Shown: piece after piece, positions 1 through 64,000 of the stretch
How the letters are laid out: every line of letters begins with the position of its first letter
Position numbering within the stretch: position 1 is the first letter of the stretch
Assembly: GCA_963971425.1 (NCBI GenBank)
Contig: OZ020517.1
Coordinates: 15,962,904 to 16,026,903, forward strand
Length of the DNA stretch: 64,000 bases
Direction: 5' to 3'
Origin: Bryoerythrophyllum caledonicum
Lineage: Eukaryota > Streptophyta > Bryopsida > Pottiales > Pottiaceae
Program-made: the position numbers and the translations under genes
The notes under the pieces: model-generated
The model's input: only the letters and a program-made list of their open reading frames with translations
Database searches by the model: none
What the model was told of the DNA's origin: nothing

Positions 1-1
1 A

Positions 2-425
2 GATTTTGGATTGTCAAAAACGAAAGAAAAGAGCACGACTTATAGCACGCAGACTCTTAATACGGGTACAACAAGGTGGATGGCTCCAGAGGTGATACAA
101 ATGAGAAGTAATGACGGGCAAGACGAGGTTTCCAATGACGCCGAAGTCATGAAGCTAAATTATCCTCGCCGAAGTGACGTGCATAGCTTTGGCATGGTGT
201 GTTATGAGATTTTAACCGGGAGACAACCGTACTTCGAAGTTCGTTCTTCAACTGAAGTAAGGCAGATGATATTGAGGGGTGATCGCCCCAAGTTACCTGA
301 GCATTGTTTTCCCGCATTAAAGGATTTGATCGAGAGGTGTTGGAGCGAAGATGCAAGCCAACGGCCTCGCTTTGGCGAAATTTGTGCAAAATTGAGAGAT
401 TTTAGATTTCAACTTTTGTTGTTAG
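2..425 (+). CDS. TKL-type protein kinase, C-terminal half of kinase domain (5' part outside window)
   Basis: The frame opens at the first bases of the window with the DFG magnesium-binding motif (codons 2-10). It continues through an activation segment ending GTTRWMAPEV (APE motif, subdomain VIII), SDVHSFGMVCYEILTG (subdomain IX) and RCW...QRPRF (subdomain XI). These are hallmarks of plant TKL/Raf-like Ser/Thr or dual-specificity kinases. The ATP-binding lobe and the HRD loop must lie upstream of the window. The exon ends at a strong donor (ag|gtaag at 425/426) with one base of a codon left over. Splicing to 530 keeps the frame and runs into an Hsp70-like domain, so this is probably the N-terminal part of a fusion protein. 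If the intron were retained, the kinase would end after about 22 more codons at 493. Confidence 0.85.
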
Positions 426-529
426 GTAAGCCTCTTCGTCTGATGATGTTCTTGCTATCTACTGTCTTAAGCGTTTATAATGTGGAAGTTTAGCAAGAAG
501 TGCTGAGCATTCTTGAATTGAAATTACAG
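426..529 (+). other. predicted 104-bp intron joining kinase and Hsp70-like exons
   Basis: The intron begins gtaagc and ends ttacag, the plant consensus, and is T-rich. Exon phase matches: the single base G at 425 plus AT at 530-531 makes an Asp codon just before the ATG at 532. Both flanking frames are open, so removal gives one continuous reading frame. Confidence 0.65.
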
Positions 530-1926
530 ATATGCAACAAAGGATTGGTCCTCAAGTAGCAATCAAACTTTACGGTGAAGCGCAGATTGTGGTGGGGTTG
601 GATATTGGGACGACGCATTCCGGATATGCATTTGCTCATAGATCGAAGCCCCAGGAAATTCTGACGTTCTCGGATTGGCCTGAGCCGATGAAGCCGTATT
701 GCAAGACGGCAACGGCTATCTACTACGAGCCGGGAGATCCGACGACCGCCAAGGTGAAGTCGTGGGGGTGGGAGGCGGTGCGCGCCAATCTGCAGGACAT
801 GGACAAATTTAAGAAGCTGAGTGCAGAGTCGGCGGTGGATCTGCCCGAGTTTGGGACGTTCTGTTGGTTCACCGGGCCCTGGCATCGGTGTCCCCTCACA
901 TTTTCGGAGGCGCTGAGAATGAACCAAAACTGGGTGATGCCCCTGGAGAAAGTGCCTGAGGCCGGGTTTACTGTGGCGCAAGTGATTGCTGATTACCTCT
1001 GCGAGATTGGTGCCAGCATCCTGCGCCACGCGCGGACCAAGTTCAGCGTTGACATCACCATGGCGGATGTCAAGTGGTGCGTGACGGTGCCCTCCGTCTG
1101 GAACGATGATGTGAAGAACGGAATGCAGGTGTGCATGGCGCGGGCGGGGTTAGTCCGAAGTTGGAACTCGCCGGAGGGAAGCCCGCATCCTGTGAGCGTC
1201 GTGCTTGCGCCGGAAGCAGCTTCATGTTACTGCCACCGCAACATGCCTGATCTAGAGCTCAAAATTGGTGACCGGCTCTTGGTGGCAGACATAGGTTGGG
1301 TGAAGACAAATATCACTGTGCAGGAATGGATGAGTGAGACACCGGACGATTTCAGAGTGAAGGAGGTGGAAACCTATTCCGGTGTTTTACGTGAAGTAAT
1401 GTACCCGATCCAGAAGTCCTTTTAGGGGCCTTATAACAATCCAGAATTTGTATTAAACCTTTTATTTGATATTGGCTATTTCAAAGGTTATTGGAATATG
1501 TACAATCAATGGGAGATGTACAAGCAATGGGAGGAAATCATGTGCCGCTTCCTCGACCGGGTAACAATTGGTGAGAGCTTCAAGATTCAGGTGCCAAGCA
1601 AGCTGGCGGCAGAATGGAAGGAGTTCGATAAAGAGCACGCCAAGTCACCTCGCTCTTCATACGATGAAGTGGAGCTGACTCATGCGGATATCGAAGCCAT
1701 TTTCGGGCCTTATGTTTGGAAGATCCTTGACCGCATCGACTCCGTGATTTCAAGAAGGGCCAATATCAAGGTGATCTTGGTGGTGGGTGGGATTGGCGGC
1801 TCACCATATTTTATGACCAAAATCAAGGAGAGGTTTCAGGGGACCGTAAAGAATGTGATGAGTCCTATGCAACCTGAAAGTGCTTCTTGCAAGGGTGCGG
1901 TGATGCTTGAATTGAAGGGTAGATGA
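530..1926 (+). pseudogene. Hsp70/HSPA12-like ATPase domain, interrupted by one in-frame stop
   Basis: The frame carries the three actin/Hsp70 nucleotide-binding signatures in order: VVGLDIGTTHSGYAF (phosphate 1), LLVADIGWVKTNITVQEW (phosphate 2, degenerate at the usual GGGT) and ILVVGGIGGSPYF (adenosine loop). The long insert and FSDWPEP segment resemble the HSPA12 branch rather than canonical Hsp70, and no substrate-binding domain follows. One TAG at 1423-1425 interrupts an otherwise single frame; downstream codons continue in the same frame to a stop at 1926. The related copy at 2275 has GGPGGGMYLDWDFF where this copy has diverged, so the damage lies around 1385-1425. It is either a pseudogene or a gene with an unrecognised small splicing event. 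The upstream kinase exon splices in frame onto this domain. Confidence 0.7.
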
Positions 1927-2641
1927 TACATGCGGATATTAAGGCCATTGTTAACCCTTCTGTGGGATGGATGGTGTCTTGCGTATTCTAGCCATTACGA
2001 TCAAGAATAGGTTTATTATGGGGATGGTGAAGAATGGCGTCCATCTAGTGCTTGATGTAAGCTTTGTTTGCACGTATGTCTAGTCAAACAATGAATACCA
2101 TGCCACATCCTAGTCATAGCATACACCGTCTGGAACTATAATGTGATGAACAGAACGCAGGTGTTCATGGCGCGAGCGGGGTTAGTCCGAAGTTGGTCGT
2201 CGCCGGAGGGATGCCCGCAGTTTGTAAGCAGCGTGCTTCAGTTGCAAGCAGCTTCATGATACTGCTACCGCAATTTGCCTGATTTAGAGCTCAAAGTTGG
2301 TGACCGGCTTTTGGTGGCAGACATAGGCGGGGTGACGACAAATATTGTTGTGCAGGAATGGATGATTGAGACGTCGGACTATTATAGAGTGAAGGAGGTT
2401 AAATACTGTTCCGGGGGTCCAGGTGGAGGAATGTACCTGGATTGGGACTTCTTTTGGAAGTCTTTGTACAGTGAAGGATTTGATTCCGAACCTATATTTA
2501 TTGACTGGAACATAAGACTTTGGGAGATGTACCAACATTGAGAGATGTACAAGCAATGGGAGGAAATCAAGTGCAACTTCGGGGACTGGGTGAGCATTGG
2601 TGAGTGCTTCAAGATTCAGCTGTCAAGCAAGCTGGTGAACT
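1925..2641 (+). pseudogene. second, partial and decayed Hsp70-like copy
   Basis: Positions 1925-2060 repeat the C-terminal end of the preceding Hsp70-like gene in decayed form. From about 2128 the sequence matches 1095-1640, including the shared run gcgggGTTAGTCCGAAGTTGG. An open stretch 2275-2541 keeps a better phosphate-2 motif (ADIGGVTTNIVVQEW) and SGGPGGGMYLDWDFFWKSL, typical of HSPA12-like proteins. The N-terminal phosphate-1 motif is absent and stops and shifts occur, so this is a partial duplicate. The match ends at about 2641, where an inverted segment begins. Confidence 0.75.
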
Positions 2642-3319
2642 AACTAATTCGCCCACCCGATCCGTGTACTCTAGAGCATTAGAATCTGAGCTTTCACCCG
2701 CAACCATAAGCTCAATCCACCACTGATCATCTTCCACCGATGACAACAACAACAGCTTTAGGAAGGATTCATCGACGACCTCCATGCGGGAGCGACAACT
2801 GGAGCCTCGTGGCGGCGGGTCGCGGTCACCATCCGACTGGCTTGAAGGCGCGGTATCCAGAGCCGGCGGGATGGGCCACAGGATGAAGTTGAGGACTGCT
2901 CTCGTGTTGACCACCGAATCTCGAGGGGTTGCGGACGAGGGGTTGCACTGCCGGGCCTCCGCGGCTACCCTCCATATAAAACGGGGCGATGTCGTCGCAG
3001 CCACGGCCGGTGGTCTGCAACCCACGAATACAACGAAGTCAGTAGGGGCGGAATAGACCGACCTCGACCGACGTCCCAGGAATGCCAGAGGGAGGGTGCT
3101 CTCCCGCCGCAATTCGTACTATGACTTGGACTCTTTGTAAGAAATGGCTACGTGGTCGGCTGCGTCATCCAGACCCGCCTTCAATTGCACTATGACGTTC
3201 TTCTGCACAAACGCCATGCCGAGTGCCCCGACCCGACGCGTCGTCGTCGTGCTATGCACCGTCCCTTCACAACCCTGTAAGCCTATGAAAACTCTTAGCA
3301 AATGCATGTACCCAAACAT
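2609..3319 (-). pseudogene. unrecognised coding remnant on the minus strand
   Basis: Two open stretches, 3319-3119 and 3112-2609, lie in the same minus-strand frame and are separated by one TAG. The region is GC-rich with low stop density, unlike its neighbours, which suggests former coding sequence. The start reads GCEGTVHSTTTTRRVG and later parts contain RRSRSVYSAPTDFVVFVGC. The last third, VVDESFLKLLLLSSVEDDQW, reappears on the plus strand at about 3356-3475 directly upstream of Hsp70-like sequence. It may therefore be a piece of a related kinase-Hsp70 or neighbouring gene that was inverted. I do not recognise the family. Confidence 0.4.
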
Positions 3320-3475
3320 AAAATGTAACCTACTTGATATTGAAGTGGAATTGATGCAGGTCGTCGATGAATCCTTCCCAGAGCTGTTGTTGGCATCATT
3401 GGTGGAGAATGATTAGTGGTGGATTGTACTTATGGTTGCAGGTGAAAAGAGGAGCCCCGATGCTCAAGAGTACAA
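2644..3475. repeat. inverted repeat within the Hsp70-like cluster
   Basis: The arms are about 2644-2785 (minus sense) and about 3356-3475 (plus sense). They share recognisable sequence such as GTCGATGAATCCTTCC and GTGGTGGATTG. The loop of about 570 bp holds the unrecognised minus-strand remnant. This is the mark of an inversion or inverted duplication of part of a gene family member. Confidence 0.7.
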
Positions 3476-3778
3476 GAATTGAGTGGGAGAAGTTCAATGA
3501 AAAGCACGCCAAGCCGCCTCGCTCTTCCTACAATGAAGTGGTGTTGATGCATACACACATTGAAGCCATTTCTTAGCCTTTTGTAAAGAGGATCCTTGAC
3601 CTCATCGCTATCGGGATCTCGAGAACGGCCATTATCAAGGTAATCTTGGTGGTGGGTGGGTTTGGCCGCTCTCCATATTTGCTGACCAAAATTAGAGAGA
3701 GGTTTTTGGGGATTGTGGAGAAGGTAATGAGTCTTATGCAACCTGGAAGTGCTTTTTGCCAGGGTCAACTAGTTCAAG
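3356..3778 (+). pseudogene. third Hsp70-like fragment (C-terminal end)
   Basis: Positions about 3475-3775 match 1600-1895: EKFNEKHAKPPRSSYNEV, then a degenerate adenosine motif from GTAATCTTGGTGGTGGGTGG, then the MQPGSAFCQG end. Several stops interrupt it (TAG at 3412 and 3574, for example). The preceding about 115 bp is an inverted copy of 2644-2785. No phosphate-binding motifs remain, so this is a dead fragment. Confidence 0.75.
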
Positions 3779-3779
3779 C

Positions 3780-4440
3780 TTAGAAGATGAATCTATTCAT
3801 TGAATCATTCAATTTTGAAATCCAAATAAAAAGAAGTTAACCTTCCTAGAATGTAGTCCTGAGTTCTATTTGAGAGAGTGTAGATACAAAAACATTTGTA
3901 AAGTTGGTCGAGAAACAAATTTAATCCGTTAACGCCAATATAGAGTAGAACATTTATTTTTATTGTATATTCAATTTTTCAAAAGATTGCAAAAAAACAT
4001 CAACAAAGCACAAAATAATATATACCTTATAAAGGAAGAAAAATCTAATGCACCTATGTATTTATACTAAATCTATTCAATCTCCAATTATGTAATTCAA
4101 AAATCGTGTTTTTATTTTGGTTGATAATGATATAAAAAATACCTTACTAATATTTATTATTAATTAAACACTCTATCCATTACTTGCAAGCATGCACAAT
4201 TAAAGGTGGTTCTATTGTATGTTGGGATTAGATTCAACACTCATTTGTCAAATAACTAATTACTAATCAATATTCTCTGTTTAACAACCAATTTTTATTT
4301 ATTTGTTTGTTTTTTCAAATTTCAACACGTAGACACATGACACTCGAAAGGAGGCCTGTGTAAAACAAAAAGAAATACTATTCTTAATCAATTATAAATT
4401 CCTTTAAATTTTCAAAGAATTTTGCAAATATTCCAAGTTT
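3780..4440. other. AT-rich intergenic DNA
   Basis: No gene, clear repeat or structured element was seen here. The base composition becomes strongly AT-rich immediately after the Hsp70-like fragment. Confidence 0.5.
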
Positions 4441-4444
4441 TTAA

Positions 4445-5360
4445 ACCCTAAATTTCTTTGACAATTTCACACAAAAAACACTCCAAGACGATCGATTCTA
4501 GTACAATGAGTAAAGAAGGAAACAAGAACTTTTATTTCTACTTTTTACCGTAGAATCTCAATGCAGACTTGTTGAATAACGTACTCGCAAATTTTCTTAA
4601 ACTTTGACCACAAGGATTTAAAGATTATATTGTTTGAAGTTGAAAAAACAATTCATTTTCTTCCCTACATTGAGTGGACCAACTGAGTTTAGCTTCACTT
4701 GCACTACAGTAGGCCTAAATTCATTACCATCATGTAAAGTGTAATATAATTTCTGTGTGCTCCAACTTTTAGAGGTAGAAAAGGGATGTAGCATATTTAA
4801 TAAATTGTGCAAGGAATGGAGGTTCCAAAACTGCCAATTCACGTCCTTTTTTTTGGTGAACTTGATATGTTTTAGAGTGATAATCCAAACAATCAATAAG
4901 AAGGTTTACACCACATCTTGTAGTAGGAAAAATATGATCATCACCAAGTTTTATTTGGCAAAGAAGAAGTTTTTATGGTACCTTACCTGAAAATGTGTGA
5001 CAATGTGTGAAAATGTTTGACTTGGAGTCATATGTTTTTTTTCATTGAAGACAAGAAATACTTTTTGACCATTTGAAAGGAGATATTATTATTTGCTAGT
5101 ATTGATAATCTCACATTCAAAAGAGTGTCCTAGCAAAAGTTTTTGGAGTTACCCAACGTGCCTGCACTCAAGAATTTTTTCTTTAAGATGGCATAATTTT
5201 TTTTCCATGGGCCCGATGCGAATAAAATTCATATTCCCATTTACCTCTTTTCTTCTTGCATCTTTTTACAAAATTTCATGAATTGTAAATATAAATTGCA
5301 ACCACAAAAACATGCCCAAGATCTACGAAAGCCCACCTCGGGTCTTTTGGCATTTAGAGG
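4445..5360. mobile_element. TTAA-flanked non-autonomous DNA element (CCCCTAAA family), diverged copy
   Basis: The element is bordered by TTAA at 4441-4444 and 5361-5364. The left terminus reads accctaaatttc and the right terminus, read inward, is cctctaaatgcc, a worn form of the family end CCCCTAAAGGACC. The interior holds family landmarks: GAGGTAGAAAAGGGATGTAGC, a GATAATCCAAAC box and the GTGTGAAAATGTTTGACTTG segment, also found in the 49642 and 56528 copies. It is about 916 bp and has no coding capacity. The short open frames inside are shadows. Confidence 0.75.
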
Positions 5361-5365
5361 TTAAG

Positions 5366-5890
5366 GATATTCAATATCAATTTTTAAATTTTTATTTTGA
5401 CCTGAGAGTAAGCAGTAATAATGCCTAGAATAGTTTTGAATTCTTCAATCAAGTGTTTTGCACACTAAATAACTGCTAGAATGATATACACAAGATCACT
5501 CTTATCAGTTACAAAGGGCCATTCAAAAATTGGCAGCTATTACATGATGCACAAGTATAACTTCACATGGCATTGTACTCTTGCTTCCAACATCCACACA
5601 CACTCACTCTAATTACCTCTACATTACTTACATTCAATTAATACTATCCTAACAGTAGATTATAGATTTCAAACACCTCAATCTCAGAATGATTTAATTT
5701 TGAGCTCTTCTTTTTTGGCACCCACTCAAGTACTTTTTAGATTTTGAAAAAACCCTGATATTCCTGGAAACTGAATTTGACTTCACCATGTTTACAATAG
5801 CTTAGACATCATATATCAATCAAACAAACAACCTTATGGACAAATCAAACCACAAATCCAAACACTTGAAGCCACCAAGTATATAACATA
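5366..5890. other. AT-rich spacer before the large transposon
   Basis: No gene or recognised repeat was found. The sequence is low-complexity AT-rich DNA up to the 4-bp target duplication of the 12.3-kb element. Confidence 0.5.
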
Positions 5891-5894
5891 ATAT

Positions 5895-5925
5895 AACACG
5901 CAATTAAGCAATTATGCACTTGGCC
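5895..5925 (+). repeat. left terminal inverted repeat of the 12.3-kb transposon
   Basis: A 31-bp sequence starting AACACGCAATTAAGC, identical to the reverse complement of 18180-18210. It is preceded by ATAT, the target duplication. The following bases (about 5926-6310) are homologous to the left end of the 34438 element. Confidence 0.93.
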
Positions 5926-6441
5926 TTTTAAAAGTGCACTTAGTGACAGCGGCGGCCAATGCGTTGGATCAAATTAAGTTTTGTTTCATTTCCTGATTTA
6001 AAAAAAAAAAATTAGGATCTGAGAACAATTTTCAATATAACCAAAAATGTTAATTCAATAAGTTTTTTTTTGGCATTTTTGACAAATTTGATATGGAACT
6101 TGGTTACAATTTGATAAATATTTGTTTCATACTTAATAGTATGTTTTTGGAAAGAAGCTTGTCAAGTAACTATACAAAGTATGCAATTATGTAAACTAAA
6201 ACACTGCGCAATGAATGGCAATTGATTTGAATATATTACTCATGGAACGTGATACTTAAGAAGAAGAAAATCAACATATTGCATATATTCTTGCACTTGG
6301 TGATGTAGTCAAACAATGGGAAAAACCTCTCGGATTTATTGGTCAATTGTTACCAAACGCCTTACATAACCAAGTGGAAGACTACTCTTGCATATATCCT
6401 ACATGCCAATCACCATACACTCATTGTAGTATACTCCTTTA

Positions 6442-9400
6442 CTACATATCATTCAAGGCTGCTTGCAACCGCTCATTGTCAATTGCTTCCGTTTGCATTG
6501 CAATATATTCTAGTATGTGAGCCTTAGCCGACTGAAAAATCCGAATCTTGCTTTCAACTTGCGATCCGAATATATTTCGCTTTCTCCTCCGGAAAGCGCT
6601 AGCCACTGTTCTTTCAGGTTCGTCTATCCACGAAAAGATGCATGCCTCTTTTTCTACCCAACTATGGCTCTCACACGTGGGCTCCCAAAATGCATCCATG
6701 CAATTTGCATATCGTTGTGCGGTGGACCCTGTTCTGTCAACATTTTCTCTTTGCATGATGGGCCAATACCAACAAACCTTCATTTTATGACTCCTTTGAT
6801 TTTTCCCATCTTCAATCACCTTCCCTACATAGAATGGTATACCACCTTCAACCTCAGCTCTATCAACACTCAGGGCTACAAATTGTCCACAATTAATATC
6901 TGATTGTGGATTGAATGGTGGAAACGGGTCGTGATTAACTTCATCCCCTGCTCCTTGTTCGATTCGTTCATGGTTGCGTTCCGTTCGTTGCGCCCTACGC
7001 ACTGCTTGATTCGATGGTCTTCCTCTACGCGGACCAAAATATCCTCGAGAGTCTGCATTTGGAAGTATAGCCACAATTTGGTCCACGACGGTTACTTCGC
7101 GATTTTCGTAGCCTGGGCCGTTGACTTCATCCAGTGAAACAGGTTCCGCAGTTGCGGTATTGGACACATCTGAAGGCCAAAACGGTAAAGAATGATGCTC
7201 GTTGCTACGGTCTTTGTGTGGAAATTTGGCTAAGTACAGTTTCAATTTCTCGGCCTCCACTTTAGCATCACGGTTCCTTTCCACATGTTGCAATCTTTCA
7301 ATGCACCTCTGTTTATAGGCAATGAAGTCATCCAACGCTTTTAGCTCCCGTTCGTCCGCTGCAAACACATTTGCGAACGCTGGTCGCTCATCTCTATTTG
7401 GCAGCGACCTCAAAGTCTTTGTTCCGCTCTCCGGTCCCCAAGCATCATTGCAGTAATGTTTGTGTTGCACTCGAACCTCGTGGGTCCCATTTCTATCATC
7501 TATATAGAATCGCATGTGGTGTGGAAATGTTATGCCAACCAATGAATCCGGACCTGTTAGTAGGTGGGGTGTTATGAACTGTTTCCAATCCCACACATTC
7601 TCTAACAACCGTGCCGTGACAAATGCCTCTGTAGGAGACGTTCCCCGTTCGATAAGGTTAAGCATTTCTTTTAAGGATTCCACGTCCGATCTCTTCAAAG
7701 TATTTGATATACAACTGAAGCGTTGATCAATATCTTCATGTGTATGGCCAACTATAAGGAATGAGAGTTCCACCTCTTGAAAAAATCCCAATCCCACCAA
7801 GGATGCGCATAGAGCAAACATATAGATGTTTTTATTCTCACGGGTGCAATTATCTGCTTGGATGCGCAATGTTGGTGGCAAAAATCCCTTCCTCCGCAAC
7901 ACGTCTCCAATCACATACAACAACGTGCTCACGACCTGGTTGCTGTCATGTTTGTGGTGAGCTCCAAACCATACGTCGCAATACAAACCGATTCCATGTA
8001 CTAGAGCCCCGCATAGATGGGTCTTCACAAACCGGTGTTCAATGTTCTTTACGGTTTGACGCATTCTTGGTACCATGGTTGTGTTTTGGTCCATGCCATC
8101 CACAATGATGCACATGTACAACTCAGGGTGGATATAACACGACCTCTTGAATATCCAATAATGCCTACGTTCCTCCATCTGGATGCGTAGATGCAACATA
8201 AACAATTCTTTGATCCTAATCCTTGCATCGGCATTGGTTGTGCCCTCCATAGCACATTTATATTCCCAACAATGATAACACTTTGAGAACCTTGAGAATG
8301 GTGGAACCTGGACATGGGGATATCTCAAACGCCACATCCTATGGAACGAGCTAATTGAAATGGTATCTCCATTGCATATTCTCTTCACCTCTTCATTCAC
8401 GTAATTGAATACGTCAAATTTTATTGTATTCATAGGAAGGAGAATAAGAGGCACCACTGTGTTGTCATCTTTACGGCAAATAGAACGATGAGGTTGAGGA
8501 CATCCAGCTTCTTCCACAAATGATTTGAAGCAAGCCTCCGCAGCAGACATTCTAGTGCTCTCTCTAATCGGATTCGATAGTGTGTTACCGTGGATTGCCG
8601 TCACTCTACCGTATATTAAACAATCTTTCTTCAACTCCTTAAAACGCCGTTGCGAATAACCAACCCCAAGAGCGTAGCAAGCATTGCAAACAGGCCTGCC
8701 ATCTAACTTCGTCTCAAATTTATCCCGACGAAATCCTTCCGTTCGTGTATAAAAAGAAACCAGCATTTGTCTTATCCATGTACTTCGGATTGAATACTCT
8801 GGTGCCCAAGCATTATATCGCATGTCTAAAATATGCCTTGCTGGAATGTCCCTCAAACAATTTTGCTTGCATCCTCCCTGTGCTATTGCCCTTTCCACGC
8901 CTGCCAAAGATACCTTACTTGCTGCAGTTCCTGTCACATTTGACTCGTTTGAAACTATCCTTCTTCTATTCTGCATAGAATAAGGTCGGCGCGCTCTTCT
9001 AACGTGAGCAAATCCCTCCACATGGGGCAAATCTCGAATGTTAGAGGGGGTGCATTGAGAAAATGGTGAACTCTCATCAACGGGGTTTGAAGTTTGGCTA
9101 CTCCATGGAGATCTTTCATTCAATTCAGGGGTGATAGATCGCCCTTGAACATCAAATCCTGGGGCCATTGTCCGTGTAGGTGAAATATGAGATCTATCTT
9201 CACCATGGGCATTTGGGAAATTAGGTGTTGTGGCCAAGTCACGAAGCAATGACCGGTTCCAACGAATGATCAGGTCCATACATGAACCAAGCCGTTCACC
9301 CACAACTTCTCCTGTCCAATGTAATGCATCGTCAACCCGAATTACACGCACTGCCACCTCAGATGGAAACATTCTACATCCATGCAATACCATTCCACTT

Positions 9401-9624
9401 TCAAAGGCATGCTCCCTTTTTCCCAAACCCACGACAATGCCTATTTTGGAGAGCAATTCTACAGTCCTTCCCGCTTCAAAATCACCTATCCCAACCGATC
9501 TCTCTTGAATTTGGCGCGCCCGTACTGCTCGTATCAACCGAGCCCCCACTGAACTATTAGGAAGGATATTTGATCTGCGAATGTTTGGAGGTTCTAAAGG
9601 AATCTGGGATGTTCCGCTTTCCAT
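6442..9624 (-). CDS. DDE-type transposase with DUF7869-like core (1060 aa)
   Basis: An uninterrupted 1060-codon frame that starts with ATG at 9624 and occupies the left part of the 12.3-kb element. Its order of motifs matches a transposase-like family seen mainly in corals, other metazoans and plants. A Cys pair (C252, C256) and a second pair (C313, C316) form a possible zinc cluster. The core follows: VDGMDQ with D509/D512, then QADNCTRENKN with D591, then FLIVGHTHEDIDQRFS with E630/D631/D633. Those spaced acidic residues are candidate RNase H-fold catalytic residues. A C-terminal segment (GQFVALSVDRAEVEGG...VCWYWP) looks like a BAH/chromo-type SH3 barrel. Its position just inside the terminal repeats supports a role in moving the element. 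The catalytic assignments come from spacing and conservation, not from experiment. Confidence 0.82.
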   Translation of the reverse strand: MESGTSQIPLEPPNIRRSNILPNSSVGARLIRAVRARQIQERSVGIGDFEAGRTVELLSKIGIVVGLGKREHAFESGMVLHGCRMFPSEVAVRVIRVDDALHWTGEVVGERLGSCMDLIIRWNRSLLRDLATTPNFPNAHGEDRSHISPTRTMAPGFDVQGRSITPELNERSPWSSQTSNPVDESSPFSQCTPSNIRDLPHVEGFAHVRRARRPYSMQNRRRIVSNESNVTGTAASKVSLAGVERAIAQGGCKQNCLRDIPARHILDMRYNAWAPEYSIRSTWIRQMLVSFYTRTEGFRRDKFETKLDGRPVCNACYALGVGYSQRRFKELKKDCLIYGRVTAIHGNTLSNPIRESTRMSAAEACFKSFVEEAGCPQPHRSICRKDDNTVVPLILLPMNTIKFDVFNYVNEEVKRICNGDTISISSFHRMWRLRYPHVQVPPFSRFSKCYHCWEYKCAMEGTTNADARIRIKELFMLHLRIQMEERRHYWIFKRSCYIHPELYMCIIVDGMDQNTTMVPRMRQTVKNIEHRFVKTHLCGALVHGIGLYCDVWFGAHHKHDSNQVVSTLLYVIGDVLRRKGFLPPTLRIQADNCTRENKNIYMFALCASLVGLGFFQEVELSFLIVGHTHEDIDQRFSCISNTLKRSDVESLKEMLNLIERGTSPTEAFVTARLLENVWDWKQFITPHLLTGPDSLVGITFPHHMRFYIDDRNGTHEVRVQHKHYCNDAWGPESGTKTLRSLPNRDERPAFANVFAADERELKALDDFIAYKQRCIERLQHVERNRDAKVEAEKLKLYLAKFPHKDRSNEHHSLPFWPSDVSNTATAEPVSLDEVNGPGYENREVTVVDQIVAILPNADSRGYFGPRRGRPSNQAVRRAQRTERNHERIEQGAGDEVNHDPFPPFNPQSDINCGQFVALSVDRAEVEGGIPFYVGKVIEDGKNQRSHKMKVCWYWPIMQRENVDRTGSTAQRYANCMDAFWEPTCESHSWVEKEACIFSWIDEPERTVASAFRRRKRNIFGSQVESKIRIFQSAKAHILEYIAMQTEAIDNERLQAALNDM

Positions 9625-10239
9625 CGATACTATTTGACAAATATAGACACGACAGTGGAAAAATTGTCAAAATATATATATATATTTTTAATTCAAAATC
9701 ATCATTCATCCATCCAATAGACTACTCACTGATAGACATATACTTATACTCTCACATGTAATGATTGATTATTTATAAGATTCACAAGCAGAGCTAATTG
9801 GACAAAATTGCAAGTTCAAGTGATCCAATGTAAAACACAATACATATGATACATCCAAATAACCATCATATCAGTATAAGAAGGTATTCCTGACCTGGAT
9901 TTTAATTGTGAGTATCAGAGGGCGTGGTACCGGAGTTCAACGTCGCTCTATATGACGATATCACCAATCAGTCTTCGTTGCTAAAACTTGTGCTCTTCTT
10001 TTCGTTCCAAAATCTTTACGACCTGACTATAACAAACACATTAGTGTCATTATATTATACATGATGAAAACAACCTAAAATCTTCGTATATCAACTCCTA
10101 AAATTCATTTACAATTTTACATTAAATATAAGTACTAATTGTTGATCCTACTCCAAAGTGTAAATTAGAAGTCAACAACATTTATTTGATGTCCTAATTA
10201 CTACATCTCAACAATGATCCATTGATCAATATAATTATC
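9625..10239. promoter_or_regulatory. upstream region of the transposase gene
   Basis: This 0.6-kb AT-rich stretch lies upstream of the transposase start on the minus strand and must carry its promoter if the gene is transcribed. A run of TA dinucleotides at 9671-9685 lies close to the start. No specific promoter element is convincing. Confidence 0.35.
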
Positions 10240-11300
10240 AAAAGGACATAAATGTTGGCCGTAGAGCTTAAAAGATTATAAGGTTTGAAGTTGAGGAAAA
10301 GATTCATTCTCATCCCTACTTTCAAGGTATAGGATCAAATTTGACTTCACTTTGTATTTCATTTTTGCACTAAAGAAAGTCTAAATATTCTATTGTTTTG
10401 TTAATAGTTTTTGTTAGTTCTTTAGAACCAAGTTTAAGTGGTAGAAAATAAAAGCGTATTACAAGAATAATGTGCAATGAATACAGATTCATTATTTGCT
10501 ACATCGTGATATATTACTTTGAAAATGATAATATGTTCTAGAATGACAATTGTATCGGTTAAGAAGAAATTTATCACTAATAAATATCAAAAATAGTAGA
10601 AGGGAATGCTTTGAAGATTTATAAGCTTTTTTTACTATAGAAGGTATGGTTTTTTCCAATCATTTTCCTGAAAACATTTGACTCAGATTTAGATCTATAT
10701 ACAATTAGAAATTCACACAAAATATAATAATTATTTTCTAGTCCATTCTAAAAGTCTTAATTTTCCTTTATGGATATCGAAAATCTTAATGGCAATAGAG
10801 AGTAATAGCAAAAGTTGTAAGTTCCAATATTAGGTATGGACTAACTTTCAAACCATCAACCCAAATACAATAATTTAAATACCTCCAAAAAATTGTTGTG
10901 AAGGACATTGTTATATTAAAATTTCAATGAACGTAAGTATCCTTAAGGAACAAACCCCTAAATTTCCAAGCCTTTTTCCATCAAGAAACACCCCAAAACT
11001 ACCACAACTAAAAAGTGGCAAAGCATCTAATTTTGACGTCTAATTGAAAAGAAATGAAAAATAACCAATTCACGTTTTACCATTTTTGTAACACAAATAT
11101 GGAATACTTTGATAATCCAAACGGTTGATTCTAAGGTTTTCACCACATATTGTGGTAAAAAAAATAATGGCAAAGACTTTGAAGATCTCTAGTTTTTATG
11201 TAGAAAACAAGTTTTTTTCCCCCTTCCTCAAAATGTCTAAAAATGTTCGACTTGGGTTAAAATGTACTTTTTACAGTAAACAATAAAAAATTTGGTAAGA
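10240..11300. repeat. two decayed TTAA-family copies inside the large transposon
   Basis: Positions 10240-10950 and about 10957-11300 contain family landmarks: a GGTTTGAAGTTGAGGAAAAG box, aacccctaaatttcc at about 10963, and a GATAATCCAAACGG box. The terminal TTAA borders are worn away. Either these inserted into an ancestor of the transposon or the transposon captured them. They have no coding capacity. Confidence 0.6.
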
Positions 11301-11309
11301 AAAAAAACG

Positions 11310-11460
11310 GTAATATTTATATGTATAAAAGTAGATTGTTTGACCATAAAATAATATTCTTTATATGTATAATAGTAGGGTGTTTGACCACAAGGTAATA
11401 TTCTTAAAAGAAGGTAATATTTTATACACGTATAAAAGTAGAGTAGTTAACCACAAAGTT
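11310..11460 (+). repeat. three-copy tandem repeat, about 50-70-bp unit
   Basis: Three imperfect units share TATATGTATAAAAGTAG followed by TTGACCAYAA. They lie in the intergenic part of the 12.3-kb element, upstream of the plus-strand gene. Function is unknown. Confidence 0.6.
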
Positions 11461-11749
11461 TAGAAATCCATATAAGGCAGCCGTTTCATAATAGTGAGTC
11501 TCTTTTTTACAATCATCCAAAGGTGAGCTCCACATATCATGTTTTTAGATGTTTTTAGATGGTCAAGATTTCTACTTCATCCTATCATGTTGTTCACTGG
11601 TTTTTATGTGATTGCAGGTTCAAAGCGGAGAGTAGCACGTCCTTTCTAAACTACTCAGGTGCACAATCATTCTAAACTACTTAGAATTTGATTTTGTTTG
11701 TGTTATATGCTGTGAACTTCAGTTTAGGGTTTAAGTTTGGGTCATCGAT

Positions 11750-11975
11750 TGGAAAACTTGAGACACTACATCTGAAAACCCTAATTATCTAAACTTTGTT
11801 GGCGATCTGGAAACCCTAATTTTTGGAACCCTAATTTCGGCGGCGCCGCCATTTTCATGGCTGGACTTCTCACCTCAGGGGGGTGCGTACGCGGGGGTGT
11901 CGTTAGCTTTCGATTAGTGTCTTAGGTTTTCAGCTAGGGTGTCTTAGGGTTTCTCCTAGGGTGTTTTAGGGTTTC
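11750..11975 (+). promoter_or_regulatory. telo-box-rich putative promoter/leader of the second transposon gene
   Basis: Several AACCCTAA motifs occur at about 11778-11835 and inverse TTAGGGTTT motifs at about 11943-11972. Telo-boxes are known in plant promoters and leaders, especially of genes active in dividing cells. The block is GC-richer than its surroundings and lies about 1.7 kb upstream of the 13610 start. A leader intron is therefore likely, with a possible acceptor gatcag|g at 13590. Confidence 0.4.
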
Positions 11976-11999
11976 ACCTCGAGAACAATGTGCGAGTGT

Positions 12000-12150
12000 A
12001 CAGCGTGTGAGTGAGTGAGTAACGCTCCAAGCTACGTGAACAACCTGTGAGTGAGTGAGTGAGTAACGCTCCAAGCTACGTGGAAAACCTGTGAGTGAGT
12101 GAGTGACGCTCCAACTCGCGTGAACAACCTGCGAGTAGATGAGTGAAGAA
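12000..12150 (+). repeat. tandem repeat, about 3.3 copies of a 45-bp unit
   Basis: The unit is roughly GTGAGTGAGTGAGTAACGCT followed by CCAAGCTACGTGAACAACC. The third unit is shortened and diverged. It lies between the two genes of the large transposon. Confidence 0.8.
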
Positions 12151-12542
12151 CGTGCAAAAAACCAACAAGGTACATGAGCAACTCGCAAGCAACATCACCA
12201 ACTTCCTAACGTCCTAACTAACCTACTGATCCTCTCTCCTCACTTCACCCTCATCTCTCTCCTTCTCTCTCCTCCATGTGCTGTGCGTATCGAAGTCGGT
12301 AGGATGACAACAACTAGGGTCAGAGCGACATTGGCAGTGTGGGCGGGCTAGGGTTTGGCGTCGGCAATGACGAGCGGGCTCAACTCTCTCACGGCCTGTG
12401 CGTACGCAGGGGGCTCTTCATCGTGCCGTTGCTCTTGGTTGATACCCCTTCCAGAGTCCATTGATACCCATCGTTTAGGCATATAACTGGTCATACCCTG
12501 ATCCAGTCGTATACCCGGTCAAACCTTGTATCGCTGTAAGGG

Positions 12543-12588
<46 letters not shown>
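12543..12588 (+). repeat. 46-base poly-A run
   Basis: An uninterrupted run of 46 A residues lies inside the intergenic part of the transposon. It could be the tail of an inserted retroposed sequence or simple slippage. No clear retroposon body or target duplication was seen next to it. Confidence 0.85.
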
Positions 12589-12591
<3 letters not shown>

Positions 12592-13074
12592 TTTTTTTTC
12601 CATAGATTTGGACGAAACTGAAATGCCTATAAGTAATTTTCAACAATTCAAAACAACTTGAATTTTTTTTCCCTTGTAGATTGAATCTGGAGGTATCATC
12701 CCAATTTTTTTCGGATTTTTTTGATTTTTTCTCTTTTTTCTAAAAATCCTCAAAGGTCGCTGAAATCACCATAGTGAAGATTTGCAGAATTTCTTCCGAT
12801 TTCGTAGATTCTGGCTCCAGCTCTAAATCTGAATTTGAGTCATTAACATGATATTTTGTGATTTTGAGTCCAAATAATGAAATGAAGTTTATGAAGCCTA
12901 CTTTCCATTCCAATTTGAAAATATGAAAAATTTGAAAACAATTCAAAAAAATTTGTATAAATTTTGTAAAAAAGTCCGGGCATACTTTAGTGGTTTATTT
13001 GCTGAAATTAGCCAAGTCCGTAATTCTTTAATTGCATATTAATTTCAGATTTAGAGCGGAAGCCACTTTTTGGC

Positions 13075-13262
13075 ATTTCATCCGCAAGTTTTCATCCACT
13101 GTTTTCATTCCTTTACTGGCATTTCATTCGTTGATTTTTTGCCTTTTCATCCGCTATGTTTTTGCCTCCTCATCCGTTGTTTTTACAAATTTCATCCGTT
13201 GTGATTTTCCATTAGCTGTGAATCGTCATCCTCAGTTTTCATCCGTGCTACGATTTTCATCT
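13075..13262 (+). repeat. cluster of TTTCATCCG-like motifs
   Basis: About eight copies of TTTCATCC(G/A) or close variants occur at irregular 20-30-bp spacing just upstream of the second transposon gene. The irregular spacing on one strand is unlike a simple tandem repeat and is compatible with a repeated protein-binding site. No binding protein is known. Confidence 0.55.
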
Positions 13263-13609
13263 TTTGTGGATGAAACTGTAATTTCCGCAGATTCACTTAA
13301 CAGTGAGTTAATAACTTCCAAAATAATAATTTTTTTGGAATTCCAACTTCGGATTTGAACTTTTTAGGTGTGTTTTCATCTAGTGTGAAAGAAAAAAATT
13401 CGGACTAATGATTTTAAAAATTGACATTTTGTAGAGTCTTAAAAATTAGGGGTTTACCTTTACAAGTCAAGGAAGCCACATTTGAGTTGTAACATGATGC
13501 TTTTGTGTATTTTTCTTAGAAGGTGTAAGCATTGATGTATATGAACATACACCGTATTGACGATTGTATATTGTTTGTGATTATGATCAGGTTTCTTGTA
13601 TGTGACATC

Positions 13610-16600
13610 ATGGCGCCACCACTTCCAATCGAAAGGCGCTGGGAGGAGTATGGTTGGTGGATTGCAGTAGAGGCAGAGTCGAAGCCAGTATTGTGGCTCA
13701 CGGAACATCCATTTCAAATAGGGATGCGCACATCAGCATTGGGGAAGCCCTTCGCTGAACTTCGTGGAATTAATCTTCGACCAGACGATATGGTCTATGC
13801 AGTTTGCGAACCGGGGGTTGGCCAAACGGCATCAAAGACTTCTCTTTCAAAGAAGTTGCTCCTAGCACCTGTTCCTACAGATCTCCTTCAAAATTCAAGG
13901 CGGGTGAATAACATAACCTCGTTACAGACGTTTTGGCTCAGCACGGATCTTGCGGTGCGCACTGCTAGGCATGAGCATGTGTTGGCATGTTTGGCGTTAT
14001 CTGAAGAGGATGAGGCACGCGCTAGAAGATTTATGAGTGCTCATACCATGTACGAGGCATTACGGCGGACGGAGCCAGAGCGTGCAAGTGTTGAGCGTGC
14101 AAGTCTACCAGCGGATCCAGAGGAGACCGAGCCCATTTATCGCGCATTAGCAAGGCCGACACAGTTGGATTGGCGGCCGTCCACTGAACTGCCACCATCG
14201 CGTGTTCGTGCACCAACAAGTGGTCGTCCATCTAAGCGCCCACGACGTGAAGAGGGCAACAGAGCTCCAGATTCTGATGGACGGCCGTCGCGTGGCCGTT
14301 CGGAGACATCGCGTGGCCGCTCAGAGACATCGTGTGGCAGGGCCTCGACATTGCGTGGCAGGGCATCGACGTCGCGAGGCAGGACATCGCCATTGCGTGG
14401 CAGGGGCCGTGAATCGATAGCTGGACAAGCCGAAACTCATCGTAGATCCTCAACATCTACAGCGGGTGTCTCTATGAGTTTATCGGCCATGGATGACGAC
14501 TTGCACAACTATTCTGATCAGTCATTGGGAGATTCGGAGGAGGAGGCTGACATTCCAGCAACCGTTCCAACTTCTAGGCATTTGAAAGCGCCCGTACCTA
14601 CGAAGGAGGAAGTTGCGAGAGGTTCCATATGGGGCGACATTGTGTTCAAGGCGCACATTGACCGCATCGTCGAAGTGGTGAATCCGGAGACAAACCATCG
14701 GATATTGTCACAGAAGAGGAAATCAGAAGTGTATCACTTCTTACGAGATCCCCAGAACAGGACCGGAGTGAGTAAATTGGTACTTCGTCCAATCCGGTAC
14801 CTCGTGGATATCACTACCGACACTGGCATGGTTGAACGTGAGGGAGTGGATTTCCCGGTTACTGGAGCAGCACGAGAGTTTGAACGGATGTTTTTAAGCC
14901 ATGCGGGTGCTTCTATACACGGTACTGCAGGCTCTCAACTATCTTGGCTTCAAGAGCGTATCATTTGGGAGCCTGTGGATGGGCAACACGTCGTAGCTGC
15001 TTCCAAGTATGCGAAGGAGCAGTGGATGAGCGGCAACATCCCTCTGTCTGAGTATCAGAAGACGTTTGAGGAGCGGGAGGCTACCTTTGTTGTGTACGAT
15101 GATCGACGACTTTACATTAACAAGTCAGTACAGGTCAATAATGCGGAGTGGCAAAGAAAACAACTTTCCACAATGAATGAGGATTTGGTGAAGCTCCGAC
15201 AGATATGGGATCTGTATGGTAGGCCTGATAGCTCGGTTCGGGCGGACGATGAACGCAGGGCTATCGCACTGGTGAGCGCAGCAAGTGCCGTGCGGAAACT
15301 GCCTCACAGAGATGACAACAAGATTACAATGTCCACATTGGCAAAGGTCATGGAGGACCTAACCAAGCATGCTTGGAATCCCAGCAATGAGTGCTTTGAA
15401 GCTGCCCTTCAAGTCAGCAAGGACTACGAAAACGGCTTCTTGTTTTACAACAAGGATGAGGAGAAGAGGTGGAAGGCTTTGGCACTGAAGAAGAACTTGG
15501 ATCCGAATGCAGATGTTCGACCGAGGCGGAAGCGGATGACCGGGCATTGGTTGAGGCCGCTTGGGAGACTTCCAGATTCGTACTATCTGGAGGTTGCAAA
15601 GGCATGTACAGCTAAGCCAGTAGGCGAGGATGGACGTAGACCTCGTCAAGCACTTTACTTCAACGGCGTTAAAGACCAAAATCCAAGGACTCGTACCCTT
15701 GCCGGTGTATGTGAGCGCATTATGAGACGAGAAGCGGTGATGAATACCATTCGGTGGTTGATGGTAGAGAACAAGGAATCTTCACCGAATTCCATGGAAG
15801 AGTTCTTTCATATATCTGTACGGAAGTATTTGCCAGGAGGCAAGGAGCAACTTGACAAATTTGCCGAGCTGTTGGATAGCAAAACAAGAACCAAATGGGG
15901 TGCGCCGCAGCGAGAGAAGGTGTCAAAGCTGAAAGACATAAGCGACCTCGTCCCTCCTTTCATCAAGGTACATTATCAGGTTGTTGCAGCAAAGGGGCAA
16001 GGCCAGAATGCACCATCCGTACGTGAGGGAGTTGCAAACACTGCCAATTGGGAGTGGCAGTTGCATGTTCGGAGGCCAGGCCAGAACGACACACAGGATC
16101 CGCTTCTGATTCGGTGTAGAAGAGGACTATTTCGTTCAGAGTATGCGGAGTTGACACGACCATACCTGTGGATTATTGATTGTCGCCGTGGCGGTGGAAG
16201 GCATGGCAACGGTCATTGGGAAGATGAACAATTCACCAGAATCTTTGCACAACTGGCATTATGGATGACGACCGTTGAACGATGGAACGTCATTTTCCTA
16301 TTACCACCGGCTGTGTTCGCCACGGAAGAGCTGATTACGAAGTTGAAGCTCCCGGAGGGTTGCTCTCATCGGCGTGGATGTTGGGCGTTTGGTCAGACCT
16401 TGGTTGATCATCCTCTGAACTTTACAGAGGGAGGGCGCTTACAACAAGCAGTTGAACCAATGGGCGATATCATTATTTGTCTCCAACATCCAGCTGGATT
16501 GTCTGTTGAGGCGAATTTTATTACTGGCCGCCGTCCACTTCCTCTTTTATTTGATGATAACCGTGGCGGAGCACGAGAGCCTTCTGCTGTTGATGCTCTC

Positions 16601-17620
16601 GAGAGATCTCCATCTGAGTTATCAAGACTGGTGGGTTCGTACTTGCCTCGGGGTTGGGGTTTGGTGGTATGTAACATGTCAACAGCGATTCCAACTATAC
16701 TACACTCGGATTTCCAGGGATCTGAGATCATTGTCATCGACGATTGCAGCGAGAGGATTTCGTTCTTGTACGGTGAGTTGACCAACAACTTCCAAGGGCA
16801 TTTGTTGATGTCTAACAACATCGATGGAACGGACAATGCTCCCACTAGTGTGGATGCTACCGAAGATGCGATTCCTTTACGAACGGAAGGTGACGATGAT
16901 GTGGATTTCTACACCCATTTGAACGAAAGATTGCCACGTGAATATGGGACGGACGAATCCACGCCTGACAACCGCTCGCTCGACTCGCAACGAAGCAGTG
17001 AAGCAGAAGAAGGGGAAGACGAGGAGGACGATGAAGAAGAAGACGAAGGTGAAGATGGGGGAGCACCTAGGAGAGACGTGGTTCTAACAACGCCGCCGCC
17101 GCATGTGGGAGTTTGTGTACATGAGACACCTGTTGGAATGGGGGATGATACTAGGGTACTGGATGTTCCTTCAGAGGCACCAACAGATGGGATGAACACA
17201 TCCATTTCTCAGCTGTCAGAATCAGAGCAGTGTACGACCGATTCTCTCATGTTTTTTTCGGAGTTGAGTAGGGGTGGACAGTCTTTGGGGCCTACTCCAT
17301 CAGAGCTTGGATCTGCGACACATGGGAGCGCTGAAGGTATTGGAGGTGGCACTGGACCAATATTGCCATCTGTTTCAAGACAGAGCGAACCGGAAGATGT
17401 TGCTGAATTTCGAGAGACCTTCACTGCACCGATGACATTTAGAGATGGCTTCTATTATGATGCAGATGGCGTAAGGCACACGCGGCACGGCGACCCTGGC
17501 AGCTACAGATATGAACAGTCTACATCAGTCAGTCTTGGAGATAGTCCGGTGCGAGAAGAGGAGTTGGCTGAAATGGTAAATACTGCCATGGAACACGCTA
17601 CGGGAGTAATATCTCCATAG
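13610..17620 (+). CDS. second protein of the 12.3-kb transposon (1336 aa), possible methyltransferase-like fold
   Basis: The frame is open from 13532, but the first convincing start is ATG at 13610 (MAPPLPIERRWEEYGWW), just after a possible splice acceptor at 13590. Residues about 225-268 form an Arg/Gly/Ser-rich repeat (SRGRSETSRGRSETSCGRAS) encoded by a short tandem array. The middle is Lys/Arg-rich. Residues about 850-1060 alternate strands and helices in the order of a beta-class DNA amino-methyltransferase: LWIIDCRRGGG (D857) where DPPY would sit, WNVIFLLPPAVF, then SPSELSRLVGSYLPRGWGL followed by VVCNMST where FxGxG would sit. The key catalytic and cofactor residues do not match, so activity is doubtful. 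A strongly acidic tract (EGEDEEDDEEEDEGED) follows at about 1130-1160. I recognise no family with confidence. Its size and integrity, and its place inside the TIRs, suggest an accessory role in transposition or chromatin targeting. Confidence 0.7.
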   Translation: MAPPLPIERRWEEYGWWIAVEAESKPVLWLTEHPFQIGMRTSALGKPFAELRGINLRPDDMVYAVCEPGVGQTASKTSLSKKLLLAPVPTDLLQNSRRVNNITSLQTFWLSTDLAVRTARHEHVLACLALSEEDEARARRFMSAHTMYEALRRTEPERASVERASLPADPEETEPIYRALARPTQLDWRPSTELPPSRVRAPTSGRPSKRPRREEGNRAPDSDGRPSRGRSETSRGRSETSCGRASTLRGRASTSRGRTSPLRGRGRESIAGQAETHRRSSTSTAGVSMSLSAMDDDLHNYSDQSLGDSEEEADIPATVPTSRHLKAPVPTKEEVARGSIWGDIVFKAHIDRIVEVVNPETNHRILSQKRKSEVYHFLRDPQNRTGVSKLVLRPIRYLVDITTDTGMVEREGVDFPVTGAAREFERMFLSHAGASIHGTAGSQLSWLQERIIWEPVDGQHVVAASKYAKEQWMSGNIPLSEYQKTFEEREATFVVYDDRRLYINKSVQVNNAEWQRKQLSTMNEDLVKLRQIWDLYGRPDSSVRADDERRAIALVSAASAVRKLPHRDDNKITMSTLAKVMEDLTKHAWNPSNECFEAALQVSKDYENGFLFYNKDEEKRWKALALKKNLDPNADVRPRRKRMTGHWLRPLGRLPDSYYLEVAKACTAKPVGEDGRRPRQALYFNGVKDQNPRTRTLAGVCERIMRREAVMNTIRWLMVENKESSPNSMEEFFHISVRKYLPGGKEQLDKFAELLDSKTRTKWGAPQREKVSKLKDISDLVPPFIKVHYQVVAAKGQGQNAPSVREGVANTANWEWQLHVRRPGQNDTQDPLLIRCRRGLFRSEYAELTRPYLWIIDCRRGGGRHGNGHWEDEQFTRIFAQLALWMTTVERWNVIFLLPPAVFATEELITKLKLPEGCSHRRGCWAFGQTLVDHPLNFTEGGRLQQAVEPMGDIIICLQHPAGLSVEANFITGRRPLPLLFDDNRGGAREPSAVDALERSPSELSRLVGSYLPRGWGLVVCNMSTAIPTILHSDFQGSEIIVIDDCSERISFLYGELTNNFQGHLLMSNNIDGTDNAPTSVDATEDAIPLRTEGDDDVDFYTHLNERLPREYGTDESTPDNRSLDSQRSSEAEEGEDEEDDEEEDEGEDGGAPRRDVVLTTPPPHVGVCVHETPVGMGDDTRVLDVPSEAPTDGMNTSISQLSESEQCTTDSLMFFSELSRGGQSLGPTPSELGSATHGSAEGIGGGTGPILPSVSRQSEPEDVAEFRETFTAPMTFRDGFYYDADGVRHTRHGDPGSYRYEQSTSVSLGDSPVREEELAEMVNTAMEHATGVISP

Positions 17621-18179
17621 GATGATGAAGACTCTGAGGTCATACCGTAGCTAAGCATACATAATGTTTAGGTGACTAGTACAGTGTGATTGGTATATTT
17701 GCTTTAGAGACGGTTTGTTTGATTGTAGTATATGATCTTTGTAGTATTCAATAGTTATATCATGTATGGTTTTATATATATGAAAAATATAGAGTTCTAA
17801 ACCTCACACTTCATCATTGTATTGCGTGCTTTATCATTACATCTCCTACAAATTGTATTTGTAACACGACACTAATATTTATTTAAATTCATATAAAATT
17901 TATTTCATGCAACAAATTGTATATGAATAGTTTCTTGTAAGTACATGGTCAATGTAATATTGTCAATGGAATAAAAATGAAATACCATAATCATATATTA
18001 TGCATAATCTTACCGAAATGGTGAAAATGATTTACTTGTGTACACATTGAGAAACCAATATTCAATGAAATTGTCACAAAAATATAGCAAAAAAAAATAG
18101 GGATTGTTGGATTTTTTTTCCTTCCAGAAGACATTTCCGCTCAAAATCTTGTTGTTATTGAGCGCCAATTAGCGCACTT
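17621..18179. other. right subterminal region of the 12.3-kb transposon
   Basis: A 3' flank of the second gene containing AT-rich DNA with likely polyadenylation signals. Segments near 17935-18010 resemble 36150-36240 in the 2.0-kb relative, for example AAGTACATG followed by CAATGT. It ends in AGCGCCAATTAGCGCACTTGG next to the terminal repeat. Confidence 0.6.
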
Positions 18180-18210
18180 GGCCAAGTGCATAATTGCTTA
18201 ATTGCGTGTT
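18180..18210 (-). repeat. right terminal inverted repeat of the 12.3-kb transposon
   Basis: A 31-bp sequence ending GCTTAATTGCGTGTT, the exact reverse complement of 5895-5925. It is followed by ATAT (18211-18214), which matches the bases before the left end. Confidence 0.93.
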
Positions 18211-18394
18211 ATATGAGGATTGATTTGAGACCATTGGATTTCAATAAAGGCTCCCAAAATCTTTAAAAAAAAAACATATCAATTTTACTATTTAGAATAA
18301 CTTACTCTAAAATATACTTTCAAACCTTGTTTCTCAACAAGAATATAAAACTTTCCACAAAAACAACTACTTAAGATTCCATACCATACCTTTA

Positions 18395-18604
18395 CCCCTC
18401 AAGGACCAAGGCATTTCAGAGGAATCTCTACTCTATTGATTACAAATTACCAAGATGATTTTTTTGAGAACCATAGAATCTTCTTCTGAACTTATATGCC
18501 ATGATGTCTTAAAATTTTTGTGAACTTTGACCGTACAGATAAAAATATATTTACAATCAAAGTGATAATATTTGTCAACCGAAGACACACTTGGTCCTTA
18601 AGAG
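18395..18604. mobile_element. short TTAA-family-like MITE
   Basis: The left end reads CCCCTCAAGGACCAAGG and the right end, read inward, resembles CCTCTTAAGGACCAAGTG. Both are variants of the CCCCTAAAGGACC terminus. The left border is TTTA and the right border is TTAA. At about 210 bp it is far shorter than the 0.92-kb members, so it is a deleted or separate subfamily. Confidence 0.55.
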
Positions 18605-18609
18605 GTTAA

Positions 18610-20386
18610 GTTGGTGGTTACAACGCATCCAACACATCACATCAGTGAAATGCGTAGATTCACTACCAACCAAACACCGATCTACACAGTTGGAACAATC
18701 CACAAAATGACAGTCGTTTTAGGGTGCCAAAATCCCGTCACAGCACCCTAAAACGTCAAGGATCGAGAACTCGGCGACATTCTAGAGATTAGTGACGCAA
18801 TTAGATGCAATGACAGTTGTGGGCGCCACCAGAACTGGAAGAGGTCTCACAGTGGCGGAGGTGAAATCTAGGCGTATGGAACATGTGGGATGCATGACGC
18901 GAGCTTTACCGGTGTGACCACGAGACTGTGCAGCCGGCGTGTCTGTGGCTTGCTTTTCGACGCATTCCTTTGCATGGCGCTACTGCAGCCGAAGAGGAAG
19001 ACGACGACGGCGAAGACGACGACGAACGCGCAGAAGGAGAAGGACATCGGCACCGGTGCCGCATTCTCATGAGCCTCTCTCGCATGAGGCGATACTTTTT
19101 TTTGGACAGTTCGCGTGCTTTTCAAGCTCCGTATCGCCTGCTGCGTCGTCGATTTTTGTTTCCGAATTGCTCAGCGGAATCAGCCGTCCGTGACAACTTC
19201 TTCGCTCGCGTTTGCGTCTTCGTCCGCAATCCGGTAGCGTCGCGCTTCCTTATCCTTCTTCGTCTCACCGTTTGTTCCTTGATCGGGGATGAACTTATGT
19301 CTGTGGCTTACTTTCTTCGACGTGGAGTGTTTTTGTTATAGGAATTTGGTTTTCAGCGTTGCCGTTTGAGGAGAGGATTTTCGAGTTTGGAATCGGTTTG
19401 TATTTGAAGCGGCGGTTATCTGTGGAGGTTTTTCAATTCTGGATTGGAGCATTGGCTGTGGCATATTGAGAGCGTTCCGCATTTATTTTTAGTCTATCCG
19501 AGTCTGCAGTAGGACGATTTTTCGGGGGGTTTTTTTCCCGGCGTAAGAGTCCGAAGTGCTTGTTGTTGCCATTCTTATTTTTTTCCTTTTGTTCGATTCT
19601 CGTTTGATCAGTGTGAAATGTCTGATTAATGTTGGACAGAAATTGAACATGAGAAGTTACGAGGGAATCTTCGATATTGAGAGCAGCCTTTTTTCGTGTG
19701 AGTGAGTTAGGTCGCTTGGCGCGTTCGTGACTCGGACATTTTTTCTTAACGTCTGTGTCAGCTTGGTCCCCAACCTTCTTGGAGGATTTCTTGCACGAGA
19801 TAACTGCTAGATTAGGTTTCAAGAGAAGCGAGCTTGTGGCTTCAAGATTCTCTTCTGTTCGTCGATGGCTTGCAAGTTGCCATAGCGAGTGTTGCGTTCG
19901 TTCTTTTCCGATCGCTGAAAGTTTTCGCAACGAGTTGATACGAATTGAATTGGCTTCGTGTGAATTTCAAGAAATTTGAAAGACGATTGTCTTTTTTGAC
20001 AGAACGATGTGTGAATAAATTCGTGCTGAAGTGCTTTTTTAAATCCATTTTAGAATCGGTTGTGCGTTTTTTAGCATTCTCCTGGTAGTAAAAGGGCCAA
20101 CAACTTTCGTGCTAGGCAAATTGGCTAAATTGGACGAGTTTACTCTACTTTATGATCATTTCCCCTGCGATGCTCGAGCTGTCTTTTTCTATTAGGAAAT
20201 TCGCTGCTTCTCATGGCCTTTTAAAGTTTCACGAAATCGTCTTGAAATATTGTCATGCGTTTTCCAAAGCGATGGCTCACTGTTCCCGTGCGTGGCTCAT
20301 CTATCAGATGACTTCCGATTCCAGCTCAAATTGGTGAAATCGGCGAAAGGGCAGTTAATTACGAACTCGGCTCACCGGTTCACACT
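18610..20386. other. upstream region and possible leader of the COBRA-like gene
   Basis: The sequence from about 18790 becomes more GC-rich and is largely free of the repeats seen elsewhere, as expected for a promoter and leader. A short GA-rich block lies at 18988-19045. Several open frames of 60-165 codons occur on both strands, but none has protein-like composition or conserved motifs, so I call no gene here. Confidence 0.45.
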
Positions 20387-20832
20387 GTAAGTTCATTGTC
20401 GTCTGCGTTAAGCGTTTCAGCTCTTATATGTTCTCCTGTGATGAATGTAAGCAAGCCGTTCAGTAGGTGGTAACAACTTGACACATAAAGAGAACCTCCC
20501 GAGGAAAATACTTCTAGGCTTGATTTATGCTGACCATTTACACTAATATAATTTCGTGTTTGTCGATGTACAACTTTCTTTCATTTCGTAATGTTCGTTT
20601 GAAAACTTATGCAATCTCTACTTTTTGGATGTCATTTTCGGAGTAAATCCGGAAGCACCGATTCGCAATTCTCGTTTTGAATTGAGAACACTTCGTCCTA
20701 TGTGGCTGCGCAATAAAGTGTGCATGCAAGTGCGCCATGTTTTGTAAACCAGATCTGTGAACATTTTCATTGTCGAACATTAAAGCTTCATTATAATCAT
20801 CATATGTTTGGTGATTGGATTCTCTTTTGCAG
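20387..20832 (+). other. possible 5' leader intron of the COBRA-like gene
   Basis: A strong donor (cact|gtaagt) at 20387 and a strong acceptor (cttttgcag|c) at 20832 lie about 300 bp upstream of the COBRA-like ATG, with T-rich sequence between. Leader introns are common in plant genes. There is no coding constraint to test this, so the call rests on splice-site quality alone. Confidence 0.3.
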
Positions 20833-21131
20833 CGTTTTCACAATTCAAAAGAAAAACTGCCGTGCTATTATACTTGAAGCATGAATATTCTGGAGGATGC
20901 GAGGAGACTCGAAGTCAGTGAGGCCTAATAAACCTCTTGGAGAGCATTCGTAAACCGAACATTTGACGCCAAGAGAAGACGCCAAAAGTCCGTGGCTTTT
21001 GTTTTGGTCATGGACAAACTGATCTTGAGGTGATGATACAACAGCAGCTCGTCAAAATCTCGGGTGCTGACCAAGGTTAAGTGAACTCGAGAAGATAGAA
21101 CCTTTTGCAAATAAGACAAGCGTCTGTCAAA

Positions 21132-23807
21132 ATGAAAGGGACATCCAAGTGCCTAGCAGTAACAGCAACCGTCTGGATGAGCTTCTGTTTGATAGCAGGT
21201 AAGACATAGTTTCGCCACCTTGTACTGCACAATTTTTGCAAGCCGTTCCAAAGCATCATGAATTTCAGTTTTATTTCCAATTTCATGTCAATCTTTCTAA
21301 TGCTTTCCTCAAGGTTTCTTGACAGGTGACTAAATTTCTTTATGTGAACAGATTGTTATGATCCTTTGGACCCAAATGGGAATATCACAATAAAATGGGA
21401 TATAAACTCATGGACATCGGAAGGCTATGTTGTAAGTTTCTTCTTCAGATAACCCCCTCACCCTTCAAAGGCACATGAAAGACACGGTAGCTGCACAATC
21501 ACAAATTTCTAATGTTCTTTATTTGTTGCTGCAACCAACCTCTAAGTCGTGCAATGGTCTAGGGATTCGTCCAAGAAGTCATTCGATAGTTGAGCATCAT
21601 GCAAGCTCTTTCCAGTGCCACTTAGATTATATTGTAATAATTATGGTCAAAGTATGTTCTATGTTTTTGGATACCAAGAATCGAATTTATATATTAGTCT
21701 AGAGCTAACGAGTTACTCGAAAATGGTCACAGGCAACCGTGACCATTTTCAATTGGCAGCAGTACCGGCATATATCCACCCCTGGTTGGAAACTGGGTTG
21801 GGAGTGGACAAAGAAGGAGGTGATATGGAACATGGCTGGAGCACAAGCAACTACTCAAGGCGACTGTTCTGCTTACCATAGCGATCCTATTCCCCATTGC
21901 TGTGCCCCTAATCCTACTGTTGTGGATCTTCTACCGGGTGTGCCCTACAATCAACAAGTGTCAAATTGCTGCAGAGGCGGAGTGATCTCATCTTACTCTC
22001 AGGATCCACAGACTGCTTTATCCGCCTTCCAAATTACTGTTGGGCATGCTGGGACGACAAATACTACTGTCGCGTTGCCGGTGAACTTCACTTTGATGAC
22101 CCCTGGACCTGGATATTCTTGTGGACCTGCAACCAACGTTCCTGCTAGCCAGTTCCCTTCGACGGACAAAAGGAGGGTTACCCAAGCTTTCAGTAAGTGC
22201 ACACTACCTGTTTCGCATTGGTGGCATAAATTAGTGTTCCATTCAGATATTACTTTGTCTCGTCCTTGTTTTAGGCCAGCTTTACATATCTGTGCCGAAA
22301 GGATCTACGCAAACGGACCATATTGCACTGAGTTTCGTTTCCTGTTGGCTGAGTAACATGGTACTTACTTTATAATAATGCTACCTTTTGAAATATGATT
22401 TCGTTGCTTGATGTTGTGCTTCCAGTATGAAATATATTTTCTTCAAATCCATTAAGCACGTTTAAAACACGTATAAAAGCTTGAGTCTGAAAGAATGAAG
22501 CCGGAAGAAAATCAACAATTATGATCAATGCCCTTGGCTTAGGCATCACTCAAAATGGAGAAACATAATAAGAATAATTCTGCAGGAAATTTAATTGAAT
22601 ACAAGAATTGAGAACAAGGATGAGCAGAGTCAGGGTAATTTTTCTTTTATCCATTCTCAAGTACTGTAGGACACAGTAACATTGGCATGGGCTGACTCCG
22701 ATTCTAGTTTCCATGATAACATCTGAATCTTTGGAATTCGTTGTTTGCAGTGACATGGAACATTACGTGCACATACTTGCAAAACCTAGCTCAGAGGGCG
22801 CCAAGCTGCTGTGTCTCTTTCTCGACATTTTACAACTCTCGAGTCACTCCTTGCGCAGAGTGCGCATGTGCTTGCCCATCCAACTCCACAATGACTGCTA
22901 TGAGCGGAGCAGCTCAGTCTCCAAATACCTGCATCGATCCGTAAGGATGCTCATTTCTAACTATGTTCTAACCTCACTGATGTGTTGTACATGAAAGTAT
23001 TGATGTGTGACATGACGTTTTATATTGTGGTCACTGGTTTGGCGAACATGAAACGTTCCTGATACATTGAAGAATTGGTCATCTGCATTTCAAATAAAAA
23101 GGACGTCTGATAATCGATTCTACTGAAGAAAAGTGGCTCTGACGTGCAGGAACACTGAATATGACGACCTTCCAGCAATGAGCACAGGGGACAGCAGCAT
23201 TGAAAAATCCAGTCAACCGGACCTTCTGTATTGCACCAGGGACATGTGTCCGGTCAAAATCCATTGGCATATCAAGACCAATTACAAAGAATACTGGAGA
23301 GTGAAAGTCACAATCACCAACCGCAATTTTTCTCGCAACTTCACGCAGTGGACATTGACTCTTCAGCATCCAAACTTTGACAACTTCACCGAAGCTTTCA
23401 GCTTCAACCACAAGGGATTAAATCCTTACGGAATATACAGCAGTAAGTGCCTGATCAGATTCGTTTCTTTCTTGTTTAATCTAATTAGAAAACTTACTGA
23501 TATGTGTTGAATGCTTGCAGACGACACGGCTGTCTTTTGGGGCATAAAGTACTTTAATGACATGCTCATGCAAGCCGGACCCTCTGGAAACGTGCAGTCC
23601 GAACTCCTGTTCGCGAAGGGAAAGGACTTCAAGTTCAGCAACGGGTGGGCGTTTCCGCATCGTGTCTACTTTAATGGAGACGACTGCGTGCTTCCTGAAC
23701 CCCAAGACTACCCGACCTTACCCAACAGCAGCCCTCGCCTCATCACAGGTCGAGTTTCCCTCGCATTGCTCGTAGCATGTCTTTCATTGTTTGCTATGTT
23801 TGTGTAG
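21132..23807 (+). CDS. COBRA-like GPI-anchored cell-wall protein (six exons, 458 aa)
   Basis: The exons are 21132-21198, 21352-21431, 21733-22192, 22751-22940, 23150-23442 and 23521-23807. All junctions are GT-AG and the summed length (1377 nt) keeps a single frame. The protein begins with a signal peptide (MKGTSKCLAVTATVWMSFCL). It then has the COBRA start DCYDPLDPNGNITIKWDI, GYVATVTIFNWQQYRHISTP, the diagnostic Cys-rich CCVS motif at residues 222-225, MCPVKIHWHIKTNYKEYWRV, and FWGIKYFNDMLMQAGPSGNV with GWAFPHRVYFNGDDC. It ends in NSS plus a hydrophobic tail, the layout of a GPI-attachment signal (omega site about 432-434). COBRA proteins bind or organise crystalline cellulose at the plasma membrane/cell wall and control oriented expansion. 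Length matches the family (about 450 aa). No break is seen; this is the one clearly functional host gene in the window. Confidence 0.95.
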
Positions 23808-24270
23808 CCAACTCTGAGGATGGCAAGAGGAGGCGCTGGCCAAAATCTTAGAATAGCTCAAAACGTCACCCCCTTCTATTTGTTTCTACAAAATGATTAA
23901 ACCATAGACAGTGGTCCATATCTAAAACGAGCAGTTTCTGAAGAAAGAAATACTATATCGGTTGTATGGTCTGCAAGTTTTGCTTGGATTTGGGAGAAGG
24001 CGTCAGGTAACCCACCGATGGAAAGCTGGCTCTACCGGTGACCTAAGTTAGACCCTGATTTGTGTGCTAATAAGCTAGTAAAAGCGACTCCCAAGTGGCA
24101 TTCTGTTTGCCCAAGTGATCTCTGTTTTTGGCACCGAAAGTAGGACTACCGGATTATCATGAAAAAACTCTTGCATCTAGTGGATCTATCGTTTCACAGC
24201 CAGCTGAGTTGCTGATAATAGGGTATTGGCGGAGTGACATGTCTTTCAAGAGAAGAAACCTGGATCTCCT
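23808..24270 (+). other. 3' flank of the COBRA-like gene
   Basis: The likely 3' untranslated region and downstream DNA. No strong polyadenylation signal, second gene or repeat is recognisable until the MITE cluster that starts at about 24275. Confidence 0.5.
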
Positions 24271-24274
24271 TATT

Positions 24275-24498
24275 GACCCTGGTCGAGCGTGGGTCGGGCG
24301 CCAGGCTTGGGTGGGACCATTTTTCTGGCCTACCCCGATTTAGGGTTCTAGAGGTTTTTTTTTGTTTTTTTTTTTAACAAAATTGGGGCATGTGGCCTCA
24401 AATTACCATCGATGGCCTCCTCTATAATCAAATAGGGCCCCCCTCCAACATAAAAATAGGGGCCGGTTTTGTCCCTACCTCCCATACCCTTCCAAGCC
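24275..24498. repeat. partial copy of the GGGCAAATTGACCCC MITE family
   Basis: The sequence resembles 62750-62960, sharing blocks such as CATTTTTCTGGCC, TAGAGG followed by a T run, and AATAGGGGCC near the end. Its terminal repeats are not preserved as clearly as in the 62.7-kb copy. It has no coding capacity. Confidence 0.6.
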
Positions 24499-24501
24499 TA
24501 A

Positions 24502-24844
24502 GGACCAGTTTACACTAAGGTGAAGAAGTGCACCGGTCGGTCAAGACTTTCAGCCCAAGACATGGTTATTTGAGGCAAGGGACGATGTGCAAGGCCATGT
24601 TTCTTATCTGAGGCTTTGAGCTCGCCCAAGAAACTTGACCTCCAGAGAACCTCCCCTCCAAAAAGTGTCGCCACATTGACAGCCATGTCATTTTTTCATC
24701 CATGCACAAAGTTCTCCACCGGAGGACTCTTGGCCGTTGTGTAAACCCCCATTGGAGAAGAGCGTCACTCTTGGCCAATCAAATTTTAGAATTCCCCTAG
24801 AATTCATGACCGGTGGACTTCTCTACCGTAATGCAAACTGGCCT
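24502..24844. mobile_element. 343-bp MITE with about 40-bp imperfect TIRs, TAA duplication
   Basis: The left end GGACCAGTTTACACTAAGG pairs with the right end, whose inward reading is AGGCCAGTTTGCATTACGG. Similarity extends about 40 bp to CACCGGTC. TAA occurs on both sides (24499-24501, 24845-24847). A 3-bp T/A-rich duplication suits PIF/Harbinger-related MITEs. Confidence 0.7.
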
Positions 24845-24878
24845 TAAGGCTTGCTGCAACTCTCGACCGGGGTATTTA

Positions 24879-25371
24879 GGGGCGCTTTACACTATGGACC
24901 ATGAGGATTGACCAAGAGAAATCATTTATTTTCATGGTCACGGCTCTTGGTCTATAGCCGTAACCATGAAAAATCAAAAATCATTTTTTGAATGTCTTGG
25001 TCACTTCTCATAGTGTAAAGTGGATTTGGACCCGGACAAGTATGGGTTGATTTTTTTAATGTATATATACAAATCTGGGGAAAAATAATTAAAATAAAAT
25101 AAATTTCAGCCAATCATTGATTTTTAGTCCAATGGTCCCCTTGATTTTCGTCGAGTCGACCTATTTGCCTCGACCCAACGGAAAACCCGTTGGACCAAGA
25201 CACATTATCCACTCGGCAAAAAATAGCATACTTTGGTAACCTCGAACTCCGTGGTCAATCTCCTTTTTTCAAGGTAGTGTAAAGCGAACTCGGACTGAGA
25301 CGACTTCCTTGGCCAATCACAGATTTAGAAGGCCGTGGTCAATCTACATGGTCCGTAGTGTAAAGCGCCCC
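24879..25371. mobile_element. 493-bp Tourist/PIF-Harbinger-like MITE, TTA duplication
   Basis: The inverted repeats start GGGGCGCTTTACACTA and match over 24 bases with one difference, at 24879-24902 and 25348-25371. TTA is duplicated on both sides (24876-24878, 25372-25374). Terminal GG and TTA target duplication are hallmarks of the PIF/Harbinger group. There is no coding capacity. Confidence 0.85.
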
Positions 25372-25374
25372 TTA

Positions 25375-28180
25375 GGCAAATCCAAGAAACCTCATGCAAT
25401 GAGGTTGTCAGGTTATAACTCATGAGATCCTTATGGTTGAAGGAGGTAAAAACAATTATACGTAGATGCCTGAAATGCTTCCTGTTAACTTTGGATGAAC
25501 CGTAGAATATATTTGAGGAAAGAATCATGGCTTACATTGTCGACTTGCCACAGATTATCATTTTCTCATGCATTGTCCTAGCTTTAGAGACCACCAAGTT
25601 CTTCTACACTTCAAAGCCTCATCACCAACCAGCCTCGAAATCAAGGACTGGTTGTGGCCAATCATGGCCGTCGATCTCATTTGAGATGATCCACGCCCTT
25701 GAATTCGAACACCAAGATATATCCAAAGGAAATGAGTGAACCCATATCAGTATTAAAGACCATTAGATAATTGATTCATCAACCCTGAGCGCCCTGTGGG
25801 CGCAGGTGGCTACTTGGCCTACCGGCCAAAATATAGGATCTCGGCACCCAGATCAACGGCCCACAATCGGTGCACGAGATCGACGTTTGCGATTGGTCAG
25901 AGCTAGTCCTCGATTTCAAGGTTGGCTAGTCACTTAGACTTCAAAGTTTTGGTTGAGACCCCACCACGCCCTTCTATTGATAAATTATGGTAGCCACATC
26001 GTTGATTGTATATAGTGTGGATTCATCATTGATGTGGATCTTCCACACTAATTTACATCTAGCACAAGCATGTCAAGTTTTGAATGGGTATTTGTTTTCA
26101 AGCAAGTGTGTGCGCGAGTCGACGATTGCCTGTCAATTTCCAATAAGTCTAAAAACTCAAACTACTCTAATCCACACTATATTCATGAACGGTGTAGTAT
26201 TAGAGTACTTCCACGGTTGGACAGGGGAGCCTCCACAATAGGTAGTGTGGCGCCGTGGTGGATGTTGGCCGACCAGGTTGGTGTTGCATGAGTCCGCACC
26301 GCATTGCGGACACTTGACCTTGTAATAACATTCGGCCGCCGCATGTCGAAGCCACAATGTCCCATCACGTCAATCAAGGCTTCTTGTTGTGCTTGCAACC
26401 TCCACCACAACCTCCCGTTACCGATTGGACATCCTTTGACGTGAAGAGAAAATGTGCGCTGGGGGGGTTCGATCAAAGCATGAAGCGATTATTCTTATAG
26501 ATCCAATGGCGAGGTGCATTATAGAAACCTTTGGGTGACCTTACAAACAACTTGAAACATCAAAATTTTAGGTTTTCAATTTCCGTTATTGGCCCCAACA
26601 TCACATTTTTCTTCAAAATAAACAATCCCTATGGTGAAAGGTAGGAGTGGAGGGTGGTAGGCATAATGCAAGCTACCATGAACATGATATCAATCGCATC
26701 CAAGCATCAATTGTGGATGAGGCTAGGGTATTATACAACGTTGTTAACCTCTAACCCTTTAGTGTTGAGGTGGTCATTATGGGTCGTTTTTTTTTAATGT
26801 ATTTTTTTGTACCACTCTTTGTACGTAAATTAGATGTACTTTTTTTTTATTGCAATGTGTATGGCTTTAGTTCATACTCTTCAAATGGAACAATTCCCGG
26901 GCGCATTGGTGTGATTTTTGTGAAGTGGGATCAACATGAAATGTACCCTATATATAGAGTTGTTGTGCACGATCTATTACACATGTGGATTCTTCCAATC
27001 CTTTTGAAGCTCATTGGCGCTAAAGGGTAAAAGACAAGCAAACTTTGGATGATGGGAGAATCTACAAGTGTAATAGATTTTGCAGAACATCATCAAGGAT
27101 ACATGTCACTTTCTTTACATCTATTGGGCAATATCTCACAATCCACACGTGTTGGACATGCACATGCTTTAAATGGGGTCCACAATTTCTATTTTTTTAA
27201 ATTTGAGCAGAATTGGAATTGCAACTCAGAATTTTTGCATTTCCAACAGAGTTCGAATTTTTCAACAGAGTTGAAATTGCAAAAAGAACCGAGGACAAAG
27301 AACAGAGGTACGCCAGGCAGGCAGTGCAAGAAGCAAAACTAATGAAACTCTCTCGAGTAAAACTAATGCAAAGCCCAGAGTACATGTTTCCCTTGCCTCC
27401 TACAAAGCGTCTCGTGACAGCCACAATTATTTTGTTCTAAGCAAGAGCCCTTGACATCTTCTTACTTTTTCTAATTTTCTCCAGAGTCCCCACTGCAGGT
27501 ACAACTGATGACTGATGTATTGTCACATGATTGACCGTCATCGTTTACAGTTTCAGTGCAAGACGCAACTTCAACGTTTCTGCTCTGAAACATTTCACTA
27601 TGGTCATTTTTCTAATTCCATACTTTTCCGTTTTAAAAATGACTAGATTCATGTCAAAGTTGAACTTCTTTTGTCATTTTCCGGTTACACCCCCTCATTT
27701 GCTATGTACTACTATTTGTTCAGGCCTTTCTAGATGCATGAACTCTCCATTGAAATAAAAACTGGTTGTACGGCTTTTTATACCTTTTCTACAATTCATT
27801 AGAGTTTTCCTGAAAGTGCTTCCCAAAGAGGCAAGCCAGGAGGAATATGGTGCCAGATCACATGAGATTTACAAATGGAAAGAAAGAGAGGATGAGGAAG
27901 TTCATATCCCTTTTTATCTGCTCCAATGAAATGCTTGGCAACAATGCTCTGGCGCCCTACCCCATTCAAGCTAAAGCTCCCCCATAGTACCCTAAGTTCT
28001 CAAAGAGTTGACTAATGTTCCCCCACACCTTTCCCAAGCCAAGTCACCATGTGTATGTGGTCCGAGTTACTAATATAAGACCCTAAAATTTGGCGTGACT
28101 ATCCAAAGTATTCTGGAAAACTCTATTAGCTGCAGAACATATTAGATTTCAATCAAATGATGGCTAGAGAAAAAATGATC
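25375..28180. other. 2.8-kb stretch without recognised gene or element
   Basis: Mixed-composition DNA with scattered open frames under 100 codons and no domain motifs. A GC-rich patch spans about 26185-26480. A purine-rich, protein-free segment lies around 27190-27430. I saw no terminal repeats, tRNA signature or splice-consistent coding chain. Confidence 0.5.
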
Positions 28181-28187
28181 TCTTTAA

Positions 28188-29589
28188 TCCCTAAAGGACC
28201 AAGACTTGTGCTTCACCAAAACCACGCCAAATCTGCCACTTTGGAATGAGATATTATCATACTTATTCAAACCATTTTTTTCTACTTTCATTTGTTGGAT
28301 CTTCGAGATAACTACTACCAAAAGACACCCTAAACTTTTTATAAGCTTTGACGATACGGATTGAACAATATATGCATTTGTAGAGTGCAAAATCGATTTT
28401 TCCACGGTGCCCAAATAGGGCGAGCGTACTGACTCAAGATAATGGCATAATTTCCCACTACATATTGCATAAACTCAATGGATCTACATTCTACCCAGTG
28501 TATGGTCATTGCATGCCAAAAATCACAAGTATTGAAGGTGATTACAATAAGAAAAATGGACCCGTAACAACTAGGGGTATAGAAAGTGACCCTTTACGTA
28601 GGAAATAAATTATTTCTCTATATAGAGAATAATTGTTGGATCTAAAATCCAAACGGTGAATAGAATTGTCATGACTTATTCTAACTATAGAAGAAGAAAA
28701 GTTTTAAAAAAAATCTTAACTTCTATCCATCTTAAAGTGAAAACAATGAAGGTTACCAAGAACTTCTCTTCACCCTAGTAGAGGCACCCCATTCCAATTG
28801 CTTAAGCCAATTTGGGAATCAAATGACATTGTATGTCAAAAAACATTCATAGAAAAAGATGCGGAATAAGGAATGAGACTCAACAAATATTTTTTCAAAT
28901 CTAATCACAAAGATATGGAGTTGATATAGAATTTAAAAGCCCAAAAACCACTGGAGCCCCTAATCAAACTGTAGAGTAGGTGAGATTTGGTGCCTTCCTT
29001 TGCCCAATGCCAACAAGTGAGAGTGAGTAAAAGAGAGGAGACATGCCATGGATAACCAGTTCTGGAGGGTATCCAATACCGATTGGCCTTGTTCGACTTT
29101 TGAGGTAAGGCCACCAATGAGAGTTCAATTGAGGTGGAGCACCCAAAATTGCACACTTCATGACCCAATGCTAATAATAACTGGTGTTTTCAGATTTTGA
29201 GATATCAGTTTCGGGTCGCTTCATGCATCATTTCATGCATTTACCATTTTCATGCCATGCCATGCATACTCTACTGATCGGAATTGGGTGGCCAATTGAA
29301 ATTAGGTGCCTCTGCCTTACTACCCACCTAAAAAAAGTGCAATTGTCAACTCAACAAAGTACTATTCATCTTTGTATATTTTGTCCAGGTACCAAAAGAG
29401 TCAAGCTTTTATGTTTGAGCACCATAACTTTTTCTTGTAAATCCAAAAATGGAAAGAAAAAATCTCATCAAAGATAACCCGTATTCCTATTCTCAGTCAA
29501 AAATTTTAAGAAGTTATCTTGAAAAAAGGATTTCAAGGAACCTCCCAAAATCGATTTGTTCCCTGCATGTACAAATGGTCCTTTAAAGG
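28188..29589. mobile_element. TTAA-flanked element of the CCCCTAAA family, carrying a nested MITE
   Basis: TTAA lies at 28184-28187 and 29590-29593. The left terminus is TCCCTAAAGGACCAAG and the right terminus, read inward, is CCTTTAAAGGACCATT. Removing the nested 28781-29313 insertion leaves about 870 bp, close to the family length. The right TTAA is shared with the next element, so two copies are joined head to tail at one target. Confidence 0.7.
28781..29313. mobile_element. about 530-bp MITE (GAGGCACC ends), nested
   Basis: The ends are GAGGCACCCCATTCC at left and AATTAGGTGCCTC at right, an inverted repeat. The body is an inverted copy of 58743-59273; both share CCATGGCATGTC-type and GAGGTGGAGCA blocks in opposite orientation. 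It interrupts a TTAA-family element. Confidence 0.72.
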
Positions 29590-29593
29590 TTAA

Positions 29594-30043
29594 CCCCTAA
29601 AAGCCCAAGGCATTTTCCCTCAAGAAACACTCCACAACTGCCACTATCAACAAGTGACAAGAAAATCTAATTTTGACGTACAATTTTGGACTTTTAACCA
29701 TAATATCTTAAAAAAGACTTCTATATAAACTTATCATACTTTTTTTGGCTACAATCCACTTCACCGATATCAAGATTATAGCATCTGAAGTCAAGAAATT
29801 GGTTCATTTTCTTCCCTCCGTTGAGTGAATTGGTACGCTTGGACTTCACTTGGTGTAATAATTTTCCACTATACAAGGTCTATTTTTTTACCATTGTATT
29901 AAGCATGATATAAGTTCCGGGCATGGTCTTAGTAGTGGAACGAACAGACACTTTATTCACGCCGGCCTCCTTCAGAGGCCGGCGTTCCTCTTCTTTTGAT
30001 ATAAGTTCCTTGTCCACCAATTTTAAGAGGTAAAGAAGAGGTG
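29594..30043. mobile_element. truncated TTAA-family element interrupted by a LINE tail insertion
   Basis: It starts CCCCTAAAAGCCCAAGG directly after TTAA at 29590-29593 and follows the family interior (CCGATATCAAGATTATAGC, then TTGGTTCATTTTCTTCC). It is split at 29918/29997 by a 78-bp LINE-derived insert. It resumes through the GAGGTAAAGAAGAGGTGTAGC box and then stops at about 30043, where a larger LINE fragment begins. Confidence 0.7.
29919..29996 (+). mobile_element. 78-bp LINE 3'-end insertion with 13-bp target duplication
   Basis: Flanked by the direct repeat TGATATAAGTTCC at 29906-29918 and 29997-30009. The insert matches the 3' end of the LINE at about 56176-56258 (AGTAGTGGAACGAACAGACA, CTTTATTCA, GCCGGCCTC, TTCTTC tail). 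Extreme 5' truncation and a 13-bp duplication are typical of target-primed reverse transcription. Confidence 0.85.
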
Positions 30044-31257
30044 TAGCAAGAAGAAGAAGAACTCCAGTCCCCGGGGGGCCGGAGTGAATAGAGTGTTTGT
30101 TCATTCCACCACAAAACCAGTAACCAGGCAAAGGTTTAGTAGTATGGAACTACTCCCCCTTCTTGAGGGTAGACACTTTGTAACCAATAACCAGTAACCA
30201 AAGACCAAGGACCAATCAAAGCCACATGGCTCAGTTTGAAGAGATGAAATGTATAGTTTAAGTGTGTATTCATTTATTTATTTATATTTATTTTAAAAAA
30301 AATTGGAAATAGTAATAAGAGGGAATCATTTAATTTGGAAAGAAGTTGGTTGTTTTCAATTTTTTGTTTATGTAGGAGAATGGACATTGCATGTTGGATA
30401 GCAATGGTGTCAATTTTGGTGAATGTCTTTTTGATTGGATTAATGGAAATATTGAATGTTTTTTCAAGACTTTTCATAGAGGGGATAAAGGTAGTAGCTC
30501 TAGCTCCATCAGCAATGACAATAAGGGGGTCAACTTTCCATCGAAGAGTTGCAATGTCATTAATTAGTGGTCGGTATTTATTGATTTTGTTTTCAATTGC
30601 TTCTAAGGAAAATCTATCATTACAATATTTGAGTTCAATAAATTAAATAGTAAGTTTTGTGTTTATTTGGACCGGAGGGGGGGTCTTATATGATAGTCCT
30701 TTAACGCATAGTATGTCTCATTTAAATCTAGCATTACAATGACATCTTTGGGTTTTACATGTGCATGGAAGAAGCCATGGGGGACCATGTTTTCTTGTGT
30801 ATTGTTGTTGAAGGTGCCGGCGTTCATTAGTATAAAGCATCTGGATTTGTTTGAGGATACAATTAGTTTTCGGATTTTCCATACTGCTTTGTTGTGTCTT
30901 TTGACAATTAGAGAGTGTATGTGATGGTTTTGGCATTTGAGGAGTACGTGTAACCATGTGTCTCAGTCCGTGGAGGTGCATATTGGGCATGTTATGGATG
31001 GAAATCGCTCTATTCCAAAAAAAAGTTGTTTGCGGACATTTTCCATGTATTGTCTCGTACAGAATTTGATAAGGCATGCTTTTGTGAGTCAGTAATTGTG
31101 GAATTTTTCCAAAAATTTGTAAAGAGTTCGATATCAATGTTGTTGATTCCAGCCCATTTGTTTATGTTAGGAAAATTTTCCGAGATTAGATCAAAGTTGT
31201 TAGTTAGATCTTGCTGTTTTTTAGATATTTGTCTAAAAATATGATGGGCCCTTTGTC
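30044..31257 (-). mobile_element. 5'-truncated LINE fragment, minus orientation
   Basis: Reading the minus strand, it covers the C-terminal end of LINE ORF2 and the 3' tail. Segments PPWLLPCTCKTQRCHCNARF and SLEKTFNISINPIKKTFTK match PQWLLPCTCINQRCHYNARF and the following residues of the plus-strand LINE (55580-56040). The tail (AAGAAGAAGAAG on the plus strand) is at about 30044. The copy carries stops and is dead. The far border near 31257 has no obvious duplication. Confidence 0.85.
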
Positions 31258-31264
31258 GTGTTAG

Positions 31265-31797
31265 GAAAGATCGATAACCTCAACAGATTGAGAGTCCTAA
31301 CCAACATCAAATAAACAAAAAACATACACTAAAACAAATATATGTAATACATCCTCAAGGAATAACAAGAGTAGTCAAGCGTCTCACACTCCACAAAGAG
31401 AGATCACCAAGTGCAAGTAGTATAAGAGAATGCAGAGCCTTTACTAATGAGAAACAATCACTTTCAAACAAAGGTAATCACTAAATACCCTCTAACTCAT
31501 TCACAAAGCTTGACTTGACAAAGACGTCAAGTGAAGGACGTATGCGGCGCTATACACACACACACAATCCTAAGTGGATGGAAATCATCCACGAATAAAT
31601 GTGGTGCACCGCCGTACATCCCTAAACCCGTAGATTGGTAACAAACTAATGTACGCTAAGATACTACAATGCAAAGAGGCCCTCAATGCCACGTCCCGTG
31701 ACAGCTGTCGTGTAAAGAAAGATCGATAACCACACCATATACAGAGTCCTAACCAACATCAAACAAATGAAAAACATACACTAAAACAAGTATATGT
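31265..31797 (+). repeat. pair of direct repeats about 80 bp long, 453 bp apart
   Basis: 31265-31345 and 31718-31797 share GAAAGATCGATAACC, GAGTCCTAACCAACATCAAA and AAACATACACTAAAACAA with few differences. The intervening 370 bp contains no recognised gene. They could be remnants of a tandem duplication or of an element's terminal direct repeats. A (CA)n run lies at 31554-31566. Confidence 0.75.
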
Positions 31798-34084
31798 GTT
31801 TGCTTTCTCTACCTGCATATGGGCTACAGGCTTTTGCTGATCGGACTCCGGCTTCCTCTTCTTCAACTCTTTGCAATCTGCTGCAATTGGTCTGCTAACT
31901 GCTTGTTGAGTTCTTTCTTCTCTTCTAGAGGCTCACTGCGGCTCGCCTTCCACTCTTGGTGACATGCTCTCTGCGCACCCGCGGTCTATCGCCTCCTCTC
32001 TGCGCGCACCGACTTTTGTTGCTTACACACTTCGGCTTCAGCTCCTTATAGGCTTCCGCTCACGATCTGTAGGCTCCAAATCTGGGGTTGCGGTGTCATT
32101 TGGGTTCGGGTCTTCAAGTTACAATTGTGGATGTATGAGGCGAGTTGATCTTCTTCCTGATTTTAGGTAGGGTTTTTGTTGGCAAGTACTTGGATCGAGT
32201 CTTCGTACGAATCAGTTCCGTGCTTGAGTGGTAAGTTTTTCTCGCTCGACACTGCCTATCTTTTGCTTGTATGCGCTTTGGATGGGAAGCAATTTCTAAC
32301 TTGGGCACTCCATCACTTGTTGTCTATAGGTGTTATGTTATCTCCGAGGAGCATGCCAATGTCAATTGAGTAAAAGTCAATTTACAAGCAAGCCAGATAA
32401 AAGTCAGCAAATTTTCAAAAGAGGAAGTAGGTTGCTCTTCACTGGCGAGGAGAGTCCAAGCTAGTGGTGAGAATGGCAACTCTCTCTTCCTCTGGTGCTT
32501 CGCATCTTCTTGCAGGTTCCTGACTCTTACATGGACTGAGCAAATGACGCGTTGTTTCCACAGCGTAGGGAGTGGGTGTCTGCATAGTAGAACAAAGTAA
32601 GAGGGTTTGAGAGTGAGGTGAAGGTGTGATACATACCTTGTGTTGTGTTAGTGTTTGATGGATGTTGTGGTCGATGAATGTCTTTGTTTTTGGGGGTTTA
32701 GGCGTTTAGAGTTGGCTTCTTTAGAAAGCCGTTTGATTGCAGCTTGTCGATTGTGATGACTCGGATGGAGGTTTAGATCTTGCTCCTTAGTGGGTTCGTC
32801 ATTTTTGGGATTGTTGTGGCGGCTAGGGTATAGTCCGTGTGGTTGCAATTGGCCATAATTTCTTGTGTGTTGCATGTCCTTGGTAGTAGCCTCGGTCATT
32901 TTGAAGTTCTTGCCATTTCTTAGTCATGATTTGCGAACAGGGGAGGAAGGAGACGGCGGGGTGGTGAGGTTACATACCTCGATGTGTACGTACCTGATTC
33001 TTATTCAATGTCCTGAGATCTTGTCTACTTCTTGATGTTGGTGTGTTTGGTACTATGAGTGGTGCTGACGTTGTAGTGGTCGCGGTGTAGAGCCTTTCAA
33101 GGTCTGGAGCTTGGAGGCTTGCGCTTCCTTCACTGCTAATTTTGGTGGATTCTTATGTTTTGTCGTTGTTCATATTTTGACTCATGACAGTTGTGCCGAT
33201 GATTCCTCTGTTGATTGTTGTCCAACAGGGGGAGATTGTAGTCGTTTCTGGTGACAAGAGATTGAGAGAATATGATGAAATTAGGCAAGAAGTTAGAGTA
33301 CTTACTTTGGCCGAAGGGGATGATGTGGCGTCGTGTTTTAAGCTCTGTGTCGTGCATTCAGTGACAATTGAGTTGGTTTTGGTATTTTGATGTTGGTGTG
33401 GTGCTAATGGCGTAGATGTCTTCGGAGTGTGCGTTGATGTCCGGGCGACCTTCCATGGATGGTGTCGCTTCATATACTGTCACTTGTACGCTTGTTCTAG
33501 TCTTGCCATGTTGTTGCTTCTATGCAGCTATTGTCATGGGGATTAAGCATGAACTACAATTACAACAATCAGTAGTGTATATCTACCATTGTTGCAAAAG
33601 TAATGTTGAAGCATTCAAAGGTACAAAATACAAATGTGTAACTTAGCTGGACTTGGAGATTGTTAGTCCTTGGCATTGGTCTCATTTGCATTGTAGGCGG
33701 TAAATGTTCTTCATGTACAGGTGCTTGAATCCTAGTTGAGGAGGTGATAGGTGTGTGGTGTTTCTAACTGTGTTGTGGTATCCAGATCTAGATCTGATTG
33801 TTCAAGGATTGACATGGGTAATGCAGGATTAGAGGTAGATCTGGGCCAACACAAAGCCCCACTTCATATCTACTCTCCCATACCAGTGCTAGATCTTTGA
33901 AGCCCATACAAACTTGTGCCAATAGATCTAAATCTTACAATCCCTTCTAACATTCTACACACCATAGAAACACCATTCAGCAACAAAAGAGGTACACACT
34001 GAGATTTGCAATAAGGCCCAACAACCCTCATTGCCTTGTGCTTTGTGTTTACGCCTAACACCCAAATCCCTTTCCACCAGGTTT
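31798..34084. other. 2.3-kb stretch without recognised gene
   Basis: The sequence has a T/G-rich plus strand with open frames under 110 codons and no recognised motif. GGGGGAGATTGTAG at about 33229 looks like the purine tract found near the end of some retroelements, but no paired terminal repeats were found. I therefore call nothing here. Confidence 0.45.
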
Positions 34085-34939
34085 TGCGGAGCTACTCCTT
34101 TTTCATCTAAACATTCCACTAGAGGTGTAGCATATTCAAAACAAGTGTGCAAGATGTGGAGGTTCCAAATTTGCCAATTCGCATTTTATTTTATTTTGAA
34201 CTTAACATGTTTAAAAATGACAATCCAAACAATAAATAAAAAGGTTATTACCACGCATTGTTGGCAGAAAAATAAAAAGTGAAAAACATGAAGTTCTCTA
34301 GGTTTTATGTAGAAAAGAAGAATTTTTTCTAGTACCTTGTCCGACAATGTGTGAAAATGTTTGACTTGGATAAAATTATATTTTTACACTAAAGACAAGA
34401 ATTTTTTGATATGTTCAAAGAAGGTTCTATTTTCTATAACATGCAATTAAGCAATTATGCACTTGGTCATTTAAAAGTGCACTTAGGAACCACGACGGCC
34501 ATGGCGCACCAAAAATCCCACATTTGAAATTTTCTTGTCAATTTTGAAAAAAAATTAGAGTTCTTGGATCAATATTGTGTGCAATTAAAAATGTCAATTT
34601 AACAAGATGTTAAATTGTTTTTTCAACAAATTTTTAGTGGAACGTCGTTGAACTTTGATAAATGTCTATTTAATATCATTGTACAAAATTTTGTGAATAG
34701 CTTATAAGGATTGTAATGTAGAAAATATGCAATCATCCAAACAGAATTGCCAATTGATATGAAGAAATTCCACATGGTGCATGATACATAAGAAGAAGAC
34801 AAAAAAATGAAGGTATTTATACATGCACTTAGTGATGTAATTAATCAATAGTAAAAACTTATAGCATTTATTATTTACATAGTGTGCCTACACTATACAT
34901 TATATTTAAAGTAGTACTAAAATTCCACTCTTTATATGT

Positions 34940-35750
34940 ATAGCGGGAAGAGAGTAGGAAATGAGAGGAGGGGTACGGGAGAGGAAAGAGGCTCCGAGTT
35001 TAGGATTGGTGGTGTTAGGTTGAGGATGGCCGCGGGCTTAGGGTTTTAGGGGTTTAGGATTCTGCGGATTTGGGGCAACGGCATCAAGTTTAGGACTCTA
35101 GGGGTGTGCGCACGCACACCTGTATGGAGGTGAGAGGGGAGAAGTATGAGGGAGGGAGTGTGAGCGGTAGCGGATTAGGGTTCTTTAGGGGTGGAGTCGC
35201 GGCGAGATTTAGGACTCTATGGATGTGTGTGCGCACACTCGTACGGAAGAGGTGAAAGGGGACTGTGTGAGGGGAGGAGGTGTGAGCGGAGAGAGGGTGT
35301 AAGCTACGGTGTAGGGTTTGAGGTGGGGAGAGAGGGCTTGAGCGGCAGAGGGGAGAGGCTATGAGTGGCGGAGGAAAGAGGCTGTGAGCGGGGAGAGGGA
35401 TGAGCGGCAATGTAGGGTTTGAGGTGGGGAGGGAGGGTTTGAGCGACGGCGGGAGAGGGTGTAGGGTTTGAATTGGAGGGAGAGGGCTTGAGCGGCAACA
35501 TGGAGAGGGTTAGAGCAGTGGCAAGGAGAGGAGAGAGGGTTTGAGCGGCTGTGGGGAGGGCTGTCAGCTGTGTGGAGAGGAATGAGGGTTTGAGCGGCCG
35601 CGGGAAGAGTGTGTGAGTGGTGGAAGAGAAGAGTTTGAGCGGTGGAGAAACATTGGAAGGAGACCTGCAGCTCAACACCGCCCAAAACCACAACCGCCAG
35701 AACCTCCAGGGTGTATGCGCGCACACCCCGCACACACATATCCGCCCTAG
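34940..35750 (+). repeat. G-rich irregular tandem repeats in the non-autonomous element
   Basis: Many copies of GGTTTGAGCGGC-like words are separated by GGGGAGAG runs, and purines dominate the plus strand. Three segments centre on alternating GTGTGCGCACGCACAC-type sequence (about 35103, 35225, 35705). The proline/serine-rich open frames on the minus strand are artefacts of this composition. Confidence 0.75.
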
Positions 35751-36279
35751 ATTTAAATTAATAATAAATAAAAATATAGAAAATTAATGCTCGTAGGCGA
35801 GAGGCCCCCAAGTTCTCCGCGGGCTTCGCAAGGCGAAGCCAAGAAGAGCTAGGAAATTTCAACCTAGTTCCCTTGGTCACCCATCCGAGTCCTATTCCTT
35901 CACCATCCCGCTTAACTTGAAGGGTACTCAACTACCTCCAACCGGCTTCTACTAGCCTTGGTGATGTTCAAGGCTTGGAAGTTAATATTTTTACACTTAA
36001 TGTTTTGTTTCACAAATGGTTTGTTGCACTCACATCAAGGTATGGTATTTCATTATATGATAGTACAAATATGTAAAAAACAATGAATCACCAAAGTATT
36101 GGAAGTGATACACAACTAATATTGTCTTATGTTTCTAGATGTATGTATAGATTTTAAGTACATGAACAATGTCGTTTCCAAAAAAACCAAAAACCAATTT
36201 AGTAATCATGTATTATACATAAGTTCAAAACAATAGTTATCATATATTTTGCATATTATTCACGTACGTACACATATAT

Positions 36280-36330
36280 AACGCAATATGTAACGCAACA
36301 TGTAACGCAACATGTAACGCAACATGTAAC
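36280..36330 (+). repeat. tandem repeat of GTAACGCAACAT, about 4 copies
   Basis: Four 12-bp units (GTAACGCAACAT with slight variation) lie about 140 bp inside the right terminus of the 2.0-kb element. Subterminal repeats of this kind are often transposase-binding sites in other DNA transposons; a role here is inference. Confidence 0.75.
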
Positions 36331-36729
36331 ACAACAAACACAAAAAATTAATACAAAAGAGTTAGTAAGATTTTAGCATTTAAAAAAAAATTGGGTAAAA
36401 AATCTTCTAGTTTTTGAGTGCCAATTAGTGCACTTGGCCAAGTGCATAATTGCTTACATGCGTGTTCTATATGTATGAAAAATCTCAATGTCAATAGAAG
36501 CTTCAAGAAAACGTTTTAGAGCTACCAAGAGTCCCCAATTTGATTTTGAAGGCTAATTACTTTCATATTATGAATCCAAAAATATATTTTTTAAGTATTC
36601 CACAAAGATATTATTAAGGACAATCTAGTCTAAAAAATTCAAAAGGAAAAGATTTTTTTTGAATTTTAGGTGCTTGTTCAAAATGAGAAACATTTTCCCA
36701 TGGTTGAATGGGCTCTTAGGAGTGAAATC

Positions 36730-37620
36730 ATAGTGGCGGCTTGCACACAGAAGGGGGATGTGGACAAAATCTGGCCTTTATTTTTATGCCGGAGGGGGCC
36801 CTATTTAAACTAAGGTGGGACTTGCAACAGTAATTTGAAGCAACATGTCCCAAATTTTGCAAAAATCAAAAAAATAAAATTGGACGTCTACAGTTTAAAA
36901 AAGTGCCAGAAAAATGAGGCCTACCGTGGTCCATCTTTTGTGCCATCCGTCACTACGATTTAAAGAGATGCAAGAAAAAATAGTCAAAGATAGCACAATT
37001 GTAAGAACTATTGTTTTTCATGCACATGCAACCTTAAGAACATCTGCACAGTAGAGAATGCAGTCAAGTACATGATGTGGGGCCGGCAAAGCTTTGCAAC
37101 CACTCTCCGCACCGTGACCATGCCATATGCCTACTCCATTATTACAAGTTCTTTCTTCCTCGAATCCCAAATTTCAAGCACCCCAAATTTTGGTAGTATG
37201 ACCAACAATCACCAAAGGATATCCTGCATTTGCAAATGTCTGGTGGGATACCATGCTTGGGTGTAAATGTTCTAGTTACGGTGGGGAGGTTTAGAGAAGT
37301 TTCATGGCACTTTTTGCATTTGGCGTGGAGGTTGGTGCAACGAGAGCGGCTCCTCTAAACCCTATCATAGCTCAACGGGTAACATCCACTCGAGTATAAT
37401 TTGGGTTTCCCGTTTTAGTCAATCCAAACTTCCTTCAAGAGTTCATCGATTTTTCTAATAAAATAATCAAAATCTCAGAAGATCTAGGAGCGTTAGACCT
37501 AAATGGATGATTTCAATGGGGCAAGTGAAAATGGCCGTTTTTTCTCAATTGAAAGTGGTTGTCGCTCTTCCTCTCTCCCTCTCTCTTGTAGTCCAGTGGT
37601 TTGTAATTTCCAAAGTTAAC
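36730..37620. other. spacer without recognised gene
   Basis: A short stretch near 37450-37500 (AATAAAATAATCAAAATCT) matches the interior of the MITE at 57773, so a worn relative of that MITE may be present. No coding signal was seen. Confidence 0.4.
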
Positions 37621-38880
37621 CGAAATTAACCTTAAGCGAGCCCACCTAACCAGATCGTTTCCAGGGATTTTCATCGTGTGTCAAATTTTTTAAATCAAAG
37701 AACAATACATACTCAATACCTCAGAACACCCGGAAAGATGGCTTCCCCGGTACCTTGGTGACTGGTATCAATAACCACAAATGTTTAATTTAAACCCTGT
37801 TGACCATCTGAGTAGTTTTCTGATAAGTTTTTACAGTGCCCAGAAAGTCACTACCTTTCGTTCTCGCAATCCAGAGGCCACAATTTCCACAACCTAACAC
37901 TACACCATAAATGAGTTTAAAGGTTGCAATTAGTTCACCAGCCCTCACAATTTACCGGAAACAGTCCCGGTAACAATCCGAAAAACAATTCTAGTAAATT
38001 GGTCACACAAAGCCGGATTCCAACTACAACCACACCCAATGAATCAAACAAGGAAGATACAAGAATCACAACAATCTAGTGCTAAGTAATTCTCATCAGC
38101 AAGACAACTTTCCACGGAGATCAAGGGATCTCATCCACTGTAAGGGTAGAAAATCAGGAATACTCCAGACTCAAGCTTAGCCGAGATCTCTCCCCATGTA
38201 CTAAGAGGGGAGATGTCACCCTTCCTCCCCACCAATCCAAACACTTCCTACTTAAGGGATGCTATCATAAATAGCAGTGGGCTTCCCGGATCCCATCCAA
38301 TAAGCAACTCTACCCGGTCCAACCGGTCTAGGCTTTGAAATAGATCCTGGATCTTACTCCACCATCTAGCCTGGATATCCTACTCCATCCGGAAGCCTTA
38401 GCTTACACTCAACCACATAGCATTCAAAAGACACAACCTTGCACATCCTAGCAAAGATCCATTGAGAGGACTCAACTCTCTCCCTCTATACTTATACAAA
38501 CTCAACAATAATTCTAGACACAAGCAAAGCAACAAAGAGAAGAATACTTAAAACAAGAGCCCAAGGCTCCTTAAGTACACAAAGGCCATTAGCTACCCTC
38601 AAAAAACTAGGTTCACCAAAGGTGGGAAATGGCATCTAGATCCTAGAATTGAGGGTTGCCTAGTCACAGGCAAATTACCGATTAGACCTCTAGAAGACTC
38701 CCGGTCCAAGACCAGTAAAAACATACTTTAACAATAATAGGTAGCCGAAGAATTCACTCAAGTGGTAGTAACCGGGTGCACAATGGGGCCCCATCGACAT
38801 CACTACTTCCACCCTAGCGTTAATCTACCGCACCTAGCAACATTCTATCAACGGATAGAATAAATCCACAATAACATTTA
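37621..38880. other. non-coding DNA downstream of the minus-strand tract
   Basis: Composition differs from the AT-rich surroundings, with many ACCGG/CCGGT words spread through 37.7-38.8 kb. I found no terminal repeats or gene. It probably belongs to the same large unit as 38889-40399. Confidence 0.35.
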
Positions 38881-38888
38881 ACATAGGC

Positions 38889-40399
38889 TCATCTGGAAGA
38901 CCCATCCGGAAGAATGAAATTATCTTCCGGTAGATCCATGGGAGGATTGGCCGGAAGATTGGAAGTATCTACTAGTATATTGTTAAGAGGATCCACCGAA
39001 ATGTTGGAAACCTCAACCGATAGATTTACGGATAGGTTGAGAGTATCTACCGATACATGGAAAGTATCCACCAAATCAACAAGCATAGCTACTATAGACT
39101 CAACCAGAGAATCCGTTTGTGACGGAGAAGGATCAACCGGTTCCTTCCCGGGAGGATTGACCGGGAGACCCCGATGTCTGTTATAGACTTTCACACCCCG
39201 CTCCTTGGAAGATGGAAAATCTGCTCAACTTATTGGACAAGGGGGTGGATCATCATCTTCCGAAGAAAGAGAACTGGTAGAGGTGAATCTTCTCTTCTTT
39301 CGAGTTGGGCTCCAGTCTTGCATCCGTATTGTGGCACTCGTATGTCCAGCGAGCAGCTTGGTTAGTGCCACCATCTTCTCCTATGCTTTGACCTTCGTGT
39401 CTAGGTGCTCCTTCTGAGATATCCGGAGATCCCTCCTCACTTTGATTAACTGTCCCGAGACCTCCCAGGCTGTAGTCAATATGTCTCCAATGTCTTGTTC
39501 TCCAAGCACCTTTTGTAGAGCCCTCTAAAGACTCTTTGCCTTCACAAACTCCATCTCCATCTGCTGGACATCCTGGGTCACATCCCGAGAGAACTTGGTC
39601 GTTTTCTCCACCAATGTGAGATTCTTGGATGGCTTGGGTGATGGTGGGTTTTCTTGGTAAGACCGAGATGACCTGCCATCGTTCCAGAGTGACCGAGATG
39701 ATGATGCCTCCTGCTGCTTTGCAGATAGCGCCAAACTTCCTTTAGTAAGTTGGGGAATGGCTCAGGTAGACTGGTTCTACGGAACCATCCCTTGCTTCTA
39801 AATCCTCCTTTCTTCCGGCTCTAGGCAACCACAGTGCTCATACAGATGCATGAGGTATGGAGTTAAGAAAGTCTTGGAACACCCACCTTGTTGGATTGCC
39901 CGAAGCTGCGGCACAAACGCTTCTTTCAACAAAAATCCCGAGTCCGGGAAAGAAACCTCGAAGAATGCATGTATATATGTTGTGGCTAGCCGCGCTGTGA
40001 TTCTCTCACGTCGGTTGGGATGGAAGATTGGATTTAAGAACTCAACCACCCTCTTCAACCGGTTATTCATAAACTGTTCACTACGGTAGCACTCCAATAC
40101 GTCGAAGAAGCTTAATAGGTGCTTAGCCAGCAATTCCCGGTTGACCCCGGGCTTCCATCCCTCCTCTTCTGCAAAAGAGTACACATTACACCATAATTCT
40201 CTAGTCCATGTCGGAGAATTAGCTTGGTAGACTCCTCGAGGTGTTCAGAGAGGTAGCAACTCTGCAGCTCCATATCCCTTCTAGAAGACCCAAGGTTTCT
40301 CGCATAATCCCCTGCAACCCATCCGGATGAGGTCTTCCTCCAATTGTCCTCCTTTCTTAGTCTCCTTCCTTGGTTCTGATCAATCTTGGAAAGCATCAA
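38889..40399 (-). pseudogene. unrecognised, broken coding-like tract on the minus strand
   Basis: Several open stretches on the minus strand have protein-like composition, notably 39798-40184 (128 codons: YSFAEEEGWKPGVN, HLLSFFDVLECYRSEQF, TPYLMHLYEHCG) and a Ser/Lys-rich stretch at 39525-39734. The tract is broken and no conserved enzyme motif is seen. It might be a worn retroelement protein or a decayed host gene; I cannot decide. The same CCGG-rich composition extends on both sides (about 37.7-41.6 kb), suggesting one large unit, but I found no paired terminal repeats. Confidence 0.4.
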
Positions 40400-40559
40400 T
40401 GTTACCGGTGGATCAATGTTACCGGTGGACTCATGTTGTCCGGGATGGACTTACTCCGGAATGTGCCTCTACTTTCACCAATCACCCTACTTGACTTATC
40501 ACAATTTCCGGTCCGGCCCGAAAAACACACAAGTATACCGAGCAACTGGTGTACTTTTC

Positions 40560-41640
40560 TATAGTACACTTTTCTAGATTAATGTGGATGTAGGCATCTC
40601 ACATATCTAGAATTACAACTAGACGAAACAAAATAACAAATGACCACTTAAGCGAAAGAGATGAATCATATGCTAGAAGAACAAGAGTTTTTGTAGATGG
40701 TTTTCTGGGAGACCGGAGAGACCGGAAAATGATGGAAAATTTAGGCAAGACTAAGAAAAGGGGAAGAATAGGGAGAACACAAAGACTACTTGCCACTAGC
40801 CCGGGAGTCGGGACAATGGAAAGGAAGAAAATAAATAAACAGAAAAGGGATAAACGCACAAGCAACAAGAATTCAAGACTCTAGGACGCACAAGGTCTAA
40901 GTAGAGTCTACCGGGAGACTTTCTTTAGACTGGAAAGAAGACAACCGGAATTCATCCTGAGGAAAGGAAAATGAGAGAAACAAGTGAAAGAAGAGAACTC
41001 ACAAACAAGAAAAATCCATCAATTGGCGAGAAGCACTTTGTTCACACTTCTTGCCACCTCCTTGTTGCACGCGCAACCTCCTCGCAATCGTAGTATAGTC
41101 TCTGAATCTTCTCGCTGTGGTCGTGAACCTCCTTGCACCGCTTCCACGCTTAGTAATCGCCACCTCCGTTATGTCTAAAATCCCTCCGCCACCCCTTTGA
41201 AAACCCTAGTTTGCAACTTCAAACCGTAGGCTTCTTCTACATGGTTGCAACTCTCTTTGAAACCTTCCTTCACGCGGTCGCGATTTCCTCTTCCTTGTTC
41301 GCGGCCTCCTCTTCTCTCCTCTTTCTTCCGTCCTCTCTTCGCCCTTATTTTCTTCTCCTCTCTTGTCCCTCCTCTCTCTCTTCGTTTAAGTTGCGGTCTC
41401 TTATTCTTCCCTGTTGGTCTGCTCAAGAGCCCGATACCCAGTACCCGGGCAGCCAAGACCCTGGCTGCCAGTACGTGGGCAATCTCCAGGCTTTTGCCCT
41501 GTACTTGGTTTTCCCGGGTTTCTTCCACGTGCCTGGGCGGTCACCGGATATGCGGTTGATATCCGGTACGCGATTGATATCTGGTACCCGGATTCTGCCG
41601 ATTTTTTTATTTTTCTTTTTCTTTTTCATTTTCCCCTTTT
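40560..41640. other. non-coding DNA upstream of the minus-strand tract
   Basis: It contains purine/pyrimidine-skewed segments (41270-41420 is CT-rich) and short direct repeats of GATATCCGGTAC-like words at 41545-41590. Open frames here follow the skewed composition. No gene is recognised. Confidence 0.4.
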
Positions 41641-41729
41641 AATCTTTTTTTTCATATAAAATTAAAGTCTTATTCTTTCAAATAAGAATTTAAGTTTTCA
41701 ACAAACAAATAAACTAGAAAGGACCTTGA

Positions 41730-41945
41730 GGTTTCACCTATGGACCAAGATACCAAAGGCGTCTAAGATGCCTACATGGCAACACTTTTTGGAGGTTTTG
41801 GTGCGAAAGGTTCAATACTCTCAAGGGAAGGTTGGGTTTCTATTTTCGTCCACGGTACCAAACTATGCCCTCCAAAACTCGGTACCTTGGGCATAGTTTG
41901 GTCCTTTGGTACCTTGGTACCTTGATCCATGTGTGAAACGCCTCT
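41730..41945. mobile_element. about 216-bp MITE related to the 61634 element
   Basis: The left end GAGGTTTCACCTATGGACC and the right end (inward reading GAGGCGTTTCACACATGG) form an imperfect inverted repeat of about 24 bp. The interior shares GCCTACATGGCAACAC and a TTTGGAGGTTTTGG block with the 61634-62399 and 57773-58334 elements. The target duplication is not clear. Confidence 0.6.
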
Positions 41946-42936
41946 CATCATTATCATTGAAATTGTTTTTGATCACTACGCGTCTCCTCCATATATGCAC
42001 ATTGCTTGTAGTGGCAATAGTGAGGACTTCCAGAATGAGTGACGAGTAGCTCCGTATTTCCTGGTGAGGAGGGTTCAAGGTGTTAGACAAATTTTGGCCC
42101 ACAAGACAGTAAGAGATGCTAGACCTTACTTGCAAGCCCACTTGTATGTGTCATTATTTGTTGAAAGGTGTCGTGAGTACATACATGTGTTGGGATGGAG
42201 CGTTGGAATAGACTCAGAGTGAATCTTGCAAGAAGGTTGTTAGATTTTGGCGGTTATGGTCTAGAAAGTAGATCTGCAGCGGGCCCTTGTGTTGGACTAG
42301 ATCAGTAACAACAGATCTACAACCTTCACCACAAGATCCAGATCTAAGATCTAGATCTGTACCGAGTGAAGTTACTCACACACTCTACACTTGAACGAGC
42401 CGAACCGGGTCACATTCAACAAGAGAAATGTTGCACAAGATCAAAGCGCTCAGCCAACAACTCCAACGACCAGATAATTCTTTCTCACCGCAAACTTGTT
42501 TATTAGTTATTTTCTATTTTTTCATTATGCGTTATCTTTCTTCTAACAAACAGGTACATCAAGAAGGCAAAACAAGATGCACATTGAGACTGCATCCTAG
42601 TTGCAAGTGCAAGAGCAATCAACAAATCAGTACACGGAGGCCCAAACTACTGCAGAAGAGTCACCATCTGCATCGACGATCTCGCCCTGCAGATGCACTG
42701 CTTCTTGCCCCCACCCTCATCACATGTTTGGTCATCGTGCATGCTTGCAATATTGAATTTATTGACATCAGTGTGCCGTATACTGTACCAATCTGCACAG
42801 TGGTCGCATGCACCTGCTGGGACAACCAGCATCAGTACAGGTCTCACCCAATCCACCGCACAGAGTGTCAAGCACATTGCCCATAGAAGTGACCAGGGAC
42901 GACTTCAGTTCTGGAACCTGCATACAAAGCAATCTC

Positions 42937-42990
42937 CACCGAATGAAAGACATCCACCGAATGCAAGACATCCACCGAATGCAAGGCTGT
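42937..42990 (+). repeat. three-copy 18-bp tandem repeat
   Basis: The unit is ATCCACCGAATGCAAGAC, three nearly identical copies in a row followed by a fourth degenerate one. It encodes a short Arg/His repeat in two frames, with no sign of selection. Confidence 0.8.
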
Positions 42991-44342
42991 TTCCACCAAA
43001 CGCAAGACACCTTCAACAATTGCTCGGATCGCGTCCAATGTTGCCTCAACACACGAAACAGATTACCAACCGCACACTGGCTGCAGTCAGACCGACGTGA
43101 ACAATGCTCTACACAAGACCAAGTGCAACATCGTGCAAGATCAATGGAAGAGCATACAGATCAAAAACAACACCGCTCAAGATCAAGGGAAAAAAGAGAA
43201 GATCGTCACATCTGCACCAAACATGAGATCCATTGGGCAAGAACATCCAGCCCTAAAGCGATACACACCAAGCAGAGAGCTGTTGATCTTCAAGCTGGAT
43301 CACGCCGCCGAAGCTGCAGCGAACAAGGTACGCTGGCGCTAGCCCATCCCCCTCTCAATTCAGAGCTCAAACTACAGACTTCAATCCCTCGTTGCAGTAA
43401 AGAAATACCAAGCCCAAGCCGAAGACGAGCACCTAGCGAAGCCCAAACCAAAGATCAACACTTTTCAATTACCAAGAGCCCTTGCCGACGTGACAACGTT
43501 CAGAGATTGCACGAAAACAAGAACGGAAAGAGCCCTTGCCGGAGGGACATCATCAAGAATTGCAGGAGCCTGCCAAAAAACTAGAATAGAGAGAAAACTA
43601 GACCCACCTCAAATCTCAAGCCCCAGGACCTGGAACTGACGCCAAAGTGCCCAAAACTGGAATTCATGCCGAACCATGCTGCGGCACCAACGGCAGTATC
43701 ATCCCCTCTCAAAATAGTGAACAACCAAAGGTTGAATCTCAACCACCGAAGAAGGATCGTCCGGCCGGGAGGATACTATGCAACACCAAACCCTAAACAG
43801 CCGTGCAGTCGGCCACCAGATCTCCAACGGGAGCTTGTAACCCTAGTCGGCTGCCACACTTAGAAACCCTCTCAGGCTAGCAACACAACCGCTCAACGTG
43901 CCTTCATACATCCCACCATCACACAAGAGGAGAAGTTCCTGAGAAGAGGAGATGTAGGCGGCATCAAGAAGAGGCGCCCTATCATTCGCTAGGGAATGCA
44001 CAAAAACGAACCAACTTTGCACGTCGCAAAATCGGTGAACCTCTCATTCTCCTCACCCTCTTTGCTCTGTGTCTTCTCTCTACGATCACCACATGTTGGT
44101 TTGCTTCTACTACCATTTCCTCCAGAGTCCTGCAGGTACAACCCTTGAGCAATACGTGGAAACTCTCAGCGACGTGTGAATCAGGAGAGAAAACACTCAG
44201 ACCTTGGTAAAGAAGGACATACTCCGCATACAACACAGCTTGGCAGAGACGAGGACTGCCTCGAACCTCAACACCTAGCGCCCAACGTTACACGCCAAGC
44301 AGAGAGTTGCTGCCTAGAGGGGTACCTGAGAAGAAGGCGCGA

Positions 44343-44735
44343 CTCGCAGTGCCACACACTCGTGAGCGAGGGGTGCTTTAGCCGCACATACGCAACACCG
44401 TACCTAGGGAGAGACATATTTTGCGGTGCCACACGCCCACGAACGAGAGAAGCATCAGCCGTGCATACATCGCGATGTATCGGAGGAGACGACGGAAGGC
44501 GCAGTACCACACGCCCGTGAGCAAGGGAAACCCCAGCCACACATACGCAGTAGGGCACCTGAGGAGACGGTGTAACCCGTAGAGCCACACGCCCGCAAAC
44601 GAGGGAAGCTCCAGTTAGGCATACGCAGCGGTGCACCTGTAGAGGCGTCGAAACTTGAAGCATCACACGCCCGCAAACAAAGAAGGCTCCAGCGTCGCAT
44701 ACAAACCACTGCCCCAACAGAGGTGGATATGCGTG
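44343..44735 (+). repeat. five-copy tandem repeat, about 77-bp unit
   Basis: Five diverged units each contain GCCACACGCCCG(C/T) followed about 30 bases later by CATACGCA and a purine-rich end. Divergence of 20-30% indicates an old array. The minus strand stays open through all five units (about 200 codons), but the predicted Cys/Leu-rich peptide has no recognised fold. Confidence 0.75.
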
Positions 44736-45608
44736 GAGCACGCTAGCCTGAAGATTAAACAAACGTTGTTCAGGCGTATCCCATCCCGAAGAAGGAGTCC
44801 AGAGTTGAACCAAGCAGCCCGCAGTAACCAGACCTCCACTCCACCAACCTGCCAGGGAACAAACTGGCGTCAACAGGCAGAAAGTCTGCCAAAAGGCAGA
44901 CTGAACCTTTGGAGGTCAACAATGTGGTTAGAAGGAAGAGTGATCCTTCTGGAGGTAGTACTGACAAGAGAACTTTGCAAGGAGAAAAGAAAGGAGGCGA
45001 GACCACAAACAAGAAAACTACAAGGTTGGTGTTATTGTGTTAGTGAATTATTGCGGTATGAGGTTTATTATGCAAACCATCAACATTGTATGTTTTATAC
45101 CCTCAATATGAAGTTGTACTATTGGGAAAGATACACCACTATTTTGTGTGGTGTATCTACTAAGTGTCTCTTTGTAATATGTATTACAAGTAACAAAGTC
45201 TGTAGAGTTATATGCCATGTATCTTGTAAATTGTGGAGGAGTAATGCTAGTTTTGATAATAGGATTTGTTTGATATGGAATAGTAGTAAAACTACACTAG
45301 CATGTTATAGGCAATGCCTTACTCATCTCTATAAGCTAGATTGTTTAAATTTGACAAGGAAGGTGCATAGTTACAATAGCTTTTGCACTCTTTGTCAACT
45401 CTGCTCAATTAGCAAGGCAAGGGAAAGAGTTGTCATACTTGATACACTCTTTTGCCTTAACATATTGCAACAAAATTTTCTCCAATTTCACACTCTTCTC
45501 CTACACGGCCGACAACTTAAATTGTGGAAGGGAAAAAGAGGTGAATATTTTGGAAATACCTCCCTACTTAAAACAATCTCTTTACATCTCGCTTTTATGT
45601 TTTATAGA

Positions 45609-47125
45609 ATGCACACACCGGCTGAAGCTTCCTCTTGCTCCAACAAAAAGGATTCCAACGACATGGACGTACTAGTCACCAAACGCTTAGAGCTCGAGAC
45701 AACGGCTGACAATTCTCTAAAGGTAATTTCGGTCAAACGTGGAAGACCCCCTTATTGGCTTGGTTTTCAAGCGTTGAATGCTTTAGGACAAATTCGGGAG
45801 GGACCTAGAGCCAAACACCTGTCTGTGAGTGAAATGGAAATGGAAGGAATGAGCAATGAAGCAATAGAGGCATGTGACTCTATTTTCTCGTTTCCGTACG
45901 TTACCCAAGAGCAATGGCCTAACTCTAGAATGGATGGGAAAGAGGGGAATCATCTAAATCTCACCCAACTCCCATGTGAGGTTGAGGTGGACGAATTTGG
46001 TTTCTCCCTTAATTACCAAATAGCCATTGCATTTGAAATTGGGGAAAGTATTGTCTCTAAAAATGTCGTGTTAGAAATAAAAGAGAGACTTGCTCACATG
46101 AGAATAGCATTGGGTGAAAGTATGGCACAACCTATTGCTATCATGTGCCTTCACAAGTCTGACCATTGGAGTGGTGTGGTGAAAATTCACCTAAAGTACT
46201 TGTGAGGGGTAAGGTATGCGAGTCCTTTGACTACATTTCCATCCAAAGACTCTTATCCGTAAGAATTAGCAGCCCCTCCCTCAAAAATAGGAAATGGTTT
46301 GAGGTTCTTTTTGAAATTGTCAATGAGGGTTTCAAGAGAGGAGTTGAGTTTGAAGTAACTAGAGTCACAAAGAAAGAAGTAGCAGACTTTGCATGGGTGA
46401 AAGCACCAACACCAGATGAAGCTAACAAAATAAAAGAACAAAAAATATATGCGGATAGTGAGGTGTTTGTACCGGTCTTTGTTAATCGAGGTAGAATGAC
46501 GGAGGATGAGAAAGCCAAAAAAAATGCCATAGTTCTCATTGCTCAAAACTAAAACAAAACCAAGTCCACCTATGAGCTTGAGTCAGCCATCAAAGGGTTT
46601 ATAGGTGAGGAGAATGTTGTTAGCATCTATTTTAGACTTGAGAATGATAAAAACGTGGGGAGTTGCAATGTGGAATGTAAAAATGCTGCGGTTTACAAAA
46701 AATATCTAAACAAATGTGAAAAAATGCTAAACAAGTACGTGGAATTTATTGCACACCTCCGTAGTATGGATGGGAAACTTAAACCTAGCCCGGAAGAGCT
46801 AACTAGACTAGGATTTTTGGATATCAATACAGCCATCGCAAACACGGTAGAAACCCTAAACATCACCACGGGGGATACCTATAGCAAACAAGACATTAAT
46901 AAATTAACTGATGTTGTGGTCGCCAAGAGTTCCAAAGCCACTATGGGAGAAATTTGGCAAGAGATGGATAGCCTCAAAGAAGTGATTGTGACAGAAGCCA
47001 AGTCTTATGTCAATATCGTTCAATTAGAGCAAGTCAAACATAATAGTGCACTCCACGCGGAAAGAAGACTATTACATAATCAAATGAAGTCTTCTATGGC
47101 TATAATGGATCAGCTTTTACAATAA
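45609..47125 (+). pseudogene. LINE ORF1 protein (broken by one shift and one stop)
   Basis: The chosen start is ATG at 45609 (MHTPAEASSCSNKKDSNDMD). The protein-like part runs through SVKRGRPPYWLGFQAL and FGFSLNYQIAIAFEIGESIV to a frame change at about 46190, then LLSVRISSPSLKNRKWFEV. It passes a TAA at 46550 in the same frame to YELESAIKGFIGEENVVSIY and a helical C-terminus (EIWQEMDSLKEVIV). Alternating strand/helix segments with KNAIVLIAQN would suit an RRM-like fold, as in some LINE ORF1 proteins; this is inference. Its position just upstream of the endonuclease/reverse transcriptase gene and its decay to a similar degree support ORF1. No zinc knuckle is seen. Confidence 0.55.
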
Positions 47126-47329
47126 GAATCTATGGACCAAATAAACTAGTTTGGACAAATGGAACGGTGGAGATTATAAAACAAAAAATTAAAAAAATAT
47201 TGAAAAATACTAAAATACAAAAAAATACCTATAAAAATATAGTATTTATAAATACTACAAAAACCTTAGAAATAAACATCAACTTGATAAAGATGCAACC
47301 ACTAACCTTTAAAAACTCTTTACTACTTT

Positions 47330-47880
47330 ATACTACCTCAATTTGTAATCTTCTTTTCTTTTCGTTTTCCCTCTTTTTTTTCTTTTTTTTTTTTCTTCCT
47401 CTTTTTCGTTTTCCTCTCCTTTCATCTTTTTTACTCTTTTTCTTTCTCTTCTCTTTTTTTCTCTCTTTCTTTTTACTCTTCTACTTTTTACTTTTTACTT
47501 CATTCCTACTGTTTATATCTTACTTCTTACATTGTTACATATTACTCTTACACTCGCATTTCTAGCATTTATATTACTTTATAGCCTGTCATCGAGTCTT
47601 CTTCTTGCTAGTCTCTTACTTTTTCCATTATTTGTTACTATATTGCCTTCCAAACTTCTTACAATCTCATTACTCACTTCTCTACTCCCGAGCACTACTC
47701 CTTTCCTCAATCTCTCAGTACTTTACCTGCAAACATCTCTCTATCATTCTCCAACCTTGCACCCTTTACTCTATTACTCCTACCCCCCACTCTTTTACTC
47801 TCCATCTCTTTATTTTATATTATCCCTACCGTTTTTTATACCTATTCTCTTATTTTTACCACTTCAAAAATCCCTCCCCC
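47330..47880 (+). repeat. pyrimidine-rich tract between LINE ORF1 and ORF2
   Basis: About 550 bp are almost entirely C/T on the plus strand, densest at 47360-47470. This keeps frames open that would encode Phe/Leu/Ser-rich peptides, which I treat as artefacts. It may act in reinitiation of ORF2 translation or in RNA binding; nothing in the sequence proves this. Confidence 0.7.
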
Positions 47881-48026
47881 ACTCTACACTCCAATGGCCC
47901 TCCACAAAACTTATGAGCCATCGTATATACAATATATACAAATATTCACAAGTAATCTCAAATAAAGTCACCAATACAAAATCATCAAACCAAAACATTG
48001 ACATCACTTTTCTGCTACTACTCAGT

Positions 48027-48053
48027 GGTGACATTGAATTAAACCCTGGACCT
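48027..48053 (+). other. 2A-like ribosome-skipping motif (GDIELNPGP) in LINE ORF2
   Basis: Codons 48027-48053 read GDIELNPGP, preceded by ITFLLLLS and followed by Met. This fits the 2A consensus D(V/I)ExNPG|P including its Leu-rich upstream context. From the ATG at 47913 it lies at residues 39-47, so skipping would release a 46-residue leader. N-terminal 2A motifs are known in trypanosome L1Tc and in some animal LINEs. Confidence 0.8.
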
Positions 48054-49641
48054 ATGCCAAACATAATACAAAACCACCCCCTAATACACAAAAAACGAGC
48101 TAACAACTATTTTATTCCATATACGATTAAATTTCAGCCAAAATATCAACATTTACCAAAACTATACTCACCATTCAGCAAAACTATACTCACCATTCAT
48201 GAATCCTGCCACATACTCAATAATGAATATAGCAACATATATCCGCATCTATCCCAATACATCCAAAGTCTTTCTAACTTCCCACCAACGCAATATTATA
48301 TACGCCATTATAATAACAATTCATCCATCTGTAGAAACATCCAACTTCATAATCTCCTCAAACACCCAAAACAACAACCTAGACACAGATTGGACAACAA
48401 CCCTCCTACACAAACTCTCTACCCTAAATAACCCCCCCCTGAAAGGCACGTTAGCATCGAGCACATATGCACCCAGTTTCTAAAAGATAATCACAACTCA
48501 ATAAATCCAACATATTCAATCCACAACAAAATTTACAAAAGTATCCACAGACAAACTACAACAACAAACCCCCTTACATTAAAAAATGAATTTCCATTTC
48601 TCCCTGACAAACTAATTACAGAATCACTTAAACGCCTTAATCACATTCCCGAATACTCACATCCACCCATCAACATTCACATCCCACCACCTCCACAACC
48701 GCCAATAAACAGTCAACACAATACGTATTTCATAACATGGAATGCAGCATCACTAAACACAACATTACCTAGCATTCAAAACCTAATAACTAATCTCCAA
48801 ACAATTCTAGCAATCATCTTCATACAAGAAACAAAAATTACCGCCACAAAATCTACAAAATACATTGAAAGACTCTTTCCAGAATATAAACTAATCTTCA
48901 ACAACACCCTAGGAATCACAAGATGTATGCAACAAAGGAGACCCTACACCCCCGCTCGTGGAGGACTTTTAACATTAATCAACAAATCATATGCATTTCC
49001 CAGCAACATAACAAAAATTCCTACCCCCACCAACATCTCACCATATTTACAAATAATAAAAATTACAAATGATCCACTCCAACCATGGCTACTCATACAT
49101 TTATACATGCCCTCACACGCAGAAGATATCCGACTTATACACGAAATACAAACCAATATCATAGATCAAATACAAAATCACCCAAACTGCACCCATATTC
49201 TAACCGGCGACTTCAACAGAGATATTGCCCTCATCGGACGAACAATTGGTGATAACTTAACACCCCCCCAAGAACTAGACTTCCAATGGAGAACCTACAT
49301 AGATACTCTACAATTAACATACATTAACACAAACACAAACTTTTCAAGACAAGGAGGCCATAACTATACGGAAACAAGTCTAATAGATGGTTTTTACATA
49401 AACACCCATATTCGACATCAATACTCATGTACAACTAGTACTGAAAGCAACCTAAACTCTGACCATTACCCACTTAAATTACATATCCCCAGCAATACGC
49501 TAATTAGTAGAATACCACAAACAACAAATAATAATACCATTAGAATATTGAATCCTATCCCATTCAAAAATATAGAAATATTTCACAGTATCTACATTGA
49601 AAACAACTCACTAATAATAGAACAACTCACTAACATCTTAA

Positions 49642-50566
49642 CCCCTAAAGGACCAGAGCCTCCTTCAAGGGGATTTCTGCTTTTGGATAGGTTCCTAAAA
49701 TTCGAAAAAAAATTCTTTTACTCTCAAATTTTTATTCTAGATTGCCTCTGATAAGAGCTTGGTGGACATATTTTTATTTTATTTTTTGGATTTGTGGTTT
49801 GAAAGTTCGTACCACTTAAAGCCAAAAGTGGGGACAACGGGCACCTCCAAAATTTTGACAAAAGTTTCTATAGACATTGAGATTTTTCACACACATAAAG
49901 AATATTTCCTTTTATGGAAATTTTCAAAAAAAAATCTTGTCTTTAGTGTAAACTGGCATTTTAGTCCAAGTCAAACATTTTCACACATTGTCGGGCAACT
50001 AGGGGAAAAAACTTCATCTTTTCTACATAAAACCTAGAGATCTTCCTATTTTTCACTTTTTATTTTTTCAACAACAATATGTGCTGAAAACCTTCTTATT
50101 GACCGTTTGGATTATCATTCGAATACATACGTAGTTCACAAAAAAATAAAACGTGAAATGGCAATTTTTGAACCTCTACTCCTTGCACACTTGTTTTGAA
50201 TATGCTACACTCCTGTTTTACCTCTAAAAATTGGCAGGTTGGGAAATAACATCATGCTTAAGACAATGGTAAAAGATTTAGACCTTGTACAATGCAAAAA
50301 TTTGATACAAAGTGAAGTCAAAGTCTGCTAATCTACTCAACGCACGGATGAAAATGAACCATTGTTTTGACTTCAAACACTAAAATCTATCAATCCGTGC
50401 GGTGGATTGCAACCAAAATTTAACGGCATGTTTATATAGAAGTCTATTTTAAGATCTTATAGTTGAAAATCCAAAATTCACTTTAAAATGTGATTTTTAT
50501 GTCTCTTTTTGGCAGTGGCAGTTTTGGACTGGTTTCAGAGCGAAAGTGGTCGTGGTCCTTTAGGGG
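49642..50566. mobile_element. 925-bp TTAA-duplicating element inserted in LINE ORF2
   Basis: The termini are CCCCTAAAGGACCA on both ends (14-bp inverted repeat), bordered by TTAA at 49638-49641 and 50567-50570. Removing the element plus one TTAA restores an open LINE frame (LTNI|LNNNTNLTDIQWLDA) that continues for about 80 codons, so TTAA is the duplicated target. It has no coding capacity. The family resembles piggyBac-like (or Kolobok-like) non-autonomous elements by target and CCC-type ends. Confidence 0.9.
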
Positions 50567-53500
50567 TTAAACAACAATACAAACCTCACAGACATACAAT
50601 GGCTAGATGCGTGTAACACATTAGATATATTAACACAAGACATTTCTGCAGCATTAGAACAAACATGCAAAGCTGAACCTCTACCACAACTTACCCCCAG
50701 AACATCACAACAAGGAGGTTTTTTACCACGAAAACTTGCAAAACCCTGGAAAAAAAATTTATCAACTTATCACCTCATCCGTAAAACCATACAAATGGTA
50801 AAAAATAACCCAGACTAGCAAAACCACCCCATAATCAATAGCATCCAAACTGATAGACATACAAATATACCCCACCCACCTAGAAATAATACCCATATAG
50901 ATTCATGGATATCCGATATAGCCCAAATAGCAAAACAAGCCAACAACCTTGCTCGCAAAATCACAACCACGTACAATAAAGAGTGCATCAAGAAAGCCAT
51001 CACAAAATATAGACAATTGTACGACAGAAGCCCCAAAATGATCAATAAAAAAGTCTTTAAAGACAATACAACACACGCCCTTGACTGCATCACAGACCAA
51101 CATGGAAACATTCTCACAAATCCAGAAGAAATTGCTGATGAAATCTACATACGACAATCACAAGTAAACAGACCTACAATACCCACATGCCACAATCAGT
51201 CTAAACACTTGAGAAATTGTACTTGTAGTGTTAGACAATATCCATGGCATGACTTGGATGGATTTGTACTAGAAAAAAGAGGTGAGCCTAACATTCCACT
51301 TCACACATACTTCACAAAAGAAACATATGATATGTGTCTGAAAAAAATAAGTAACAACAAAGCCCCTGGACCAGATTGTATTCCAAACTCCATATTAAAA
51401 AAGATGCCAGAAAAATTCCATAAACTCCTATATCTTTTCTTTAAACATTGCTATAGACAAAAACGCATCCCTGAACTATAAAAAACAGCCTAACCATATT
51501 ACTCTACATAAAAGGAGAACCCTTCATATTAACAAACCATCGGCCTATTGCCCTAGCCAACACCATTTACAAACTATACACCAGTACTTTGACCTCAATC
51601 TTATCCTCATACGGTGAAAAATACAATATATTACATGACAGTGAAGAGGGCTTTCGAGCCGAACATAGTACTTCCCGACAAATACAATCCTGACAAATAC
51701 AAACACTAATAGCTGCTCTAGAAGAAGCTAAACTTACTAACCAAGACATATATATCCTCTATGTAGACTTCAAAAATGCATTTGGTTCAATCGATCACGC
51801 AAGATTGCTTGCTCTCATGATTGACCTTGGCTACCCAAAAGATGCAGCTACTTTAGTTGGAAATATCTACGCACACTCTACTACCACATTCACTAGAGAA
51901 CATTTTGGAAAAACACACCCTATTCCCATACAAAGAGGCACAATTCAAGGTGACACTCTTAGCCCATATCTCTTCATAATATTTCTCAAACCACTATTAA
52001 GATGGCTACAACGCGGAAATAATGGATATACATTTAGCACATCAAAAACCACTGTCAACTCCGCTGCATACGCAGACGATTTAGCAGCCCTATCCGGTAA
52101 AATAAAATCATTACAAATTCAATTAAACAAAATAGATAGATACTATAAGTGGACTGGAATAGATGTTGGGGTACCCAAATGTGCAGTCACCGGATCCCCA
52201 AATAAGTCAAAAATGAATCTCACAACCTTCAAGGCACAAATTCAAGCCACGAACATTACTTATCCTAATCAACCAATCCCTGTGGTACACCAAAATGAAG
52301 CATATGTTTACTTAGGCACTCAAATGGTACCCTCACTAAAATGGAAATTCAGACTCATGCTACATTAACAAAACTCAACAATCAATGTCAAGCACTAAAT
52401 AATTGTTCGGCTATTATGAGACAAAGAATTACCATGATAGATACGGTTATTAGACCAGGAATCTCATATAGTTTCTATATTGTACCATATTCAATGCCCA
52501 CTAATTAAAAGCTTGACAAAAAAATAATAGCAGCACAAAAATCAATTTGTGGACTTCCAAAATGCACCTCGAACGTAATAACACAACTACCACACAACCA
52601 CTTTGGCCTAGAAGCACCCTCACTAAAAAACGAATACCTACGATGCATTGGAGAGCAACTTCTGAACGCACTAAATGACAAAGGGAGATTAGAGAAAATA
52701 TACAATGGATTGCTACACTTTATACTAGCCAAACATGGGGGAGCAGAATATTTACCCAGAATTAAAAGCTCAAACTGCTATAGATCCTCAATTACTAGAA
52801 CATTATTCCTACTTAAAACAGAAGGAAACACATATCTAAAAAGTACCATAAACAACTTCCTTACAGCACATGCGCCCTTAGAATGCATGTGGAGAACTGA
52901 AGCCCCAACACTCCCACACCTAATTGAGCAAACATCTATGAAATTACTACAAGTACTATTCACCACAAACATCACAAAACTTAGCCAAATCACCCTACCA
53001 AATGGCTCACAATTAATGAACGAAACTGAATTCTACAAATATCACTTCAAACCCACAAGACTAATAAAAAGTGCATTAAACCTAACCGAACAACTCTTTT
53101 GTCTCCCTGAGTGTCTTGACACATGCCCCCACCCCTGTAACGAACACCCATATCCCCACACACTTAAATAAAGATATATCCGCCCCAACAACAATACTAT
53201 CCTTCATATTCCCACTCCACCTATCCATCCACCTGACCTACCCCAACCACGCTCTCCAAAACCACCTCCATATATACTAAAAAATCCTACAACATACCCG
53301 ATATATGCCATAGTACAACATAAACCACGTACATACCACAACACTAATGACATTAAAATATAAATTACTTCATACCTTTGCCGATGGAAAAACTAGGAAA
53401 ACACTTATAATCAATGACACACACACAAAACTCTATTCCCATGGCATGACCCTAATACCGCATCCCACAACATAACATGCCTCAAAAAATACTATAAAGA

Positions 53501-56500
53501 GAAAACCAATAAATTCTACCATAACATCATACAAGCACATCACCCACAAGATCAATACAGAGATACAAGATCGGTAACACCCCCGACAAAAAACCACTTA
53601 GCAAAAATATCCATAGCTGAATGCAATCCACAAAAAGACATTACCGCACAACAACACACCATCCAAATCCAACAAAACAAAGCACATATCTATGAAAATG
53701 ATGGAAAATACCTAATAACTATCCCCACCATAAGGCTTAAATGGCTCTGGAACCAATATCACCAAGCATTTAGTACTCCACACAATTTAGAACCGGCAAT
53801 CCAACCATTTGAAACTGAAGTCGTCTGGCTTTATCAAAGATACAAATACAAAATACCTAAAACGGACCCCCTTAAACAAACACACTACACCATACCAACG
53901 GAATTATTGGACTTCTTCACTACAACATACAATGTTCAACGCTCTTACTTCTCATCTCCGGTCACATGCTCCACTAGGATAACAAAAAAAAATTCCTCTT
54001 TCTCTAGAGACAAAATCTTTGGCTCATTGGGCAAAGCATTTGATTACAAATGGGAAGGCATAGGATATGCACATCCACACAACAAAGAAGAAGCCCAACA
54101 ATCATTACATTGGGCTAGACTCGCAGCGAAAAACAACCCAGGAAACATAACATATCTTATCTTACCAGATGAAAATTGGTACCAAAATTCTAACCCTCAC
54201 ATTGGTCCTTACCCAGACTCTTACATCATATGCTTATTCCTTGCCGATACCATAACATACTTTGAACCTACCATACCAGAAGAATCAAATAAACCTCAAA
54301 AAGAAAAATCCACCTTACAAATACTATGCATACACCACCAAAACAACACAATAGGCCTCCAAACAAATATAGAACACCTTCAAACACTAATCAATACTCT
54401 ACATAAAACAAGTATATGCCCACTTAGCCCCACCAACGTTTGCACCCACCCAAGTTAACCGAAACAATAAATGATCCAAAGTTAACCTCCCTAGCACAAA
54501 TCACACACCCCAACCACCTCAATACCACTCCCACCCTATAACACAAACATAACACTAAAATTCAATCCAGAATACAGCTACTATACAGATGGTTCATTTA
54601 AAGAACCTGAAGAAGTAAGACCTGGGCACTGGCACAGGGAACGAGCAGGATTCGGCATATACAATGCACCAAAAGATATCAAAATAGCCAAAAGACTCCA
54701 AGGATTACAAAACATCATTAGAGCAAAAATGATGGCCGTACATAAAACACTTCGAATTTTGAATCATAAAGATCCAAATGAGCCTGCATACATATTTACA
54801 GACTGCATAAATGTGTTATATCTATTAAACACACAAATTCAACATCCTACCATGTACAATGGCCACCCCAACAAAACTATCTTAGCATCAATGGTGAAAA
54901 TGCTACAAACACGAACCCAACCCATATCAATACACAAAGTAAGAGCTCATGTGAACACTGAAGGCAACGAAAAAGCAGACGAATTAGCCAAAACGGGTAG
55001 AGAAAAAGCACATAGAGAAGCCGGAGAACCATACGAACATGCTCATCCCACACCACACTTTCAACCATACGAAAGAATGGCCATCTATGGAAGAAACCCA
55101 AGACAAAGGCCCTATAAGATTCTTACCTAATTACCTTAAACGATACGATCTAGACAACAACTTAATGGAACTAGCTAGAAACTTCCCAAATATCAAAAAA
55201 TGGACAAGAAACAGAAACATCGACAATGAACTCTCCAATGAATTTTGGACTAACCCCCTTATCACAGACTCACAAAAGACATGTATTATAAAATTTAGAA
55301 CATGCCAATATATGGGAAATGCACGAAAACATTTTTTCTTTGGACGTGAAAGATTTCCCTCCGTCACATGCCCCATATGTAACTCCACTGACCCAGATAC
55401 TTGGCTACATGTATTACTTAAATGCCAACAACAACACATACATGCGCTCATTGTAACAAGACATGACAAAGCGGTATGGGAAATCAGAAAACTACTTGTA
55501 TCATCTAGTAAATCTAGGTGTCTTACCTTAATGAATGTTGGTATCTTTCAAAATAACTCACCAGAAAACACTGTCCCACAATGGCTACTACCATGTACAT
55601 GCATTAACCAAAGATGCCACTACAATGCCCGATTTAAACCAGATATACTATGCGTCCGTGGAGTACCACACAATCATCCCCCACCAACAAAACCAGATCC
55701 AAACATCACATATCAATTTATAGAATTCACTTATTGCAATGACCGGTTTTCACCAAAAACAATAGGGCACAAGATAAACAAATATCAGCCTCTCTTAGAT
55801 AAAATAAGCACATTAGGGTGGAAAGTGGACCCACTAATAGTTATCACTGTCGGAGCCAGAGCTACTACACACATCCCATCTGTGGAATCATTGGAAAAAA
55901 CATTTAAAATCTCAATGACCTCCATTAAAAATACTTTTAGAAACTTTAACACCATTGCTATCCAACATGCAATGTCCATCCTCCTCCATAAAAGAAGACT
56001 AGAAAACAACCAATCACTACCCGATCCACATACCTCCTAAACATAAACCAAACTCACCACAACTACCATCAAAACTACCAATAATCCCCCCGCAAAAGCA
56101 CTAGGTACTCTCTTTATTCTATAGAGTCTACATTCGAGAGGGGGAAGTAGTTCCATCCTCCTAATCTTTTGTCTAGTGGGCATTGTTTTAGTAGTGGAAC
56201 GAATAGACACTTTATTCATGCCGGCCTCTTTTGGAGACCGGAGTTCTTCTTCTTCTTAGTGGCGGTAATAGGCTGGGTTACCATATTATAAATTCAGTTG
56301 TACCTTTTATTACAATTGACTGCTCAGTGACATTTCTATTGTTATATGTCTGCTTTTAACTTATTCAAAAGTTGGAGTGTACAATTTACTTCCAGCAACT
56401 TAACAAAGTCCTCCGACATGAAAGCTATACATTGGTGCAAACAAAAAGTAACCAAAAATCAATCTCATGGAAAGATATTCAAACTTAGGAGGCATGTTCC

Positions 56501-56527
56501 ACCTCCAAATACATTCCTCCAACTTAA

Positions 56528-57448
56528 CCCCTAAAGGACCACGACCTATTTCGCTCTAAAACCAGTCCAAAACTGCCACTGTCAAAAAGAGACATGAAAA
56601 CCACATTTTAAAGTGAATTTTGGATTTTCAACCATGAGATCTTAAAATAGACTTCCATATAAACATGCCATCAAATTTTGGTTGCAATTCACCGCACGGA
56701 TTGATAGATTTTAGTGTTTAAAGTCAAAACAATGGTTCATTTTCATCCCTGCGTTGAGTTGATCAGCTAACTTTGACTTCATTTTGTATCAAATTTTTGC
56801 ATTGTACAAGGTCTAAATCTTTTACCATTGTCTTAAGCATGATGTTATTTCCCAACACACCAATTTTTAGAGGTAAAAAGGGGTGTAGCATATTCAAAAC
56901 AAGTGTGCAAGGAGTGGAGATTCAAAAATTGCCATTTCACGTTTTATTTTTTTGTGAACTACGTATGTATTCAAATGATAATCCAAACGGTTAATAGGAA
57001 GGTTTTCACCATATATTGTTGTTGAAAAAAAAAAAGTGAAAAATATGAAGATCTCTAGGTTTTATGTAGAAAAGATGAAGTTTTTTTCCCTAGTTGCCCG
57101 ACAATGTGTGAAAATGTTTGACTTGGAATAAAATGCCTTTTTACACTAAATACAATATTTGTTTAGTCAATTTCTAAATAAGGAAATATTCTTTATATGT
57201 GTGAAAAATCTCGATGTCAATAGAAACTTTTGTCAAAAATTTTGGAGGTGCCCAGAGTCCCACTTTTGGCTTTAAGTGGTACTAACTTTCAAACCACAAA
57301 TCCAAAAAAAAATTTAAAATATCTCCACAAAGCTCTTATCAGATCCTATCTTGAAAAAAAAATTCAATTAAAAAGGATTTTTTTTCGAATTGTAGGTACA
57401 TGCCCAAAATCCAAAATGACCCCGGGGGGACGTTTGGTCCTTTAGGGG
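56528..57448. mobile_element. 921-bp TTAA-duplicating element (reference-quality copy)
   Basis: Bordered by TTAA at 56524-56527 and 57449-57452, with inverted ends CCCCTAAAGGACCA. It is an inverted-orientation relative of the 49642 copy along its full length, sharing CAGTCCAAAACTGCCACTG and GATAATCCAAACGGT. It lies about 270 bp beyond the LINE's 3' end. No open frame of note. Confidence 0.88.
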
Positions 57449-57452
57449 TTAA

Positions 57453-57769
57453 GTGTTTTCTGGAGCAAAGTGGTGAAGATTTTCAAACACCATGCAGAGC
57501 AGCAAAAGTGGAATGTACACCGATTTGTTATATATTATTTTAAGTGTCTAGTTCCGGCATTAGTGTATGGGATCACGACAAATTCGATATTTATTGCCCT
57601 GAATTCTCCAATTCATTAAATTTCTTGATGCCTGAATCCATTAAAAGGGCACTTTTCCTGTACAACACTGCCAAATAATATATAATTAAGTGGCATGAAC
57701 TAATCAACGTAAAATTCAAAATTATAAGTTTCAAATGCTATATAGTGTCACACTTTTGAATAAGTGTTC
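57453..57769. other. short AT-rich spacer
   Basis: About 320 bp between two elements in which I see nothing. Confidence 0.5.
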
Positions 57770-57772
57770 TTA

Positions 57773-58334
57773 AGGCCGCTTCACACCTAACGCCCGAGTC
57801 GAGAGTCCGTCGGTTTCCACCAATTAAATTGCTTGAATGGCCAAAGTCCAGCCTTCCGGCCTTCACACAAAAGGCCAAAGTCCAAAGGCCGTCGTCTTCC
57901 AATGTGCCTACATGGCAGTACTTTTGGAGAGTTTTGGCGCCAAGGCGACGGACTCTTAAGCAAAATTTTGGTCGCCATTTTTGGTCGACCCAAACTTCCT
58001 TTAAGAGTCCGTCGATTTTTTTAATAAAATAATCAAAATCTGAAAGGATCTGCGCCAATAAATGAAAGAGGCCAAATTTTTTGGCTGATTTTTTTAGGCT
58101 AATTTTTATTGGCTAATTTTTTTGGCTGATTTTTTTAGGCTAATTTTTATTGGCGTAATGATATGGAGTTTGGACTTTGAACTTGGGCCTTGGGGCTTCA
58201 CACCACAGCCGCCCAAAGGCTTCAATTTACATATTTTAATGTTTTTTTTTAATCCAAAAGTTTGGACTCTCGCCATAGTTTGGATAGAAATTTTGACGGA
58301 CAGACTCTTGACTTGGCATGGTGTGACGCGGCCC
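57773..58334. mobile_element. 562-bp PIF/Harbinger-like MITE, TTA duplication
   Basis: The left end AGGCCGCTTCACACC and the right end (inward GGGCCGCGTCACACC) are inverted repeats, flanked by TTA at 57770-57772 and 58335-58337. The interior has GAGAGTCCGTCGG paired with an opposite-sense copy. A 48-bp tandem duplication of TTGGCTGATTTTTTTAGGC-type sequence lies at about 58081-58156. The right TTA overlaps the TTAA of the next element. Confidence 0.75.
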
Positions 58335-58338
58335 TTAA

Positions 58339-61262
58339 CCCCTAAATGTCCTTGACAGTTTCACACCAAAAATACTTCAAAACTGCCAATTCTAGTGCAA
58401 TGAATAAGGAAGGAAACAAAAACTTTATTTACACTTTTATCCTCAAGATATCAATTAAGACTTATTAACCCCGAGGAGCCCAAGGCATTTTCCCTCAAGA
58501 AACACTCCAAACTGCCACTATCAACAAGTGGCAAGAAAATCTAATTTTGAAGTACAATTTTGGACTTTAAACCATAATCTTAAAAAAGACTTCTATGTAA
58601 ACTTATCATTTTTCTTGGCTACCATACATCACACGAATATCAAGATTATAGCATTCAAAGTCTATAAATTGGTTCATTTTCTTCCATGCATTGAGTGAAT
58701 CAGTAGACTTTGACTTAGCTTGGTGTCAAATTTTTGCACTAAGGTAGAGGCACCTAATTCCGATCGGCCACCCAATTCCGATCAAAAGAGTATGCATGGC
58801 ATGGTTCATGAAAATGGCAAATGCTTGAAATGATGCATGAAGTGACTCAAAACCGATAACTCAAAATCTGAAAATTGTAGTCATGATTGGCATTGGGTCA
58901 CGAAGTGTGCGATTTTGGATTGCTCCACCTCAATTGAGCTCTCATTGGTGGCATTGCCTTGAAAGTCAAACAAGGCCGATCGATATTGGGTACCCTCGAT
59001 GAGTTGGTTATCCATGGCATGTCTTCTCTCTTTTACTCACTCTCATTTATTGGCATTGGGTGAAGGAGGGCACCAAATCTCACCCACTCTAGAGTTTGAT
59101 TATGGGCTCCGGTGGTTTTTGGGCTTTTAAATCCAATATCAATTCCAAATCTTTGTGATTAAATTTGAAAAATAGTTGTTGAGTTTCATTCCTAATTCCG
59201 CATCTTTCTACACAAATGTTTTTTGACATACAATGTCATTTGAGTCCCAAGCTGGCTTTAGTGGTCGGAATTGAGAAAAAAACTTTATCTTTTTTACATA
59301 GAACCTAGAGATCTTCATATTTTTCACTTTTTATTTTTTCAACAATAATATGTGGTGAGAACCTTCTCATTGACCGTTTGGATTATCATTCAAAAACATA
59401 TTAAATTCTCAAAAAAATTAATTGAGAATTGACAATTTTTGAATCTTTATTCCTTGCACACTTGTTTCGAATATGCTACACCCCTTCTCTACCTCTAAAA
59501 ATTGTTGTATACGGAACTAACATCATGCTCAACACAATGATAAAAGATATAGACCTTGTGTAGTACAAAAAATTAATACCAAGTAAAGTCAAAGTCTGCT
59601 GATCCACTCAACGCATGGAAGAGAATGAACCATTTTCTTGACTTCAAACACTATGACCTTTCAATCCGTGAGGTCAAAGTGTATGAAATTTTGTAAGTAT
59701 TTTACTTAGTAAGTCTTTATGGAGATCTTACAGTAATGAAGATAAATATATGGTTTTGTTTCCTTCCTTACTCATTGCATTAGAATCGACAATTTTAAAG
59801 TGTTTTTGGTGTGAAATCGTCGCCGGCTTTTAGGGGTGAAGCATGATTTTAGATCCTTGTCTACCAATTTTTAGAGGTAGAGATGGGGTGTAGCATATTC
59901 AAAATAAGTGTGCAAGATGTGGAGGTTCAAAAATTGCCAAGTCACATTTTATTTTATTGTGAACTTAACATGCTTAAAAATGATAATCCAAACAGTCAAT
60001 AAGAAGGTCCTCACCACATGTTGTCAAAAAAATAAAAAGTGAAAAATATGAAGTTCTCTAGGTTTTATGTAGAAAAGAAGAATTTTTCTGGCACCTTGCC
60101 CGACAATGTGTGAAAATGTTTGACTTGGGTAAAACTGTCTTTTCACACTAAAGACAATATTTTTTTGACATTTTCAAGGAAGGCAATACTCTCTCTGTGT
60201 ATGAAAAATTTCAATGTCAATAGAAACTCCTAGCAAAAAATTGGAGCTGTCCGGAGTCTCCAATTTGACCATACATATCATGAAATCCCAAAAAACATTT
60301 AAAAGAATATTCCACAAAGATCTTATCAGGGAGAATCTAGTATAATTTTATTTTTTAAGATTTAAAATAAAATAAAATTTAGGTGCATATTCAAAATGAA
60401 AAACGTCCCCTAGGATTAAATGAACTCTTAGGGATTAACTAAGTATGAACATACTCACAAAATTTCATGGACTTCAATCGCATGGATTGAAAGATTATAG
60501 TGTTTGAAGTAGAGAAAACGGTTCATTTTCTTCCTTGTGATGAGGGGAATAATAGACTTTGACTTCACTTGGTGTCAAATTTTGGCACTACACAAGGTCA
60601 AAATTTTATACCATCATGTTGATCTTGATATTAGCTCCTTGTACACAAATGTTTAGAGGTAAGAAAGGGATGTAGCATGTTTAAAACAATTGTGCAAGGA
60701 GTGGAGGTTCAAAAAGTGCCATTCACACTTTTCTTTTCTTTTTCTTAACTTATCATGTTTTTGAATGAAAATCTAAATGGTCAATAAGAAGGTTCACACC
60801 ACATCTTGTAGGAAAAAATTAAAAGGTAAAAAATATGAAGATCTCTAAGTTTTATGTGGAAAAGAAGAAGTTTTTTGGGTCCATGCCCGACAATGTGTGG
60901 CAATGTGTGAAAATCTTTGACTTGGGTAGAATGCATTTTTTCACTGTAGACAAAAAAATTGTTTTGGACAATATGAAAGGACATAATATTGCTTGCTAGT
61001 ATTGAAAATTTCATATTTCATAGGATAACCAAGCAAGAGTTTTTGGAGTCCTCCATGTGCTCACACTCCAAAAAAAATTCTTTTAGACGGCATATTTTTT
61101 TTCTATAAGTCCAATGAAAATTAAAAAATTATAACCTCATGTACCTCTTGTCTTCTTGCATCTCTGTACAAAGTTTCAAAGAATTGCAAATATAAGTTGC
61201 AACCATGGGAACTTGCCCAAGATTTACAAAAATCCATTTTGGAACTTTATTCATTAAGGGAT
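58339..61262. mobile_element. nest of at least four partial TTAA-family elements
   Basis: Starts: CCCCTAAATGTCC at 58339 and CCCCGAGGAGCCC at about 58471 (each after TTAA). An inverted segment spans 59274-59840, a plus-sense segment 59850-60434 ends at TTAA 60435-60438, and a further copy 60439-61262 follows. Each carries family boxes such as GATAATCCAAAC and GTGTGAAAATGTTTGACTTGG. The 58743-59273 MITE sits inside. Borders of the older copies are worn, so exact limits are approximate. Confidence 0.7.
58743..59273. mobile_element. about 530-bp MITE (GAGGCACC ends), second copy
   Basis: It begins GTAGAGGCACCTAATTCCG and is an inverted-orientation homologue of 28781-29313 throughout. The right terminal repeat is worn (GGTCGGAATTGAG). 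It interrupts a TTAA-family element after TTTTTGCACTAAG. Confidence 0.68.
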
Positions 61263-61630
61263 TGAGCCACTTTAGGAAAAATAATGTGATTGTACCATCA
61301 GCTGTATTGGGTTGTGATTTTAAATATTTAAAATGAAAGTAGAGGTCATCTCTTGTGGGCTTTTGGCCTCATTTTACAAATAACTCAATATTAGAGTTCT
61401 CTCCAAAGTCATTCAGGAAGAGGAAATATAAGAAAAGAAAGTTGTAAGATTGAAATATGGAAAGAAATAAGGGCTTTCAAGTGAGTCCTTCATAAAGAGG
61501 GAAGAAATGAAAAAGGTAGGATGAGATTCACATATGGAATGAAAGAAGGTATGTGGAATTTCATGCTTCCTTTTCTGGACAAATGAAATGCATGGCAATG
61601 AATGCCCCTTGGGCCCTACATGATGCAAAC
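61263..61630. other. spacer without recognised gene
   Basis: Nothing convincing was seen here apart from A-rich stretches. Confidence 0.45.
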
Positions 61631-61633
61631 TGA

Positions 61634-62399
61634 GGGGGTTTCACATGCGGAGCAAGGTTGAGAGGCCGAGTGCTACTTGCAATTCCATTGGTCTAGAGCC
61701 TCAAAATCGGCCTTGGTCGGCCTCTCGGCTTTCATACACGGACCAAGGGTTGAGAGGCCGAAGGCGTCTAAAATGCCTACATGGCAACACCATTTGGAGG
61801 TTTTGGCGCCAAAAGCTTGGTCCCTCGAGAGAAGTTTGGGTTTCTATTCTTGTTCGGACCAAACTCTTGCCGAGGTGCTGAACATTTTTTTCATTAAAAT
61901 ATTAAGATTTAACAAGATCTCAACCATTAGATTAAAATAGTAACTTATTTTACCCTGAAATATTTACCCAAACTCTTTATCCATATTTTTACCCAAATTT
62001 TGTATCCAACTTTTTAACCATAATTTTTTACCTAATCTTTTTTTTGGAATTTCACCTAAATGTTTTTACCTGAATTTTTTGTGCTTATGCTGGGATTTTT
62101 TGTGTAATGAACATTTTGGCCATTTTCTTGATTTTTTAAACCAAAAATGTGTTTCCCTGTAGACTCCGTGGCTAGAGAATGTGAGAGTGGACAATTTCAT
62201 ACAAGCAAGACCCTTAAGAAGTAGAAATTGACTTAAAATTTGTCAAATGGTATGGGTCTCGGCCTCTCAACTCGATCTCTCAGGCTTTCACACAACAAGA
62301 ACCCAAACTCCACAAATTACATGTTTTAATATTTGTTTTTAACTCCAAAACTCGGCCTCTCGACATAGTTTGGTCCACGGTCCGCCTCTGAAACCCCCC
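61634..62399. mobile_element. 766-bp MITE with GGGGGTTTCA ends, TGA duplication
   Basis: The left end GGGGGTTTCACATGCGGA and the right end (inward GGGGGGTTTCAGAGGCGGA) are inverted repeats, flanked by TGA at 61631-61633 and 62400-62402. Subterminal GAGAGGCCGAG occurs in inverted copies at both sides. The interior shares GCCTACATGGCAACACC with 41730-41945. A 3-bp TNA duplication suggests a PIF/Harbinger relative. Confidence 0.78.
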
Positions 62400-62499
62400 T
62401 GAGTTCTAAGGCTCTATCGATGGGCGTCCAACTCCACTGCCAACAGGCTAATTCTGCTCATTACAAGCGTGCACAATAGAGGAGTACACTAAACATCGC

Positions 62500-62615
62500 A
62501 TTTAGTGTCGTCTACACTAAATACGAATCCTTACACTAAATGTAAGAATTACAATTAGTGTAATGACACAACATTACACTAAATGTGAATCATTACACTA
62601 TATGTGAATGGCAGT
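62500..62615 (+). repeat. cluster of TTACACTAAATGTGAAT-type motifs in both orientations
   Basis: At least six copies of ACACTAAATGT/ACATTTAGTGT-like words occur in about 110 bp, some inverted, able to form small hairpins. It is just outside the 61634 MITE. Function is unknown. Confidence 0.65.
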
Positions 62616-62732
62616 AAAAATGGGTGTTTTTTTTTTTTTGTAGAATCTTCAACTATCACCTTTCACTTGGAAGTCGTTGTAACCCTTTCACGTTGGGCAT
62701 GTTTCTAGTACTGTGCAACTTCACAAGGCCCA

Positions 62733-62997
62733 GGGCAAATTGACCCCCTCATTGGGACTTATCCGAGGTGGACCCCGTCTTAGTTGTACGGGGTCATTTT
62801 TCTGGCCCTTTTATTTTGGGGGCTCCAGAGGCTTTTTTTGGATTTTTTGTGAATAATGTGGGGCCTATGGCCATTGATTAAGGTCCTTCTATTTCTATAA
62901 ATAGGTCCCCATCCAAAAACAAAATAGGGGCCAGGTTTGGCCCCACCACCTCGTGGCCCCCTCGGGTAAGTCCCAACCAGGGGTCAATTCGCCCAGG
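62733..62997. mobile_element. about 265-bp MITE with about 44-bp TIRs
   Basis: The left end GGGCAAATTGACCCC continues TTGGGACTTATCCGAGG. The right end read inward gives GGGCGAATTGACCCC, then TTGGGACTTACCCGAGG, matching over about 44 bp. An 11-bp direct repeat GCAACTTCACA lies at 62715-62725 and 62998-63008, close to both ends and possibly the target duplication (long duplications occur with Mutator-type elements). A relative is at 24275-24498. Confidence 0.72.
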
Positions 62998-63009
62998 GCA
63001 ACTTCACAG

Positions 63010-64000
63010 CCCCCAACATTAGGCGCCGGTTTGCTCGCAGCCTAGGTTTCCAATTCGGAATCCGACCAGTCAAATTACACTTTACTTTTCAGAGAACATG
63101 AGGTCCAAGTTGCACCAAAATCAGTCCAGTGATTAAGGAGAACAACCCATTTATACCAGAAATGTACGCCATGTCTTATTGGTCGCAGTATTGGTCGCAG
63201 TATTTCCTTATTTGGATCGATCTTTCTTCGCGTTGTACTGTACTAACGCGTGCACTTCTTCTTTAATACTGCGCAAGTGGACACCCCAACATCCGGCGCG
63301 CCTGTTGAAGCACATCGCGTGCACACCCCGCGCAATGTACGCCGAAGCAACACGGGACAGCGCGAAGCGTATAATCTCTTAGCGGCAACCATCTTTAGCG
63401 TTGTATGCAACCGAATGGTGACGTATAAATCGCTCGGGAAAAGCTGGATTCACGTATAACTTCCATGCGAAGCATCTCTGGTGGGCCACTTACAAACAGA
63501 ACAAACCACATCGAAAGGATGCACCAATTTCGCCCACCGTCCCAAAATGACCTTGTATCGACCCAGATCCGACATTCCCGGCGGTAAAGGATTCATATTT
63601 GAATCTTATCATGTTCCAATACGACACCATACATGTAGAATACCGTGGTCACCGGTGGCACCTTCAGATGTTTAATAGTTAAGGATAATTAAGGTAAGCC
63701 CACCTATGACCGACAAGTTAAGGAATGTGCATATATGGAGAGAGAGGAGAGAATTATATTATTATTTTTCAGTTATAGCCAATAGAATTAAAATTCCAAC
63801 CCACGTGATTTCATATTTTTTCGATGAAAATTGAATTAGTTCTGAATTTTCAAACTGTGCAGCCATGTTTAGTGGGTGGCCAACAGTAGGTACCCCCATA
63901 ACCAACGACCAAAAGTAAGGGTCTTGACTAATAGCAAACCTCCATTTGGAACTCAGTTGGTGGTAATGGGATGGAAGAGGGTTTGATATACCCCAATTTT
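63010..64000. other. right edge of window, no recognised gene
   Basis: The stretch 63040-63680 is less AT-rich and has several short open frames, but none has conserved motifs or splice-consistent partners. After 63690 it becomes AT-rich. It could be the edge of a gene whose body lies outside the window. Confidence 0.35.

Follow-up and report, generated by a model that had tools for sequence, protein, structure and literature searches.

A two-gene DNA transposon of Bryoerythrophyllum caledonicum that duplicates 4 bp of its target, probably a variant of the Sola type

Sola transposons produce 4-bp target duplications, encode a DDD transposase and end in terminal inverted repeats (TIRs) of 11-1124 bp; most of them measure 2-9 kb and some more than 15 kb, and they have been reported in a moss and are apparently uncommon in flowering plants (PMC10741241). 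Sola1 of Physcomitrella is tabulated in another report and is found in Capsicum too (PMC9033089), and in bivalves the curated Sola1 consensus sequences have a mean length of 5,445 bp (PMC10294476). In two social amoebae, Fanzor1 is carried by Sola2 elements; those of one amoeba have a transposase of 888 aa and duplicate AWWT, those of the other produce the 4-bp duplications ATAT, AAAT and ATTT (ATAT being included in Polysphondylium) (PMC3627910). Among the other superfamilies, Kolobok and piggyBac duplicate TTAA, and KolobokP combines a transposase with a His-Me finger nuclease encoded on the complementary strand (PMC9587614); Ginger has TG...CA ends and TIRs of 40-270 bp (PMC10741241), while KDZ, Plavaka and other fungal transposons carry TET/JBP cargo (PMC12730594).

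The window analysed here, a stretch of 64,000 nucleotides, contains an element of 12,316 bp at positions 5895-18210. Its left TIR (5895..5925, plus strand) is the inverse of its right TIR (18180..18210, minus strand) over 31 bp with 0 mismatches, as a preliminary description of this DNA had claimed, and the termini begin with AACAC. Within the window four sites match the element end with at most 3 mismatches, compared with a mean of 0.00 in 100 shuffles. The sequence ATAT flanks the element on both sides (5891..5894 and 18211..18214), and together with it the inverted repeat reaches 35/35 bp, a pair expected within 19 kb about 3e-12 times from base composition. The preliminary description had taken this ATAT as a 4-bp target duplication; it is indeed present on both sides, but since ATAT is its own reverse complement the 12.3-kb copy by itself fits a duplication of k=2 as well as k=4. 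When the flanks of this copy were joined in a search for an empty site, no match in the window spanned the junction.

Because of this palindrome, the length of the duplication is fixed by a second, 2-kb copy alone. This copy lies at 34438..36466 (2,029 bp), has ends with 2 mismatches each and is bordered by CTAT at 34434..34437 and at 36467..36470. The relative had already been invoked as support for a duplication of 4 bp, and it provides it: CTAT/CTAT is unambiguous, and k=4 is the sole fit among k from 1 to 8. The 2-kb element is inserted in a repeat that is common within the window. Its empty sites were searched for by joining its flanks with one CTAT and comparing the product with the window, counting matches at E up to 1e-5 that extended at least 10 bases beyond the junction on each side and excluding the flanks themselves. 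The insert is missing in 5/5 of these matches. The best three, at 59887-60432, 56879-57410 and 50210-49674, are ungapped at the junction with 76-77% identity; the two weaker ones lie at 4787-5153 (69% identity) and at 11110-11330 (70%, with a 3-base gap beside the junction and a match that stops 10 bases past it).

The likeness of the two elements continues inward of the shared end and keeps the proper order, left resembling left and right resembling right. The left subterminal region of the 12.3-kb element (5895..6340, plus strand) is 67% identical to that of the 2-kb relative over about 450 bp, and the right one (18143..18179) gives 89% over 72 bp, a comparison that includes the 31-bp end and the flanking 4 bp. 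No coding relic of either gene of the large element was recognisable in the 2-kb element, the best match having an E of 0.47 over 17 residues. The 2-kb element is thus a non-autonomous relative and no recent simple deletion derivative of the 12.3-kb copy. Degenerate direct repeats, rich in G, form an array in its interior (35089-35650).

The 31-bp ends, the flanking ATAT, the CTAT/CTAT of the relative and its empty sites together support the conclusion that 5895-18210 is a TIR DNA transposon which carries two genes and duplicates 4 bp of its target; the boundaries first proposed for it are correct and the finding is sound. Divergent repeats, of a single family or of several linked ones, fill much of the window (4441-5330, 28791-30040, 34119-34437, 49637-50570, 56524-57453 and 58334-60957); fragments of them are found also inside the spacer of the 12.3-kb element and around the left flanks of both elements. 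The window also holds LINE-like retrotransposon pieces with endonuclease and reverse transcriptase domains (48927-49751 and 51817-52368) and, at 21832-22356, a fragment of a gene like COBRA, a plant family (E=1.7e-40), which is in line with a plant host. Scans of the window with Rfam at the gathering threshold and for tRNAs returned nothing.

The two genes of the element are divergent. Gene 1 (6442..9624, minus strand) encodes 1060 aa. Gene 2 (13535..17620, plus strand) encodes 1361 aa if the first ATG is taken as its start and 1336 if the ATG at 13610 is. Both are uninterrupted over the 1060 and 1336 codons originally reported, and both far exceed the open frames of 200 mononucleotide shuffles of the 12.3-kb element, where the longest stop-free run was 222 codons. 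No further copies of either gene were found within the 64-kb window.

Gene 1 matches the Pfam family DUF7869 at residues 531-713 (E=4.5e-51, 173.6 bits with a cut-off of 26), and nothing else in Pfam matches the whole protein, even with E allowed up to 10. Of the families for which the preliminary description had proposed profile searches, DUF7869 is thus matched by gene 1, whereas the KDZ domain, for which Pfam includes a model, is matched by neither protein. Searches of gene 1 against NCBIfam, PHROGs, PADLOC and PDB sequences returned no matches. For the pieces of gene 1 outside the core, the only Pfam rows were two sub-threshold ones in the C-terminal piece: Herpes_UL56 at E 4.7 and Neuromodulin_N at E 5.3. 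We took both as chance. Candidate acidic residues are D509/D512, D591 (in QADNC) and E630/D631/D633 (in GHTHEDID), the last two motifs being, we assume, conserved in the DUF7869 family; D509, D591 and D631/D633 are placed in DUF7869 and just before it and form a candidate triad. An AlphaFold model of the core (residues 419-728) had a mean pLDDT of 35.5, too low for an RNase H fold to be read from it. Because a DUF7869 protein sits between the ends of the element, we read gene 1 as a putative transposase, in which DUF7869 would likewise be responsible for catalysis. The open-access literature searched contained no mention of DUF7869, and no link of the family to Sola or to transposition was found in this analysis.

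Relatives of gene 1 or gene 2 were absent from IMG/VR, phages and plasmids, and those of gene 1, the only one of the two searched there, from the GTDB genomes; these collections consist of viruses, plasmids and prokaryotes, and the result therefore says little about plants. The element ends were not found in IMG/VR either. A degenerate pattern, GHTH[ED]D[IV]D, matched 4 virus contigs, none of them convincing as carrying a relative of gene 1 (best E 2.6), and a search for the DUF7869 family in one virus record and 14 control genomes, an uninformative scope, gave no match.

Gene 2 has no match at E up to 10 in Pfam, which includes TnpB/Fanzor models, either whole or as three pieces covering residues 26-1106, and no family match in NCBIfam, PHROGs, PADLOC or PDB sequences. 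Within residues 181-320, R accounts for 19% and S for 16%, and the protein ends in an acidic tail (1101-1361) with 23% acidic residues over the last 261. From this residue composition and from its setting inside the element, the product is probably an accessory, nuclear protein with a candidate role in association with nucleic acid or chromatin; no relative of gene 2 was found, and any service of it to the transposon is putative.

We also considered whether the C-terminal part of gene 2 is a degenerate beta-class DNA amino-methyltransferase, an idea that came by eye from the sequence IIDCRRG, which resembles motif IV, and from a helix-strand pattern further on, read against what we take to be the methyltransferase motifs. 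This candidate was rejected. A profile for N6/N4 amino-methyltransferases, built from YhdJ and 12 phage enzymes, gave no match there: hmmsearch scored whole gene 2 at 0.5 bits (E 0.016, single target), with the best domain at -0.4 bits in residues 612-654, outside the suspected part, and hhalign of residues 781-1110 with the profile gave a probability of 0.4%. Residues 787-1106 had no match among PDB sequences at E up to 10. The single-sequence model of residues 805-1100 reached a mean pLDDT of 38.5, and nothing was read from it; a PDB fold search with this low-confidence model found nothing at E<=0.001, the best match having an E of 5.7e-3, and the best 50 of its 217 rows were topped by acetyltransferases and included no named methyltransferase.

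The reading that we prefer, with a probability of roughly 80%, is a two-gene cut-and-paste TIR transposon that works in a Sola-like manner, has gene 2 as an accessory gene and has moved its 2-kb relative in trans. According to this proposal, the DUF7869 protein of gene 1 would bind the 31-bp ends, excise the element and insert it at target cuts staggered by 4 bp, which would give rise to the 4-bp target duplication; the accessory protein of gene 2 would travel with the element, and the 2-kb element at 34438 would be mobilised in trans by the transposase of the 12.3-kb element or of a sister. Autonomy of the 12.3-kb element is plausible, and it may still be active at present. The reading is favoured by the ends and duplications of both elements, the empty sites of the 2-kb copy, the DUF7869 match with its acidic residues, the length and higher GC of both genes and the agreement with printed Sola traits. 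Counting against it, neither gene recurred in the window or in the collections searched, which contain no plants, no match spanned the joined flanks of the 12.3-kb copy, and DUF7869 was linked neither to Sola nor to transposition.

A variant of this reading concerns the history of the element. Between the divergent genes lies a spacer of 3.9 kb (9625..13534) with a GC content of 34% (0.34, versus 0.45 for gene 1 and 0.51 for gene 2), which contains fragments of the window repeats at 10137-10577 and, with short breaks, at 10953-11288. At 13010..13040, on the minus strand, it holds a degenerate copy of the element end that faces the same way as the right end and matches at 24/31 bases; about 500 bp separate it from the start of gene 2 downstream. 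Once this site and the four true ends are masked, no site in the window exceeds 19 matches, and 24 matches were reached in 0/400 second-order Markov windows (the best had 23, once). A 25-nt inverted repeat of 88% (12812-12836 / 13041-13065) has its right arm starting directly after the internal end.

It is possible, if rather doubtful, that the ancestor was a one-gene transposon of about 7.1 kb, running from 5895 to 13040, which gained gene 2 by using the distal right end at 18210 while the old end decayed. The orientation of the internal end and its agreement at a level that the simulated windows did not reach speak for such a composite origin, as do the motif GCTAATT, common to the internal end and the right end inward of the end across a 9-base gap, and the GC content of gene 2, unlike that of gene 1. 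A parallel exists in one amoeba, whose Sola2-Fanzor elements have a common 5'-terminal 7 kb and unrelated 3' parts (PMC3627910). Against it stand the single copy, with no 7-kb element seen, the narrower margin of the gapped local match of the internal end (a score of 18, where the highest of 5 shuffles was 16) and the weak likeness to the right end beyond the 31 bp. No internal left end pairing with 13040 appeared in the searches of the window for further ends. The internal end may be a former right end, but it may also be what remains of a small nested relative, or a putative self-regulatory binding site in front of gene 2. A broader version of the same idea, in which DUF7869 provides the catalysis in a modular plant transposon lineage and a 7-kb transposase module, bounded by a right end of its own, grew to 12.3 kb by gaining a 1361-aa accessory factor of a new type through a distal end switch, seems to us improbable, though it is worth stating.

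With respect to the superfamily, the size of the duplication alone would permit Kolobok, piggyBac or Ginger in place of Sola. We consider this very unlikely: the duplications here are ATAT and CTAT and not the TTAA of Kolobok and piggyBac, the AACAC termini and 31-bp repeats differ from the ends and the TIR length of Ginger, and in Pfam the whole gene 1 protein matched nothing but DUF7869 at E up to 10. For Chapaev, Academ and CMC, considered as well, the comparison extended to this Pfam scan. Hardly any weight falls on the idea that there is no single element and that unrelated host genes are flanked by chance by two small non-autonomous elements or by stray ends, which draws on the finding of ends without genes in the 2-kb element, so that ends and genes are separable, but conflicts with outer ends that are identical to each other, share the same outside 4 bp and are each unlike the ends of the 2-kb element, with left and right subterminal regions that match that element in order, and with a DUF7869 protein just inside the ends.

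DUF7869, a Pfam family of undescribed function, gains here a physical setting between the matched ends of a family with a proven 4-bp duplication, and this setting makes its role as a transposase directly testable. Gene 2 is an orphan whose 1361 codons are open within a mobile element. From the internal end, a concrete model can be drawn for the way in which transposons take up cargo genes.

Compared with the described systems, KolobokP resembles this element in having two proteins on opposite strands, but its target is TTAA and the proteins of the 12.3-kb element have no nuclease match. KDZ and Plavaka share with it the combination of a transposase and an additional cargo protein, although neither protein here has a TET/JBP or KDZ family match in Pfam. 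No plant transposon of similar two-gene make-up was present among the matches listed, which came mainly from open-access literature.

Sola itself comes closer. The 4-bp target duplication (CTAT/CTAT with empty sites, and ATAT/ATAT, which k=2 fits as well), the TIR of 31 bp, the length of 12.3 kb and the occurrence in a plant all fall within what is described for Sola, while a printed counterpart of the second gene was not found among the matches listed. The preliminary description had called the size of the element unusual and had not associated a giant accessory gene with Sola. The first point stands in part: some Sola elements exceed 15 kb (PMC10741241), but 12.3 kb is still large, because the bivalve Sola1 mean is 5,445 bp (PMC10294476). 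As to the second, an additional protein, Fanzor1, is in print for Sola2 elements (PMC3627910); both features are on record for Sola and are less surprising for that. The Sola2-Fanzor elements differ from ours in their TIRs (12-13 or 21 bp, against 31 bp) and in the nature of the second protein, which is Fanzor1 there, whereas gene 2 has no TnpB/Fanzor match in Pfam. They resemble it in having a second protein beside the transposase and AT-rich 4-bp duplications with ATAT included, and their conserved 7-kb 5' part with differing 3' parts recalls the composite model. We therefore favour the Sola lead, the kinship being drawn from printed traits (duplication size, end length and element size). 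A variant of a known transposon group is more likely here than something wholly new, although the new branch suggested in the preliminary description is conceivable, and the element, likened to Sola by the printed descriptions, is probably a Sola-type transposon variant.
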